From Rhodococcus globerulus NBRC 14531 (lineage in GTDB: Bacteria > Actinomycetota > Actinomycetes > Mycobacteriales > Mycobacteriaceae): DNA of 64,000 nucleotides. Numbering within the stretch: the stretch's first letter is position 1; every line of letters begins with the position of its first letter. The notes below the pieces were generated by a model, which ran no database searches, had not been told where the DNA came from, and worked only from the letters and a program-made list of their open reading frames with translations. Shown in pieces: positions 1 through 64,000 of this stretch. The stretch lies in assembly GCF_001894805.1 (NCBI RefSeq), contig NZ_BCWX01000001.1:1860001-1924000 (forward strand), written 5' to 3'. Position numbers and translations under genes: made by a program.

Positions 1-1080
1 GGCCTCATCCTTGACATCGGCCTTCGTGGCTTCCTCCCCGCCTCGCTCGTCGAAATGCGTCGTGTCCGCGACCTCCAGCCGTACGTCGGCAAGGAGATCG
101 AGGCCAAGATCATCGAGCTCGACAAGAACCGCAACAACGTGGTCCTGTCGCGCCGTGCATGGCTCGAGCAGACTCAGTCCGAGGTTCGCAGCGAATTCCT
201 GCACCAGCTCCAGAAGGGCCAGGTCCGCAAGGGCGTCGTGTCCTCCATCGTCAACTTCGGTGCATTCGTGGACCTGGGCGGCGTAGACGGTCTGGTTCAC
301 GTTTCCGAGCTGTCTTGGAAGCACATCGATCACCCGTCCGAGGTTGTCGAGGTCGGCACCGAGGTCACCGTCGAGGTTCTCGACGTCGACCTGGACCGCG
401 AGCGCGTCTCCCTGTCGCTCAAGGCAACGCAGGAAGATCCGTGGCGTCAGTTCGCCCGCACGCACGCCATCGGCCAGATCGTGCCCGGCAAGGTCACGAA
501 GCTGGTTCCGTTCGGTGCATTCGTGCGCGTCGAAGAGGGAATCGAAGGCCTCGTTCACATCTCGGAGCTGGCTGAGCGCCACGTCGAGGTTCCGGACCAG
601 GTTGTCGGCGTCGGCGACGATGCACTCGTCAAGGTCATCGACATCGACCTCGAGCGTCGTCGTATCTCGCTGTCGCTGAAGCAGGCCAACGAGGATTACA
701 ACGCCGAGTTCGATCCGTCCAAGTACGGCATGGCCGACTCGTACGACGAGCAGGGCAACTACATCTTCCCCGAGGGCTTCGATCCCGAGACCAACGAATG
801 GCTCGAGGGCTTCGACAAGCAGCGCGAAGAGTGGGAGAACCGCTACGCCGAGGCTGAGCGTCGTCACAAGATGCACACCGTTCAGATGGAGAAGACCGCT
901 GCAGACGAGGCCGCTGAAGCTGCCACCGCTGCTGCCGGCTACTCCTCGGAGACGGCTTCTGCAGACGACGAAGAGGCTCCGGCCTCTGCAGGCTCCGCTC
1001 CGGCAGAGTCCGCTGGTGGATCGCTTGCAAGCGATGCACAGCTCGCCGCACTTCGCGAGAAGCTGTCGGGCAACGCATAA
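1..1080 (+). CDS. rpsA: 30S ribosomal protein S1, 3' part (5' end outside window)
   Basis: S1 binds mRNA on the 30S subunit and helps it dock for initiation. The reading frame is open from base 1 and gives 359 residues. M. tuberculosis RpsA has about 480, so roughly a quarter is missing upstream. The fragment begins inside an S1 motif (GLILDIGLRGFLPAS), followed by two complete S1/OB repeats at about residues 76-145 (GVVSSIVNFGAFVDLGGVDG) and 160-232 (GKVTKLVPFGAFVRVEEGIE). A long acidic, Ala-rich tail ends in SDAQLAALREKLSGNA, the actinobacterial S1 C-terminus. A strong terminator follows 35 bases after the stop. Confidence is high because of near full-length similarity to mycobacterial S1. 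Confidence 0.97.
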   Translation, partial: GLILDIGLRGFLPASLVEMRRVRDLQPYVGKEIEAKIIELDKNRNNVVLSRRAWLEQTQSEVRSEFLHQLQKGQVRKGVVSSIVNFGAFVDLGGVDGLVHVSELSWKHIDHPSEVVEVGTEVTVEVLDVDLDRERVSLSLKATQEDPWRQFARTHAIGQIVPGKVTKLVPFGAFVRVEEGIEGLVHISELAERHVEVPDQVVGVGDDALVKVIDIDLERRRISLSLKQANEDYNAEFDPSKYGMADSYDEQGNYIFPEGFDPETNEWLEGFDKQREEWENRYAEAERRHKMHTVQMEKTAADEAAEAATAAAGYSSETASADDEEAPASAGSAPAESAGGSLASDAQLAALREKLSGNA

Positions 1081-1115
1081 GGATTACTGCTTGATCTGAT
1101 CAAGCGAGATCTGTG

Positions 1116-1156
1116 AAAGAACCCCGCGCCTGCGCAAGCAGGAGCGGGGTTCTTTT
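1116..1156 (+). terminator. Intrinsic terminator of rpsA
   Basis: The arms AAAGAACCCCGC (1116-1127) and GCGGGGTTCTTT (1144-1155) are perfectly complementary over 12 bp, with a 16-base loop and a T-rich 3' side. It lies 35 bases after the rpsA stop codon. Confidence 0.9.
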
Positions 1157-1208
1157 GTTGTGTGGCACAAGTATTCGCCTCACACCGGTTGTCGCCTGGG
1201 AGGAAATG

Positions 1209-1242
1209 CGACAGCCACCAGTCTGGCGACTGGTGGCTGTCG
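1209..1242. terminator. Perfect 14-bp hairpin, possible terminator for the opposite strand
   Basis: CGACAGCCACCAGT (1209-1222) and ACTGGTGGCTGTCG (1229-1242) form a perfect 14-bp stem with a 6-base loop. It has no T-run on either side. It sits 25 bases past the stop of the minus-strand ORF at 1267-1497 and about 50 bases after the rpsA terminator, so it could separate convergent transcripts. Confidence 0.6.
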
Positions 1243-1266
1243 GGTGAAAGCTGCGGTGCTGCTAGG

Positions 1267-1497
1267 TCAAGCGGTGGTGGCCGGAGCCGGGACCCAATAC
1301 GTCGCGGTGGCTTCGGCTGTGCGCTTGCGCATCGACGCGAAGCTGTGACGGCCCTGGCTCACGAGGACGGTGAACCACGTTCGCCGATGTTCGGCCAATG
1401 CAAAGGCAACCTCGGGAAATTCGATACAGTGCACGCCGTTCGGCATTCCGAGGCGATGCTGACCAAGATGGTCACGATCTGCTCGCATGGCGTCCAC
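1267..1497 (-). CDS. Small hypothetical protein, 76 aa
   Basis: I do not recognise a family. The ORF runs convergently to rpsA from a GTG at 1497; an internal ATG three codons in is an alternative start. The product is soluble, with one Cys and several His and Arg, and has a globular-looking core (HCIEFPEVAFALAEHRRTW). No clear ribosome binding site precedes the start. The main supports are a protein-like composition and the perfect hairpin directly downstream of the stop. It fills most of the 484-base gap between the rpsA terminator and coaE; the remainder (1498-1640) shows no gene. It could be a chance ORF. Confidence 0.4.
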   Translation of the reverse strand: MDAMRADRDHLGQHRLGMPNGVHCIEFPEVAFALAEHRRTWFTVLVSQGRHSFASMRKRTAEATATYWVPAPATTA

Positions 1498-1640
1498 TTT
1501 CTCGAGAAGGTGCAGGGCGTTCGCTAGAACTTAACCACACGGATTGCCTTTATTGTGGTATTTGCGTCTGGAGTTGTGTGGCGTGTTCAATTTCAGGACT
1601 CGAATCTCGTGCGGTCAGCATAGGTGAGAGACTGTCCGTT

Positions 1641-2855
1641 GTGTTGAGAGTTGGCCTCACTGGAGGCATCGGAGCCGGCAAGTCGACTGTGTCGAAAATC
1701 CTCACCGAACTGGGAGCAGTGATCGTTGATGCCGATCTGATCGCCCGAGAGGTCGTAGAACCCGGTACTCCGGGGTTGGCTGCGTTGGCGCAGGCGTTCG
1801 GTGACGGCATCATCGCGCCGGACGGCACCCTCGATCGACCCGCGCTTGCGGCGTTGGCGTTTGCCGACGACGCTTCCCGCGGCACTCTCAATTCGATCCT
1901 GCATCCGTTGATCGGCCATCGTACGGCCGAAGCCATTGACGCTGCGCCAGCGAATTCTGTTCTGGTGCAGGACATTCCACTGCTTGTCGAAGCTGGAATG
2001 GCTCCGGCGTTCAATATGGTTGTCATCGTGTACGTCGACGCCGAAGAACGTGTCCGGCGGTTGGTCGAGTCACGTGGGATGCCCGAGAGCGATGCCAGGG
2101 CGCGAATCGCGGCGCAGGCGACCGACGATCAGCGCCGCGCCGTTGCGGACGTCTGGCTCGACAACAGCGGTGATCCAGGCGCCCTGGACGCTGTCGTCCG
2201 TGAACTGTGGGCAGGTCGAATCGCACCGTTCGAGGAGAATCTGCGCACCGGAACAGCGGTTCGTGTACTTCCTGAGCTGAGCCCCGCGGATCCGCAGTGG
2301 CCGGTGCAAGCAACTCGCCTGATCAACCGGTTGGCGCTGCTGTGTGGTGATCGAGCCACGCGTATCGATCACATCGGTTCCACTGCCGTACCGGGACTCG
2401 ACGCGAAGGACGTGATCGATCTTCAGATCACCGTCGAACACATCGGGATTGCGGACGACTTGGCCGCTGACCTTGCAACTGGTGGTTTTCCGCGTCTCGA
2501 GAACATCGTCGCGGACGATCCGAAACCTGCCTATGTCGGGGGTGAAACCGATCCGAGCGTGTGGGCGAAGCGGATTCATGCCAGCGCAGATCCGGGTCGG
2601 CCGGTGAACATCCATATTCGTGTCGACGGTTGGCCGGGCCAGCAATTTGCCGTGTTGTTCCGTGACTGGCTGCGGGCGGATGACGACGCCCGTGCGGAGT
2701 ATGCCGCGTTGAAGGTCCGGGCCGCGGAGCACGCGTCCGGAATAGATGATTACGACAAGGCGATGGATGCGTACCTCGCGGTCAAGACACCCTGGTTCGA
2801 CGCGGCGTTCCACCGTGCGTGGGAATGGGCAGACAAGTCGGGTTGGACGGCCTGA
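1641..2855 (+). CDS. coaE: Dephospho-CoA kinase with C-terminal GrpB/UPF0157 domain
   Basis: It phosphorylates the 3'-hydroxyl of dephospho-CoA, the last step of coenzyme A synthesis, in the cytoplasm. The 404-residue product has the kinase in residues 1-200: P-loop GGIGAGKS near residue 7, the DADLIAREVV element, and the RIAAQATDDQRRAVADVWLDN lid region. The C-terminal half (about 215-400) is a GrpB-like domain with IDHIGSTAVPGLDAKDVIDL. This two-domain form is the one seen in mycobacterial CoaE, whereas E. coli CoaE has only the kinase. The GTG at 1641 (VLRVGLTGG) matches the family N-terminus; the open frame continues upstream to about 1398, but that extension is not conserved. No strong Shine-Dalgarno is visible. 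Confidence 0.95.
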   Translation: MLRVGLTGGIGAGKSTVSKILTELGAVIVDADLIAREVVEPGTPGLAALAQAFGDGIIAPDGTLDRPALAALAFADDASRGTLNSILHPLIGHRTAEAIDAAPANSVLVQDIPLLVEAGMAPAFNMVVIVYVDAEERVRRLVESRGMPESDARARIAAQATDDQRRAVADVWLDNSGDPGALDAVVRELWAGRIAPFEENLRTGTAVRVLPELSPADPQWPVQATRLINRLALLCGDRATRIDHIGSTAVPGLDAKDVIDLQITVEHIGIADDLAADLATGGFPRLENIVADDPKPAYVGGETDPSVWAKRIHASADPGRPVNIHIRVDGWPGQQFAVLFRDWLRADDDARAEYAALKVRAAEHASGIDDYDKAMDAYLAVKTPWFDAAFHRAWEWADKSGWTA

Positions 2856-2858
2856 CGC

Positions 2859-3377
2859 CTACCGCCAGGTGATCGGCATGCCCAACGACGACAGCCACGC
2901 GCCGAGATCGTGACCGTGGGCGGCAATGCCGTCGATGGTGCGGGCAGCGATCAGCATGGCCTGTTCGGACGTCTGGGCGTCGAGTATTCCGGATGCGTGC
3001 GCTTCCAGGAGTTCGTCGACGTCGAGTAGTTCGGTGCTGCGGCCGGTCTGCACAATCAGATCGAGATAGTGGTCTTCGGATCTCCATGCGTGCTCACCGC
3101 GCGTGAATGTGCCGATGTCGATGTAGTGATCCTGGTCCCGTTCGTGCCCCGGCGTGAAGTGGAAGATCGACGCTCGAATTCCGAGGTCGGGAAGTATCCA
3201 CGACTCCAGGTAGTGGAATTGTGGATGGTCTGCGTGTCGGCCCATGTACAGGCCCCATGGCTCTTCGCGGTAGGTTTCGACCTGGCGAACGAAGCCCTTG
3301 GGGTCGATGTTGGTTCGGGCCTCGAGGTCGAAAGTTTCGACTTTGGGCGGGTGAATGTGAATACGTGCTTCGCTCAT
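2859..3377 (-). CDS. DUF402 family protein
   Basis: A 172-residue cytoplasmic protein, convergent with coaE (3 bases between stops) and divergent from uvrB. It matches the mycobacterial gene at the same position (Rv1632c in M. tuberculosis, from memory) almost end to end: MSEARIHIHPPKVETFDL at the start and an HYLESWILPDLGIRASIFHF beta-rich core. DUF402 members such as FomD hydrolyse nucleoside phosphate bonds with divalent metals; the acidic and His-rich core (DQDHYIDIG, SEDHYLDLIV) is compatible with that, but the substrate here is unknown. ATG at 3377 was chosen because the 36 upstream codons in the frame are not conserved and would run into the uvrB promoter. Confidence 0.88.
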   Translation of the reverse strand: MSEARIHIHPPKVETFDLEARTNIDPKGFVRQVETYREEPWGLYMGRHADHPQFHYLESWILPDLGIRASIFHFTPGHERDQDHYIDIGTFTRGEHAWRSEDHYLDLIVQTGRSTELLDVDELLEAHASGILDAQTSEQAMLIAARTIDGIAAHGHDLGAWLSSLGMPITWR

Positions 3378-3420
3378 GTTGCATGAACCTACCGCTGCGA
3401 CGAGCTTGTGCCCACGCATG

Positions 3421-3443
3421 ATGTCGGTGGGTGCGCATACCCT
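3421..3443 (+). promoter_or_regulatory. Candidate RecA-NDp (PafBC-type) DNA-damage promoter of uvrB
   Basis: ATGTCGGTG (3421-3429), eight bases, then TACCCT (3438-3443). This fits the published mycobacterial LexA-independent damage promoter tTGTCRgtg-N8-TAnnnT. The -10 hexamer ends six bases before the uvrB ATG at 3450, so the transcript would be leaderless or nearly so. Confidence 0.65.
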
Positions 3444-3449
3444 GGTTTC

Positions 3450-5612
3450 ATGGCGTTTGCTTCCGAACATCCAGTCGTCGCACATTCCGAGTTTCGTCCG
3501 GTCAGCGACATCGAGCGCTCTGACGGCCGCTTCGAGGTCGTCAGTGAATACGAGCCTGCCGGCGATCAGCCCGCTGCCATTGCCGAGCTCGAGAAACGGC
3601 TCAACGAGGGCGAGAAGGACATAGTCCTACTTGGTGCCACCGGCACCGGCAAATCTGCGACGACCGCCTGGCTGATCGAGCGCGTGCAGCGGCCGACGCT
3701 GGTGATGGCACCGAACAAGACCTTGGCTGCTCAGTTGGCCAACGAGCTTCGCGAGATGTTGCCGAACAACTCGGTTGAATACTTCGTCTCGTATTACGAC
3801 TACTACCAGCCTGAGGCATATATCGCTCAGACGGACACGTATATCGAGAAAGACTCGTCGGTCAACGACGACGTCGAACGCCTGCGTCACTCCGCGACGT
3901 CGAGCCTGCTCTCGCGACGGGATGTTGTTGTGGTCGCGTCCGTGTCGTGCATCTACGGTCTCGGTACACCGCAGTCTTACCTCGATCGCTCCATCTCGCT
4001 CGAAGTGGGCGTCGAGGTTCCGCGTGATGCGTTTCTGCGCCTCCTGGTCGACGTGCAGTACAACCGCAACGATGTTGCGTTCACCCGTGGTTCGTTCCGC
4101 GTCCGGGGTGACACGGTTGAAATCATCCCGTCGTACGAGGAGTTGGCGGTTCGGATCGAGTTCTTCGGCGACGAGATCGAGGCGCTGTACTACCTTCATC
4201 CGCTCACCGGCGACATCGTCCGGAAAGTGGATACGGTTCGGATATTCCCCGCGACCCACTATGTTGCCGGGCCCGAGCGTCTCGAGCGTGCGGTCAAGGA
4301 CATCGAGGCAGAACTCGAACAACGACTCGAAGAGTTGGAGGGCAAGGGCAAACTGCTCGAGGCGCAGCGGCTACGGATGCGAACGCAGTACGACTTGGAG
4401 ATGATCAAACAGGTCGGATTCTGCTCCGGAATCGAGAACTATTCACGGCACATCGACGGCCGTGGACCTGGCACCGCGCCGGCTACGCTAATCGACTACT
4501 TCCCCGAGGATTTCCTCCTGGTCATCGACGAGTCGCATGTGACCGTTCCACAGATCGGCGCCATGTACGAGGGTGACATGTCGCGTAAGCGCAACCTGGT
4601 GGAGTTCGGTTTCCGCCTGCCGTCGGCGACGGATAACCGGCCGCTGACGTGGGAAGAATTCAGTCAGCGCATCGGTCAGACCGTCTACCTGTCGGCAACG
4701 CCAGGCAAGTACGAGTTGGGGCAAGCCGGCGGTGAGTTCGTCGAGCAGGTGATTCGTCCGACAGGTCTCGTCGATCCCGAGGTGATCGTCAAGCCGACCA
4801 AGGGGCAGATCGACGACCTGGTTCACGAGATCCGGGAACGCGCGGCAAAGGACGAGCGAGTCCTTGTCACGACATTGACCAAGAAGATGTCGGAAGATCT
4901 CACCGATTATCTGCTCGAACTCGGAATTCGGGTTCGCTATCTGCACTCCGACATCGACACGTTACGTCGCGTCGAACTGCTGCGGCAGTTGCGACTGGGG
5001 GAGTACGACGTCCTGGTCGGTATCAACCTTCTGCGTGAGGGCCTCGACCTTCCCGAGGTGTCGCTGGTTGCGATTCTCGATGCCGACAAGGAGGGCTTCC
5101 TGCGGAGTTCCACCAGCCTTATCCAGACCATCGGCCGCGCTGCTCGTAACGTGTCCGGCCAGGTTCACATGTACGCGGACAAGATCACTGCGTCCATGGC
5201 CCAGGCAATCGAAGAGACCGAGCGTCGCCGTGAGAAGCAGGTCGAATACAACAAGAAGATGGGGGTTGATCCCCAGCCTCTCCGCAAGAAGATCGCCGAC
5301 ATCCTCGATCAGGTCTACGAGGAGGCCGAGGACACTGCTGCGTCCGTCGACATCGGTGGTTCCGGACGTAACGCGACGCGTGGCCGTCGAGCGCAGGGCG
5401 AAGCAGGCCGCGCGGTCAGTGCAGGGGTGTACGAAGGCCGCGACACCAAATCGATGCCCCGGGCCGAATTGGCAGACCTGGTCAAGGAACTCACAGATCA
5501 GATGATGAATGCCGCCCGGGACTTGCAGTTCGAGTTGGCCGGTCGTTTGCGTGACGAAATCTCGGATCTCAAGAAGGAGCTTCGAGGCATGGACGCGGCC
5601 GGTTTGAAGTAG
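3450..5612 (+). CDS. uvrB: UvrABC nucleotide excision repair, subunit B
   Basis: UvrB is loaded by UvrA onto damaged DNA, verifies the lesion with its beta-hairpin and recruits UvrC. The 720-residue product has helicase motif [15 protein letters not shown] near residue 60, the beta-hairpin region ([19 protein letters not shown]), the DESH box ([11 protein letters not shown]), SATP ([10 protein letters not shown]), motif [12 protein letters not shown], and a C-terminal UVR motif (about 675-715) that contacts UvrC. The start ATG at 3450 ([14 protein letters not shown]) matches the mycobacterial protein; the 14 upstream codons overlap the predicted promoter. The partner uvrA lies 27 kb downstream on the same strand with the same promoter type, so co-induction by DNA damage is likely. 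Confidence 0.98.
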
Positions 5613-5658
5613 TTCGGTGGGATGTGTGTGAATCGGGAACGCCCGCTACGGTTCACAT

Positions 5659-6534
5659 ATGGATGCACAGACTGCCGGCAAGACCGGCCGTACTCTCGAA
5701 CTTCTCCATTCGTTGGCTTACTTCGTTCCGGAGACGGAAAAGGAATTGGTTGCGCTTGGGCTCGAGCCGGGCCGGATGGTGTACTTCGCGGGTCGCGCTG
5801 CGCCCTTGGGTACTCCACCCGCCACCGTCGTGACGTCGGCGTTCTACAACTTCAATCCGGAGTTGGTCGCCAGCGTGATTCCGCGCGCGTGGGACCTCGC
5901 GAAACCGTCGGAGATTGTTGCTGCGCGCTACCGCGCCATCGACGCCGCGTACGTTCGTCTCCTCGGCGAAGAGGTGACGTCGTCACAGGACATGGCTGAA
6001 GCTGCCGAGTTGATTTCCATTGCAGCGCGGAACATCCCCGGCGTCGAGGGGCGTCCGCTGTACGCCGGTTGGGCTTCCGTCGAGTGGCCGACCGTGCCGC
6101 ACCTCGCGTTCTGGCACGCACTGACTTTGCTGCGGGAGTACCGCGGTGACGGACACATCGCCGCACTGCAGACTGCCGGACTGAACGGGTTGGAAGCCTT
6201 GATCACCCACACCGCCACGGGTATCGGATTCCAGCAGAAGTTTGCTCAGAGTCGTCGCGGGTGGTCTGCCGAGCAGTGGGCGCAAGGTGTCCAGGATCTT
6301 CAGGATCGAGAGTTGCTCGATCGTAAGTCGGGAGCACTGACCGAGGACGGGCAGGAACTGCGCGACGTCGTGGAGGACTTGACGGACGATCTGGCTTTGG
6401 CGCCGTGGGACGCCTTGGGCGAATCCGGAGCAGACAGGCTTCTCGAACTGGCAGCGCCGTGGCGTGCTGCACTGACTGAACAGGACGTGTTTCCCGCAGC
6501 GCTTTTCGGTCCGCGATTCGGAAACCTGCGCTGA
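5659..6534 (+). CDS. SCO6745/SalK family protein
   Basis: A 291-residue soluble protein resembling the actinobacterial SCO6745 / SalK family, whose members are predicted to carry a helix-turn-helix fold but have no settled biochemical role. Visible marks are an N-terminal helical segment (RTLELLHSLAYFVPE), an AFYNFNPELVASVIPRAW stretch, and a C-terminal winged-helix-like segment (WAQGVQDLQDRELLDRKSGALTEDGQELRDVVED). It follows uvrB by 46 bases on the same strand. An inverted TGTGAA...TTCACA pair (5627-5632, 5652-5657) and a TACGGT hexamer just before the ATG suggest its own, possibly leaderless, promoter. Function unknown. Confidence 0.8.
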   Translation: MDAQTAGKTGRTLELLHSLAYFVPETEKELVALGLEPGRMVYFAGRAAPLGTPPATVVTSAFYNFNPELVASVIPRAWDLAKPSEIVAARYRAIDAAYVRLLGEEVTSSQDMAEAAELISIAARNIPGVEGRPLYAGWASVEWPTVPHLAFWHALTLLREYRGDGHIAALQTAGLNGLEALITHTATGIGFQQKFAQSRRGWSAEQWAQGVQDLQDRELLDRKSGALTEDGQELRDVVEDLTDDLALAPWDALGESGADRLLELAAPWRAALTEQDVFPAALFGPRFGNLR

Positions 6535-6560
6535 TCCGGAATTCAGTGTAATTTTTTTGA

Positions 6561-6577
6561 TGTGACTGCAGATCACA
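6561..6577. promoter_or_regulatory. Weak CRP-like inverted repeat upstream of the stress protein gene
   Basis: TGTGA (6561-6565) and TCACA (6573-6577) are separated by seven bases; the classic CRP/Cmr site has six. It lies 118 bases before the universal stress protein start, next to a T-run. The non-standard spacing keeps confidence low. Confidence 0.25.
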
Positions 6578-6638
6578 TTCACTGCGGTCTTGTGGCGTGT
6601 ATGGCAATTGGCACTATCGCTGCGCTCTGCCCGCTAAT

Positions 6639-6653
6639 GTCAGCAGCGCTGAC
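6639..6653. promoter_or_regulatory. Inverted repeat GTCAGC-agc-GCTGAC
   Basis: A perfect 6-bp inverted repeat with a 3-base spacer, 41 bases before the universal stress protein start. It could be an operator or a short 5'-UTR hairpin. No regulator can be assigned. Confidence 0.3.
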
Positions 6654-6694
6654 TTTCCCGTAACCGCTGACTATCTCGTAACCATGGAGGATGA

Positions 6695-7147
6695 ATGAGT
6701 GCCTACCGGACCGTTGTCGTAGGAACCGATGGCTCCGAGTCGTCACTGAAAGCAGTCGACCGGGCCGCAAGCATTGCAGCCGATGCCAGTGCGCAATTGA
6801 TTATCGCGTGCGCGTACTACCCGGCAGACCCCAAGGACGTCAGCGCTGCGGCAGATGTACTCGGCGACGAGGCATACCAGGTCACAGGTTCGACACCTAC
6901 CTACGAAATCCTCCGAACGGCTCGGGAGCGCGCACATGCTGCCGGCGCGGAGAAGGTCGTGGAACGGGCAATCGTCGGAGCGCCCGTCGAGTCGTTGCTC
7001 GCCTTGCTCGACGAGGTCGAGGGTGATCTGTTGGTCATCGGTAACCGTGGACTCAACACACTGACCGGGCGTCTACTCGGATCGGTACCGTCGGATGCTG
7101 CACGAAAGGCAACATCCGACGTCCTGATCGTTCATACCGTTCGCTGA
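6695..7147 (+). CDS. Universal stress protein (UspA family), ATP-binding type
   Basis: A single-domain 150-residue Usp protein, equivalent by position to Rv1636 of M. tuberculosis. It starts with TVVVGTDGSESS and carries the ATP-binding signature G-2x-G-9x-G-S/T near the C-terminus (GNRGLNTLTGRLLGS), so it should bind ATP or cAMP-like nucleotides and act in stress adaptation in the cytoplasm. GGAGG lies 5 bases before the ATG at 6695. It is monocistronic: the next gene is on the other strand, with stops only 6 bases apart. Confidence 0.93.
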   Translation: MSAYRTVVVGTDGSESSLKAVDRAASIAADASAQLIIACAYYPADPKDVSAAADVLGDEAYQVTGSTPTYEILRTARERAHAAGAEKVVERAIVGAPVESLLALLDEVEGDLLVIGNRGLNTLTGRLLGSVPSDAARKATSDVLIVHTVR

Positions 7148-7153
7148 AAGTTC

Positions 7154-7636
7154 TCAGCAGTACTCGGTCTCGGCCGCGTCGACGATCACGGTTCCCAATC
7201 GATAGGGATCGGCACTGATCGGCGATGCGGCCGAACTGTTTTCGGTGCTCTCCACGTCTTGGAGTTGGCCTGGTCGGCTGGTGGCGCCGTTGTGCGTCAC
7301 GCTGCGCAAATTCTCGATGATCATCGTTCGATCCGTGCCCACCGCCAACTGGCGGCAGATTCCGTCCCCGAGTGCTTGCAGGGTGTCGTCGGTAAGCGGT
7401 GTGGTGACGCCGTCTGCCGTGATCGCGTCCCGGAACCGTTCGAGTGCCTGAAGCTCGGGTGAGTCGGCCGTGGCAGTGGCAGGTGCGGCGCCGTCGGCGG
7501 TATCCGACGGCGAAGACTCGGCCTGAGCGCATCCGATCAGCGTCCCGGCGCACAGGCCGATCAGCGCAGCTCCGACGACCTGTGGGCGGCGACGGAGTAG
7601 CCACTGCGGCATGCGTGCGGCGATCGGAGCGGTCAC
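7154..7636 (-). CDS. DUF732-like lipoprotein
   Basis: A secreted 160-residue lipoprotein. The N-terminus has an RRR patch, a hydrophobic core and a lipobox (LIGC near residue 36), so it should be diacylated and anchored outside the membrane. After a Ser/Thr/Ala/Asp-rich linker comes a DUF732-like helical domain (FRDAITADGVTTPLTDDTLQ, then GDGICRQL) and a C-terminal Cys that probably pairs with the Cys of that domain. GTG at 7636 was chosen because GAAGGA lies 9 bases before it; the frame extends upstream to an ATG at 7690, which overlaps the preceding gene. It lies 50 bases downstream of the HelD-type gene and may be co-transcribed. Function unknown. Confidence 0.75.
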   Translation of the reverse strand: MTAPIAARMPQWLLRRRPQVVGAALIGLCAGTLIGCAQAESSPSDTADGAAPATATADSPELQALERFRDAITADGVTTPLTDDTLQALGDGICRQLAVGTDRTMIIENLRSVTHNGATSRPGQLQDVESTENSSAASPISADPYRLGTVIVDAAETEYC

Positions 7637-7686
7637 GAGAAGATTTCCTTCAGTAGAAGTGGCACGAGAGAACCTACTCGGTCGCA

Positions 7687-9969
7687 TCACATCACGGGTG
7701 TGAATGCAGCTTCGGCGATGTTGTCGAGCACAGCCGGAAGCGATTCGACGTGAATGATGCCGAGCCGCTGTGTTGCTCGGGTCAGTGCGACGTACAGGTC
7801 ATTCATGCCACGCGGCGATTCCTCGAGGATATCCGAGGGTTCGACGATGAAAACGGTGTCGAATTCCAGGCCCTTGACGTCCTTGACGGAGAGCACGCTG
7901 ACAGAGTCGCCGGCGAGGCCGGACAGGTTCTTCACCGTCTCGTGCCCGGCGATCACCGCAGTCAAGCCTGCGTGAGACTCGTGCTCGATGCAGCGACGCA
8001 CCGTTTCCTGGAGATTCTCCGCTGTGGTTTTCAGTGACCACGGTGCAAAACCGCTATCTCTGACCGACCGGGGTACTGCTTGCGTGGGATCGATTTCCTC
8101 GAGCACCCGGTGTGCCACATCCATGATTTCCGACGGGGTTCGGTAGTTCACGGTCAGCTGCGTGAGCTTCCACCGCTTTGCGACGTATGGTTCGAGGATT
8201 GTCTGCCATGACGACGTGCCGGCGGGATCACCCGTCTGCGCAGTGTCGCCCACCAACGTCATCCAGCGATTCGGTATGCGGCGCATTAACATTCGCCACG
8301 CCATGGCCGACAACTCCTGAGCCTCGTCGACGATTACGTGACCGTACGTCCAGGTTCGATCACCCGCGGCGCGCTCGGCAGTGGTCTGATGCTGGCCCAG
8401 GTCGTGACGCTGCGCGAGTTGACTGGCGTCGATCAGGTCGTAGGCCATCAGGATTTCGGGGTCCATCTCGTCTTCGAGATCCTGCGGCGCCGACCCTGTC
8501 AGAATATCGAGAGCGCCCTGTGCGTCGGCAATCTGAGCGCGCCATTGTCGTTGTGCCCGTTCGCGTTCCGCGGCGTCGTCAACGCCGAGAATCTCGGCCA
8601 GCTCGTCGAGTAGCGGTGCGTCGGCAGCACTGAATCCGGGGCCGACACTCTGCAACAATTCCGAGCGCTGGTTGTCGTCCAATTGTGGAGCGGCTTTTTC
8701 CAGTCGTCTCGGTGACGTCCAGAGTTCGGCGAGAATCTGTTGCGGCGACAACTCGGGCCATAGTGAGCCGATTGCGGACATGATGTCGGCGTCTTCGCGC
8801 ATTTCGTCACGGATGTCGGCGATGTCGTCTCGACTCAGGAGCGAACCGCCGTCCACCAGATTTCCGCCGATGATCTCGGCCATCTGTAGAGCCAGCGCTT
8901 CGATGACCGCTGATACGAAGATCGGCCTGGCCAAGTTGTGCGGCCGGCGGGACGAGCGGGCACGGCCACGGGCCTTGGTGACTGTCTTTCGATCCAGCTT
9001 CAGGTCGTAAGTGTCGAATCGGAGAACAATCGGCGATGACGGTACTTCCTGGCGATCACGGACAGCGTTCTTGAGTACGTCGAGGATGTCGAGTGAACCC
9101 TTGATCTCACCGGCCGCAAGCGAATCGATTCGTGTTGCGCGCACTCCGGGATACAGGTCGCCGATGGTGGAGAGTAGAACGCCGGTTTCACCAAGTGACG
9201 GGAGCACCTGACTGATGTAGTCGAGGAATGTTGCGTTGGGGCCGATGATGAGTACTCCGGCCTTCGCCAATTGCTGGCGATAGGTGTAGAGCAGGAACGC
9301 CGCACGGTGGAGCGCCACAGCGGTTTTGCCGGTACCGGGGCCACCCTGAACTACGAGCACACTCTTGTGTTCGGATCGGATGATCGAATCCTGCTCGGTC
9401 TGGATGGTTTCGACGATGTCGTTCATCTGGCCCGTGCGGGCGGCGTTCAATGCGTCGAGTAGCGCGCTCTCGCCGGCTACGCCACCGGCTTCGGTGACAA
9501 CGCCGGCAGCGCGAGCTGCGTCGAGGTCGAGGTATTCGTCGTTGATTCCGGTGACCGCGCGGCTACGGCTACGGATGTGGCGTCGACGCTTCACGCCCTC
9601 AGGCGCCGCTGGTGTCGCGAGGTAGAACGGGCGGGCCATCGGGGCGCGCCAGTCGAGGAGGAGCGTCTCGTAGTCGTTCTCGGTGTCGAGAATTCCCAGG
9701 CGGCCGACGTAGCGATGTTCGTCGTCGAAATCGATTCTGCCGAAACACAGTCCATTTTCGGCCGCGTCGTACTTGGCTAGATCCTCGGTGTACATCGCGT
9801 TGAACGATTCGCGTTCACTGCGTGCCTGCGGGGTTCCACCGCTTTCCAGCAAGACGGTGCTCAGGCGCGATTTGGCATGCTTCCGGAGCTCGTCGAGACG
9901 GGAATACAGCATCGTCACGTACTGCTGCTCGAGCTGTTGCTCGGTGTGTGACGGGTCCGCGTCGGGCAA
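7687..9969 (-). CDS. HelD-family superfamily 1 ATPase (RNA polymerase recycling motor)
   Basis: A UvrD/Rep-like ATPase of the HelD/HelR type, which strips stalled RNA polymerase from nucleic acid. Residues 1-200 form the N-terminal coiled arm and small domain. Motif I is GGPGTGKTAVAL near residue 217. The DEAQ box is HVIVDEAQELSAMAW, motif III is VGDTAQTGDPAG, motif IV is VNYRTPSEI, motif V is DVKGLEFDTVFIVEP and motif VI is YVALTRATQRL. About 760 residues is normal for this family. A TTG start at 9969 is favoured because AGGAGA lies 5 bases upstream; a GTG at 10005 without a ribosome binding site would add 12 residues. No rifamycin-associated element is visible upstream, so a housekeeping HelD role is more likely than inducible HelR. 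Confidence 0.85.
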   Translation of the reverse strand: MPDADPSHTEQQLEQQYVTMLYSRLDELRKHAKSRLSTVLLESGGTPQARSERESFNAMYTEDLAKYDAAENGLCFGRIDFDDEHRYVGRLGILDTENDYETLLLDWRAPMARPFYLATPAAPEGVKRRRHIRSRSRAVTGINDEYLDLDAARAAGVVTEAGGVAGESALLDALNAARTGQMNDIVETIQTEQDSIIRSEHKSVLVVQGGPGTGKTAVALHRAAFLLYTYRQQLAKAGVLIIGPNATFLDYISQVLPSLGETGVLLSTIGDLYPGVRATRIDSLAAGEIKGSLDILDVLKNAVRDRQEVPSSPIVLRFDTYDLKLDRKTVTKARGRARSSRRPHNLARPIFVSAVIEALALQMAEIIGGNLVDGGSLLSRDDIADIRDEMREDADIMSAIGSLWPELSPQQILAELWTSPRRLEKAAPQLDDNQRSELLQSVGPGFSAADAPLLDELAEILGVDDAAERERAQRQWRAQIADAQGALDILTGSAPQDLEDEMDPEILMAYDLIDASQLAQRHDLGQHQTTAERAAGDRTWTYGHVIVDEAQELSAMAWRMLMRRIPNRWMTLVGDTAQTGDPAGTSSWQTILEPYVAKRWKLTQLTVNYRTPSEIMDVAHRVLEEIDPTQAVPRSVRDSGFAPWSLKTTAENLQETVRRCIEHESHAGLTAVIAGHETVKNLSGLAGDSVSVLSVKDVKGLEFDTVFIVEPSDILEESPRGMNDLYVALTRATQRLGIIHVESLPAVLDNIAEAAFTPVM

Positions 9970-10060
9970 GGGTTCTCCTAGGCTTGGTGAAAGAAGTTCG
10001 AGCACCGCAAAAGTGCCAAGACAGTCTAGTTCGCTTAGGTGAATGGGGTGTATCCAACGA

Positions 10061-10088
10061 GGTCAGGCCACCCGAGGGTGGCCTGACC
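10061..10088 (-). terminator. Terminator-like hairpin after the DoxX gene
   Basis: GGTCAGGCCACC (10061-10072) and GGTGGCCTGACC (10077-10088) form a perfect 12-bp stem with a 4-base loop, 15 bases past the stop of the minus-strand DoxX gene. It lacks a T-run, as many actinobacterial terminators do. Confidence 0.65.
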
Positions 10089-10103
10089 GGACGTGTGATT
10101 GTG

Positions 10104-10973
10104 TCAGTGCGTCAATTCGTCGCGCTTCTCGCGGGCCTTCGCCAGGGCGATTTCGGCGCGTTTGCGAGCTCGCTTGCCGAGGACCTCGGACTGCTCGGAT
10201 GCAGTCTCCGCCCATTCGTTGCTTTTCTCGAGCGCAAGTTCTGCAAACTCAGCGCTGCGCTTGCCGGCCAACTCCGCCAGTTCGGATCCACGCTCGCGGG
10301 CCGTTTCTGCCAGTTCCGCCCCGCGCTTCTGGGCAACCTCGAGAATCTCGGGGCCTCGTTCCTTTGCGATCTCGAGCAATTCGGCACCGTGAACCTTCGC
10401 AGCTTCGGCTAGCTCGGTCCCACGCTCCGAAGCAACGGCGAGTGCGTGCTCGAGGCGTTCCCCGGTGTGCTCGTCGTGGTTCGCGGCTGCCAAGGGCAGC
10501 GTCGCCGCGATCGAGGCCTGCGCCTTCCTGGCGGCGCGGCGACCGCGCCAGCCGAGTGACGGTTTGCCCTCGGTGTCGACGGCGGCGATCATCAGGCCGC
10601 CGAGCAGACTGACGTTCTTGATGAAGTTGGTGCGTTGCATCGCACGAAGCGTGGGGTCCGACTCGTTCCAGAAATCATGGCCTGCAACTGTGGTGGGGAT
10701 CAGGCTTCCCGCCAGTGCCAACGACGCGATGCGTGGAGCCTTTCCGCTTGCCAGCAATGCCCCGCCGCCGATCTGGATTACCGCGTTGAGCTTGATCAGT
10801 GTCTCTGGATCTGCGGGCAATTTTTGTGTCACCGCGCCGGGGAGTGTTTCCACTGATTTGTCGATCAGCGGAGTTGCTTTTGCCGCACGTTGCGCAGGAT
10901 TACGGAGCGCATCGATCCCCCCGGCAATGAAAATGGTGGAAAGAAGTGGACGAGCAATTCGACGTACCAGCAT
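10104..10973 (-). CDS. DoxX-family membrane protein with an 11-residue-repeat amphipathic tail
   Basis: Residues 1-150 are DoxX-like: an N-terminal RRIARPLLSTIFIAGGIDALR motif and about four hydrophobic segments (near 8-24, 60-75, 82-98 and 118-132). Residues 172-289 are built from about ten 11-residue units of the form (E/K)RGxELAExA(K/R), such as ERGTELAEAAK and KRGAELAETAR, predicted as one long amphipathic helix like apolipoprotein, LEA or perilipin repeats. DoxX proteins are linked to redox balance or respiratory membranes, but no function is proven here. ATG at 10973 follows GGGAGG by 8 bases. The gene is divergent from the flavin monooxygenase. The fusion to the repeat tail is the unusual point. 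Confidence 0.85.
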   Translation of the reverse strand: MLVRRIARPLLSTIFIAGGIDALRNPAQRAAKATPLIDKSVETLPGAVTQKLPADPETLIKLNAVIQIGGGALLASGKAPRIASLALAGSLIPTTVAGHDFWNESDPTLRAMQRTNFIKNVSLLGGLMIAAVDTEGKPSLGWRGRRAARKAQASIAATLPLAAANHDEHTGERLEHALAVASERGTELAEAAKVHGAELLEIAKERGPEILEVAQKRGAELAETARERGSELAELAGKRSAEFAELALEKSNEWAETASEQSEVLGKRARKRAEIALAKAREKRDELTH

Positions 10974-11022
10974 GTTCCAAGCCTCCCGATGTAGGTCCTT
11001 TCCACCCTAGCGATCAGAACGA

Positions 11023-11037
11023 AACCTGGGACAGGTT
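11023..11037. promoter_or_regulatory. Palindrome AACCTG-gga-CAGGTT in the divergent DoxX/monooxygenase gap
   Basis: A perfect 6-bp inverted repeat with a 3-base centre, in the 174-base gap between the divergent DoxX (start 10973) and monooxygenase (start 11148) genes. It is a candidate operator for either gene; no adjacent regulator is evident. Confidence 0.35.
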
Positions 11038-11147
11038 ACGTTTTGCCGGCCGCTGTGGGAAGACTGCAAAAACCGCGTCCATCAGCGAAGAATTAACCGA
11101 AACTCGGCTGCGACACACCTTGGGACGACGGCGTGGGAGGTTTGACG

Positions 11148-12626
11148 ATGGATCGCAACGTCGACGTAGTGGTGGTCGGTGGTGGCCCAGCAGGTATGAC
11201 CGTGGCTGGTGATCTTGCGCGGCTGGGGCGCTCGGTGGCTGTAGTGGAGAAGTGGCCGACGATCAACCCGTCCAGCCGGGCGTTTGCAACGATGGCGCGA
11301 ACACTGGAGTTGCTCGACGCGCGTGGACTCGCCGACCAGCTACTTGCGACCAGCTCGACCACCCCGGGGATCAACCTTTTCAAGGGTGCAAAGCTGGACC
11401 TCACCCACCTGAGATCTCGCTACCGGTTCGCCATGATTACCCCGCAGACCAACGTCGACCAAGCCCTCGAGCTCTATGCCAAGGACCAGGGAGCAGACAT
11501 TCACCGTGGTATCGCGCTTGTCGATCTCGTTCAGGACGACGCCGGAGTCACCCTCACTGCTCGTGCCAAAGACGATGACAACCCTTCGTCCACGATGACG
11601 TGGCGCGCCAAATACGTCGTTGGGGCGGACGGCGCCCACAGTACGGTTCGCGACCTGGTCGGGATGGATTTCCCCGGGAAATCCGTGCTGTCGTCAGTGG
11701 TGTTGGCTGACGTGAAACTGACCGCCGGACCGCACGACGGTGGCCTCACACTGGGAGACACTCCACGTGAGTTCGGGTTCCTTGCGCCCTACGGGAAGGA
11801 GGAGAGCGACGGTGCGTGGTATCGCTCGATGACCTGGGATCGACGGCGTCAGGTTCCCGATACCGATCCGGTGGGAGAAGCCGAGATCGTGGGTGCGCTG
11901 AACCGGGCCATGGGACGCGATATGGGCGTCGTCGAAATAGGCTGGCATTCGCGTTTCCATTGCGACGAGCGTCAGGTTCGCGACTATCGCAGCGGCAGGG
12001 TGTTTCTGGTGGGGGATGCCGCACACGTGCACTCGCCGATGGGCGCACAAGGAATGAACACCGGAATTCAGGATGGTGTCAACCTGGCCTGGAAACTCGG
12101 CGCTGTATTGGCCGGCGCCGACGATTCGATCCTGGATACCTATCACCGCGAGCGGCACCCGATCGGGAAGCAAGTGGTTCGGCGATCGGGGCTGATGATG
12201 CGCGCCGTCACCGTGCACCCGCGACTCGCCAGGTTCATGCGCGATCGCCTTGCTGCGCATATTCTGTCGATCCCGAAGGTGCGTGACCTCGTCGCCGGCA
12301 GTTTTGCGGGCACTGAGCTGCGTTATCCCTCGCCGGACGGACAGAGTGATCTAGTCGGGACTCGTGCGACGGAAGTGCCGCTACACGAAGGCCGACTCAC
12401 GGAACTGCAGCGCCTGCCGGGTTTTGCTCTCATCCGTGAGCGCGCGAACACCTCGACGATGCAGAAACCGGGACCAGATCTACTCGTCGAAGCGCAACGC
12501 ATGGACGACGGACCGGCGCTACTGGTCCGGCCCGACGGTTACGTAGCGTGGGCAGGGAGTTCTACTTCTCGAGAGGGAGAAGAGGGTTGGCCGGCAGCGC
12601 TGTCGCGGTGGACCGTAGCGCGATAG
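11148..12626 (+). CDS. FAD-dependent aromatic monooxygenase (PHBH/MhpA type)
   Basis: A group A flavin hydroxylase, 492 residues, expected to hydroxylate an aromatic or related ring with NAD(P)H and O2. It shows the FAD dinucleotide fold VVVVGGGPAGMTVAGDLA (about 6-23), the DG motif VVGADGAHSTVRDLVG near 160 and the GD motif VFLVGDAAHVHSPMGAQG near 285, with NTGIQDGVNLAWKL following. The C-terminal thioredoxin-like tail is short. ATG at 11148 has GGGAGG 7 bases upstream; a GTG at 11133 is an alternative. Its stop abuts the stop of the convergent DUF5996 gene with no spacer. The substrate cannot be told from sequence; nearby catabolic genes make an aromatic acid plausible. Confidence 0.88.
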   Translation: MDRNVDVVVVGGGPAGMTVAGDLARLGRSVAVVEKWPTINPSSRAFATMARTLELLDARGLADQLLATSSTTPGINLFKGAKLDLTHLRSRYRFAMITPQTNVDQALELYAKDQGADIHRGIALVDLVQDDAGVTLTARAKDDDNPSSTMTWRAKYVVGADGAHSTVRDLVGMDFPGKSVLSSVVLADVKLTAGPHDGGLTLGDTPREFGFLAPYGKEESDGAWYRSMTWDRRRQVPDTDPVGEAEIVGALNRAMGRDMGVVEIGWHSRFHCDERQVRDYRSGRVFLVGDAAHVHSPMGAQGMNTGIQDGVNLAWKLGAVLAGADDSILDTYHRERHPIGKQVVRRSGLMMRAVTVHPRLARFMRDRLAAHILSIPKVRDLVAGSFAGTELRYPSPDGQSDLVGTRATEVPLHEGRLTELQRLPGFALIRERANTSTMQKPGPDLLVEAQRMDDGPALLVRPDGYVAWAGSSTSREGEEGWPAALSRWTVAR

Positions 12627-13565
12627 TTATCGCCGCGATCCCCAGCGATGGGGGTCGCTCTCCAACGAGGCTCTGTCCCAGCGCCCCGAATCGGCGGCAG
12701 CAGCGTAGGTGGTCTGTAGAAACGCAAGCAGTGTCGCGTCCGGGTCGGTGGCCGTCCGGACTGCTTCGTACGGCAGAAGAAACTGACCGAAATCGTTGCT
12801 GTAGAACGCTGCCGACGGTTCGACGCGATAACCCTCGAACGCAGCAGGTGCGGGGTACGAGTACGAGTAGAACGCGCCTTCCTCGCCGCCGCCGGGCCAG
12901 AAGCCGCAGCTGCTCAATTCGTGAGAGTAACCTTCCACCATCACCCAGTCGCCACAGTTGGGGGCTCCCCCTGGATGTGGTGGCGCAGTGCGTCCGGAGA
13001 ATCGTGTACAGGCGAGGTCCATTGCGCCCCAGAAGAAATGGACCGGAGATACCTTTCCGATGAATCCCGCACGGAACGACGCGATGACGCGGTCGGCCTG
13101 AACGAGTTGGCGCCAGAACAAGTGGACGGCTTCGGCGTCGTAGGAGCAGTGGACGTGATCGTCGGCAAACGGAAGCGCCGGCTCGACTTCATTCGGTGTT
13201 GGCTGAATTTCCACTGAAATGCCCAGGGCGCGTAGTGCTTCCATCGTGCGTGCATAGAACGTCGATACCGATTGAGGTTCGAGTGGAATCTCGTGTGACG
13301 CCCCGGAGCTATCGCGGATGCGTAGCTGGTGTTCGCAGAAATCGAACTCGATATCGAAAATGCGGTCGCCGTAGGGGATGGACGATGTGGTCAACCCTCG
13401 CGGAGTGACATAGAGCGTGACCTGCCACCAGTGGTTGACCAGTGGTGAACATGCGAGTCGGATCTTTCCCACGATCTGCACCCACATGTGCAGGGTGTCG
13501 CGCGTGTCGGTCCAGTCGTTCACACGCAGTGCTGGCCAATCCGCCGGCGTGTTGGATGTTGTCAT
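12627..13565 (-). CDS. DUF5996 family protein
   Basis: A 312-residue soluble protein matching the DUF5996 family, which is widespread in actinobacteria and of unknown function. Characteristic stretches are WPALRVNDWTDTRDTLHMW near the start, HWWQVTLYVTPRGLTTSSIP, VHFFWGAMDLACTRFSGR, and a Gly/Tyr-rich segment with SHELSSCGFWPGGG and AFYSYSYP. The conserved His, Trp and Cys residues hint at an enzyme, but I cannot name a reaction. The start ATG at 13565 has GGAGG 6 bases before it. Base composition is like that of its neighbours. Confidence 0.85.
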   Translation of the reverse strand: MTTSNTPADWPALRVNDWTDTRDTLHMWVQIVGKIRLACSPLVNHWWQVTLYVTPRGLTTSSIPYGDRIFDIEFDFCEHQLRIRDSSGASHEIPLEPQSVSTFYARTMEALRALGISVEIQPTPNEVEPALPFADDHVHCSYDAEAVHLFWRQLVQADRVIASFRAGFIGKVSPVHFFWGAMDLACTRFSGRTAPPHPGGAPNCGDWVMVEGYSHELSSCGFWPGGGEEGAFYSYSYPAPAAFEGYRVEPSAAFYSNDFGQFLLPYEAVRTATDPDATLLAFLQTTYAAAADSGRWDRASLESDPHRWGSRR

Positions 13566-13672
13566 TTGACGTCCTCCGCACTCGATCGGTAATCGGGCCT
13601 ACTTCGGAGTCTGGCACGGGTGGGTTCGACATGCACGCAACCGATGACGTGACATAGCTCCGCTGAAATCTA

Positions 13673-13764
13673 TTGGTACGTACCTATAGCTGACGAATGT
13701 GGATCGCAAATTTGGCTTTGAGCTGCATATTTCAATTCAGACCGAAAATTCTTTGGTACGCACC
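13673..13764. promoter_or_regulatory. Repeated element TTGGTACGYACC, two copies 80 bases apart
   Basis: TTGGTACGTACC (13673-13684) and TTGGTACGCACC (13753-13764) differ at one base. The first contains the palindrome GGTACGTACC. The GGT-N4-ACC form resembles operators of HutC-type GntR regulators such as NagR (GGTCTAGACC), and a GntR/UTRA regulator is encoded in this cluster at 21929. Both copies lie in the 353-base gap upstream of the importer operon, which holds no gene. Confidence 0.45.
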
Positions 13765-13794
13765 TTGACTTGTGAACTGGCTCACGCTTATATC

Positions 13795-13814
13795 TAAACC
13801 TGAACTTAGATTTA
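13795..13814. promoter_or_regulatory. Catabolic-cluster palindrome, copy 1 (importer operon)
   Basis: TAAACCTGAACTTAGATTTA is an imperfect 20-bp palindrome sharing 17 of 20 bases with the site at 27637-27656. It lies 104 bases before the substrate-binding protein start, inside an A+T-rich stretch. It is probably an operator of the TetR regulator at 26986. Confidence 0.6.
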
Positions 13815-13918
13815 TATCTGACGCGAAATGACTGCGTCCTGGCTGCCGGCTCGGATTGTCGGTGTGCCACAACCGCTTGCCCTGTTTCATCCCGTCCACC
13901 AACTGTCCTGGAGAACGA

Positions 13919-15181
13919 ATGAAGAACAAGCTCAAGGTCCTCGGTCCGACGCTAGTGATCGCACTTGCCATCGCCGGCTGCTCCTCGAAGGCGACCGACA
14001 ATGCCGACTCGGGAGAATCGGGCGGCGTGAAGGCAGGCGTCGGCGTGACGTCCGATGCCATCACCCTCGGTGCGCTGGTCCCTCTCAGTGGACCGATCGG
14101 CGGTCTTGGCCAGGACGGGGTTGCAGGCATCCAACTGTGGTTCGACAAGGTCAATGCCGGCGGTGGAGTCTGCGATCGTGAATTGCGGATCGAATCGCGT
14201 GACAACAAGTACAACTCGCAGGAGACGATGACGCAGTACACGTCGCTGCGGACGGATATCGCGGGAATTGTCAATCTGTCGCCGGGAACTGACGCGGTGA
14301 CGCTCGGGCCCAAGCTCGCTCAGGACGGACTCGCCGTATTGGCAGGTTCGTACGATCCGGTGCTCCTGACCGTGCCGCAGGCCTTCATGCCGGGGGCGCC
14401 GTACGACGTCGAAGCTGTCAACGGTGTTGCCTACCTCGTGGAGAAAGGGATCCTCAAGGAGGGCGACACGATCGGTGTCATCGCGTATCCCAACGGCATC
14501 GGTGTAGCGGTGACAAACGGGGTGGCCGGTGCAGCGCAACAGTTCGGTCTGAAGGTGGAGAACACAAAGATCGACAGCACGGCTACCGACGCGACCGCGC
14601 AGGTCAACACTTTGCGCCAGGCGGGTGCCAAGGCGATAGTCATGGGCACCGCGAGCGCACAAACCGTTTCGGCTGCTGCTGTCGCGAAGGCCGGCGGATA
14701 CGACGTCGTGATTCAAGCCACCAACTTGCTGTCAAGTGGCGACCTGGCGGGGCCGGCCCGTGATGCGCTTGTCGATCACGTTGTCCTGACCTCGAACAGT
14801 GCACCGTTCAGTTCTGATGCGGCGCCGGTCCAGGAACTTCTCGCCGCCTGGGAGGCCAAGTACGGCGACCGCGCGGCAACCGCACCTGCTGCCGCCGGGT
14901 ATCTGATGGCGCAACTGCTCGAAAAGGGCCTGAACCAGGCGTGTGAGGACAAGGATCTGACTCCGCAGGGCATCACCACAGCCATGAGCAAAGTGGGAGT
15001 AATCGACACCGACGGTCTCGCTGTCGACCTCGATTTCTCCAACCCAGGAACGGCGCCGTCGCTGGAGTCGTTCATTCTCGTGCCGGATCCGAATGCCAAG
15101 GGTGGAACCGTGATTGCGCAGACTCCCACCGCCAGCGCCGCTGCAGTGAAGTACGCCGCCGACAAGAGCTACACCAAGTGA
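13919..15181 (+). CDS. Substrate-binding lipoprotein of a branched-chain-amino-acid-type ABC importer
   Basis: A periplasmic-binding-fold type 1 protein (LivK/UrtA-like), 420 residues, that captures the ligand outside the membrane and delivers it to the permeases encoded downstream. A signal peptide with a lipobox (LAIAGC, Cys about residue 20) gives membrane anchoring. The mature part opens with ITLGALVPLSGPIGGLGQDG, the usual beta-strand of this family. ATG at 13919 follows GGAG; an upstream in-frame ATG at 13856 is not supported. Ligand unknown: the family carries amino acids, urea, amides and aromatic or short-chain carboxylates. The adjacent CoA ligases favour a carboxylic acid. First gene of an operon extending through the transporter. 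Confidence 0.9.
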   Translation: MKNKLKVLGPTLVIALAIAGCSSKATDNADSGESGGVKAGVGVTSDAITLGALVPLSGPIGGLGQDGVAGIQLWFDKVNAGGGVCDRELRIESRDNKYNSQETMTQYTSLRTDIAGIVNLSPGTDAVTLGPKLAQDGLAVLAGSYDPVLLTVPQAFMPGAPYDVEAVNGVAYLVEKGILKEGDTIGVIAYPNGIGVAVTNGVAGAAQQFGLKVENTKIDSTATDATAQVNTLRQAGAKAIVMGTASAQTVSAAAVAKAGGYDVVIQATNLLSSGDLAGPARDALVDHVVLTSNSAPFSSDAAPVQELLAAWEAKYGDRAATAPAAAGYLMAQLLEKGLNQACEDKDLTPQGITTAMSKVGVIDTDGLAVDLDFSNPGTAPSLESFILVPDPNAKGGTVIAQTPTASAAAVKYAADKSYTK

Positions 15182-15203
15182 GTGTAGGACGAGGAGGGCC
15201 ACG

Positions 15204-15977
15204 ATGATCGAAGTCGATTCCCTTGCAGTGAGTTACGGTTCTGCGAAGGTATTCCACGACGTGAACCTGCGCGTCGACGAGGGACAGATCGTTGCGCTGA
15301 TCGGGAATAACGGTGCGGGTAAAACGACACTCCTGCGGGCACTCTCGGGAATTCTCGGTGCCCAAGGCGGACAGGTGGTCGCCGGGACGGTGCGCGGCGA
15401 GGGTCTGGACCTCGATCGGAGCAATGCAGACAAGATCGTTCGACACGGCATCGTTCAGGTGCCTGAAGGGCGTCGAATCTTCGCGCAGCTGACGGTCCAG
15501 GAGAACCTCATGGCCGGCGCGTTGTCGGTGCGTTCGCGGTCCCGCGTGGCGGCCAGCCTGCGCCGGGTCCGCGAACTGTTTCCGATCCTCGTAGAGAGGG
15601 CCGGCCAAACCGCCGGCCTGCTGTCCGGTGGAGAGCAGCAGATGCTCGCAATCGGACGGGCGCTGATGAGTGAGCCGAAGGTATTACTGATGGATGAGCC
15701 GTCGTTGGGTCTGGCTCCTCTCGTCGCTCGGCAGATCATGGACACGATTACACAGGTGAATGCGGACGGGACGAGTGTCCTACTGGTTGAACAGAATACG
15801 AGGCTTGCACTCTCCGTCGCGCACCATGCGTACGTCCTCAACGGCGGTACCATGGCCGCGCAGGGGCCGGCCGCAGACCTGATCGATTCCGACATGCTCC
15901 TCGAGCTCACACTGGGTAAGACCACCGCCCACGGTTCCGCCGTGCTGACCAAGGCAGGGGGCCGGGGTGATGAGTGA
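15204..15977 (+). CDS. ABC importer ATPase, LivF type
   Basis: A cytoplasmic ATPase, 257 residues, that powers the importer. Walker A is GNNGAGKTT near residue 34, the signature is LLSGGEQQMLAIGRAL, Walker B is VLLMDEPSLGL, and the switch His is replaced in the LivF manner (LLVEQN). It starts 22 bases after the binding-protein stop with GAGGAGG before the ATG. It overlaps the next gene by 8 bases, so translation is coupled. Confidence 0.92.
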   Translation: MIEVDSLAVSYGSAKVFHDVNLRVDEGQIVALIGNNGAGKTTLLRALSGILGAQGGQVVAGTVRGEGLDLDRSNADKIVRHGIVQVPEGRRIFAQLTVQENLMAGALSVRSRSRVAASLRRVRELFPILVERAGQTAGLLSGGEQQMLAIGRALMSEPKVLLMDEPSLGLAPLVARQIMDTITQVNADGTSVLLVEQNTRLALSVAHHAYVLNGGTMAAQGPAADLIDSDMLLELTLGKTTAHGSAVLTKAGGRGDE

Positions 15978-16779
15978 AGTAGACGGAAACCTTCTCACGG
16001 CCGAGGGACTCACGGTTCGGTTCGGCGGCGTTCTTGCACTCGATGATGTCTCGTTTGCCATCCGGCGGGGCACGATTCATTCGTTGATCGGGCCGAACGG
16101 GGCCGGGAAATCGACGTGTTTCAACGCACTCACTGCGCTGTATCCCCTGGCGTCGGGCATGGTTCGTTTCGGTGACGTGCGGCTAGATACAGTGCCACAG
16201 CACCAGATCATCACCCACGGAATTGCCCGTACGTTCCAGAATCTGGTGCTCCCGCCGCATCTGACAGTGGCGGACACACTTCGTGTCGGTCGCCACCACC
16301 GCACGCGCACTGGGATGTTCGCCGCTGCGCTTGCTCTCCCGTCAGCGCGTCGTGAGAGGACTGAGGACGACGAAGTCGTTCGCACGATGGCGGAGGCGCT
16401 GGGAATCGAGAAGTACCTCGACCAGTCCGTGGGTCCGTTGCCTTACGGCATCCGAAAGAAGGTGGAGATCGCCCGCGCTTTGTGTGCGCAGCCGTCGCTG
16501 CTGTTACTCGACGAGCCTGTTGCCGGAATGAACGATGCCGAATCGTGGGCCCTGGGTGAGCAGATACTGGAATGCCGCGATCGCTTCGATCTGACCGTGC
16601 TTCTCGTCGAGCACGACATGGACTTGGTTCTCGGTCTCTCCGACCACATCACCGTATTGCAGTCCGGCAGGGTAATTGCCGACGCCGCACCTGAAGTGGT
16701 GCAACGAGATCCCGCTGTCATCGCCGCATACCTCGGTAGTGAGGCGCCGTTCGAAGTCGAGAGGACTTCTCGTGGATAG
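15970..16779 (+). CDS. ABC importer ATPase, LivG type
   Basis: The second ATPase, 269 residues. Walker A is GPNGAGKST, the signature is the LivG variant LPYGIRKKVEIARAL, Walker B is LLLLDEPVAGM and the switch region is LLVEHDMDLVLGLSD. The ATG at 15970 overlaps the end of the LivF gene; a GTG three bases upstream is possible. It overlaps the following permease by 8 bases. It pairs with LivF as a heterodimer under the two permeases. Confidence 0.92.
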   Translation: MSEVDGNLLTAEGLTVRFGGVLALDDVSFAIRRGTIHSLIGPNGAGKSTCFNALTALYPLASGMVRFGDVRLDTVPQHQIITHGIARTFQNLVLPPHLTVADTLRVGRHHRTRTGMFAAALALPSARRERTEDDEVVRTMAEALGIEKYLDQSVGPLPYGIRKKVEIARALCAQPSLLLLDEPVAGMNDAESWALGEQILECRDRFDLTVLLVEHDMDLVLGLSDHITVLQSGRVIADAAPEVVQRDPAVIAAYLGSEAPFEVERTSRG

Positions 16780-17662
16780 TTTCTTGAATGCCTTGGCCGG
16801 TGGGGTCTCACTCGGCGCGCTGTATGCCGTGATGGCCCTAGGATTCGTGGTCATCTACCGAGCCACCGGGATCCTCAATTTCGCCCACGGCGGGTTCCTG
16901 CTCTCCGGCGTTTTCGTGGCGGCACTCGTCAGCGAATCGCATGGATATCTGGTCGGTGTCCTAGCCGGGTTGGCGGTGGGAGCGCTGGTCGCGATCGTCA
17001 CCGACGTCGTTTTCATTCGTCAATCACGAACACAGGACCACGTAACTCTGACGATTCTTACTCTCGGCGTGAATTTGCTGATCGTCACCGAAGTCAGCCG
17101 TCGTCTCGGAGCGGAAACGTGGCCACTGAATGATCCGGTCGGGGATCGCATCGTCGAGTTCGGGATGATTACGATGCCTGCGTCCCGGCTCATTGCGCTC
17201 GGCGTTGCGGTAGCTGCGATCGCGGTGTTTCTGCTCTTGTTCCGCTTTACCAACTGGGGGCTGGCAATGCGGGTGAGCAACCAGGATGCGGAGGTTGCCA
17301 AGTTGATGGGCGTGCGTTTGTCGCGTGTCTCGTGGACGAGCTGGGCGATTGGTGGTGCACTGGCCGTTCTCGCAGGGTTGTTCCTTGCGTCCTTCCCGGC
17401 TGCAGGTGTTGCACCGTCCTTGGCGGACACAGCATTTCGCGCTTTCCCGGCTGCCGTTATCGGCGGTCTGGGATCGGTCACCGGCGCGCTGGTCGGCGGA
17501 TTGATGCTCGGCCTGACGGAGGCGTTTGCGGCAACCTACGAGAGTTCTTTGGGCGGGTGGGCGCACAACCTTTCGGGTATCAGCGCCTGGATTCTTCTGC
17601 TGGTCGTCCTGCTGGTGCGTTCCGAGGGGCTGTTCAGCACAAAGCAGGTGGCCCGTGTCTAG
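16772..17662 (+). CDS. ABC importer permease, LivH type
   Basis: An inner membrane permease of 296 residues with about eight hydrophobic segments. The family hallmark LGALYAVMALGFVVIYRATG is at the N-terminus, and FAHGGFLLSGVF and GGLGSVTGALVGG mark the LivH fold. GTG at 16772 lies inside the end of the LivG gene after a GAGAGGA-like site. The longer open frame that starts at 16676 runs inside LivG and is discarded. It overlaps LivM by 8 bases. Confidence 0.9.
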   Translation: MDSFLNALAGGVSLGALYAVMALGFVVIYRATGILNFAHGGFLLSGVFVAALVSESHGYLVGVLAGLAVGALVAIVTDVVFIRQSRTQDHVTLTILTLGVNLLIVTEVSRRLGAETWPLNDPVGDRIVEFGMITMPASRLIALGVAVAAIAVFLLLFRFTNWGLAMRVSNQDAEVAKLMGVRLSRVSWTSWAIGGALAVLAGLFLASFPAAGVAPSLADTAFRAFPAAVIGGLGSVTGALVGGLMLGLTEAFAATYESSLGGWAHNLSGISAWILLLVVLLVRSEGLFSTKQVARV

Positions 17663-18785
17663 AGGACGTTTCCTCGTGGTGGGTCTTGTGGTCGCACTGG
17701 TCATCGCGCCGTACTTCGTCGGCGAGTTCTGGTTGCAACTAGGCGGTTTGGCGATGGCGGCAGCGATCGCTGCGATGGGTTTGGCGATGCTCGTGGGCGT
17801 GGCGGGGCAGATTTCGTTGGCGCATGCGGTCTTCGTCGGTATCGGCGCCTACGGGTACGTCACATTGGCGAGCCCACCCGGTGACAATGTCTGGGGCCTG
17901 GGTTTGCCGCCTGCGGTCGCAGCCGTCGGGGCAGTGCTCACCGCGGGGATCGGGGGCCTGCTGCTCAGCCCGTTGTCGAGTCGGGTAACCGGACTCTATC
18001 TGGCGGTCGTCACCATCGGGCTTGTGTTCATCTGGGTTCACTTTCTCAACGAGGTCGAACAATTGAGCGGTGGCTACATCGGCAGAGCTGTCCCGGAATT
18101 CGAGATCCTCGGCGTGAATTTCGGTGACAGCGAACCGTGGAATGTGCTCGGTGTGCCCTTCGGCGCGGTGGAGAAACTGTGGTTGCTCGGAATCGCACTC
18201 GTAGCAGTTGCGTACATTGCGGCTCGCAGAATTGTTCAGGCCAGGCCCGGCCTGGCTCTGTCCATGGTGCGTGAGAGCGAAGTGGCGGCCTCGGCGATGG
18301 GTGTCAACGTAGGCCGGAACAAGGCTGCGGCATTCTTCGTCGCCTCCGTATACGCCGGTATTGCGGGTGTCCTTCTTGCAGTGACGATTCAGTTCATCAC
18401 TCCACAGGCGTTCGGGTTCCTGCTGTCGACCGATTACCTGGTCATCATCATCATCGGTGGTCTCGGCAGCCTGCGCGGCGCCATTGCCGGCGCGGTGTTC
18501 GTCACCGCACTGCCGCGGGTGCTCGGGCAGTTCGCCGGCAACATTCCCTTTCTCGTGCCAGTAGGACAAGGCGGCATCGACGCAAACGTCATGAGCGTTT
18601 TTGTCTACTGCGGTCTACTGATTCTCGTGATCATGTTTGCCCGCGGTGGGCTCGATCGAGTTCTCGGATGGCTGCTCGGACCGACGCACCGCGCGGGCTC
18701 CAGACCCGGGCCGAAGCAAGAACTCGCGCCGCCGCCTGAGCCTGACCCGACGCCCGAACCACACCAGGAGAAGGAGACCGTCTGA
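17655..18785 (+). CDS. ABC importer permease, LivM type
   Basis: The second permease, 376 residues, with about nine to ten hydrophobic segments. The family motif GQISLAHAVFVGIGAYGYV is near residue 55, and GLGSLRGAIAGAVFV is near 275. The C-terminus has an unusual charged Pro/Glu tail of about 30 residues (APPPEPDPTPEPHQEKE) that should lie in the cytoplasm. GTG at 17655 overlaps the LivH stop. Its stop shares a base with the start of the first CoA ligase (TGATG), tying the importer to the activating enzyme. Confidence 0.9.
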   Translation: MSRGRFLVVGLVVALVIAPYFVGEFWLQLGGLAMAAAIAAMGLAMLVGVAGQISLAHAVFVGIGAYGYVTLASPPGDNVWGLGLPPAVAAVGAVLTAGIGGLLLSPLSSRVTGLYLAVVTIGLVFIWVHFLNEVEQLSGGYIGRAVPEFEILGVNFGDSEPWNVLGVPFGAVEKLWLLGIALVAVAYIAARRIVQARPGLALSMVRESEVAASAMGVNVGRNKAAAFFVASVYAGIAGVLLAVTIQFITPQAFGFLLSTDYLVIIIIGGLGSLRGAIAGAVFVTALPRVLGQFAGNIPFLVPVGQGGIDANVMSVFVYCGLLILVIMFARGGLDRVLGWLLGPTHRAGSRPGPKQELAPPPEPDPTPEPHQEKETV

Positions 18786-20311
18786 TGTACACCTGGCTGC
18801 ATGTCCTTGACTGGCGTGCCACATCCGATCCGGACGCGCTGGCCGTGAGCGACGATCGGGAGCAGTTGACCTACCGACAGTTTCGAGCCCGCGTCGAGCG
18901 CACTGCTGCGCAGTGGTGGGCACGCGGCATTCGGCCGGACGACGTTGTGGCGGTGATCGCACGCAACAGCGCCGAATTTCTGGTTCAGACATTGGGTCTC
19001 ATGAGACTCGGAGCGCTGCCGTTGCTCGTGAACTGGCGAATGACTGCGCACGAAATCGATCGTTTGCTCGATACTGCCACGCCCGCAGGTATTTTCGTCG
19101 ACCAGGCCTATCAGTCCGTCATGGAGAACCGAGACGATCTCGTCCGTGTGGTTTCAGGAGCGAAGAGTGAGGGCTGGACGGGAGCGGATTGCTGCGGCGA
19201 ACCACCGGCGCCGTATCCACGGGATCGGTTGCGTGCCGATCAGGCGGCGTTCCTCATGCACAGTAGTGGAACCACCGGTCTGCCCAAGATCATCCCGCTC
19301 GATCACGGCGCCCTCATCCGGGGGCTCGCGGGGTTCGCGATCGACATCGGCGACCAGCAGCGAGGCAGTCGCCACCTGGTGATGATGCCGCTGTTCCACC
19401 TCGCAGGGTTCGCCCAGGCGATGCAGTGCTTCCTCACCGGAGGAACGCTCTTCATTCACGACGGTGTCGACATCGACCGCGTCATCGACGTGATCGGGCG
19501 CGAGCGGATCAACTTCTTCACCGCCGCCCCGACTATCGTCGAGATGCTCGTTGACACGATGGAGCGGACCACACAGGACGCAGATCTGTCGAGCCTGCTC
19601 GAAGTGCAGTACGGCGCTGCCCCGATCGAATCGGAGCTGCTCGAGAGGGCGCTTCGTGTGATCTGCCGACGGTTCCGACAAATCTACGGCAGCACCGAAC
19701 TCCAGGGTTTCCTGTCGGTCCTGCGACCGGAGGATCATGTCCCGGGGAGCGCTCGGCTCGCTACCGCGGGCCAGATCTCGCAGGGATGGGAGGCGCGGAT
19801 CGTCGATCCCGCCGGGAACGCGCAACCGACGGGCGCACCCGGCGAGTTGTGGGTTCGTAGCGAGAATGTCATCCGCGAGTACTGGCGAAATCCCGTCGAG
19901 ACCGAAGCAGCCTTCACCAGTGACGGCTGGTACCGGACGGGCGACATGGCAGTGCTCGACGAGGACAACTTCCTCCGGATCGTCGGACGTTCGAAAGACA
20001 TGATCATCAGCGGCGGCGAGAACGTGTACCCCGCCGAAATCGAGCGGGCACTGCTCGACCACCCGGCAGTTGTCGACGTCGCAGTCGTTGCACGGCCGCA
20101 TCCGAAGTGGGGTGAGACCCCGGTGGCGTTCGTCGTGTGCGCAGCGGGTGTCGTCCCGGATGTCGGCGAACTGGACAGCCATTGCCGAGAACGGCTGGCG
20201 GGGTTCAAGTGTCCGTCCTCGATCCAACACATCACAGAGCTGCCGCGCAATGCTCTGGGCAAGGTGCGCAAAGTCGAACTGCGCGAGCGCCTGGTAGCCG
20301 GTTCCGCCTGA
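18785..20311 (+). CDS. Acyl-CoA ligase (ANL superfamily), first copy
   Basis: It is predicted to activate a carboxylate to its CoA thioester with ATP. The 508 residues are complete: P-loop MHSSGTTGLPK near 159, YGSTE aromatic/adenine motif, YRTGDMA, hinge GRSKDMIISGGENVYPAE, and the catalytic Lys in LPRNALGKVRK at the C-terminus. Start and stop overlap with LivM (TGATG) imply translational coupling, so the substrate is probably what the importer brings in. Specificity cannot be read from sequence; the family includes fatty, short-chain and aromatic acid ligases. A second ligase follows 39 bases later and is clearly diverged, so this is not a recent duplication. Confidence 0.9.
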   Translation: MYTWLHVLDWRATSDPDALAVSDDREQLTYRQFRARVERTAAQWWARGIRPDDVVAVIARNSAEFLVQTLGLMRLGALPLLVNWRMTAHEIDRLLDTATPAGIFVDQAYQSVMENRDDLVRVVSGAKSEGWTGADCCGEPPAPYPRDRLRADQAAFLMHSSGTTGLPKIIPLDHGALIRGLAGFAIDIGDQQRGSRHLVMMPLFHLAGFAQAMQCFLTGGTLFIHDGVDIDRVIDVIGRERINFFTAAPTIVEMLVDTMERTTQDADLSSLLEVQYGAAPIESELLERALRVICRRFRQIYGSTELQGFLSVLRPEDHVPGSARLATAGQISQGWEARIVDPAGNAQPTGAPGELWVRSENVIREYWRNPVETEAAFTSDGWYRTGDMAVLDEDNFLRIVGRSKDMIISGGENVYPAEIERALLDHPAVVDVAVVARPHPKWGETPVAFVVCAAGVVPDVGELDSHCRERLAGFKCPSSIQHITELPRNALGKVRKVELRERLVAGSA

Positions 20312-20350
20312 ACGGCCCTTCAGCTTCGCGTACAAGAGGACGAGGAGAAC

Positions 20351-21901
20351 ATGGATCATCATTATTCAATCGGACGAATGCTCGAGTACTGGTCACAGGA
20401 AAGGCCCGATTCACTTGGTATTGCCGTCGAAGGTGTTGCCGCACATACCTTTGGCGAGTGGTATCGGCACAGCAGTCGGCTCGCCAACGGCTTCGCTGTT
20501 TTGGTGCCTGATAGTGCCACCATCCGTGGCGTCGGTTTTGCGGGAAAGAGTGCAGTGTCGTGGGGAGTGGTGCTTGCTGCAGCTTCCTTGGTGAAAGCCA
20601 CTGCTACGCCACTTAATTGGCGGCTGAGCCGCCGGGAGATGCAAGAGATAGTCGCGGATGCGAACCTGGATGCGATCGTGGTCGAGGCAGAATTTATGCC
20701 GCAGTTCGGATATCCGGTACCGGAGGACGGCCGTACCCGCCTACTCGTCCCGGATGCACAGCCACAGGATTTCGAGAATTGGCTGGCGCAGTTTTCCGAG
20801 GAGCCTGTGACACCCGCCGCCGGCCCGGACGATATCGCGCTCATGGTTTATACGTCGGGAACATCCGGTCGGCCCAAGGGTGTGCAGCTGTCCAACCGGG
20901 CGATCGCTGCCAATCTTGCGTCCAACCCACCCTGGCAGATCCACCCGGGAGACGTTGTCATGGTTCCGGCGCCGAACTTCCATATTTCCGGCACCGGTTG
21001 GATCTTCTACTGTCTCGGGCTTGGCGCCGGTTCGCACCACGTTCTCGACGTCCGTCCGGAGTTGGTGCTGCCCGTCCTGGCCGGGGGCGCTGTCAACCAC
21101 GCTTTGACAGTGCCCGCCGTGGTGCAGATGTTGGTCGAGCACGAGAGTGCGCGCCGCTCGACGTACCCGGAGTTGCGGACCCTGATCTATGGCGGTTCGC
21201 CGATGTCGCCCACCGTTGCCTCGGTTGCGCAGGACGTCTTCGGCTGTGACCTCATGCAAGCCTATGGAATGACCGAAACTTGCGGTCCGATAACGATTCT
21301 CGATGCAGAGGATCATCGCGGCGGCGGCCTGCTGCTCGCGTCGGCCGGTCGGCCTGTGCGCGGCGTCGAAATGGGTGTCTTCGACCCTGTCACGGGGGAA
21401 CGGGTATCGGTGGGTGCGACCGGCGAGGTGTGGACACGCAGCGAGATGCTGTTGACGGGATACCACAACCAGCCGGATGAACTAGCCGCAGTGCTCAGTG
21501 GCGACGGTTGGTTCCGGACTGGAGACGCGGGCTACCTCGACGAAGACGGGTATCTGTTTCTCTGCGACCGGGTCAAGGACATGATTGTCTCCGGCGGGGA
21601 GAACGTGTATCCGGTGGAAGTGGAGAACGTGCTCATGGCGCATCCCGCTGTGCGCGACGCCGCCGTGATCGCAGTGCCGCACGAGCGTTGGGGTGAGACG
21701 GTGAAAGCCGTGATTGTGCCCACCCGCGAGGGCCTGGATGTGAGCGACGTGATCTCCTACTGCCGGCAGCATCTGGCGCACTACAAGTGCCCCACGTCGG
21801 TTGACATCGTGGCCGAACTACCGCGAAACCCCAGTGGCAAGCTTCTCAAACGTGAGCTGCGCAGGCCCTATTGGGCGCAACATGAGCGGGGGATCGCATG
21901 A
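20351..21901 (+). CDS. Acyl-CoA ligase (ANL superfamily), second copy
   Basis: A second AMP-forming ligase, 516 residues, with an intact P-loop MVYTSGTSGRPKG, YGMTETCGP, FRTGDAG, the hinge DRVKDMIVSGGENVYP and catalytic Lys (PRNPSGKLLK). AGGAGA lies 5 bases before the ATG. It differs throughout from the first ligase outside the motifs, so it probably takes a different substrate or a downstream intermediate of the pathway. It is in the same strand run as the importer and the GntR gene 27 bases on. Confidence 0.9.
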   Translation: MDHHYSIGRMLEYWSQERPDSLGIAVEGVAAHTFGEWYRHSSRLANGFAVLVPDSATIRGVGFAGKSAVSWGVVLAAASLVKATATPLNWRLSRREMQEIVADANLDAIVVEAEFMPQFGYPVPEDGRTRLLVPDAQPQDFENWLAQFSEEPVTPAAGPDDIALMVYTSGTSGRPKGVQLSNRAIAANLASNPPWQIHPGDVVMVPAPNFHISGTGWIFYCLGLGAGSHHVLDVRPELVLPVLAGGAVNHALTVPAVVQMLVEHESARRSTYPELRTLIYGGSPMSPTVASVAQDVFGCDLMQAYGMTETCGPITILDAEDHRGGGLLLASAGRPVRGVEMGVFDPVTGERVSVGATGEVWTRSEMLLTGYHNQPDELAAVLSGDGWFRTGDAGYLDEDGYLFLCDRVKDMIVSGGENVYPVEVENVLMAHPAVRDAAVIAVPHERWGETVKAVIVPTREGLDVSDVISYCRQHLAHYKCPTSVDIVAELPRNPSGKLLKRELRRPYWAQHERGIA

Positions 21902-21928
21902 ATCCCCACGACCGGGAGGAAAAGATAA

Positions 21929-22654
21929 GTGGTAGCTCGGTATGAGGAGGTAGCGCGTTCACTCGCCCGACGGATCGAGGACGGGTCGTATCCGGTGGGC
22001 TCGAAGCTGCCGACGGAGATAAGCCTCGCCGACAGCTACGCAGTGTCCCGAGCCACGGTCCGTTCGGCGTTGGGTTCCCTGGAGAGCTTGGGCATGGTGT
22101 CGCGGCGACGCAAGATCGGGACAACGGTGGAATCCATCCAGCCCACCGGCGGATATTCGCGCACCGTCACGAACATGAACGATTTGCTGCAGTACTCGGT
22201 CGAGACTCGACGGCTGGTGCTGACTCGAGACGGCGTGGTTGCCGATCAGCTGTTGGCTGAGCAGATCGGCGGCCATGCCGGTGATCGGTGGGCGCGCATC
22301 CGGATGTTGCGCCTCGGTGATCTCGGTGAAGAGAGCCCGGTGTGCCACACGGACGTGTACCTCGATCCTGACGTCGCCGCTACCGTCGGAGACCGCCTCG
22401 AACGCCCGGACGGTCTCATCAACGAGATCGTCGAGCGGTGTACCGGGCGCCTGACCGATCGCGTCGAGCAGCGAATCCGTGCGTGCGCCTTGCCGAACGA
22501 CCTTGCCGATCTATTGCGTGCCGAGGCGGGTTCGCCCTGCCTCGAAATCACCCGCAGATATGTAGAGAGCTCGGGGGCGGTAGCCCAGGTGACGGTGTCG
22601 ATACACCCGGGCGATCGATTCGACTTCAACGTGTCGATGCAGCGGCGTCGTTGA
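21929..22654 (+). CDS. GntR-family regulator, HutC/UTRA type
   Basis: A 241-residue repressor. The N-terminal winged helix-turn-helix (about 1-70) shows SKLPTEISLADSYAVSRATV and RSALGSLESLGMVSRRR; the rest is a UTRA ligand-binding domain (HTDVYLDPDVAATVG, LEITRRYVESSG). Start is GTG at 21929 after GGAGGAAAA. It lies inside the catabolic operon, so it probably senses a pathway metabolite. The repeated GGT-N4-ACC element at 13673-13764 has the shape of a HutC-type operator and is a reasonable target. Confidence 0.9.
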   Translation: MVARYEEVARSLARRIEDGSYPVGSKLPTEISLADSYAVSRATVRSALGSLESLGMVSRRRKIGTTVESIQPTGGYSRTVTNMNDLLQYSVETRRLVLTRDGVVADQLLAEQIGGHAGDRWARIRMLRLGDLGEESPVCHTDVYLDPDVAATVGDRLERPDGLINEIVERCTGRLTDRVEQRIRACALPNDLADLLRAEAGSPCLEITRRYVESSGAVAQVTVSIHPGDRFDFNVSMQRRR

Positions 22655-22687
22655 GAACAGCTAGCTCAGAACAGCTATGGAGGAAAA

Positions 22688-23854
22688 TTGAGGATCACCG
22701 AGATCCGCGAGCTTGATGTGCCGCTGGTCGGCGCCATCTCGAACGCGGTTGTCAGCTTCGATCGGCACAAGGTGTCCCTTGTCGCCGTTGTCACCGACAT
22801 AATTCGGAACGGGCGTCCGTTGGTGGGTGTTGCCTTCAACTCGATCGGGAGGCACTCGCAGGGCGGTATTCTGCGCGAACGGATGATTCCGCGGGTCCTC
22901 GAGGCAGACCCGGACACTCTGCTGTCGCCGACCACCGGGTTGCTGGATCCTGCTCGGGTTCTGAAGGTCGCCCGCACAGACGAGAAGCCAGGAGGTCACG
23001 GAGACCGCGCGGCGGCGGCGAGTGCGATCGAACTGGCGGTGTGGGACGTGCTCGCCAAGTACCACGATGAACCGGTTTACCAGACGATCGCGCGAGCATA
23101 CGGCCGGACGCCGCTGGCTTCGGGTGCGCCGGTCTACGCCGCCGGAGGTTACTACCAGGACATCGACGACCTGGGGAGATTGCGAGCTGAGATCGCCGGT
23201 TACCGGGCTGCCGGATACTCGGCCGTCAAGATCAAGATCGGTGGGGTCGAACTCGGCGAGGATCTGCGCCGGATCGATGCTGCCATCGAGGTCACCGGGA
23301 GCGGACGACATCTGGCGGTCGATGCAAACGGTCGTTTCGACCGTGACCAAGCCTTGAAATACGCCGAGGCGCTCGCCCCCTATGGTCTGCGCTGGTACGA
23401 GGAGGCGGTCGATCCGCTCGATTACGCCCTGTGCAGCGATCTGTGCGAGGTCTACGACGGCGTGATCGCGACTGGCGAGAACCTTTTTTCCACACAAGAC
23501 GTCGGTAACCTCCTCCGATTCGGTGGTCTACGACCGGATCGCGACATCCTCCAGATGGATGCGGGACTGAGTTACGGCCTGACCGAGTACGCGGAAATGA
23601 TTGCGCTGATGGAACACCGGGGCTTCGATCGAACGGCCGCAATGCCCCACGGTGGGCACCTGATGAATCTGCATATCGTCGTCGGGTTGGGTTTGGGCGG
23701 TTGCGAAGCGTATCCGGGTGTCTTCCAACCGTTCGGCGGTTACAGCGACGATTGTGTCCTGGCCGACGGACTGATTCGACCCGCGGACAACCCCGGGTTC
23801 GGGTTGGAGGCGAAGTCGGGTCTGGCCGAGAGAATCGTGGAGTTGGTGACATGA
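22688..23854 (+). CDS. Enolase-superfamily dehydratase resembling D-tartrate dehydratase
   Basis: A 388-residue member of the mandelate racemase/enolase superfamily. It resembles the Bradyrhizobium D-tartrate dehydratase (TarD) along its whole length: SLVAVVTDIIRNGRP, FNSIGRHSQGGILRER, NEKPGGHG-like TDEKPGGHG, the KxK base pair in AVKIKIGG near residue 178, the metal ligands VDANGR, EEAVDPLDY and TGENLF, and the catalytic His in MPHGGHLMNLHI. It should abstract the alpha proton of a sugar or hydroxy acid and eliminate water to a 2-keto acid. Start is TTG at 22688, with GGAGG 5 bases before it. It overlaps the next gene by 4 bases (ATGA). The exact substrate is inferred only. Confidence 0.85.
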   Translation: MRITEIRELDVPLVGAISNAVVSFDRHKVSLVAVVTDIIRNGRPLVGVAFNSIGRHSQGGILRERMIPRVLEADPDTLLSPTTGLLDPARVLKVARTDEKPGGHGDRAAAASAIELAVWDVLAKYHDEPVYQTIARAYGRTPLASGAPVYAAGGYYQDIDDLGRLRAEIAGYRAAGYSAVKIKIGGVELGEDLRRIDAAIEVTGSGRHLAVDANGRFDRDQALKYAEALAPYGLRWYEEAVDPLDYALCSDLCEVYDGVIATGENLFSTQDVGNLLRFGGLRPDRDILQMDAGLSYGLTEYAEMIALMEHRGFDRTAAMPHGGHLMNLHIVVGLGLGGCEAYPGVFQPFGGYSDDCVLADGLIRPADNPGFGLEAKSGLAERIVELVT

Positions 23855-24786
23855 ACCAATCTCTGAAGATTGCAGTAGTAGGTTGCGGCGCAATGGGTTC
23901 CGTGTACGCAGGCCGCTTGTCTGGGGCCGGCCACGACGTGCTGGTGGTGGACCGCTGGGGAGATCACGTTCAGGCCATCTCAACCTCGGGTCTGCGAATT
24001 TCAGGTCCGGACGGGGAACGTGTGGTGCCTGTGCGCGCTTTCCTGACGATCCCGAACGAGTCGGTTGATCTCGTCGTACTCGCTGTCAAGGCCGCCGACG
24101 TCGCCGGCGCCGCCGCCTCCCTCGGGATGTTGATCGGTGACGACACCGTGGTGCTCACGATTCAGAACGGATTGGGATCGGCGGACGAGGTCGCTCGGCA
24201 CATCGGCGCAGACCGACTGGCTGTGGGCATTGCAAGCGGTTTCGGCGCGTCGCTGATCGCTCCTGGCCGGGTGAATCACAACGCGATGAGGGCGATGCGA
24301 TTCGGTGCTTACGAAGATCTCTCGTTCGAGGCCGTCGACAGGGTTGCCGGTGCGTGGCGGACAGCGGGATTCGACGCGCTGGCTGTGGCCGACATCGCAG
24401 CGATGCAGTGGGAGAAGCTGATCTGCAATGTCGCATACAGTGCGCCGTGTGCGCTCACCGGTCTCACCGTGGGCGATGTGCTCGATCACGAGCACATGGG
24501 TCCGGTCAGCCGGGCCGCCGCGACGGAGACCTGGGAGATAGCCAGGGCCCGCGATATCGCGATCGATGTGGCAGACCCGGTCGCTTTCGTACGGGATTTC
24601 GGTGCGGCGATGCCCGCAGCAAAACCGTCGGCGCTACTCGATCACGAAGCCGGGCGGGTCAGTGAGATCGGATCGATCAACGGCGCTGTTCCCCGAGAAG
24701 CCGCAAAGGTGGGGCGGCTTGCGCCGGTCAATGCGACGCTGACGGCACTGGTCCGAACCCGTGAAGCCGGATTCGGGGTTCGATAG
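23851..24786 (+). CDS. Ketopantoate-reductase-like (ApbA/PanE) oxidoreductase
   Basis: An NADPH-dependent 2-keto acid reductase of 311 residues. The Rossmann motif is VVGCGAMGSVYAGRLSGAGH, followed by VLAVKAADV and TIQNGLGS, and the C-terminal helical domain holds the catalytic Lys (MQWEKLICNVAYSA). ATG at 23851 overlaps the dehydratase stop, so both are translated together. In a pantothenate context it would reduce 2-dehydropantoate. Here, after a dehydratase that yields a 2-keto acid, it more likely reduces or oxidises that product. It ends at a strong hairpin shared with the convergent LeuC-like gene. Confidence 0.85.
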   Translation: MNQSLKIAVVGCGAMGSVYAGRLSGAGHDVLVVDRWGDHVQAISTSGLRISGPDGERVVPVRAFLTIPNESVDLVVLAVKAADVAGAAASLGMLIGDDTVVLTIQNGLGSADEVARHIGADRLAVGIASGFGASLIAPGRVNHNAMRAMRFGAYEDLSFEAVDRVAGAWRTAGFDALAVADIAAMQWEKLICNVAYSAPCALTGLTVGDVLDHEHMGPVSRAAATETWEIARARDIAIDVADPVAFVRDFGAAMPAAKPSALLDHEAGRVSEIGSINGAVPREAAKVGRLAPVNATLTALVRTREAGFGVR

Positions 24787-24828
24787 GCAGACGGAGCCGA
24801 GTGTTGCGACCGGCTCGGTGGTTAAACC

Positions 24829-24865
24829 GGCCGGCTCAGTGGTCCCCAGGACCGCTGAGCCGGCC
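24829..24865. terminator. Bidirectional terminator between the PanE-like and LeuC-like genes
   Basis: GGCCGGCTCAG (24829-24839) and CTGAGCCGGCC (24855-24865) pair perfectly, with inner GGTCC/GGACC extending the stem. The last codons and stop of the minus-strand LeuC-like gene (24836) lie inside it. There is no T-run. Confidence 0.6.
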
Positions 24866-26236
24866 GCGCACTGCCGTCATCGCCGCTACTGCAGGCGATA
24901 CCAGGTGAGTCCGCGCCCCAGGGCCTTGGCGACCCTCGAAATTCCGATTGGTCGTCGATGCCGAACGTTGTCCGGGACCAAGTGCATCCGGGTTCATGGC
25001 AGTGCACATCGAACACCCGGCGGAACGCCACGCAAATCCGGCCTGAGTGAAGATCCGGTCGAGGCCCTCAGCCTCGGCCGCCGCCGCAACGGCTCGTGAA
25101 CCGGGAACGACGAGGGCCCGGACGCCGGGAGCAACGGTGCGGCCTGTGAGAACCTGGGCTGCCGCACGTAAGTCTTCGAGCCGACCGTTGGTACACGATC
25201 CGATGAAAACAGTGTCAATTGTTATGTCGCGCATAGGCGTTCCTGGCTCGAGGGCCATGTAGGAAAGGGCGCGTGTCGCCGCTTCGCGCTCGGCGGGATC
25301 GCTGTAGTCGTCGGGGGATGGGACAAAGCCGTCCAGCGAGACCGAGTGACTGGGGATGGTGCCCCAGGTGACCGTGGGGGAGACGTCGGAGGCGGACAAT
25401 TCGTGCGTGTAGTCGAAGAGGGCGCCGTCGTCCGTCTGCAAGGTTTGCCAGTAGGTGAGCGCCTGGTTCCACAAAGCGCCTGTCGGAGCGTGCTTGCGGC
25501 CGCGCAGATAAGCAAAGGTCACGTCGTCGGGGGCAACCAGGCCGCCGCGTGCGCCGCATTCGATAGTCATGTTGCACAAGGTCATTCGCTGTTCCATGCT
25601 GAGCGAACGAATCGCGCTTCCGCGGTATTCGATGACGCTTCCGGCGCCGCCGTTGGGACCTAGAGTGCGAACGACGTACAGGGCGAGGTCTTTTGCGCTC
25701 ACGCTGGTGTCGAGATGGCCGTCGACGCATACCTGCATCGAATTCGGCTTCTCCATGCGGAGTGTTTGTGTTGCCATGACGTGCTCGACCTGACTCGTTC
25801 CGATCCCGAATGCAAGTGCGCCGAACGCTCCGTGGGTGGAGGTGTGCGAATCGCCGCACACGATTGTCAGGCCGGGCTGCGTCAAGCCCTGCTCGGGTCC
25901 GATGACGTGAACGATGCCGTTGCCGGCTGAGTCCATGGGGTTGTGTGGCACACCGAAGGCCGCGCAGTTGCGGCGAACCAACTCCAATTGCAGTCGGCTC
26001 ATCGGATCCGAGATGGGAGACCCAGCTCCGGTGGTAGGTACGTTGTGGTCCTCCGTCGCCATGGTCAGATCCGGCCGACGGACTGGACGGCCCGCGGCCC
26101 GGAGTCCCTCGAAGGCTTGCGGAGACGTCATTTCGTGAAGCAAGTGCAGGTCGACGTAGAGCAGGTCGGGGCCGGTTTCGCCGCGAACCACAACGTGCTC
26201 GTCCCAGAGCTTGTCGAACAGGGTACGCGGCGCCAC
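24836..26236 (-). CDS. Aconitase-family dehydratase large subunit, LeuC-like
   Basis: A 466-residue [4Fe-4S] hydro-lyase subunit of the isopropylmalate isomerase type. It has the N-terminal [32 protein letters not shown] and [14 protein letters not shown] with the first cluster Cys, and [10 protein letters not shown] with the other two. The usual partner LeuD (small swivel subunit) is not encoded next to it or anywhere in the window, although leuC and leuD are normally adjacent. It may use a LeuD from elsewhere or act on a different hydroxy diacid. The upstream VOC gene lies 34 bases away on the same strand, so the two probably form an operon controlled by the palindrome at 26859-26882. Confidence 0.88.
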
Positions 26237-26270
26237 GGCCCGTCCTTCCGGTATTCAGTCAGTGCTGGCT

Positions 26271-26837
26271 CTAGTCGTTGACGGATACGGGCTTACGGCG
26301 GTCCGCTCCAGTTCGCGGAGTGTGTGAGACGTCGTGCGGACCGAAGGCACGCATCCAGCATGCGAACTCGAGGAGTATGCCGTCGGGGTCCTGGAAGTAG
26401 AACGAGCGGACGTACACGCCGTCGTGCATCTCGGTCGCGATCTGGGAAGGGCTGTCGTCGTGATTCACGAGAGGGCCTACCCGGACACCTGATTCCTTCA
26501 GCTTCTGGCGATAGTCCTGGAACTTCTCCGGTGGGACATCGAACGCGATGTGATTGAGCGAACTCACAGCGCTCGTCCATTCGCCGAAGCCGGGCTTCTC
26601 GACCGGCGCGGAAATGCCTGGCACGCCGTCGGGAGCGTCGGTGAACCAGAAGAACGCTAGTGAGTTCCCGTTGCCGACGTCGAAGAAGAAATGTTGTCCG
26701 ATGCCGTCGGGAAGATCGACGGTCTTTACGAGCGGAAAGCCGAGGATGTTGGTGTAGAAGTCCACCGTCCTTTCCATATCCGAGCAGACGAGCGCGACAT
26801 GGTTGAAGCCGCGGACTTCGAAACGGGGCGAGTTCAT
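26271..26837 (-). CDS. VOC superfamily protein, extradiol-dioxygenase/glyoxalase type
   Basis: A 188-residue vicinal-oxygen-chelate protein with two beta-alpha-beta-beta-beta modules. Probable metal ligands are His in GFNHVALV, His in LNHIAFDV and Glu in GILLEFACW, the His-His-Glu set of Fe or Mn dioxygenases. It could cleave or isomerise an activated hydroxy or keto compound. ATG at 26837 is preferred because GGAAGG lies 7 bases upstream; an ATG two codons earlier (26843) abuts that site. It is divergent from the TetR gene, and a palindrome lies between them. It leads into the LeuC-like gene. Confidence 0.83.
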   Translation of the reverse strand: MNSPRFEVRGFNHVALVCSDMERTVDFYTNILGFPLVKTVDLPDGIGQHFFFDVGNGNSLAFFWFTDAPDGVPGISAPVEKPGFGEWTSAVSSLNHIAFDVPPEKFQDYRQKLKESGVRVGPLVNHDDSPSQIATEMHDGVYVRSFYFQDPDGILLEFACWMRAFGPHDVSHTPRTGADRRKPVSVND

Positions 26838-26858
26838 GGGCATCCCTTCCAGAGTGAA

Positions 26859-26882
26859 AATCTGACTCTAACATCAGATTCA
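26859..26882. promoter_or_regulatory. Catabolic-cluster palindrome, copy 2 (VOC/TetR gap)
   Basis: AATCTGA (26859-26865) and TCAGATT (26874-26880) form a perfect inverted repeat. A second register, 26863-26882, aligns with 13 of 20 bases of the site at 27637-27656, including TCT(A/G)A...CAGATT. It lies between the divergent VOC and TetR starts, where an autoregulating TetR protein would bind. Confidence 0.55.
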
Positions 26883-26985
26883 TATGCGGACAATGGTCGT
26901 GCAGTGAGCAGAGGGCGCAGCCTTAACGTGCTTCTGGTGTAGAAAGACGGCTGGAGATCCAAGGCTGCCGTGAAAGGGTGCGCAC

Positions 26986-27603
26986 ATGACTGGTCCTGAG
27001 AAGGCGCGACCGACAAAGCGTGGCCGCGAGACGTTGGAAGCGATCGATGCGGCTGCACGAAAGGTGATCGCGAAGAAAGGCTTCCTCAAGATGCGCGTGG
27101 CTGACATTCTCGCGGAAGCCGGAAGATCGCCGGCCTCGTTCTACAACTACTACGAATCCAAGGAGGCGTTGCTCGAGAGTTGGGCACGTCAGTTCCAGGT
27201 GGATGCGCGTGTGCGTGCGCAGGCCAATCGGAAGCTGGTCGGCCGCGAACCGAGGCAGCGTGTAGAGGCTTCAGCCAGGGCCCACTGGGAGACATACCGA
27301 GAGCGACTTGCGGAGATGGTGGGGGTCTTTCAGCTCGCCATGGTCAACGACGACTTCGCTCGGGTCTGGGACGAGCTCTGTGACGAAGCTATTTCCGGTA
27401 TTGCCGAGGAAGTCGTCATCGCGCAGGAACGGGGATACTGCCCTGGCGTCGATCCACGTCTCACCGCCACGGCGATTGTGGGGATGTTGAACATGTTCAG
27501 TTACGAGAAGCTGGCTAACGGGGGCGCCGCAGGCGTAGATGACGAGGCATGCATCGCCACGTTGACCGAGATCTGGTTCCGGGCCGTGTATTGGCGCGAG
27601 TGA
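26986..27603 (+). CDS. TetR-family transcriptional regulator of the catabolic cluster
   Basis: A 205-residue regulator. The helix-turn-helix is at about residues 15-60 (ETLEAIDAAARKVIAKKG, then ADILAEAGRSPASFYNYYES), and the rest is a helical ligand-binding domain. It is transcribed divergently from the VOC/LeuC-like pair and lies 69 bases before the hydrolase gene. Related palindromes stand on both sides of it and upstream of the importer operon 13 kb away, so it is the best candidate for a local master repressor. The ligand may be a CoA ester or acid of the pathway; that is inference. Confidence 0.9.
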   Translation: MTGPEKARPTKRGRETLEAIDAAARKVIAKKGFLKMRVADILAEAGRSPASFYNYYESKEALLESWARQFQVDARVRAQANRKLVGREPRQRVEASARAHWETYRERLAEMVGVFQLAMVNDDFARVWDELCDEAISGIAEEVVIAQERGYCPGVDPRLTATAIVGMLNMFSYEKLANGGAAGVDDEACIATLTEIWFRAVYWRE

Positions 27604-27636
27604 GAGGTATGGACTTATGGCTCGGCGCCGTGATAC

Positions 27637-27656
27637 TAAATCTGAACCCAGATTTA
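27637..27656. promoter_or_regulatory. Catabolic-cluster palindrome, copy 3 (hydrolase promoter)
   Basis: TAAATCTGAACCCAGATTTA has perfect 8-bp arms around a 4-base centre. It is the best copy of the element also found at 13795-13814 (17 of 20 identical). It stands 16 bases before the hydrolase GTG, overlapping the expected promoter or leader. Confidence 0.65.
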
Positions 27657-27672
27657 TAAACAAGGAGTCGTA

Positions 27673-28794
27673 GTGGCCATCGAACGCACCTTTGTCGGAC
27701 TGCCGAGTCTTAACCTTCCCCGGATGGGCGCGGGTGGACACCCGTGTCAGGGTCTCTACCACCGGCGGGCCGGAACGCGCCCGAAGACGGCGGTCATCGC
27801 GACGCACTACCAAATCGACTTTTCCGAGCATTACATGGCGGATTATCTTGCGGAACGGGGGGTCGGCTTCCTCGGCTGGAATACCCGGTTCCGCGGCGAC
27901 GAGGCGAGATTCATCCTGGATTACGCACTCAGTGATATCGGAGTTGGCGTTCGTTGGCTCCGCGAGGAAGCCGGTGTGGAGAACGTCATCCTGCTTGGCA
28001 ACTCGGGCGGTGGTTCGCTCATGGCGGCTTACCAGTCTCAGGCGGTGGCACCGAGTATCACACCGTTACCCGGAATGTCCCTGGCAGCAGGTGTCGAAAA
28101 CCTGCCGGCCGGCGACGCGTACATCTCTACCGCAGCTCACCTGGGTCGGCCTGACGTTCTCACTTCATGGATGGACGGTTCGGTCACTGATGAGAGCGAT
28201 CCTCTGGCAACCGATTCATCCCTCGACTTGTTCGATCCGGCTAACGGGCCTGCTTACAGTGTCGAGTTCGTCGAGCGCTACCGGGCCGCGCAGGTTGCCA
28301 GAAACCATCGCATCACCCGATGGGTGAAGGAGGAATTCGAGCGACTCACGGCCGCGGGCTACCACGACCGGCCGTTTTCGGTGTTCCGGACCTGGGCTGA
28401 TCCGCGGATGGTCGATCCGACCCTCGAACCCACCAATCGCAAGGCGAACCTCTGCTACGCCGGAGTGCCGGAGCGCGCCAACCGGTCGGTCTTCGGAATT
28501 GCCTCGGCCTGCACCTTGCGGACGTGGCTTTCGCTATGGAGTCTTGAGGACTCGCAGACGCGGGCGGTCGCGCATCTGCCCAACATCACCGTTCCCGCAC
28601 TTGTGGTCAACGGGTTGCAGGATACGGGTGTGTTCCCCAGTGATGCTGACGCGATCCACGGGTTGATCGGCGCGCAGGACAAGGAGTTTCACGCGTTGGA
28701 GGCGGATCACTACTTCCTCACCCCCGGTGCCCGTGACGAGCTTGCCGATCTGACAGCAGCCTGGATCGAGAAGCGATTCGGAGTGTCGAGCTAG
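27673..28794 (+). CDS. Alpha/beta hydrolase
   Basis: A 373-residue serine hydrolase. The nucleophile elbow is GNSGGG (near residue 112), the acid is likely the Asp in VNGLQDTGVFPSDAD, and the His lies in EADHYFLTPGARDE near the C-terminus. The N-terminus lacks a signal peptide, so it acts in the cytoplasm. An inserted lid of about 130 residues separates the nucleophile from the acid residue, typical of esterases or C-C bond hydrolases. GTG at 27673 has AAGGAG upstream. It ends in its own terminator. The shared operator ties it to the importer operon; the substrate is not known. Confidence 0.87.
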   Translation: MAIERTFVGLPSLNLPRMGAGGHPCQGLYHRRAGTRPKTAVIATHYQIDFSEHYMADYLAERGVGFLGWNTRFRGDEARFILDYALSDIGVGVRWLREEAGVENVILLGNSGGGSLMAAYQSQAVAPSITPLPGMSLAAGVENLPAGDAYISTAAHLGRPDVLTSWMDGSVTDESDPLATDSSLDLFDPANGPAYSVEFVERYRAAQVARNHRITRWVKEEFERLTAAGYHDRPFSVFRTWADPRMVDPTLEPTNRKANLCYAGVPERANRSVFGIASACTLRTWLSLWSLEDSQTRAVAHLPNITVPALVVNGLQDTGVFPSDADAIHGLIGAQDKEFHALEADHYFLTPGARDELADLTAAWIEKRFGVSS

Positions 28795-28826
28795 TCACAG
28801 TTTCTTCGAAATCGAATCTTCGACGA

Positions 28827-28859
28827 CGCCCGCTCCGGTATTCGATACTGGAGCGGGCG
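28827..28859 (+). terminator. Terminator of the alpha/beta hydrolase gene
   Basis: CGCCCGCTCC-GGTAT (28827-28841) pairs with ATACT-GGAGCGGGCG (28845-28859) through a 3-base loop, a 15-bp stem with one mismatch or wobble position. It lies 33 bases after the stop. Confidence 0.75.
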
Positions 28860-28876
28860 CCCCCATCTCCAAGTCG

Positions 28877-29104
28877 CCAACCGCGTTCGCGCCACTCCTG
28901 CAAGTGCGGACGCTCGGCGCCGAGTGTCGTGTCCTTGCCGTGGCCGGGGTAGACGATGGCGGAGTCGTCGTAGCGTCCGAAGAGCTTGGTCTCGACATCG
29001 CTGAGCAGTGAGGTGAATTTCTCGGGATCAGCGGTCTTACCCACTCCGCCTGGGAAGAGCGAGTCGCCGGTGAAAACGTGAACCTGGCCTGACAGTTCGG
29101 TGAG
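28877..29104 (-). pseudogene. Truncated copy of the metallo-beta-lactamase gene (3' fragment)
   Basis: This 228-base stretch matches 31633-31860, the 3' third of the intact metallo-beta-lactamase gene, with about three substitutions. It retains the FTGDSLFPGGVGKT and YPGHGKDTTLGAERPH motifs but lacks the HxHxDH metal site. The match starts one base after the intact gene's stop codon, so the copied frame reads on to about 28795, and at its 5' side it is joined to unrelated sequence, giving a chimeric open frame 28795-29209. It cannot be a working hydrolase. It is a non-functional duplication remnant. Confidence 0.85.
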
Positions 29105-29482
29105 TTCGCAATGATCGCCGGCCCCGCAGAAGCGATCGAACTTATCATCGCGGATTCTCGGCTCGACGCGGCAATTCATGATCCCGAGGAAAATCCTCCT
29201 TTCTATCACTGAATATCGATTGTCTTCGGATCGGCGGCGAGTTCAAAGTGAAAGTTTGGAAAATCGACAAAATATTTTCAGTTCCGGAACGAACTGGAGG
29301 ATTGATAACTAGCGCTTCCGGATTTCGTCGAAAAAAAGGGGGATCGGTAGGTTTAGTCACGAAACGGGGATGGTGCCGTAGCAGGGCGGAATCTGCGCCT
29401 GGATAGATGAAAAGCGTCGCGGCCGACATTGATCAGCGATTGGAGCGATCAATCGAGTCGCACTACTGCGAGCAGGTTGAGA
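29105..29482. other. A+T-richer stretch with no convincing gene
   Basis: It holds the junction sequence next to the duplicated fragment, a poly-A/T-rich part (29200-29330) and the palindromic CAGTTCCGGAACGAACTG (29279-29296). ORFs on either strand lack ribosome binding sites and family-like sequence. Composition is less GC-rich than the surrounding genes, which suits decayed or acquired DNA. Confidence 0.5.
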
Positions 29483-29614
29483 TCAGGTTCGCGCTGCCAG
29501 CGCGTCCAGCGCGGCGACCCCTCGGCCCCGCGCCGTTGCCGTGTGTTCCGCACACGACGACTGCATGGCGACCTCCAACGTCAGGGATGTCGAATATGTC
29601 GTGACGACTTCCAT
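29483..29614 (-). CDS. Possible small peptide gene, 43 aa
   Basis: An ORF starting at ATG 29614, with GGAGAA 7 bases upstream and 41 bases after the stop of the phospholipase-D-like gene on the same strand. The peptide has a Ser/Thr-rich N-terminal half (TTYSTSLTLEVAMQSSC), one Cys, and an Arg/Ala-rich end (GRGVAALDALAART). I recognise no family. It could be a small accessory peptide of the upstream gene or a chance ORF. Confidence 0.3.
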   Translation of the reverse strand: MEVVTTYSTSLTLEVAMQSSCAEHTATARGRGVAALDALAART

Positions 29615-29655
29615 TGTTAATTCTCCGATCGACAGGTCGTGGAGCGGTTCGAGTC

Positions 29656-31098
29656 TCAGCGTCTGTCGAGGAGACGGCGTATCCCGTCGATTCGGTCGCT
29701 CAGCCTCGGTTGCGTACGTTCCGGATCCATCAGTGCATTTTCAGCGAGCACGTGGTCTTCGCTGTCGACTGTGTTTCGGTCGAATTCACGCAGACTGCGG
29801 GCGTCGGAGGACGCAAGTGTGCGAACCGTCGTCAACAATGAGTGCTCGCGCAACGCGTCGTCGATCTCATTCTCGGTGACGTCGAGGTGCTCGCTGAGCA
29901 GTCGGCGCCGCAGTCCGACGATCGAGGCCCGCAACTCGACATCTGAATCGTCGTAGGATTCGACGGCGATGTCACATTCGGTGTCGAAGCCCATCGAACG
30001 GTTGTTGAGGTTCGACGACCCGATTCGCAGGAGTCGATCATCCATCACCAGGATCTTTGCGTGCACGTAAATTGGTGCACCAGAAGAGGTCACGGGATAG
30101 AACGCACCGAACCGGTCATGGACGTCGGCGGTCCACAACAGATGCAACAGGTCGTGGCGTGCCCCGTCCATCGCCTTTTGTTCCAGCCACCCGTCGGCAT
30201 TGCGCGGAATGACCAGAACGATCTCCGGTCCGTCGGCCTCACGCAGGCGTGCAGCGATCGCCTCGGCCAGAGTGCGTGAGGCGAGGTACTGGCTTTCGAT
30301 GTACAGCGTGTGTTCGGCACCGCCGATGGCCGCGAGATAAAGCGCCTCGATCTCGCGTACTTCAGTGCGTTCGTCGAGTTCCGGCAGAGTTCTGGCGATA
30401 GCTACGTCGACCACCCGCAATGTGGGCGCCAGATTGACGGGCCACGGTGTTGCCGTGCTCTTGACCGGTCTCAGGTCCTCGCCGGTTGCGGATTTCCAGC
30501 GTGCCCGCGCCAATTCACCGATGGCCGCAGCTGCACTGCCGTCTACCGCTGTGGTCGCGTCATGCCAAGGGCCGTAACGCCTTCCGCTTGGTGTGATTCG
30601 GTAGTCGTTGCGGTCGACGTGATCCGAGGTGTCCCAGCGGTCCACCGTCATGTCGATGCCGCCGCAGAACGCCAGAGCATCGTCGATGACGATGATTTTC
30701 TGATGGTGCGCGGCGCCCACTGGGTGGGCGCCGTCGATTTCGAATCGAAGGCGTTCGTCGGTCAACCAGTTCGACACGAAGACTGGAGTCATGCCGCGTC
30801 CGATTGCGGTGAAGGCCCCTACGTTCCATTTGAGTACGAGGATTTCGAGGTCGGGTTTCTCGCGGACAAGCCAGCGTAGGAACCTGCCCAGCCGATTGGG
30901 GCCGTCGAGCGTCTTCTCGCGCGGCTCGAGTTTGATGCGCGTGTCGAAGTCCCAGCCGATCAACATGATTCGTTTTTCAGCTTGCAGCATCGCGGACTTC
31001 GCATGATGAAAGTAGTCAGCGGCATCGATAATGCAGGCAAGATTATCTGCCGGCTCGATGCGCCAGCAGGTTTCGCCCGGAGCCAGAATTCTGCTCAC
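29656..31098 (-). CDS. Phospholipase D-like (HKD) protein
   Basis: A 480-residue enzyme with two HKD motifs, HHQKIIVIDD near residue 131 and HAKILVMDD near residue 346, each followed by a Gly/Asn-Ser segment (CGGIDMT and GSSNLNNRS). Both catalytic halves are present, so it should hydrolyse or transfer phosphodiesters such as phospholipids, as cardiolipin synthase-like proteins do. There is no signal peptide or clear membrane segment. Start is GTG at 31098, overlapping the stop of the 79-residue gene by 4 bases, so the two are coupled. It lies between the two copies of the metallo-beta-lactamase repeat and may have come in with that rearrangement. Confidence 0.88.
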   Translation of the reverse strand: MSRILAPGETCWRIEPADNLACIIDAADYFHHAKSAMLQAEKRIMLIGWDFDTRIKLEPREKTLDGPNRLGRFLRWLVREKPDLEILVLKWNVGAFTAIGRGMTPVFVSNWLTDERLRFEIDGAHPVGAAHHQKIIVIDDALAFCGGIDMTVDRWDTSDHVDRNDYRITPSGRRYGPWHDATTAVDGSAAAAIGELARARWKSATGEDLRPVKSTATPWPVNLAPTLRVVDVAIARTLPELDERTEVREIEALYLAAIGGAEHTLYIESQYLASRTLAEAIAARLREADGPEIVLVIPRNADGWLEQKAMDGARHDLLHLLWTADVHDRFGAFYPVTSSGAPIYVHAKILVMDDRLLRIGSSNLNNRSMGFDTECDIAVESYDDSDVELRASIVGLRRRLLSEHLDVTENEIDDALREHSLLTTVRTLASSDARSLREFDRNTVDSEDHVLAENALMDPERTQPRLSDRIDGIRRLLDRR

Positions 31099-31334
31099 AC
31101 GTCGACCAAATCGGCGTGGGCAGTTTCCGGCACTGCTTCCTTGGATACTTCTCGCGCCACGACGCCGACATGTGTGGCGAGTAATTCCGAAAGCTCTTCC
31201 CCGGCAACGGCACTGGCTACCGACCCGAAGATTTTGACCTCGGATGCTCCGTGGCGGCGGCGCACCGACTCCCGCTCAGTGCGCTTCGCGGTCGACACGG
31301 ACCGCAGTTGCCGACTGTGGAGCGGTGCGGTCAT
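31095..31334 (-). CDS. Small hypothetical protein with a nucleotidyltransferase-like motif, 79 aa
   Basis: Start ATG 31334 has AAGGAG 6 bases upstream, a strong site, and the stop overlaps the phospholipase-D-like GTG by 4 bases, which supports a real gene. Residues 29-41 (GASEVKIFGSVAS) look like the start of an MNT-type minimal nucleotidyltransferase (usually ...FGSVARGE...SDxDL), but the Asp pair of the active site is missing. It may be a reduced or decayed relative, or the likeness may be chance. Confidence 0.6.
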   Translation of the reverse strand: MTAPLHSRQLRSVSTAKRTERESVRRRHGASEVKIFGSVASAVAGEELSELLATHVGVVAREVSKEAVPETAHADLVDV

Positions 31335-31579
31335 GTGGGCTCCTTGGAAGTGACGGTTCGCGATGATGATACCGCTCAGCTAAAGAAGCCGAGGAGCTGT
31401 CCTAGCTCCCCGTTCCAGCTATCGCGGCCGTGAGTGACGGACCCTGGGTAGGTTGCGGCCCAGTAAGCTGCGTGGCTGAGGAGCTAGTCCGATTGTCGAC
31501 AACTTGGAGTCGAAGTCCATTCCGTCTGAGTCGGCTGCTGAGCGACTTCCCGGACCGACCACGTCCGTCGACGGGCGGT

Positions 31580-31616
31580 CATCCCCAACGCGCGCGGCGG
31601 GGCAGCGCTGGGGATG
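31580..31616 (-). terminator. Terminator-like hairpin after the metallo-beta-lactamase gene
   Basis: CATCCCCAACGC (31580-31591) pairs with GCGCTGGGGATG (31605-31616) apart from one mismatch; the loop is 13 bases. It lies 13 bases past the stop. The remaining gap 31335-31579 holds a shorter hairpin (GGAGCT/AGCTCC, 31393-31409) but no gene. Confidence 0.6.
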
Positions 31617-31629
31617 TGCGGTGCAAGGG

Positions 31630-32316
31630 TCACCAACCGCGTTCGCGCCACTCCTGCAAGTGCGGACGCTCGGCGCCGAGTGTCGTGTCCTTGCCGTGGC
31701 CGGGGTAGACGATGGCGGAGTCGTCGTAGCGTCCGAAGAGCTTGGTCTCGACATCGCTGAGCAGTGAGGTGAATTTCTCGGGATCAGCGGTCTTACCCAC
31801 TCCGCCTGGGAAGAGCGAGTCGCCGGTGAAAATGTGAACCTGGCCCGACGGTTCGGTGAGCACGAGTGCGATGGAGCCGGGGGTGTGGCCGGACAGGTGG
31901 ATGACATCCAAGGTCAGGTTTCCGACCGTGACGCTGTCGCCGTCCTCGAGCAGAATGTCCGGGGTCACGGGAAGTGCATCGGCATCGAGCGGATGCGCAG
32001 CGGTTGGCACGTTGGTAGCAGCGTGGACGTCTTTCAGAGCCAGCCAGTGGTCGCCATGCTGGTGTGTTGTGACGATGGAGTCGAACACCGGAGCTTCCTG
32101 CTCGATCAGCGCAACGATTTTCTCGGCTTCGTTGGCCGCGTCGATCAGGATTGATTTCCCGGTTGCGGAACAGACCACGAGGTAGGTGTTGTTGTCCATG
32201 GGGCCGACTGACATCTTCGTGATGGTTGCACTGTCGATAGTGCGTCGTTGAGGCGCAGAATCGGGGGAGAGCTGACCGGTATAGGAGTTGTCGATCACGA
32301 TGGGCTGATTCGTCAT
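31630..32316 (-). CDS. Metallo-beta-lactamase fold hydrolase (glyoxalase II-like)
   Basis: A 228-residue soluble hydrolase at the place of Rv1637c of M. tuberculosis. Zinc ligands are visible in THQHGDHW (HxHxDH), LSGHTPGSI, FTGDSLF and VYPGHG. The short length and these motifs suit the YcbL/glyoxalase II group, hydrolysing a thioester or similar; the substrate is not known. ATG at 32316 (MTNQPIVIDNSYTG) fits the family N-terminus; the open frame reaching 32631 runs across the uvrA promoter and start. Its 3' third is duplicated at 28877-29104. It is divergent from uvrA. Confidence 0.9.
   Translation of the reverse strand: MTNQPIVIDNSYTGQLSPDSAPQRRTIDSATITKMSVGPMDNNTYLVVCSATGKSILIDAANEAEKIVALIEQEAPVFDSIVTTHQHGDHWLALKDVHAATNVPTAAHPLDADALPVTPDILLEDGDSVTVGNLTLDVIHLSGHTPGSIALVLTEPSGQVHIFTGDSLFPGGVGKTADPEKFTSLLSDVETKLFGRYDDSAIVYPGHGKDTTLGAERPHLQEWRERGW
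31633..31860. repeat. Direct repeat, parent copy of the 28877-29104 duplication
   Basis: 228 bases nearly identical to 28877-29104 in the same orientation, 2,756 bases apart, with about three differences (for example aatgtg/aacgtg and gcccgac/gcctgac). It covers the 3' part of the intact metallo-beta-lactamase gene and stops one base before its stop codon. The two copies bracket the phospholipase-D-like gene and the small ORFs. Confidence 0.9.
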
Positions 32317-32379
32317 GATTCGCAGGCTACCTTCGAATAGGGGCTGGTAGAACGCTGGGTTCATGCTTGCAGCCAAAAC

Positions 32380-32402
32380 ATGTCGGTGGCTCGGCCTACC
32401 AT
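32380..32402 (+). promoter_or_regulatory. Candidate RecA-NDp (PafBC-type) DNA-damage promoter of uvrA
   Basis: ATGTCGGTG (32380-32388), eight bases, TACCAT (32397-32402), matching tTGTCRgtg-N8-TAnnnT. It predicts a transcript starting near 32409 with a leader of about 90 bases. The same nine-base element occurs upstream of uvrB. A second ATGTCGGTG at 32441 lacks the -10 part. Confidence 0.6.
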
Positions 32403-32497
32403 GGCGTCGTTCGAGGACTCGCTGCGTTTGAGTGCTCGAGATGTCGGTGATGTCGCTGGTGGACAGCCCTAGATGAATGACGATGAAGGGAATTGGT

Positions 32498-35458
32498 GTG
32501 TCGGATCGCCTGATCGTGCGGGGTGCGCGAGAGCACAATCTGCGAGGAGTCGACCTGGATCTCCCGCGAGACAGCATGATCGTCTTCACGGGTTTGTCGG
32601 GTTCGGGTAAATCCAGCCTTGCGTTCGACACGATCTTCGCCGAAGGACAGCGCCGGTATGTCGAGTCACTCTCGGCGTACGCGCGTCAGTTCCTGGGCCA
32701 GATGGACAAACCAGATGTCGATTTCATCGAAGGCTTATCGCCTGCGGTGTCGATCGATCAGAAGTCGACCAACCGGAACCCCCGGTCAACCGTCGGAACC
32801 ATTACCGAGGTCTACGACTATCTTCGTCTTCTCTATGCCCGCGCAGGTTCCGCTCACTGCCCGGTGTGTGGGGAGAAAATCGCACGCCAGACCCCTCAAC
32901 AGATTGTCGATCAGGTCCTCGACATGGAGGAGGGCATCAAGTTTCAGGTCCTCGCTCCGGTTGTGCGCACCCGCAAGGGCGAGTTCGTCGATCTTTTCGA
33001 GCAGCTCAATACGCAGGGTTACTCACGTGTGCGGGTTGATGGTGTCGTCTACCCGTTGACCGATCCGCCGAAGCTGAAGAAGCAGGAAAAGCACGACATC
33101 GAAGTTGTCGTCGATCGTCTTCAGGTGAAGGCAAGCTCCAAGCAGCGACTGACGGATTCGGTGGAGACCGCTCTCCGGCTTGCCGAAGGCATTGTTGTTC
33201 TCGACTTTGTCGACCGTGAAGAAAACGCGCCCGATCGGGAGCGACGATTCTCCGAGAAGTTGGCGTGCCCCAACGCCCATCCACTCGCGATCGACGATCT
33301 CGAGCCGCGTTCGTTCTCGTTCAACTCGCCGTACGGAGCCTGCCCGGAGTGCACGGGTCTGGGTATTCGCAAAGAGGTAGACCCCGAACTTGTTGTACCC
33401 GACGCGGAATTGAGCCTCGAGGACGGAGCAATCGCGCCGTGGTCGATGGGGCAGAGTTCCGAGTACTTCGGGCGCTTGTTGTCCGGCCTCGGCGACATCC
33501 TCGGCTTCGACATGAAGACGCCGTGGAACAAGCTTCCAGCCAAGGCGCGCAAGGCAATTCTCGAGGGCAGTGAGGAACAGGTCCACGTCCGGTACAAGAA
33601 CCGGTACGGCCGTACCCGTTCTTACTACGCGGAGTTCGAGGGCGTCATGCCCTTCCTGCATCGCAGGCTCGAGCAGACCGAATCCGATCAGATGAAGGAA
33701 CGCTACGACGGCTACATGCGCGACACCCCGTGTCCCGCGTGTGGCGGTGCGCGACTGCGTCCGGAAATCCTGTCGGTGACCATTGCCGCCGGAGATTTCG
33801 GCAGCAAGTCCATCGCGGAGGTGTGTGAACTCTCGATCTCCGACTGCGCAGATTTCCTGAACAGTCTCACGCTCGGTTCACGCGAAGAAGCCATCGCGGG
33901 ACAGGTGCTCAAGGAAGTTCAGGCCCGCCTCGGATTCCTCCTCGACGTCGGCCTCGAGTATCTCTCGCTGTCGCGTGCCGCTGGCACCCTGTCCGGTGGT
34001 GAGGCCCAGCGAATCCGGCTGGCAACGCAGATCGGTTCGGGTCTTGTCGGTGTGCTCTACGTGCTGGACGAGCCGTCCATCGGTTTGCACCAGCGAGACA
34101 ACCGTCGCCTGATCGAAACACTGACCAGGCTTCGCGATCTCGGCAATACCCTGATTGTGGTCGAGCACGACGAAGACACGATTCGTACCTCCGACTGGGT
34201 GGTCGACATCGGTCCGTATGCCGGAGAGCACGGCGGCCAGGTAGTCCATAGCGGACCCTACGAAGAGCTGCTCACCTGCGACGAGTCGATTACCGGCGCG
34301 TACCTGTCCGGGCGAAAGTTCATCGAGGTCCCCGAGATCCGTCGCCCGGTCGATCGTAAGCGTCAGGTCACCGTTGTCGGTGCGCGTGAGCACAACCTCG
34401 ACGGCATCGACGTGAGCTTCCCATTGGGTGTTCTCACCGCGGTTACCGGTGTTTCCGGTTCGGGCAAGTCGACATTGGTGAACGACATCCTGGCAACCGT
34501 CATGGCCAACAAGCTCAACGGCGCGCGTCAGGTGCCTGGCCGCCACACCCGAATCAACGGACTCGACCAACTCGACAAGTTGGTTCAGGTTGATCAGTCG
34601 CCGATCGGCCGTACCCCGCGGTCGAACGCGGCTACCTACACCGGTGTGTTCGACAAGATCCGCACGCTGTTCGCTGCGACCACCGAAGCCAAGGTGCGCG
34701 GCTATCAGCCGGGGCGTTTCTCGTTCAACGTCAAGGGCGGTCGCTGCGAGGCATGTTCGGGTGACGGCACCCTCAAGATCGAGATGAACTTCCTGCCCGA
34801 CGTGTATGTACCCTGCGAGGTCTGCCACGGAGCTCGGTACAACCGCGAGACACTCGAGGTTCACTACAAGGGCAAGTCCATCGCCGAGGTTCTGGACATG
34901 CCCATCGAGGAGGCGGCGGAGTTCTTCCAGCCGGTCACCTCGATTCACCGGTACCTGAAGACTCTGGTGGATGTCGGTCTCGGTTACGTGCGACTGGGAC
35001 AGCCGGCGCCGACGCTGTCCGGTGGTGAGGCACAGCGCGTCAAGCTTGCCGCCGAGCTTCAGAAGCGTTCCACCGGACGTACCGTCTACATCCTCGACGA
35101 GCCGACAACCGGCCTGCATTTCGAAGACATTCGCAAGTTGCTGATCGTCATCAACGGATTGGTCGACAAGGGCAACAGTGTCATCGTGATCGAGCACAAC
35201 CTCGATGTCATCAAGACATCGGACTGGGTTGTCGACATGGGTCCCGAAGGTGGATCCGGCGGTGGAACCGTTGTGGCAGAAGGAACTCCGGAAGAAATTG
35301 CTGCAGTGCCCGAGAGCTACACCGGCAAGTTCCTCAGCGAGGTACTCAGTGCGCAACAGGCTCCCGTGAAGAAGAAGACTGTGGCCAAGAAGCGCGCCGC
35401 GAAGGCTACGGCCCCCAAGAAGGCTGCGCCGCGGAAGAAGTCCGCATCGGTGGCCTGA
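32498..35458 (+). CDS. uvrA: UvrABC nucleotide excision repair, subunit A
   Basis: The damage-sensing ATPase of excision repair; as a dimer it finds distortions and loads UvrB. The 986 residues show two ABC modules: Walker [21 protein letters not shown] and [13 protein letters not shown], signatures [14 protein letters not shown] and [14 protein letters not shown], and zinc-finger Cys pairs ([27 protein letters not shown]). GTG at 32498 ([15 protein letters not shown]) is chosen since GAAGGGA precedes it and mycobacterial UvrA starts here; ATGs at 32477 and 32483 are alternatives. Residues about 957-986 form a Lys/Ala/Pro tail ([20 protein letters not shown]) unlike the core, resembling histone-like tails of actinobacterial HU. 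Confidence 0.98.
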
Positions 35459-35484
35459 GAGGGTGAGATAGGCGCGATCGCGAT

Positions 35485-35514
35485 GATGCCGGGACGGTTT
35501 GTCGTCCCGGCATC
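35485..35514. terminator. Bidirectional terminator between uvrA and the hydrolase gene
   Basis: GATGCCGGGACG (35485-35496) and CGTCCCGGCATC (35503-35514) form a perfect 12-bp stem with loop gtttgt. It lies 26 bases after the uvrA stop and 17 bases from the stop of the convergent gene. Confidence 0.8.
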
Positions 35515-35531
35515 ACTGCTGCGTCGTGACG

Positions 35532-36239
35532 CTATGCGTCTGCTGCGTCGAGAATGGTTTCGGCCAACTCCTTCGGGCGTGACCACATCGGCCAGTGTCC
35601 GGTCGGAAGATCGACGTACGTCACCGGCAACTTCGCGAGTTCGACGGCAATGGGAAACCCACCATCGGCCATCTGTTTGATGACGTCGGAGGGATAGCTG
35701 CTGCACACCACAGTGGTGGGAACCGAATAGCGTCTCGGATCGGTCAGGACGATCTGATCTCGAGCTGCGCCCGCAGGCTCGGGGACAGCGCGGTCACGAA
35801 ACGCCGTCAAGGCGTCGTCGTCGAGTCCCTCGATGCTGCTCCCGTCTGCTTCCAGTTCGGCCCAAGGCGGTAGTGGAACCTCGATCGCATCCTCGGCGAG
35901 ATCGGGTCGAAGAGCGGTGCCATCCGGCATCGGACCGCTGTCGACGTAGACGATGCGCGCAATCTGGTCGGGTACGCGATCGGTCGCGGCGTACCCGGAC
36001 GCTCCGGCGCCGCTGTGCACGACCAGGATCGTGCGTTCGTCCGACCTCGAGACGGCGTCGACGATTGGGCTGACGTGGGAATCGAGAGTCACGGTGTTCC
36101 GGGGCGAGTCCACCGACTCGAGTCCCGGAAGTGTTAGTGCGGTTACGTGGGTGTCAGGGCGTTGAAGGTGGGGGAGTACCGCGTCCCACGCCCATGCGCC
36201 GAGCCAGAATCCGGGAACCAGAACGATGTGAGTTTTCAT
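35532..36239 (-). CDS. Alpha/beta hydrolase (small esterase type)
   Basis: A 235-residue hydrolase. It begins with the oxyanion-hole segment HIVLVPGFWLGAWAW and has the nucleophile elbow VVHSGAG (Ser near residue 75). The catalytic His is in LPTGHWPMWSRP near the end, and the acid is probably the Asp in RIVYVDSGP. No signal peptide. Family members include esterases and salicylate-esterase-like enzymes; the substrate is unknown. ATG at 36239 gives the HIVLVPG start of the family; the frame runs on upstream to 36392 through the neighbouring promoter. It is divergent from a WYL regulator gene with a clear operator between, so that regulator probably controls it. Confidence 0.88.
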   Translation of the reverse strand: MKTHIVLVPGFWLGAWAWDAVLPHLQRPDTHVTALTLPGLESVDSPRNTVTLDSHVSPIVDAVSRSDERTILVVHSGAGASGYAATDRVPDQIARIVYVDSGPMPDGTALRPDLAEDAIEVPLPPWAELEADGSSIEGLDDDALTAFRDRAVPEPAGAARDQIVLTDPRRYSVPTTVVCSSYPSDVIKQMADGGFPIAVELAKLPVTYVDLPTGHWPMWSRPKELAETILDAADA

Positions 36240-36260
36240 GAGCCCATAGTGGCGGGCTAT

Positions 36261-36294
36261 CGGTGACAACTGCGTGTCACCGATTTTGTCACCG
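36261..36294. promoter_or_regulatory. Candidate operator, inverted repeat plus third half-site
   Basis: CGGTGACA (36261-36268) and TGTCACCG (36275-36282) form a perfect 8-bp inverted repeat with a 6-base spacer. A third TGTCACCG follows at 36287-36294. It lies in the 86-base gap between the divergent hydrolase (36239) and WYL regulator (36326) starts. Confidence 0.6.
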
Positions 36295-36325
36295 TTTGGT
36301 ATCGAAATTTGGGACAATCGGAAAC

Positions 36326-37030
36326 GTGAATCGAGCGGCCAGATTGCACGCACTCCTCGAGGAGTTGCGTCGTCGTGGCGATCGCGGGTCAAATGCGGCG
36401 CAGTTGGCGGCGCAATTCGGTGTCACGCCGCGCACAGTCAAGCGTGACATCGAGACATTGACGGAGTCGGGATCCGCGATCGAAGGTCGCTGCGGACCTG
36501 GCGGCGGTTACCGTCTGATTGGGCGCGCGACGCTGCCTCCGGTGAATTTCACTGTCCCGCAGGCAGTGTCGATCGCCCTGGCCTTGACTGCTGTCGGAGA
36601 CGCTCCGTTCGCGGACGACGGACGGGCAGCCCTGGCCAAACTACTCGACGTCATGGACGCCGACAGTCGGGCCAGAGTTGAGGAACTCAGCGGGCGCGTC
36701 TGGGTTCGGCATGACGAAGAATCTGATGACGAGTCAGGAGTGAACCGGCGCGCGATCGAGCAGGCTTTGGAACGTAAGTGTGTTGTGTCGTTGCGGTACA
36801 TCGACGGAGACGGTGCCGAATCGACGCGTGCGGTCGAGCCACATCTGCTGGCTCACGCCCGAGATCGGTGGTTCGTGATCGGTTGGTGCCGAACGAGGGA
36901 CGCGGTTCGGTGGTTCCGTCTCGATCGGATCCAGAAAGCGACGCTGACCAAGGAGCTTTTTGTTCCTCGAGAGACTGCGCTGTTCGGAGAGCCGCCGCCG
37001 ACGGCTCGCTCGGCAGCTGACGCGAGTTGA
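36326..37030 (+). CDS. HTH/WYL-domain transcriptional regulator
   Basis: A 234-residue regulator with an N-terminal DeoR/HTH_11 winged helix (RAARLHALLEELRRRG, QLAAQFGVTPRTVKRDIETL), a Gly-rich wing (GRCGPGGGYRL), and a C-terminal WYL domain (VVSLRYIDGDGA, HLLAHARDRWFVIGWC, WFRLDRI). WYL domains bind nucleic acids or small ligands; PafB and PafC are relatives. GTG at 36326 gives the conserved N-terminus; no strong ribosome binding site is seen. It is divergent from the hydrolase gene, with TGTCACCG half-sites in the gap, and convergent with the DUF1801 gene. Confidence 0.9.
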   Translation: MNRAARLHALLEELRRRGDRGSNAAQLAAQFGVTPRTVKRDIETLTESGSAIEGRCGPGGGYRLIGRATLPPVNFTVPQAVSIALALTAVGDAPFADDGRAALAKLLDVMDADSRARVEELSGRVWVRHDEESDDESGVNRRAIEQALERKCVVSLRYIDGDGAESTRAVEPHLLAHARDRWFVIGWCRTRDAVRWFRLDRIQKATLTKELFVPRETALFGEPPPTARSAADAS

Positions 37031-37034
37031 CGGC

Positions 37035-37454
37035 TCAGGAGTTCATGTTCAGGGCCGCCGCAACGGATTCCGTGACAAGTTCTTCCAAGACTGAGCGATC
37101 GATGTCACTGAGCCGTTTGACATAGAGGCAGCCTTTGCCGATCTTGTGCTTGCCCAGGCGGCCGAGCGTCGCGGCGTGCTCGTCGAAGTCCAGTGACAAA
37201 TAGAGGGTCAGTGCGGTCGCTCGAGGTGAGAACCCGATCAGTGCGGTGTCACCTTCGTGTCCGCTTGCATAGCGATAGTGGCGGGCACCGAATCCGATGA
37301 TGCTGGTTCCCCACATCACCGGCGGTTCGCCGGTCGCAGCCGACAGTACGGAAATCAGTTCCGCACTGTCGGCGCGTTTGACAGGGTCGGCAATTCGATC
37401 GACAAAGGCACCGACGTCGTCTGGAGTCGGCTGCGTTTTGTTCGCGGTTGCCAT
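37035..37454 (-). CDS. DUF1801 (YdhG-like) protein
   Basis: A 139-residue soluble protein of the DUF1801 family. It has the core PVMWGTSIIGFGARHYRYASG, where the Trp-Gly-x-x-x-x-G-F segment is the family hallmark, and a C-terminal helix bundle (LGKHKIGKGCLYVKRLSDID). The function of the family is unsettled; members fold like small alpha/beta proteins linked to iron or ligand binding. ATG at 37454 (MATANKTQPTP) is the usual start. It lies 22 bases from the DUF1844 gene upstream on the same strand, so they may be co-transcribed. Confidence 0.85.
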   Translation of the reverse strand: MATANKTQPTPDDVGAFVDRIADPVKRADSAELISVLSAATGEPPVMWGTSIIGFGARHYRYASGHEGDTALIGFSPRATALTLYLSLDFDEHAATLGRLGKHKIGKGCLYVKRLSDIDRSVLEELVTESVAAALNMNS

Positions 37455-37476
37455 GTGTGTGGTCGCCGTTCGTGAC

Positions 37477-37842
37477 TCAGTAGACCGGTCCGGTGAACTT
37501 CTCGCCCGGGCCCTTGCCCGGCTCGTCGGGGTGCGACGACGCTTCGCGGAACGCACGCTGGAGGGCCTGCAGGCCTTCGCGAATGGGACCCGCGTGGGGG
37601 CCGAGGTATTCGACGGATGCGGTGACCAGTCCGGCGAGCGCGGTGATGACCCGGCGCGCTTCGTCCAGGTCCAGGTAGGGGCTGGCCGACGGGTCGGCGT
37701 CGGACAGTCCGAGCTTCTCTGCTGCGGAGCTCATCAGCATCACGGCGGCGCGGCTGATGACCTCGACTGCGGGAACCTCGGAGAGTTCGCGTACATCAGG
37801 GTTCGCGTCGGTGTTCTGATCTGCTTCGAAGTTCTCACTCAT
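37477..37842 (-). CDS. DUF1844 family protein
   Basis: A 121-residue acidic, helical protein of the DUF1844 family: ELSEVPAVEVISRAAVMLMSSAAEKLGL and LDEARRVITALAGLVTASVEYLGPHA. The family commonly sits next to infC in actinobacteria, as here, in divergent orientation. Function unknown. ATG at 37842 is the natural start. The gap to infC (37843-38227) holds the infC leader. Confidence 0.88.
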   Translation of the reverse strand: MSENFEADQNTDANPDVRELSEVPAVEVISRAAVMLMSSAAEKLGLSDADPSASPYLDLDEARRVITALAGLVTASVEYLGPHAGPIREGLQALQRAFREASSHPDEPGKGPGEKFTGPVY

Positions 37843-37926
37843 GTCTGCAAGGATTCCATCACGGTCCGGAGCAGTTCAATCTGCCCTTGTCTTGTGCAGG
37901 CACGATTAGATTCATCGCCGCCGGCC

Positions 37927-38227
37927 TGATACTCTTGTCCCAACGACCGCCTCCGACATGTTCGGGGGCAGCAAGTGGAGCCCGACTCCCACCTTTGCGC
38001 GGCAGGTGAAACTGCAGTTCAGTGGTTCCGGTCACCTGACGAAGAATCTATTCTTCATCAGGTTCCTCGTTTAGTCGAGGAGATTGTTCCTGGCGTGAGC
38101 TGGGTTTGATCTGATCGGTCGACATCGGGCCCCGCGGAGAAATATCACCGCGGGGTTTTTTGTTGGGGTTTGGGTAGAACTAGCTGCGTGCGGTCACAAG
38201 ACCGCACCGTTCAACCTAGGAGGCCCC
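37927..38227 (+). promoter_or_regulatory. infC operon promoter and structured leader with attenuator
   Basis: An extended -10 TGATACT (37927-37933) precedes a leader of nearly 290 bases. It has a hairpin CTGACGAAGAAT/ATTCTTCATCAG (38036-38061), a stem CCTCG/CGAGG (38064-38079), an intrinsic terminator (38130-38161) and a hairpin GTGCGGTC/GACCGCAC (38188-38207) just before the ribosome binding site. A 38-codon ORF (ATG 37958 to TAG 38072-38074) runs through the first hairpins and could be a translated leader. Together they suggest transcription attenuation. Confidence 0.6.
38130..38161 (+). terminator. Intrinsic terminator inside the infC leader
   Basis: CCCCGCGG (38130-38137) and CCGCGGGG (38148-38155) form a perfect 8-bp GC stem with a 10-base A-rich loop, followed by six T residues. 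It stands 67 bases before the infC start codon, not at the end of a gene, so it is a regulatory attenuator or a stop for a short leader RNA. Confidence 0.85.
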
Positions 38228-38875
<648 letters not shown>

Positions 38876-38919
38876 TCGATTCCCCAAGCACCATCACGTA
38901 ACAAAGAACTGAGGACTCC

Positions 38920-39114
38920 ATGCCCAAGATGAAGACCCACAGCGGCGCCTCGAAGCGATTCAAGGTTTCCGGTTCCGGCAAGCTCCTGCGCCAGAAGGCC
39001 GGCCGTCGCCACCTTCTCGAGCACAAGGCCAGCAAGGTCACCCGTCGTCTCGACGGTGTCGCTGTCGTCAGCCCTGATGACGCACCGCGCATCAAGCGCA
39101 TGCTCGGCATCTGA
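38920..39114 (+). CDS. rpmI: 50S ribosomal protein L35
   Basis: A 64-residue basic protein of the large subunit. It begins [20 protein letters not shown] and ends in the [12 protein letters not shown] motif, full length for L35. GAGGA lies 5 bases before the ATG. It is 44 bases after infC and 62 before rplT. Confidence 0.98.
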
Positions 39115-39176
39115 GTCGTCCCCCTTACTGACCACCCGGGGCCGAATCTCAGCCCCTAGATTGACAGGATTTTCAC

Positions 39177-39566
39177 GTGGCACGCGTAAAGAGGGCGGTC
39201 AACGCCCAGAAGAAGCGTCGTTCAATTCTTGCTGCATCCAGCGGCTACCGTGGACAGCGTTCGCGTCTGTACACCAAGGCCAAGGAGCAGCAGCTCCACT
39301 CGATGGTTTACGCATACCGCGACCGTCGTGCACGCAAGGGTGAGTTCCGGAAGCTGTGGATCACGCGTATCAACGCTGCAGCTCGGGCCAACGACATCAC
39401 GTACAACCGCCTGATCCAGGGCCTGCGCCTGGCTGAGGTCGACGTCGACCGCAAGATCCTCGCCGAGCTCGCCGTCTCCGATGCAGAGGCCTTTGCCGGC
39501 CTCGTTGCACTCGCGAAGGCCGCTCTGCCGGCTGACGTGAATGCGCCTGCCGGAGAAGCAGCCTGA
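39177..39566 (+). CDS. rplT: 50S ribosomal protein L20
   Basis: A 129-residue 23S rRNA-binding assembly protein. The GTG start at 39177 has AGGA 7 bases upstream and gives [17 protein letters not shown]. The core matches L20 ([36 protein letters not shown]), with a short Ala-rich C-terminal extension after [10 protein letters not shown]. No L20-type leader mimic is obvious inside the operon; control seems to sit upstream of infC. Confidence 0.98.
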
Positions 39567-39589
39567 TCGACGCATCACAGCAACGGCCC

Positions 39590-40414
39590 GTGGATCCGCT
39601 CACCGAGCGGACTCCGCGGGTCGTTTCTGCTGTCAAGCTCCTGCGCACAGCAGAACGACGTAAAGCAGGACGATTCCTGGTCGAGGGCGAAAACTCCGTC
39701 ACAGAAGTCTTGAAGGCCAACGGCTCAACCGCCACCGTGGTCCGTGATCTCTTCTACACAGAGGCCGCTGCCGATCGGTATCAACACGTCATCGATCTGG
39801 CGTTGAGCTCCGGAGTTCGCGCTGCTCTCGTCACCGACCGCGCAGCTAAGGCACTGAGCGACACCGTGACTCCGCCCGGCCTGGTTGCCGTGTGTGATCT
39901 CCTCGATGTTCCTCTGTCGGACGCGATCCGCCCGGATACCAAGCTCCTTGCCGTTCCGGTCGAGGTCAACGAACCGGGCAACGCGGGCACGGTAATTCGG
40001 ATTGCCGACGCAGTTGGTGCTGATGCCGCGATCCTGGCCGGAGACAGCGTGGACCCGCACAACGGCAAAGTGGTTCGATCGTCGGCGGGCAGCCTGTTCC
40101 ACCTACCGGTTGTTCGTGAACGCGATACCGATTCGGTGATCGAACAGATCCGCGCCGCCGGTATTCAGATCCTGGCGACTGCTGCCGACGGAGAGGTCGA
40201 CCTCGACAACGCGGACGAGTTGTTGAGCAAGCCGACGGCCTGGCTGTTCGGAAACGAAGCGCACGGTCTTGATCCGGCCATAGCGGCCCGCGCTGATTAC
40301 CGTGTCCGTATTCCGATCCACGGGCGCGCCGAGAGCCTTAATCTGGCGACTGCAGCCGCTATCTGCCTCTATGCGAGTGCGCGGGTGCAAAATCGCGACA
40401 CCGATCAGGGCTGA
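39590..40414 (+). CDS. SpoU/TrmH-family RNA 2'-O-methyltransferase (TsnR-like)
   Basis: It methylates a ribose 2'-OH, most likely in 23S rRNA, using S-adenosylmethionine. The 274-residue product has an N-terminal RNA-binding domain (LLRTAERRKAGRFLVEGENSVTEVL) and the knotted SPOUT domain with motif 1 NEPGNAGTVIRIADAVGADA, motif 2 WLFGNEAHGL and motif 3 IPIHGRAESLNLATAAAICLY. Position after rplT matches Rv1644 (tsnR) of M. tuberculosis. GTG at 39590 has no clear ribosome binding site; a CTG at 39563, overlapping the rplT stop and preceded by GGAGAAG, could be an earlier, coupled start. Confidence 0.92.
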   Translation: MDPLTERTPRVVSAVKLLRTAERRKAGRFLVEGENSVTEVLKANGSTATVVRDLFYTEAAADRYQHVIDLALSSGVRAALVTDRAAKALSDTVTPPGLVAVCDLLDVPLSDAIRPDTKLLAVPVEVNEPGNAGTVIRIADAVGADAAILAGDSVDPHNGKVVRSSAGSLFHLPVVRERDTDSVIEQIRAAGIQILATAADGEVDLDNADELLSKPTAWLFGNEAHGLDPAIAARADYRVRIPIHGRAESLNLATAAAICLYASARVQNRDTDQG

Positions 40415-40479
40415 CGAACAAGACGGAAGTGACCTCTCGGAATTCCATTTGCGGAAGCCTGAGAGAATGCAAGAGCGTA

Positions 40480-40503
40480 ACAATGCTCGACACAATGCTC
40501 GAC
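40480..40503 (+). repeat. Tandem 12-bp repeat in the pheS leader
   Basis: ACAATGCTCGAC occurs twice without a gap (40480-40491, 40492-40503), 45 bases before the pheS GTG. Each copy has an ATG in the same frame, within an ORF (40429-40614) that overlaps the pheS start in another frame. Possibly a leader ORF. Confidence 0.6.
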
Positions 40504-40511
40504 CGCAGTAG

Positions 40512-41618
<1,107 letters not shown>

Positions 41619-41620
41619 CC

Positions 41621-41641
41621 GGTCCGGTATCCGGACCTTTT
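41621..41641 (+). terminator. Short intrinsic-terminator-like hairpin between pheS and pheT
   Basis: GGTCCGG (41621-41627), loop tat, CCGGACC (41631-41637), then four T residues. It stands 2 bases after the pheS stop. The stem is short and pheT must be expressed equally, so it may act only partly or serve in mRNA processing. Confidence 0.4.
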
Positions 41642-41683
41642 CGACCAACAGACTTATCGAGAAAACGAGAGAGCTGAGCTGAC

Positions 41684-44170
41684 GTGCGAGTAGCGCAATC
41701 CTGGCTGACCGAGATCCTGCAGCGGGCAACTCCGGAGTGGGAAGTCACTCCCGAAGAGTTGGACGCTGGGTTCGTCCGGGTAGGACTCGAAGTCGAGGAA
41801 CTCGACACACTCGAGGCAATCGACGGCCCCCTGGTGGTCGGCAAGGTCCTCGAGATCACCGAACTCACCGAGTTCAAGAAGCCGATCCGTTTCTGCCAGG
41901 TCGAGGTCGGCGAAGCAGAGCCGCGCGGCATCGTCTGTGGTGCCCGCAATTTTGCCGAGGGTGACCTCGTCGTTGTTGCGTTGCCCGGCGCTGTCCTACC
42001 TGGCGGCTTTGCCATCGCGTCTCGTGAGACGTACGGCAAGATCTCCGACGGAATGATCTGCTCTGTCGCGGAACTCGGAATCGGCAAGGATCACTCGGGC
42101 ATCCTCGTGCTCGAACCCGGCACTGCTGAGCCCGGCGCAGACGGCAACGAGTTGCTCGGGCTCGGTGACACGATCATCGAACTGAACATCACCCCTGACC
42201 GTGGCTACTGCTTCTCGGTACGCGGCCTTACTCGTGAACTCGCGTGCGGCTTCGATCTCGAATTTGCCGATCCTGCTTCGGTTCCCGCCCACCCCGCTGA
42301 GGGGCAGGCGTGGCCGGTACAGCTCGAACCGGAGTCCAAGGCGACGCGCTTCGTGATGCGTAAGGTCACCGGCATCGATCCCAAGGCGGTCAGCCCGTGG
42401 TGGATGCAGCGACGCTTGCTGCTCTCGGGTGTTCGCCCGATCTCTCCTGCTGTGGACGTCACCAACTACGTGATGCTCGAACTGGGTCAGCCGCTGCACG
42501 CATTCGATGCAAACGCAGTGAAGGGCGACCTGGTGATTCGCCGCGCGAAAGCCGGCGAGAAGCTCACCACACTCGACGAGGTCGAGCGCACCCTCGATCC
42601 CGAGGATGTGGTGATCGTCGACGATTCCGGCGTCATCTCGTTGGCTGCAGTCATGGGCGGCGCGACTACCGAGGTCGGGTCCGAAACCACGGACATCTTG
42701 CTCGAGGCAGCTACCTGGGATCCGCTTGCAGTCTTCAAGACTGCGCGTCGGCACAAGCTGTCCAGCGAGGCCAGCAAGCGTTTCGAGCGCGTTGTGGACC
42801 CGGCGATCCCGGTTGCCGCAGTCGACCGCGCAGCAGCACTGCTCGTCGAGATCGCCGGTGGCCGTATCGAACCCGTCCTCACCGATGTCGGTGCGGTTGC
42901 GCCGCGTGAAGCGATTCGGATGGACATCGACCTTCCCGATCGCGTTGCCGGCGTCAGCTACCCCAACGGCACGGCTGCGCGTCGTCTCACCCAGGTCGGT
43001 TGCACTGTCGAGGTCGGAGTCAGCGACGAAGGGCACGGCCAGTTGGTCGCAACCCCGCCGTCGTGGCGACCGGACCTGGTTCAGCCTGCTGATCTGGTCG
43101 AAGAGGTCTTGCGTCTCGAAGGACTCGAGCAGATTCCGTCGGTTCTCCCGGCTGCACCCGCCGGACGTGGATTGACGCCGAAGCAGCGTCGCAAGCGCAC
43201 GGTGTCCAAGGCGATTGCACATGCCGGATTCGTCGAGGTTCTGCCGCCGGTGTTCCTGCCCACCAACATCTTCGATGTCTGGGGACTCGGCAGCGACGAT
43301 CCGCGTCGCAATACCAGCAGGGTGCTCAACCCGCTCGAGGCGGATCGCCCCGAACTTGCTACGACGCTCCTGCCTGGCTTGTTGGAGGTATTGGCTCGCA
43401 ATACTTCTCGTGGCCAGCGGGATCTTGCGCTGTACGGCATTGCCCAGGTTGTGCTTCCGGGGCCTGACACCAAGCCTGTCGATGCATTGCCGGTCGACCG
43501 TCGCCCGACGGACGATCAGATCGCAAACCTGATTGCGTCACTGCCCGAGCAGCCGGTACACGTCGCCGCTGTGCTCAGTGGTTTGCGTGAGCTCAACGGC
43601 CCGTGGGGCCCCGGCCGTGCGGCAGAGGCATCGGACGCGTTTGCTGCAGTGCGCGTCATCGCAGCGGCAGCCGGCGTCGAGGTTGAACTGCGTGCGGCGC
43701 AGTATCTGCCGTGGCATCCGGGTCGTTGCGCCGAGGTTCTTGTCGACGGCAACGTTGTCGGGCATGCCGGCGAATTGCATCCGGCTGTTCTCGAGCGTGC
43801 TGGACTGCCCGCTCGCACCTGCGCACTGGAAATCGATCTGGACGCGCTGCCGTTGGTCGAGAACCTGCCCGCTCCGCGTGTGTCGCCGTTCCCGGCTGTT
43901 CTGCAGGACGTGGCCGTCGTTGTCGACCGCAACGTTCCGGCCGCCGAGGTTCAGGAAGCTCTACGCGTCGGCGGCGGCGAGCTTCTCGAAGACATTCGTC
44001 TGTTCGACGTGTTCGAGGGCGAGCAAGTTGGTGAGGGCCGCAAGTCGCTGGCGTTTGCACTTCGCTTCCGCGGCGTGGATCGCACCCTGACCGAGGACGA
44101 GGCCAGTGCCGCGCGTGACGCAGCAGTAGAGGCAGCGTCCAAGGCTGTAGGCGCGCAGATGCGCGGCTAG
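41684..44170 (+). CDS. pheT: Phenylalanyl-tRNA synthetase, beta subunit
   Basis: The structural and editing subunit, 828 residues, the normal bacterial length. Domains in order: N-terminal segment, EMAP-like tRNA-binding domain (about 40-155, with [21 protein letters not shown]), B3/B4 editing domain (about 210-380), B5 (about 400-475), the inactive class II core, and the FDX-ACB anticodon-binding domain at the end ([37 protein letters not shown]). Start GTG at 41684. It pairs with pheS upstream and is followed by a strong terminator. Confidence 0.97.
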
Positions 44171-44186
44171 CAGCACGAGTTGTCAT

Positions 44187-44219
44187 GGGACCCGAGGCCA
44201 CAGCGCCTCGGGTCCCTTT
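44187..44219 (+). terminator. Terminator of pheST
   Basis: GGGACCCGAGGC (44187-44198) and GCCTCGGGTCCC (44205-44216) form a perfect 12-bp stem with loop cacagc and a short T-run. It lies 16 bases after the pheT stop and 26 bases from the stop of the convergent Lrp gene. Confidence 0.9.
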
Positions 44220-44244
44220 CTCGTTCAGTCGGATTCGAGAATGT

Positions 44245-45312
44245 TCAGGCTTCTCGGGGAAGCCAGACATCCGGCGCGATGGTGCCCGTCCGGCGACCCT
44301 GCTGGTCGAGTACGTGACCGAGCAGTTTGCGGAGGTAGAGGACGATCGAGCGTTCCCCGATATGCAATTCGGGGCACTCCCTGCGTATTCGGATCTCGAA
44401 GGCGTCGAGTTCTGCGGGCGAATGCAGCCACAATTGCACCACCAGATTCTCGCTACCCACGACGGCAAAACAATTCCGCACCTCGGGTGCTCGGCTCAGG
44501 AGCCGACCAACCATGTCCAGATGCTCGGCGTCGACACGGCACCACAGGGTTGCGAGTATCGGTAGTCCCGCGACGGGCCGGGCGAATTCGCACCGCAATG
44601 CCACCAAACCCGATGAGGTCAACCGGTCGATTTGCCGTTTGCAGGCGGCGGGGCTGATTCCGATCGAATCGGCAAGTTCCCGCATCGGTGTCCGCCCGTC
44701 GTGAGCGAGCGTGGTCAGAAGTGTGCGGTCTTGTTCCGACACGGCGGCTACTCGCGAAGGTGAGCGTCGCCCACGCGATTCGCCGGCAGCAAGGATGCCG
44801 CGCTCGGATGGGGCAAGTGCGTTGAGTCGCCACCGGCCGCCCTCGGTGAACCAGCGCGTGATGATCGACGTTCGCAAGCCTTGCACGCCGTCGATCGTGG
44901 CGATCTGCTGGGAGATGAATTGCGACATCGATGCCAGATCCGGTGTTCCGGCAGTGACCAGGAGATCGGCTCTGCCCGTAGAGATTTCGATGGTCACCGC
45001 GTGGGCCAACGTCGTCAGGCGATCGGCGACGGCATCGAGTTGTGCCGGTGCGCAGTCGATTTCGACTGCAGCTGTCACGATAGCGTCGAGGACGCGAGGT
45101 CCAGGGGTAACTGTTACCCAGGCCAACGCGGAGTCGGAGAGCCGGTTCCACCGTCGGGCGATTGTCGCAGCATCCAGTTCGAGTGGCCCGGCCAGTGAGA
45201 GCCATGTGGAGCGCGGGGCGAGTTGAAGCGCATTGATTATCCTCAAGTCGATTTCATCGATAAACAGACCTTTGTCGGCATAATCAGCACTCATTCCGTC
45301 ATTATCCGGCAT
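44245..45312 (-). CDS. Lrp/AsnC-family regulator with two fused modules
   Basis: A 355-residue protein, twice the usual AsnC size of about 150. Module 1: winged helix (LRIINALQLAPRSTWLSLAGPL, IARRWNRLSDSALAW) and a ligand-binding RAM domain up to about residue 175. Module 2: AVSEQDRTLLTTLAHDGRTPM with ELADSIGISPAACKRQIDRL, then a second RAM domain. The single chain thus mimics a dimer. It is divergent from the FMO-BASS-SDR operon (84-base gap) and probably controls it, sensing an amino acid or related acid. ATG at 45312 is used; ATG at 45294 (MSADYADKG) is equally possible. Confidence 0.9.
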   Translation of the reverse strand: MPDNDGMSADYADKGLFIDEIDLRIINALQLAPRSTWLSLAGPLELDAATIARRWNRLSDSALAWVTVTPGPRVLDAIVTAAVEIDCAPAQLDAVADRLTTLAHAVTIEISTGRADLLVTAGTPDLASMSQFISQQIATIDGVQGLRTSIITRWFTEGGRWRLNALAPSERGILAAGESRGRRSPSRVAAVSEQDRTLLTTLAHDGRTPMRELADSIGISPAACKRQIDRLTSSGLVALRCEFARPVAGLPILATLWCRVDAEHLDMVGRLLSRAPEVRNCFAVVGSENLVVQLWLHSPAELDAFEIRIRRECPELHIGERSIVLYLRKLLGHVLDQQGRRTGTIAPDVWLPREA

Positions 45313-45396
45313 ATCGGCGTTAATTTCGGACTATCTGCCACTCTCGAGCGACAGGAAGAATCTGCGTCGAGCAGGCCGGGTGGACGGAAACAACGG

Positions 45397-46716
45397 ATGA
45401 GCACAGAGAACAAGTACGCGGTGATCGGTGCGGGACCGTCGGGTTTGGCCGGGGCTCGTAACCTTGATCGGGCCGGTATCGAGTTCGACGGTTTCGAGGG
45501 CCACGATGATGTCGGTGGTCTCTGGGACATCGACAACCCGCACAGCACCGTGTACGAATCGGCCCACCTCATCTCGTCGAAAAGCACTACTGCGTTCACG
45601 GAATTTCCGATGGCGGATTCGGTGGCCGACTATCCCAGCCATGTGGAACTCGCCGAGTATTTCCGCGACTATGCCGATGTCCACGACCTCCGAAAACACT
45701 TCAGCTTCGGAACCACCGTCGTCGAGGTCACGCCGACGGACTCGCTGTGGCAGGTGACTTCCCGCGGGCGAGACGGGGAGATCACGTCCGCGAAGTATCG
45801 GGGCGTGATCATCGCCAACGGAACGTTGTCCAAGCCGAATATGCCCACTTTCCGCGGGCAGTTCAGCGGAGAACTCCTGCATACGAGCGAATATCGGAGC
45901 GCAGAGATTTTCCGCGGCAAGAGGGTACTGATCATCGGGGCGGGAAACAGTGGGTGCGATATCGCCGTCGACGCGGTTCACTACGCAGATTCCGTGGATC
46001 TGAGTGTCCGGCGCGGATACTACTTTGTACCGAAGTACCTGTTCGGGCGTCCGTCGGACACGCTGAACCAGGGAAAACCGTTGCCGCCGTGGATCAAACA
46101 ACGACTCGACACTCTGGTACTCAAACAGTTCACCGGCGATCCGGTGCACTTCGGGTTTCCGGCGCCCGACTACAAGATCTACGAGTCTCATCCGGTGGTG
46201 AACTCGCTGATCTTGCATCACGTGGGACACGGCGACGTGCAGGTTCGCGCTGACATTGACGGGTTCGACGGGGACAGTGTCCATTTTGTCGATGGATCGG
46301 TGTCGGATTACGACCTCGTGATGTGTGCGACCGGCTACCACCTCGACTACCCGTTCATTGCCCGCAAGCATCTGGATTGGGCAGGGGCAGCACCGGATCT
46401 GTTTCTCAACGTCGCAAGCCGACGTCACGAGAATCTGTTTGTTCTCGGGATGGTCGAAGCATCGGGCCTGGGGTGGCAGGGCCGCTTCGAGCAGGCCGAG
46501 ATGGTCGCGAAACTGATCAAAGCGCGAACCGACGCTCCCGCGGCAGCCCGAGACTTCGACGCGGCCGCAGCTGGTCCGCCGCCCGATTTGTCCGGGGGAT
46601 ATCGATATCTGACGTTGGGCCGGATGGCCTACTACGTGAACAAGGATGCCTACCGCGCGGCGATCAAGCGTCATATCGGTCTGCTCGACACAGCATTGAC
46701 GGAAGGCGGGCAGTGA
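45397..46716 (+). CDS. Flavin-containing monooxygenase (FMO/Baeyer-Villiger type)
   Basis: A 439-residue class B flavoprotein monooxygenase with two dinucleotide-binding motifs: FAD site VIGAGPSGLAG near residue 9 and NADPH site LIIGAGNSGCDIA near residue 185. The FMO-type linker FRGQFSGELLHTSEY precedes the second site, and the ATG motif is CATGYHLDYPF. It oxygenates N, S or a ketone; the substrate is unknown. ATG at 45397 follows a GGACGGAAACAACGG stretch; the upstream open frame to 45223 overlaps the Lrp gene. Stop and start overlap (TGATG) with the transporter gene, so transporter and oxygenase are coupled. Confidence 0.9.
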   Translation: MSTENKYAVIGAGPSGLAGARNLDRAGIEFDGFEGHDDVGGLWDIDNPHSTVYESAHLISSKSTTAFTEFPMADSVADYPSHVELAEYFRDYADVHDLRKHFSFGTTVVEVTPTDSLWQVTSRGRDGEITSAKYRGVIIANGTLSKPNMPTFRGQFSGELLHTSEYRSAEIFRGKRVLIIGAGNSGCDIAVDAVHYADSVDLSVRRGYYFVPKYLFGRPSDTLNQGKPLPPWIKQRLDTLVLKQFTGDPVHFGFPAPDYKIYESHPVVNSLILHHVGHGDVQVRADIDGFDGDSVHFVDGSVSDYDLVMCATGYHLDYPFIARKHLDWAGAAPDLFLNVASRRHENLFVLGMVEASGLGWQGRFEQAEMVAKLIKARTDAPAAARDFDAAAAGPPPDLSGGYRYLTLGRMAYYVNKDAYRAAIKRHIGLLDTALTEGGQ

Positions 46717-47627
46717 TGCCGATCGACGAGGTGGTTCTCAACTTCAATCCTGGGTCCTTGATGATTCTCAACGTGGTTCTGGCCGCGATCATGCTCGGGA
46801 TCGCACTCGACACGTCGGTCGACGACTTCCGTCGTGCGTTGACCAAACCCAAGGCGATGGCGGTGGGCATCGCGGCGCAATTCGTATTGCTACCCGCCGT
46901 GACATTTGTTCTGACACTGGTTCTTTCGCCGGCTCCGTCGGTTGCGCTCGGCATGATATTGGTGGCGTGCTGCCCACCAGGCAACATCTCGAACGTCCTG
47001 ACCCACCGCGCCGGCGGCGACGTCGCACTGTCGGTGTCGATGACGGCTGTGTCGAACGTGCTCGCGATCTTCCTGATGCCGCTCAACTTTGCCTTCTGGG
47101 GGAGCAGACGCCCGGAGACCGACGCGCTGCTGGCGTCGGTGAACCTGAACGCCCTCGAGATGGTCGTGCAGATCGCGCTGATCATCGGGGTGCCATTTGT
47201 CATCGGAATCTGGGCTGCCCGGAAGTTTCCGGAACTGGCCGCGAAGGCCCAACCCTGGGTGAAGAACGGCGCACTGATTGCACTGCTGATTTTCATCGTG
47301 GCAGGAGTGGCGGGCAACGCGTCGTACTTCGTCGACTACATCGGTGTGGTGCTGATCGCGGTGTTCCTGCACGATGCTGTTGCGCTCGGCCTGGGATACG
47401 TGTGCGGTGTCGCGACCGGGTTGAACGAATACAGCCGTCGCGCAGTCTCGTTCGAAGTCGGTATCCGTAACGCAGGGCTCGGGCTTGGGTTGGTGTTCAC
47501 CTTCTTCGACGGCCTCGGCGGCATGGCAATTGTTGCCGGCTGGTGGGGGATCTGGGACATCATCGCAGGATTGGCGCTCGCAACTTTGTGGTCGAAACGG
47601 CGAATCCGAACGGAGGTAGCAGCGTGA
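46716..47627 (+). CDS. Bile acid:sodium symporter (BASS) family transporter
   Basis: A polytopic membrane protein of 303 residues with about nine to ten hydrophobic segments. Family marks: LNVVLAAIMLGIALDTSVDDF at the start, ILVACCPPGNISNVLTHRAGGDVALSVSM (the crossover and sodium-site region) and SFEVGIRNAGLGLGLVF near the end. It should co-transport an organic anion with sodium. It starts by TGATG overlap with the monooxygenase gene and overlaps the following SDR gene by 4 bases. The substrate could be a steroid-like acid or other carboxylate; not determinable here. Confidence 0.9.
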   Translation: MPIDEVVLNFNPGSLMILNVVLAAIMLGIALDTSVDDFRRALTKPKAMAVGIAAQFVLLPAVTFVLTLVLSPAPSVALGMILVACCPPGNISNVLTHRAGGDVALSVSMTAVSNVLAIFLMPLNFAFWGSRRPETDALLASVNLNALEMVVQIALIIGVPFVIGIWAARKFPELAAKAQPWVKNGALIALLIFIVAGVAGNASYFVDYIGVVLIAVFLHDAVALGLGYVCGVATGLNEYSRRAVSFEVGIRNAGLGLGLVFTFFDGLGGMAIVAGWWGIWDIIAGLALATLWSKRRIRTEVAA

Positions 47628-48559
47628 CCACTGCACTGATTACAGGTGGAAACGGTTTCCTCGGTACTGCAGTCGTCGAGGCGTTGACGGCGCAAGGCGT
47701 CACAGTCGTCAGCGCGGATCTATCTGTGCCCGAGGTGGCCGCAGACCACGTGCGCCGAGTGCACGCGGACGTCCGCAAGGCTACGGAGTTGGCCGAAGTG
47801 TTTGCCGAGCACCGGCCGGACGTCGTGGTTCACCTTGCGTCCATCGTCAATCCGGGCAAGCACACCACCGCGGAACAGGAGTATCGCGTCGACGTCGACG
47901 GGACGCGGAATGTGCTTGCTGCCTGCGTCGAATTCGGCGTGCGACGAGTGGTTGTGTCGTCGTCCGGTGCGGCCTACGGCTATCACCCCGATAATCCTCC
48001 GTGGATCACCGAGGATGTCGCGGTCAGGGGCAACGACGCATTCACCTACAGCCGCCACAAGCGACTCGTCGAGGAAATGCTGGCCGAATACCGGACTGTG
48101 CACCCGGAACTCGAGCAGGTGATCTTCCGTATCGGCACGATCCTCGGGGAGACGGTGAACAACCAGATCACCGCACTGTTCGACCGCCCTCGACTTCTCA
48201 AGGTCGCCGGTAGTGACAGTCCATTCGTATTTGTCTGGCACACGGACGTGGCGGGGGCCTTTGCCGAAGCGGTGACGGGCGATCAGGTCGGCATTTTCAA
48301 CGTTGCCGGTGACGGAGCGTTGACGGTCGACGATCTGGCAGCACAGATGGGAAAGGGAACTCTGACACTGCCGGCGTGGTTGTTGCGCGGCGTTCTGCGC
48401 GTCGGACGGCGTCTCGGTGTCACGGAGCACGGTCCGGAACGGGTCGGTTTTCTCCAGTTCCGGCCGGTTCTCGACAATCGGCGACTCAAGGAGCAGTTCG
48501 GTTACGTTCCCTCGTATTCGAGCCAGGAGGCGTTTACCGCGTATCTCGCGTCACGCTGA
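47624..48559 (+). CDS. NAD-dependent epimerase/dehydratase (extended SDR)
   Basis: A 311-residue extended short-chain dehydrogenase. NAD site TALITGGNGFLGTAVVEAL (TGxxGxxG) at the N-terminus, ADVRK and VVHLAS strands, catalytic Ser in VVSSSGAAYGYH and YSRHK as YxxxK. GTG at 47624 follows CGGAGG and overlaps the BASS stop (GTGA). As the last gene of the operon it probably oxidises, reduces or epimerises the compound handled by the monooxygenase. No sugar-nucleotide genes are near, so a hydroxy-steroid-like or small-molecule substrate is as likely as a nucleotide sugar. Confidence 0.9.
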   Translation: MTTALITGGNGFLGTAVVEALTAQGVTVVSADLSVPEVAADHVRRVHADVRKATELAEVFAEHRPDVVVHLASIVNPGKHTTAEQEYRVDVDGTRNVLAACVEFGVRRVVVSSSGAAYGYHPDNPPWITEDVAVRGNDAFTYSRHKRLVEEMLAEYRTVHPELEQVIFRIGTILGETVNNQITALFDRPRLLKVAGSDSPFVFVWHTDVAGAFAEAVTGDQVGIFNVAGDGALTVDDLAAQMGKGTLTLPAWLLRGVLRVGRRLGVTEHGPERVGFLQFRPVLDNRRLKEQFGYVPSYSSQEAFTAYLASR

Positions 48560-48624
48560 CGCTCCTGGCGGCCGCCGTGGAAGGATCGAGGTTGTCCGTC
48601 GGCGTTTTCGAGAAGGGACTGACG

Positions 48625-49137
48625 ATGACCGAGCACGGTGGTTCTGTACACGATGGTTCTGTGCACGATGTGGTCGAAGCTGCACACGCACTCGACGACA
48701 AGGATTTCCTGGCCGTTATTCGTGCGGTCGCGGAACGTCGCCCCAGTTTGTCGGTCCTCCTCTCCGTCGTCGATGCGGCTGCTGCGAGTATCGACCAGAG
48801 TCGAGCAGTAGCCGATTCAACGGCCGCTGACGCCGAGGTGGTGGAACTTCCCGACACCGTGGTGGAAGTTGACGAGATCATCGATGTCCCGGTGGTGGCC
48901 GTGAGCGGCGTAATAATCTCCGAGCCTGATTACACCCAGCCTGATTACACCGAAGCGGGAGTTCCCACCTTCGATCGTGTGCGGGAGAAGATCGAAGGAC
49001 GATTCGGTACGTCGATCGGTTCGGCGGAGTTGGCGCACGAAAGTCCGGCGGGCAAGACCGTCGACGAGCAGTGGGACGAGCGTCAGAAGGCTGCGAAGGC
49101 CAAACTGGAGGAGATTCGGCGCTCGATGGGTAAATAA
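48625..49137 (+). CDS. Hypothetical acidic protein with short internal repeats
   Basis: I recognise no family. The 170-residue product is acidic, with N-terminal repeats (HGGSVHDGSVHD), a helical segment, a Val/Glu-rich linker and a second short repeat (EPDYTQPDYTEAG). The C-terminal 50 residues look like a coiled-coil or helical tail (EQWDERQKAAKAKLEEIRRSMGK). No signal peptide or membrane segment. ATG at 48625 lies after GAGAAGGGACTGACG, a reasonable ribosome binding site; the open frame to 48376 overlaps the SDR gene. It ends 54 bases before argC and stands outside the arg operon. Confidence 0.65.
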   Translation: MTEHGGSVHDGSVHDVVEAAHALDDKDFLAVIRAVAERRPSLSVLLSVVDAAAASIDQSRAVADSTAADAEVVELPDTVVEVDEIIDVPVVAVSGVIISEPDYTQPDYTEAGVPTFDRVREKIEGRFGTSIGSAELAHESPAGKTVDEQWDERQKAAKAKLEEIRRSMGK

Positions 49138-49153
49138 CAACCGGGATAAGTAA

Positions 49154-51499
<2,346 letters not shown>

Positions 51500-51503
<4 letters not shown>

Positions 51504-52413
51504 CCGATCTGTTGAGTTCGATCAGCGAACATCAGAAGGCACACGTCCTGGCCGGAGCGTTGCCGTGGTTACAGCGTTTCCGCGACAAGATCGTTGTCGT
51601 CAAATACGGCGGTAATGCGATGGTCGACGACGAGCTAAAGACCGCGTTTGCCGCGGACATGGCGTTTCTGCGTACCGTCGGCATTCACCCCGTTGTGGTT
51701 CACGGCGGTGGACCGCAAATCAATGCCATGCTGGCCCGCCTGGGCATGAAGGGCGAGTTTCGTGGTGGATTCCGGGTCACGACACCGGAAGTCATGGACG
51801 TCGTCCGGATGGTGCTCTTCGGTCAGGTGGGCCGTGAGCTTGTCGGACTGATCAACGCGCACGGACCGTACGCTGTCGGAATTTCCGGCGAAGACGCCCA
51901 CCTGTTCACAGCGACGCGTCGTACCGTTGCAGTGGAAGGCGAGCAGACCGATATCGGCCTGGTTGGCGACGTCACCACGGTGAACCCCGACGCGGTGCTT
52001 GATCTCATTGCGGCAGGACGCATTCCGGTGGTGTCGACAATCGCTCCCGACGTGGACGGCGTTGTTCACAACATCAATGCGGATACGGCTGCAGCGGCCT
52101 TGGCCGAAGCGATCGGTGCGGAGAAGCTGGTTGTTCTGACCGATGTCGAAGGGCTGTACACGGATTGGCCGGACCGTTCCTCGCTCGCGAGCGAAATCGA
52201 CACCGACGCATTGGCACAGCTTCTGCCGAGTCTCGACGCGGGCATGGTGCCGAAGATGGAGGCCTGCCTGCGCGCTGTGCGAGGCGGAGTTCCGTCGGCG
52301 CACGTGATCGACGGACGGCTTGCGCATTCCGTTCTACTCGAACTTTTCACAGGTGAGGGCATCGGCACGATGGTTGTGCCCGGAGCCGACATCACCGAGC
52401 AGGGAGTCAACTC

Positions 52414-52417
<4 letters not shown>
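51500..52417 (+). CDS. argB: Acetylglutamate kinase
   Basis: It phosphorylates N-acetylglutamate; usually the arginine-inhibited step in cyclic pathways. The 305 residues show VVKYGGNAM (phosphate-binding), [16 protein letters not shown], and the C-terminal [15 protein letters not shown] and [17 protein letters not shown]. The N-terminal helix [16 protein letters not shown] is the type that forms hexameric, arginine-sensitive kinases. It overlaps argJ and argD by 4 bases. Confidence 0.97.
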
Positions 52418-55033
<2,616 letters not shown>

Positions 55034-55080
55034 CCCCTTATTCTTGATAGAAGATTTTCAACCGAAGGAGCACACACACC

Positions 55081-56280
55081 ATGGCCGATCGCGTCGTACT
55101 CGCCTACTCAGGCGGGCTGGACACCTCTGTTGCCATCAGTTGGATCGGTAAGGAGACAGGCGCTGAAGTTGTCGCCGTCGCCATCGATCTGGGACAGGGC
55201 GGCGAGGACATGGAGGTCGTGCGCCAGCGCGCACTCGACTGCGGCGCAGTCGAATCCGTTGTCGTCGACGCTCGTGACGAGTTCGCGGACGAGTACTGCC
55301 TGCCCACCATCCAGGCCAACGCCCTGTACATGGATCGCTACCCGCTCGTGTCCGCGATCAGCCGTCCGCTGATCGTCAAGCACATCGTCGAAGCCGCACG
55401 CTCGCACGGCGGAACCATCGTCTCGCACGGTTGCACCGGCAAGGGCAACGACCAGGTTCGCTTCGAGGTCGGCTTCGGCGCCCTCGCGCCCGACCTCTCG
55501 GTCATCGCACCGGTTCGTGACTACGCGTGGACCCGCGAGAAGGCAATCGCTTTCGCGGAAGAGAACAACATCCCGATCAACGTGTCCAAGAAGTCGCCGT
55601 TCTCGATCGACCAGAACGTCTGGGGCCGCGCCGTCGAAACCGGATTCCTCGAGGATCTGTGGAACGCGCCCACCAAGGACGTCTACGACTACACCGAGGA
55701 TCCGACAGCCAACTGGAACGCACCCGACGAGCTGATCATCAGCTTCGACAAGGGTCGCCCGGTTGCCATCGACGGCCGTCCGGTCTCCGTCCTCGAAGCC
55801 ATCCAGGAACTGAACCGCCGCGCCGGCGCTCAGGGAGTCGGCCGTCTCGACGTCGTCGAGGACCGCCTCGTGGGCATCAAGAGCCGCGAGATCTACGAAG
55901 CTCCCGGTGCGATGGTGCTCATCACCGCTCACCAGGAACTCGAGCACGTCACCCTCGAACGCGAACTCGGTCGCTACAAGCGTCAGATGGAGCAGCGTTG
56001 GTCCGAGCTGGTCTACGACGGCCTGTGGTTCTCCCCGCTCAAGGATGCTCTCGACACGTTTGTGGAGAAGACGCAGGAACGCGTCACCGGCGACATCCGT
56101 CTCTTCCTGCACGGTGGAGCCATCACGGTCAACGGCCGTCGTAGCCCCGAGTCGCTGTACGACTTCAACCTCGCAACGTACGACGAGGGCGACAGCTTCG
56201 ACCAGTCCGCATCGAAGGGCTTCGTCGAGATCCACGGTCTGTCGTCGAAGGTCGCCGCGAAGCGCGATCTGGGTCTGTAA
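55081..56280 (+). CDS. argG: Argininosuccinate synthase
   Basis: It condenses citrulline and aspartate with ATP. The 399 residues show the PP-loop [31 protein letters not shown], and [21 protein letters not shown] lies 9 bases before the ATG. A 47-base gap after argR, containing an A+T-rich patch (ttattcttgatagaagatttt), may hold a second promoter for argGH. Very strong codon bias. Confidence 0.98.
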
Positions 56281-57726
<1,446 letters not shown>

Positions 57727-57751
57727 ATCAGTCATCGGTTGTCGGTGTTGT

Positions 57752-57793
57752 CGTACGCGGTCAGAGAGGATTTTTCCTCACTGGCCGCGTACG
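57752..57793 (+). terminator. Terminator-like hairpin after argH
   Basis: CGTACGCGG (57752-57760) pairs with CCGCGTACG (57785-57793); an inner GAGGA/TCCTC stem encloses a T-rich loop. It lies 25 bases after the argH stop. The T residues are in the loop and not downstream, so termination may need a factor. Confidence 0.65.
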
Positions 57794-57870
57794 TGTTCTC
57801 GGGGGCAGTAGGCTTGTTTAGCTCGACACGAATGCGACAGAGTTTTTGACGCGAGTTACTTGGGAGTGAA

Positions 57871-60852
57871 ATGGTGGGATTGAATTCCAAGTCGGTGCTG
57901 GGTCCGCTTCGGCGGGTGGTCGCGACAGCGCAGAACGGCCTGGAGGTTGTTCGTCTGGGTGGACTCGAGACGGATCTGACAACCTCGCCGTTCGAGATCG
58001 TCGAACGTGCGCCGATGTACCGTCTGCGGCGGTATTTTCCCGACACCGATCCAGGGGAGACCGGTCCGCCGATCGTATTGGTCCCGCCGATGATGATGTC
58101 GGCCGGTGTGTACGACGTGACGCGCGATCAGGGGGCAGTCGGCATCCTGCACGAGATGGGACTTGATCCGTGGGTGGTCGACTTCGGTGAACCTGACGCA
58201 CAGGATGGTGGCTGGGGCCGTAATCTTGCAGACCACATCATCGCGCTCAGTGAGATCGTCGATCACGTTCATCGGCATACCGGCAAAGACGTTCACCTGT
58301 CCGGGTATTCGCAGGGCGGAATGTTCGCCTACCAAGCTGCGGCATATCGGCAGAGCCGAAACATCGCCAGTCTCATCACTTTCGGAAGTCCCGTCGACAC
58401 ACTTGCGGCGCTCCCATTCGGTATTCCGGCCGGGATAGCCACGTGGGGAGCAGACTTCCTCGCGGATCACGTCTTCAACAGGCTGGCGGTCACGGGGTGG
58501 ATGGCCCGGACAGGCTTCCAATTGCTCGATCCCGTCAAGACGCTCAAGTCGCGTGTCGACTTCCTACTGCAACTTCACGATCGTGAGGCACTCCTGCCGC
58601 GCGAACAGCAACGACGCTTCCTGGCGACGGAGGGATGGGTCGGCTGGTCCGGGCCCGCTGTTGCCGAACTGCTCAAGCAGTTTGTCGTGCACAACCGGAT
58701 GATGTCCGGCGGGTTCGTCATCAAGGATCAAGCGGTGACGCTTGCGTCGATCACCTGTCCCGTTCTGGCATTTGTCGGCGAGGTCGACGACATCGGGCAG
58801 CCCCAAGCGGTCCGCGGGATCACGCAGGCAGCGCCGCGAGCTGACGTCTACGAATCAACCTTGCGCGCTGGTCATTTCGGCCTGGTCGTTGGTTCCGTCG
58901 CCGCAAATCACACGTGGCCGACAACAGGCGAGTTCGTGCAGTGGATCGAGCAGGGCGGAACACGGCCGGCACGCGTCGAGCGCATGCCGCAGGGCCCGTA
59001 CCCCGAGGACGAGACCGGGGTGTCGATGAGCAATCGGATCATTCACACCGTGGCCTCGGTAGCCGAGGTCGGCGTCGGCGTGACCAAGGGCATCAGCGAT
59101 CTGGCCAGCGGAGCATTGCGCGGGACTTTCGAATTGTCCGGCGAGGCTGCTCGGGCTCTGCCCAGGTTGGCCAGGCTCAATCAGATTCAGCCGCACACCA
59201 AGATTTCGCTCAGTGCGCTCTTGGCCGAGCAGCGCCGTAAGGCTCCGGCAGGGGAGTGCTTCCTCTTCGACAACCGGGTCCATACCTACGAAGCCGTCAA
59301 CATCCGCATCGACAACGTTGTTCGCGGTTTGATTTCGGTTGGAGTGCGCCCGGCAGCGCACGTCGGCATTCTCATGGAGACCCGGCCGAGTGCACTCGCT
59401 GCTATCGCCGCGCTGTCGCGACTCGGAGCTGTTGCAGTCATGCTCCCACCGGGCGGCGACATTGCGACGGCGGTGAAACTCGGAAATGTCGATCGGATTA
59501 TCACCGATCCGGAAAACGTTCAGGAAGTGCTCGCAGCTGGGCGTCCGGTACTGGTACTCGGCGGCGGTGACGCGCGCGGGTTGAGCGTGGATTCCGCGCA
59601 CGACGTCATCGATCTCGAGCAGATCGACCCGACGACGGTCAGTCTGCCGGGTTGGTACAGGCCTGATCCGGGGATTGCGCGCGAACTTGCCTTCATCATC
59701 TTCGCGGAATCCGGTGGCCGACTCGAAGCCAAGCAGATTACCAACTACCGGTGGGCGTTGTCGGCATTCGGTACGGCCTCGGCTGCCGACCTCGACCGGG
59801 GCGATACCGTGTATTGCCTTGCGCCGCTCCATCATTCGTCAAGTTTGCTGGCGACAATCGGCGGCGCAATGGCAGGTGGCAGCCGGATCGCGCTGTCGAG
59901 GGGGCTGGACCCGGCTCGATTTGTCGAGGAGATCCATCGCTACGGCGTCACCGTGGTGAGTTACACGTGGTCGATGATGCGCCAGATTCTCGACGAGGAT
60001 CTTCTCCTGCTCGACGGTACTCATCCCGTTCGGTTGTTCATCGGATCCGGAATGCCGCCGGGGCTGTGGAAGCGCACCACCGAGGCGTTCGATCCTGCTC
60101 AGATCCTCGAGTTCTACGCCTCAACCGAAGGTGACGTGATCCTCGCGAATGTGGCCGGATCGAAGATCGGGTGCAAAGGACGTCCGTTGCCCGGTAGTGC
60201 GCGGGTGCGACTTGCGGCGTACGACCCGCTCAGCGGCCGGATCCTCGAGAACGAGGACGGGTTTGTCCGCGAGTGCGCCGACGACGAGGTCGGGTTGTTG
60301 CTGGGTCGTGCAGGATTCAATGCCGATCTGTCCGGTGGTGCCATGCGCGGACTCTTCGAGGCCGGAGATTCCTGGATACCCACTGAAAACCTGTTCCGCC
60401 GTGATTCCGACGGAGACTACTGGCTGGTCGACCACAAGAACACGGTGATCTCGACGTTGCGTGGACCCGTCTTCACCGCTCCGATCGTCGACGCACTGTC
60501 GAGTGTCTCGCGGGTGGACCTTGCGGTGGCGTACGCGTTAGGTGAGGCACCGTTCCAGTTGGCTGTCGCCGCGGTGACCTGTTTGCCCGGCCGCAATTTC
60601 CGTGCGGCAGAACTCGCCGAGACGTTGGATCACCTCGACTTCGATGCGCGTCCTGACATCGTGCACGTGGTCGACGAGATCGCCGTTGGATCCTCGTTCC
60701 GGCCCAATCCCGCCGTGCTCGCAGCGGCCGGGCTTCCGGCTCCGGGACCGCGGACCTGGTATCTCGACTCCGAAACCCAGTCGTACAAGCGGCTGACCAA
60801 GGCAGTTGCGGCGCAATTGATGCCAACCAGGATGGGTACGGGTTCGCGGTGA
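57871..60852 (+). CDS. PhaC-like hydrolase fused to an AMP-ligase domain (Rv1683-like)
   Basis: A 993-residue fusion. Residues 1-380 form an alpha/beta hydrolase like class III polyester synthase (PPIVLVPPMMMSAGVYDV, HLSGYSQGGMFAYQAA with Ser in place of the usual Cys, and AGHFGLVVG). Residues about 450-985 are an ANL ligase domain: YASTEGDV is clear, but the P-loop reads IIFAESGGRLEAK, not TSGTTGxPK, and no catalytic PxxxxGK Lys is seen at the end. It matches Rv1683 of M. tuberculosis, described as a putative acyl-CoA synthase/lipase. Rhodococcus makes storage lipids, so an acyl-transfer role is plausible. GGGAG precedes the ATG by 5 bases. Confidence 0.88.
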   Translation: MVGLNSKSVLGPLRRVVATAQNGLEVVRLGGLETDLTTSPFEIVERAPMYRLRRYFPDTDPGETGPPIVLVPPMMMSAGVYDVTRDQGAVGILHEMGLDPWVVDFGEPDAQDGGWGRNLADHIIALSEIVDHVHRHTGKDVHLSGYSQGGMFAYQAAAYRQSRNIASLITFGSPVDTLAALPFGIPAGIATWGADFLADHVFNRLAVTGWMARTGFQLLDPVKTLKSRVDFLLQLHDREALLPREQQRRFLATEGWVGWSGPAVAELLKQFVVHNRMMSGGFVIKDQAVTLASITCPVLAFVGEVDDIGQPQAVRGITQAAPRADVYESTLRAGHFGLVVGSVAANHTWPTTGEFVQWIEQGGTRPARVERMPQGPYPEDETGVSMSNRIIHTVASVAEVGVGVTKGISDLASGALRGTFELSGEAARALPRLARLNQIQPHTKISLSALLAEQRRKAPAGECFLFDNRVHTYEAVNIRIDNVVRGLISVGVRPAAHVGILMETRPSALAAIAALSRLGAVAVMLPPGGDIATAVKLGNVDRIITDPENVQEVLAAGRPVLVLGGGDARGLSVDSAHDVIDLEQIDPTTVSLPGWYRPDPGIARELAFIIFAESGGRLEAKQITNYRWALSAFGTASAADLDRGDTVYCLAPLHHSSSLLATIGGAMAGGSRIALSRGLDPARFVEEIHRYGVTVVSYTWSMMRQILDEDLLLLDGTHPVRLFIGSGMPPGLWKRTTEAFDPAQILEFYASTEGDVILANVAGSKIGCKGRPLPGSARVRLAAYDPLSGRILENEDGFVRECADDEVGLLLGRAGFNADLSGGAMRGLFEAGDSWIPTENLFRRDSDGDYWLVDHKNTVISTLRGPVFTAPIVDALSSVSRVDLAVAYALGEAPFQLAVAAVTCLPGRNFRAAELAETLDHLDFDARPDIVHVVDEIAVGSSFRPNPAVLAAAGLPAPGPRTWYLDSETQSYKRLTKAVAAQLMPTRMGTGSR

Positions 60853-60912
60853 GTATCGGCTCAGCAGGTAGCCTGAACCTGATCGGTTCGTGTTCGGTTC
60901 GAGAGGATAAAC

Positions 60913-61119
60913 GTGGCTATTGATTCGACGTTGCTCAGCATTTTGGCCTGCCCGCAAGACAAGGGTCCACTGCTGTTGGTCGGGGACGAGCTGCTCTACA
61001 ACCCTCGTCTGCGACGCGCATACCCGATCGAAAACGGTATCCCGGTATTGCTGATCGACGAAGCGCGCGATGTTGCAGACGACGAGCACGAGAAGTTGCT
61101 CGCCAAGGCAGAAGGTTAG
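60913..61119 (+). CDS. Trm112-like small protein
   Basis: A 68-residue protein with the Trm112 fold signature: LLSILACPQDKGPLLLVGDE, NPRLRRAYPIENGIPVLLIDEAR. Trm112 proteins activate methyltransferases. The first zinc-type pair reads CPQD instead of CPxC, so it lacks the metal site, as in the Rv1684 relative. Start is GTG at 60913 after GAGAGGA. Its end overlaps the stop of the convergent TetR gene by 4 bases. Role unknown. Confidence 0.9.
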   Translation: MAIDSTLLSILACPQDKGPLLLVGDELLYNPRLRRAYPIENGIPVLLIDEARDVADDEHEKLLAKAEG

Positions 61120-61724
61120 ATCGGTAGTTCGCCGGTAAGGTACCGCTGGAGGTTCGGAGCTACCAGCGGTACCAACGCGTCGACGCTCAGCGATTTCAGC
61201 GGTTCAAGCTCGAGAATGTAGCGAGTGACCAGGAGTCCAGCGATCTGCGACGCCACCAATTCGGCTCGAATAATTCCTGTCCCGGCCGGTGAATCCACCC
61301 GCGGGATGATGTCCCGCAGGACGATGTTCAGAAGGAAGCTCTGAATCAGTCGGGTTCCTTCGCCGGAAATGGCCGAGCGAAATGCGGCGAGAATGGCGGC
61401 CTGATGCTCCGATTCCCACACGCCGAGGACGGCAGTCAACAGGCTCGTACCCAGTTGGTCGCTTGTCGACGAATGAACCGGGGCCAGAACCTTCTTCGGA
61501 TCCAGCGGTAGGGCGATTGCGGCGGTGAACAGTTGCTCCTTGCTGCCGAAGTAGTGATGTATCAGGGCCGGATCGACTTGGGCTTCGGTTGCGATGGCGC
61601 GGACCGTGGTTCGTGCAAATCCGTTTTGCGAGAATGCGCGTCTGGCGCTCTCGAGGATCTGCGTCCGGGTCTCGGACTTTCCCGGCCGCCGCCCCGGCCG
61701 CAACGGTATGTTGTTGCTGCTCAT
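61116..61724 (-). CDS. TetR-family regulator of the adjacent ABC exporter
   Basis: A 202-residue regulator, the last gene of the minus-strand operon ATPase-permease-TetR. The helix-turn-helix is at about residues 18-62 (RTQILESARRAFSQNGFARTTV, EAQVDPALIHHYFGSKEQL). Its start overlaps the permease stop by 4 bases. The arrangement matches Rv1685c-Rv1687c of M. tuberculosis. It probably represses its own operon through the palindrome at 63227-63246; the inducer is likely a compound the exporter moves. Confidence 0.92.
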   Translation of the reverse strand: MSSNNIPLRPGRRPGKSETRTQILESARRAFSQNGFARTTVRAIATEAQVDPALIHHYFGSKEQLFTAAIALPLDPKKVLAPVHSSTSDQLGTSLLTAVLGVWESEHQAAILAAFRSAISGEGTRLIQSFLLNIVLRDIIPRVDSPAGTGIIRAELVASQIAGLLVTRYILELEPLKSLSVDALVPLVAPNLQRYLTGELPI

Positions 61725-62476
61725 GGGGTTCGGCGGTCCAGCGTTGCAGCGGCTAGTGTGAGGGCGGCCGCGGCAAAGAGAGCCATCACCGCGAGGTCGC
61801 GCCACATTTGGCCGGTGGCATCGGCGTGTATCGATACCTGCTGAAGTGCGTCGACGGCGTAACTCAGCGGTAGGACGTTGCTGATCCATTCGAGCCAAGT
61901 CGGTAGCTGGTCGCGCGGAACCAGGAGTCCGCAGAGGAACAGCTGTGGAACCACGACCACCGGCATGAACTGAACGGCTTGGAACTCGGTCTTTGCGAAA
62001 GCGCTGGCCAACAGACCGAGCGCCACTCCGAGGATTGCGCCCAGTACGGCGATGACTATCACCCAGCCGAGGCTTCCGGCGATAGTGAGACCCAAAAACC
62101 CGAAGGCAACGGCACACGCGAGGGCCGCCTGGGCCGCAGCCGACAACGAAAACGCCGCGGCATATCCAGCGAGAAGGTCAAGTTTGCCCATCGGGGTGGT
62201 GAGTAGTCGCTCGAGGGTTCCGGAACTGCGCTCACGCTGCATTGCTATGGAAGTGACCAGGAACATCACGACAAAAGGCAAGATCCCGAGCATAGTGATG
62301 GCGACCCGTTGAAACAGCGGTACTGCGCCTGGCGCTGTCGGGACGTCGACGTAGAGGAAGTAGAGCAGGATCATCAACAGCGACGGAACCAACAAGATCA
62401 TGGCAACTGTGCGGCGGTCCTGACGCAGTTGCATGAGAATGCGAACTGTCGTTGCTCCGAAGATGGTGACACTCAT
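61721..62476 (-). CDS. ABC-2 type exporter permease
   Basis: A 251-residue membrane protein with six hydrophobic segments, of the DrrB/NodJ-like ABC-2 class. ATG at 62476 is preceded by the ATPase gene, whose stop overlaps by 4 bases (ATGA). Motifs are ERSSGTLERLLTTPMGKLDL after the second segment and LCGLLVPRDQLPTWLEWISNVLPLSYAVDALQQ, typical of this class. It works with the ATPase, probably as a pair of half-transporters, to export a drug or lipid; the substrate is unknown. Confidence 0.92.
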   Translation of the reverse strand: MSVTIFGATTVRILMQLRQDRRTVAMILLVPSLLMILLYFLYVDVPTAPGAVPLFQRVAITMLGILPFVVMFLVTSIAMQRERSSGTLERLLTTPMGKLDLLAGYAAAFSLSAAAQAALACAVAFGFLGLTIAGSLGWVIVIAVLGAILGVALGLLASAFAKTEFQAVQFMPVVVVPQLFLCGLLVPRDQLPTWLEWISNVLPLSYAVDALQQVSIHADATGQMWRDLAVMALFAAAALTLAAATLDRRTP

Positions 62477-63207
62477 GATATTTCGCCTCCCACCGGCGAG
62501 GTACGGATGAGTTCCAGGAACGCGTCTTCGAGGCGTTCGCACCTGGTCTTCGCGCGAAGTTCGTCGGGCGTGAGTTGCGCAAGGAGGAAGCCGTCGCGCA
62601 TCAGTATCAGTTCGGCGCAATGATCTGCTTCGTCCATGACGTGACTGGAGATCAACAGGGTAGTTCCGCCCTTGGCAAGTACAGCGAATCTCTCCCAGAG
62701 TTCAACTCGAAGGACGGGGTCGAGTCCGACGGTCGGCTCGTCGAGAACCAGCAGATCGGGATCGGCAACCAAAGCACAGGCCAGTGACACGCGTCCGATC
62801 TGTCCGCCAGACAGGTCTGCGCCGATCTGGTCCGCGTAGCGAGTGAGCCCGACCGCGTCGATTGCGGCCCGAACATCGGCACCGGACTTTCCGTACAGCG
62901 ATCCGAAGTACTGGACGTTACGGCTGACAGTCAGGTCGCCGTAGACGCTGGGGGATTGGGTGACGTAGCCGACGCGTCGACGCAGTGCCGGTGTTCCGGC
63001 TTGATCACCGAGAACTCGTACGTCGCCGCTCTTGACGATCTGAGTTCCGACTATCGCTCGCATCAGTGTTGTCTTGCCGCAACCAGACGGGCCTAGTAGT
63101 CCGGTGACGGATCCGGCGGATACTTGCAGATCAATGGAGTGGAGAACCTCCTGCTTTCCACGGATGACGGTGAGTCCTCGGATGTCGATGGCAGGTGCTG
63201 TGGTCAC
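62473..63207 (-). CDS. ABC exporter ATPase (DrrA type)
   Basis: A 244-residue ATPase: Walker A GLLGPSGCGKTTLMRA, Q-loop YVTQSPS, signature LSGGQIGRVSLACALV, Walker B LLVLDEPTVGLDP and switch SSHVMDEADHC. GTG at 63207 (VTTAPAIDIRGLTV) is used; the frame extends to 63285, but no family-like sequence precedes. It heads the operon and is divergent from mpg. Confidence 0.92.
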   Translation of the reverse strand: MTTAPAIDIRGLTVIRGKQEVLHSIDLQVSAGSVTGLLGPSGCGKTTLMRAIVGTQIVKSGDVRVLGDQAGTPALRRRVGYVTQSPSVYGDLTVSRNVQYFGSLYGKSGADVRAAIDAVGLTRYADQIGADLSGGQIGRVSLACALVADPDLLVLDEPTVGLDPVLRVELWERFAVLAKGGTTLLISSHVMDEADHCAELILMRDGFLLAQLTPDELRAKTRCERLEDAFLELIRTSPVGGEIS

Positions 63208-63226
63208 GGTGAACCTCGATTCCGTT

Positions 63227-63246
63227 AATTCATCACATGTTGAATT
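63227..63246. promoter_or_regulatory. Palindrome in the divergent ABC/mpg gap
   Basis: AATTCA (63227-63232), eight bases, TGAATT (63241-63246). It stands 20 bases before the ABC ATPase start and 46 bases before mpg. Likely operator of the TetR regulator at 61116-61724. Confidence 0.45.
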
Positions 63247-63291
63247 GTGAAACCGGACGCGCCCCAGCGTCAAGGGGGAAGGCACAATCGA

Positions 63292-63903
63292 ATGGTGAGC
63301 ATCAAGCAGTTGGCGAGCGTGACTTCTCCGCTGGAGGCGGGACTGATCATTCTCGGTTCGACACTGTCAGTAGACGACGTCAGCCTTCGGATCGTCGAAG
63401 TGGAGGCATACGGCGGGGAGAAGGACGGACCGTGGCCGGACCCGGCAGCACATTCCTATCGGGGGCGGACGCCGCGTAATCGGGTGATGTTCGAGCGCGC
63501 AGGTTTGCTGTACGTGTACCGCAGCTACGGGATGCATTTCTGCATGAACATCTCGTACGGTCCGGCCGGGGTGGCCGGTGGAGTACTCCTCCGCGCAGCA
63601 GAGGTCGAAGCCGGCCACGATATTGTCTCCGGCCGTCGTTCACCGGATCGTCCGCCCCGCGATTGGGCGCGCGGACCGGGAAATCTCGGGTCCGCAGCAG
63701 GAATTACGTTGGCGGACAACGGGGCTGATGTCTTCGATCGGGATTCACGAATTCGACTGGACCTGAGCGAGTCGGACAACTGGGTAGCGGGGCCCCGGGT
63801 CGGTGTCAGCTCGGCAGCGGAGATCCCGTGGCGGCTGTGGATTCCTGATTCGCCGGCGGTGTCGGCCTACCGTCGAAGCCCGCGAGCGCCCGCCCTTTCG
63901 TGA
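63292..63903 (+). CDS. mpg: 3-methyladenine DNA glycosylase (AAG/Mpg type)
   Basis: A base-excision repair glycosylase, 203 residues, that removes alkylated or deaminated purines. It shows the AAG core: VSLRIVEVEAYGG with the catalytic Glu, HSYRGRTPRNRVMFE, and YVYRSYGMHFCMNISYG. It lies between the ABC operon and tyrS, as Rv1688 does in M. tuberculosis. ATG at 63292 is used, with GTG one codon on as alternative; AAGGGGGAAGG lies about 10 bases upstream. Confidence 0.94.
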   Translation: MVSIKQLASVTSPLEAGLIILGSTLSVDDVSLRIVEVEAYGGEKDGPWPDPAAHSYRGRTPRNRVMFERAGLLYVYRSYGMHFCMNISYGPAGVAGGVLLRAAEVEAGHDIVSGRRSPDRPPRDWARGPGNLGSAAGITLADNGADVFDRDSRIRLDLSESDNWVAGPRVGVSSAAEIPWRLWIPDSPAVSAYRRSPRAPALS

Positions 63904-63922
63904 GGGTGGGATGATCTAGCCC

Positions 63923-64000
63923 GTGACTGAGAATATTCTCGACGAACTGACCTGGCGTGGGCTCATCGCCCAATCAACTGATCTCGACGATCTGCGTAAG
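63923..64000 (+). CDS. tyrS: Tyrosyl-tRNA synthetase, N-terminal fragment (runs off window)
   Basis: Only the first 26 codons are present, from GTG at 63923. They read VTENILDELTWRGLIAQSTD and on, close to the actinobacterial TyrS N-terminus. Position after mpg agrees with Rv1689 of M. tuberculosis. Confidence 0.85.
   Translation, partial: MTENILDELTWRGLIAQSTDLDDLRK

What the first reader, a model, noticed from the sequence alone, without database searches (positions are those of the whole stretch)
13795..27656. Three related palindromes tie the importer, VOC/TetR and hydrolase genes into one regulon
TAAACCTGAACTTAGATTTA (13795-13814) and TAAATCTGAACCCAGATTTA (27637-27656) share 17 of 20 bases, and 26859-26882 carries a looser copy (TCTAACATCAGATT register, plus a perfect AATCTGA/TCAGATT pair). 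They lie upstream of the importer, in the divergent VOC/TetR gap and upstream of the hydrolase. The TetR gene at 26986 lies between the second and third. A 14-kb block would be under one repressor.
Basis: partly seen in the sequence, partly recalled or inferred. Interest (0 to 1): 0.72.

Follow-up and report, generated by a model that had tools for sequence, protein, structure and literature searches.

The report
One TetR repressor's three-operator catabolic regulon
Three copies of one short DNA palindrome, kept across related bacteria beside the same repressor gene, mark the promoters of a 15-kb block of predicted uptake and breakdown genes in a Rhodococcus, which that one repressor would likely switch off together.

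Summary
All three sites fit one 20-bp register (13795-13814, 26863-26882, 27637-27656), consensus TRAAYCT-N6-AGRTTYA. A matrix trained only on mycobacterial sites ranks exactly these three first in the 64-kb window (22.0, 21.1, 20.5; next 11.3). In the 6.7-Mb genome one other place fits within one mismatch, inside a predicted reading frame. The operator follows this TetR subfamily: 22 of 26 further TetR matches from a 397-genome search carry it 56-99 bp upstream; the four without it form a separate paralogue group. The seven mycobacterial/Mycolicibacter loci read hold no match to the block's GntR, so TetR is the likely reader. Hydrolase and importer operators are conserved within Rhodococcus. 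In Tomitella and a Gordonia-group genome the operator sits before importers of another family. In three other Gordonia-group genomes CoA-ligase, enolase-superfamily and ApbA genes lie behind the operator that precedes VOC. Best reading: a repressor of acid uptake and catabolism, released by a pathway metabolite. Substrate, inducer and DNA binding are untested. The mycobacterial orthologue appears to be Rv0273c (EtbR), described in print as an inhA repressor.

The parts
13795..13814 (+). operator O1 TAAACCTGAACTTAGATTTA, upstream of the importer operon
   Evidence: PWM score 20.5; 19 of 20 columns identical in 3 Rhodococcus genomes
26863..26882 (+). operator O2 TGACTCTAACATCAGATTCA in the divergent VOC/TetR gap (mycobacterial form TGAATCTAACATCAGATTCA, with outer symmetric bases)
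   Evidence: PWM score 21.1; conserved upstream of TetR in 22 of 26 homologues; outer dyad
27637..27656 (+). operator O3 TAAATCTGAACCCAGATTTA, 16 bp before the hydrolase start codon
   Evidence: PWM score 22.0; 19 of 20 columns identical in 4 genomes
26986..27603 (+). TetR-family repressor (TetR_N, EthR_C)
26271..26843 (-). VOC (glyoxalase/extradiol-like) protein with invariant H15, H98, E159
24836..26236 (-). LeuC-like aconitase-family large subunit without a LeuD beside it
27673..28794 (+). alpha/beta hydrolase, predicted esterase-like fold
13919..15181 (+). substrate-binding protein of a LIV-type importer (Peripla_BP_6)
15204..15977 (+). ABC ATPase 1 of the importer
15967..16779 (+). ABC ATPase 2 of the importer (BCA_ABC_TP_C)
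16676..17662 (+). LIV-type permease 1 (ORF bounds; start uncertain)
17526..18785 (+). LIV-type permease 2 (ORF bounds; start uncertain)
18785..20311 (+). acyl-CoA ligase 1
20351..21901 (+). acyl-CoA ligase 2
21929..22654 (+). GntR/UTRA regulator (possible second layer of control)
22688..23854 (+). enolase-superfamily dehydratase, close relative of Bll6730
23848..24786 (+). ApbA/PanE-like 2-oxoacid reductase

Best explanation
The three palindromes are copies of one operator that is likely bound by the TetR protein encoded at 26986-27603, which would repress its own promoter and the VOC, hydrolase and importer promoters together. Shown here: the sites share one register and fit one consensus; the operator accompanies this TetR subfamily in Rhodococcus, mycobacteria, Tomitella, Gordonia-group genomes and Desertimonas; and in relatives the same enzyme genes, or importers of another family, lie behind the same operator. 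Inferred: a TetR dimer sits at the downstream edge of the -10 region of the importer and hydrolase promoters, and over the VOC promoter, so it blocks RNA polymerase; a substrate or acyl-CoA intermediate of the pathway releases it; the block then imports an organic acid or ester (LIV-type importer), cleaves it (hydrolase), activates it (two CoA ligases) and handles a hydroxy-diacid-like part (Bll6730-like dehydratase, ApbA, LeuC-like, VOC). The substrate is a guess; the regulatory wiring is the firm part.
For: A matrix trained only on mycobacterial TetR-gap sites ranks the three sites 1-3 in the window. Genome scan: 3 of 4 places within one mismatch. 22 of 26 further TetR matches in the order search have the site 56-99 bp upstream; the 4 without are a paralogue group, and the 2 of them aligned read FYHYFESKE where the operator-bearing proteins read FYNYYxSKE or close to it. 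Among Rhodococcus/Prescottella the operators keep 18-19 of 20 columns, more than any of the 15 flanking blocks except a tie at 18. The seven mycobacterial/Mycolicibacter loci (8.7-20.6 kb each) show no GntR match. Tomitella: sites in the TetR gap (19.5, 13.5), before the hydrolase (17.3) and before an SBP_bac_5 importer (17.4; next in the locus 5.1), the last 30 bp after a TTGACA start, as at the Rhodococcus importers after TTGACT/A. G846: SBP_bac_5 importer behind a site of score 21.8. G862 and G825: VOC-CoA ligase 2-MLE-ApbA run from the divergent gap, G862 and probably G825 with CoA ligase 1 further on; G819: VOC-hydrolase-CoA ligase-MLE-ApbA behind a site of 19.5. Published: deleting the VOC gene MSMEG_0608 raised MSMEG_0604-0606 (section 3.4 read), as expected if VOC consumes the inducer.
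Against: No binding or expression data. One of 60 simulated windows held a site scoring just above the weakest of the three. The promoter scanner did not call the -35/-10 pairs; they were read by eye. The gap sites of G862 and G825 score only 12.8, close to the next-best 12.1 in the same stretches, and their hydrolase sites 15.8 and 14.3. In G819 tetR and VOC point the same way and the site lies between them, with none seen upstream of tetR. G036 C25 and G820 have no site near tetR (best 12.6 and 10.4, about 1.3 kb away), and in G846 the tetR-gap site is imperfect. In 5 of the 7 mycobacterial/Mycolicibacter genomes the reversed control pattern also found one place. Prescottella's importer promoter could not be read: the contig starts just before CoA ligase 1 and no SBP relative at E <= 1e-40 was found elsewhere. 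Print: under isoniazid in wild-type M. smegmatis the VOC gene rose while the TetR gene fell, which simple co-repression does not predict; and the mycobacterial orthologue is assigned inhA as target.
Confidence: 0.8

Rival explanations
1. The GntR/UTRA protein encoded inside the importer operon (21929-22654), not TetR, reads these palindromes; TetR controls only the VOC gap.
For: The GntR gene lies in the block. GGTACGTACC (13675) and GGTACGCACC (13755) upstream of the importer have counterparts one or two bases different in G015 and G021, so the importer promoter may have a second regulator.
Against: The operator occurs beside TetR in mycobacterial loci that show no GntR match. The GntR-like dyads are a different sequence, and no exact GGTNCGYACC lies at the other two operators; one match with a mismatch lies at 26977 just before tetR, in a pattern that is not significant by number.
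Confidence: 0.07
2. The TetR is mainly a regulator of inhA or drug tolerance, as printed for Rv0273c/EtbR, and the local sites are autoregulatory only.
For: A review and PMC12695796 cite Zhu et al. 2018 for EtbR repressing inhA (passages and one section read).
Against: In 7 mycobacterial and Mycolicibacter genomes, several of them drafts, the only places within one mismatch are the VOC/TetR gap plus one place in G034 that was not examined; inhA itself was not located. In Rhodococcus, Tomitella and Gordonia-group genomes further operators lie before hydrolase or importer genes.
Confidence: 0.06
3. The three palindromes resemble each other by chance or through A+T-rich promoter composition.
For: The sites are A+T-rich; one simulated window reached the score of the weakest site.
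Against: Independent training set, genome counts, cross-genus conservation and the paralogue negative control.
Confidence: 0.02

Closest known systems
Rv0273c/EtbR (MSMEG_0606) TetR regulator with divergent glyoxalase Rv0274 (MSMEG_0608)
   Same: Same layout as the mycobacterial loci read here: VOC divergent from TetR (print). PMC4482099 Table 2 lists a palindromic MEME motif for Rv0273c with E 1.2e-43 (passage read; the logo letters are not held).
   Different: No M. tuberculosis or M. smegmatis sequence was compared here, so orthology rests on layout and on 50-57% identity to other mycobacterial TetRs. Print describes inhA as its target; the passages read describe no importer or catabolic regulon.
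EthR (PDB 1t56)
   Same: TetR family with the C-terminal Pfam domain EthR_C, here barely above its cut-off; PDB match over residues 3-203 at 31.7 bits, second to 6el2 at 45.6 bits.
   Different: Weak similarity; EthR's motif is described as larger and more complex than a simple palindrome (PMC4482099 passage).
KstR/KstR2/BkaR-type catabolic repressors
   Same: TetR repressors with palindromic operators (PMC4482099 passage); that they control catabolic gene blocks is recalled.
   Different: Different gene content; operator letters and membership were not compared.

Membership tests
TetR family of transcriptional repressors | TetR_N helix-turn-helix domain at the N terminus | tested here: met
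   PF00440 at 43 bits, cut-off 24
TetR family of transcriptional repressors | Palindromic operator at its own, usually divergent, promoter | tested here: met
   O2 at 26863-26882; 22 of 26 homologues likewise
TetR family of transcriptional repressors | Binds the operator and is released by a small ligand | not testable with these tools
   Needs gel shift and ligand screen
EtbR/Rv0273c orthologue group | TetR divergent from a VOC gene, hydrolase downstream | tested here: met
   VOC-TetR-ABH order in L012-L016 and L019 (ABH cut by the contig end in L016); L011 has VOC-TetR but no ABH match; Rv0273c/Rv0274 layout from print, the hydrolase as Rv0272c from recall
EtbR/Rv0273c orthologue group | Represses inhA | not tested
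   inhA was not located; for the places found
EthR | EthR_C ligand-binding domain | tested here: met
   PF21313 at 28.0 bits, cut-off 27
EthR | Larger multi-copy operator (print) beside an EthA monooxygenase (recalled) | tested here: not met
   The divergent neighbour is a VOC gene and the shared operator a 20-bp dyad
D-tartrate dehydratase (enolase superfamily) | Full-length homology and active-site motifs of Bll6730 | tested here: met
   393 bits over residues 2-382; KxK, DAN, YEE, TGEN and PHGGH kept; the motif roles and the identity Bll6730 = D-tartrate dehydratase are recalled; PMC10079672 passages name a D-tartrate dehydratase from B. japonicum
D-tartrate dehydratase (enolase superfamily) | Activity on D-tartrate | not testable with these tools
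   Needs an enzyme assay

The most novel reading that the evidence does not exclude
A conserved actinobacterial TetR-VOC-hydrolase module, discussed in mycobacteria as an inhA/drug-tolerance regulator, is a portable uptake-and-catabolism switch: its operator has been placed before importers of two different families (LIV-type in Rhodococcus, Opp-type in Tomitella and a Gordonia-group genome), and the VOC enzyme consumes the inducer, closing a feedback loop that would explain the published rise of the TetR operon in a VOC deletion.
Probability: 0.38. Interest if true: 0.62.

Novelty: new member of a known kind. Interest (0 to 1): 0.48.

Why it matters
It gives a repressor discussed mainly in a drug-tolerance setting a concrete, testable operator and a natural gene set, and it offers a way to find its inducer: the substrates of the importer, hydrolase and VOC enzyme of a Rhodococcus. 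It also shows one operator placed before importers of different families, a clean case of regulon assembly around a conserved core.

Tried and rejected
TetR relatives on plasmids at E <= 1e-30: none; hydrolase relatives: 3 records at 43-47%. Phylum-wide draw: 6 of 396 genomes, the own one included, all in the window's family and all already in the order draw. LeuD partner for the orphan LeuC: one LeuD above the cut-off in the genome, on another contig, plus one weak match below it. Hydrolase structure: esterase-like fold, no specific substrate. GGTNCGYACC in the window with one mismatch: 52 matches against 38.6 expected, reached by 6 of 100 shuffles. Paper searches for Rv0272c, Rv0273c, Rv0274, MSMEG_0606/0608 and fadE6, and for Rhodococcus with TetR and D-tartrate: the listings name no paper on this regulon. 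Passages were read in PMC4482099, PMC9480834, PMC6868718, PMC10079672 and PMC10034137, passages and one section in PMC12695796; no paper was read whole. Zhu et al. 2018 is not held (looked up by a recalled DOI). 'EtbR' as a search word gave 5,343 papers; the 20 listed are unrelated uses.

Rows dropped before counts: of 43 loci (L021-L051) matched only the DNA-binding part or distant relatives and were not used. Of 6 Gordonia-group matches, 2 lack an operator near tetR. The 29 training sites held 6 unique sequences and only those entered the matrix. Of the 4 operator-less paralogues 2 were aligned. The permease-2 query (reused) was translated in a wrong frame and held stops; its identities are not used, and permease 2 is named.
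Full report
WHAT IS THERE. The window lies in a 6.73-Mb genome, G000 C1:1860001-1924000; the closest named TetR relative, 97% identical, is in Rhodococcus sp. ARC_M6. The three palindromes are present: O1 13795-13814 TAAACCTGAACTTAGATTTA; O2 26863-26882 TGACTCTAACATCAGATTCA; O3 27637-27656 TAAATCTGAACCCAGATTTA. O1 and O3 share 17 of 20 bases.

CHANCE. TAAAYCTGAACYYAGATTTA with up to 3 mismatches: 3 matches at 2 places, none in 100 shuffles. Genome-wide, the O3 sequence with up to 3 mismatches finds only O3 and O1. TRAATCTNNNNNNAGATTYA with up to 1 mismatch finds 4 places in G000, three of them O1-O3; the reversed control finds 0. The fourth, C4:514840, starts 28 bases inside a predicted reading frame. 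A looser pattern with up to 3 mismatches is mostly noise: 162 forward and 174 reverse matches against 91 and 91 for the control. Since those patterns were drawn partly from the sites themselves, I made an independent test: a matrix from mycobacterial and Mycolicibacter TetR-gap sites only (29 sites, 6 unique; arms only) ranks O3, O2 and O1 first, second and third in the 64 kb at 22.0, 21.1 and 20.5; the fourth scores 11.3. In 60 first-order Markov windows the best score averaged 13.7 with a maximum of 20.6, so one site at 20.5 can arise by chance, but three together are not plausible by chance. In 28 same-genus genomes the pattern has 4 places in G000, 2 each in G015 and G021 (the two others with a close TetR), and 5 places in 4 of the remaining 25; reversed control 0.

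WHO READS IT. The order-level search found TetR matches at E <= 1e-40 in 23 of 397 genomes, the own one included, giving 26 loci besides the own. In 22 of these 26 the best upstream match has 0-2 mismatches to TGAATCTNNNNNNAGATTYA and begins 56-99 bp before the aligned start; in the other 4 the best has 6-7 (reversed control 3-7 over the 26). Those 4 are second copies in genomes whose other copy has the operator, and share a different N-terminal sequence; the two aligned (L112, L113) read FYHYFESKE where the operator-bearing proteins read FYNYYxSKE or close to it. In 26 unique mycobacterial 32-mers the dyad extends outwards, with symmetric bases at offsets -1 (25 of 26) and -3 (26 of 26), less so at -2 (13) and -4 (16). 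Among the 12 loci L009-L020 from named genomes a site lies upstream of TetR in all 12, more diverged in Desertimonas (18.9) and Gordonia L018 (15.8). The seven mycobacterial and Mycolicibacter loci among them show no match to the block's GntR protein, so the operator goes with TetR.

THE BLOCK. O1: 104 bp before the SBP start of the importer operon: SBP, two ATPases, two permeases (LIV type), two acyl-CoA ligases, GntR, enolase-superfamily enzyme, ApbA. O2: between VOC-LeuC (minus strand) and TetR. O3: 16 bp before the hydrolase start. Operon limits are inferred from direction and short gaps. Gene order is kept in G015, G021 (L009 is the same genome as G021) and, as far as its contig goes, in Prescottella defluvii. 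In footprints, 19 of 20 columns of O1 (3 genomes), 19 of 20 of O3 (4) and 18 of 20 of O2 (4) are identical, against 0-9 of 20 in 10 of the 15 flanking blocks; the other 5 are the two blocks just upstream of O1 (18 and 13), which hold the promoter, and the one before and two after O3 (14, 17, 17), the last two reaching into the gene.

RELATIVES WITH OTHER GENE SETS. Tomitella biformata (L020): sites at 9862 (19.5) and 9933 (13.5) in the TetR gap, 10644 (17.3) before the hydrolase and 12935 (17.4) before an SBP_bac_5 gene, with a permease, an ATPase and a CoA ligase downstream; next score in the locus 5.1. This importer is of another family than the Rhodococcus one (PF00496 versus PF13458). At the importers of G000, G015, G021 and Tomitella a TTGAC motif starts 30 bp before the operator (read by eye; the scanner did not call it in the window). 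In the genus of G036 (59 genomes, 6 with a match): G862 carries VOC-CoA ligase 2-MLE-ApbA-CoA ligase 1 in one direction from the TetR gap and G825 the same as far as ApbA in the stretch compared, with gap sites of 12.8 (next-best 12.1 in the same stretches) and sites of 15.8 and 14.3 before the hydrolase. In G819 tetR and VOC point the same way; a site of 19.5 lies between them, before VOC-hydrolase-CoA ligase-MLE-ApbA, and none was seen upstream of tetR. G846 has an imperfect site at tetR and a 21.8 site before an SBP_bac_5 importer. G820 and G036 C25 have none near tetR. Desertimonas (L017) has TetR divergent from a CoA ligase, with a hydrolase, a VOC protein and two importer-like ATPases within about 10 kb, and a single operator.

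MECHANISM (INFERRED). O1 and O3 begin a few bases after a plausible -10 and would cover the transcription start; O2 lies over the VOC promoter region. A bound TetR dimer would block polymerase. The ligand is unknown. In M. smegmatis, deleting the VOC gene MSMEG_0608 raised MSMEG_0604-0606 (PMC12695796, section 3.4 read). The authors read this as VOC regulating TetR; accumulation of an inducer that VOC normally removes would give the same result, and so might a local effect of the deletion, which the authors argue against (passage). The same section reports that under isoniazid in wild type the VOC gene rose while the TetR gene fell, which simple co-repression does not predict. VOC keeps H15, H98 and E159 in all ten aligned sequences, a metal-site-like set (recalled), which suggests an enzyme. 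The enolase-superfamily protein matches Bll6730 (2dw7) with 393 bits and keeps its active-site motifs; Bll6730 as D-tartrate dehydratase is recalled, and PMC10079672 names a D-tartrate dehydratase from B. japonicum (passages). The hydrolase model (mean pLDDT 88.4) matches monoglyceride lipases and feruloyl/chlorogenic esterases at 10-16% identity, TM mostly 0.4-0.5 by query and 0.5-0.7 by target length in the 50 listed. A hydroxy-acid ester is a fair guess for the substrate, no more.

PRINT. PMC4482099 (passages) lists Rv0273c with a palindromic motif of E 1.2e-43; the logo is not held, so I cannot say that it equals this operator, though it probably does. PMC9480834 and PMC12695796 (passages and one section) cite EtbR as an inhA repressor. 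In 7 mycobacterial and Mycolicibacter genomes the operator occurs within one mismatch only in the VOC/TetR gap, plus one unexamined place in G034; the reversed control found one place in 5 of the 7. I did not locate inhA. The listings name no paper on a three-operator regulon.

VERDICT. Novelty lies in the regulon's content, the operator's presence before importers of different families, and the contrast with the printed role of the mycobacterial orthologue.

Noticed in passing
window 13675-13684 and 13755-13764: Two GT-N4-AC dyads (GGTACGTACC, GGTACGCACC) 80 bp apart upstream of the importer promoter, with counterparts one or two bases different in G015 and G021; candidate sites for the GntR/UTRA protein of the operon.
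   Followed up: partly
window 28873-29104 and 31629-31860: A 232-nt direct repeat (98%): a partial copy of the metallo-beta-lactamase-fold gene on one side and the gene itself on the other flank a phospholipase-D-like gene (29656-31098). In G015 and G021 the MBL gene lies less than 100 bp from the hydrolase and the PLD query had no match, so the PLD gene looks inserted here.
   Followed up: partly
window 24836-26236: A full-length LeuC without LeuD beside it; the genome has one LeuD above the cut-off, on another contig.
   Followed up: partly
window 3408-35458: The block lies between uvrB (3408-5612) and uvrA (32477-35458); the FAD monooxygenase (11148) and DUF5996 (12627) genes beside the importer had no match at the same place in G015 and G021.
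   Followed up: partly
L123 3387 and L125 163: Two Gordonia-group homologues without the operator near tetR share a different palindrome-like sequence (TGAAAATGAACACAGTTTYG) about 1.3 kb upstream of TetR.
   Followed up: no
mycobacterial TetR-gap loci: The operator has further symmetric bases outside the 20-bp core (offsets -1 and -3), so half-sites overlap 6 bp apart and two dimers might bind.
   Followed up: partly
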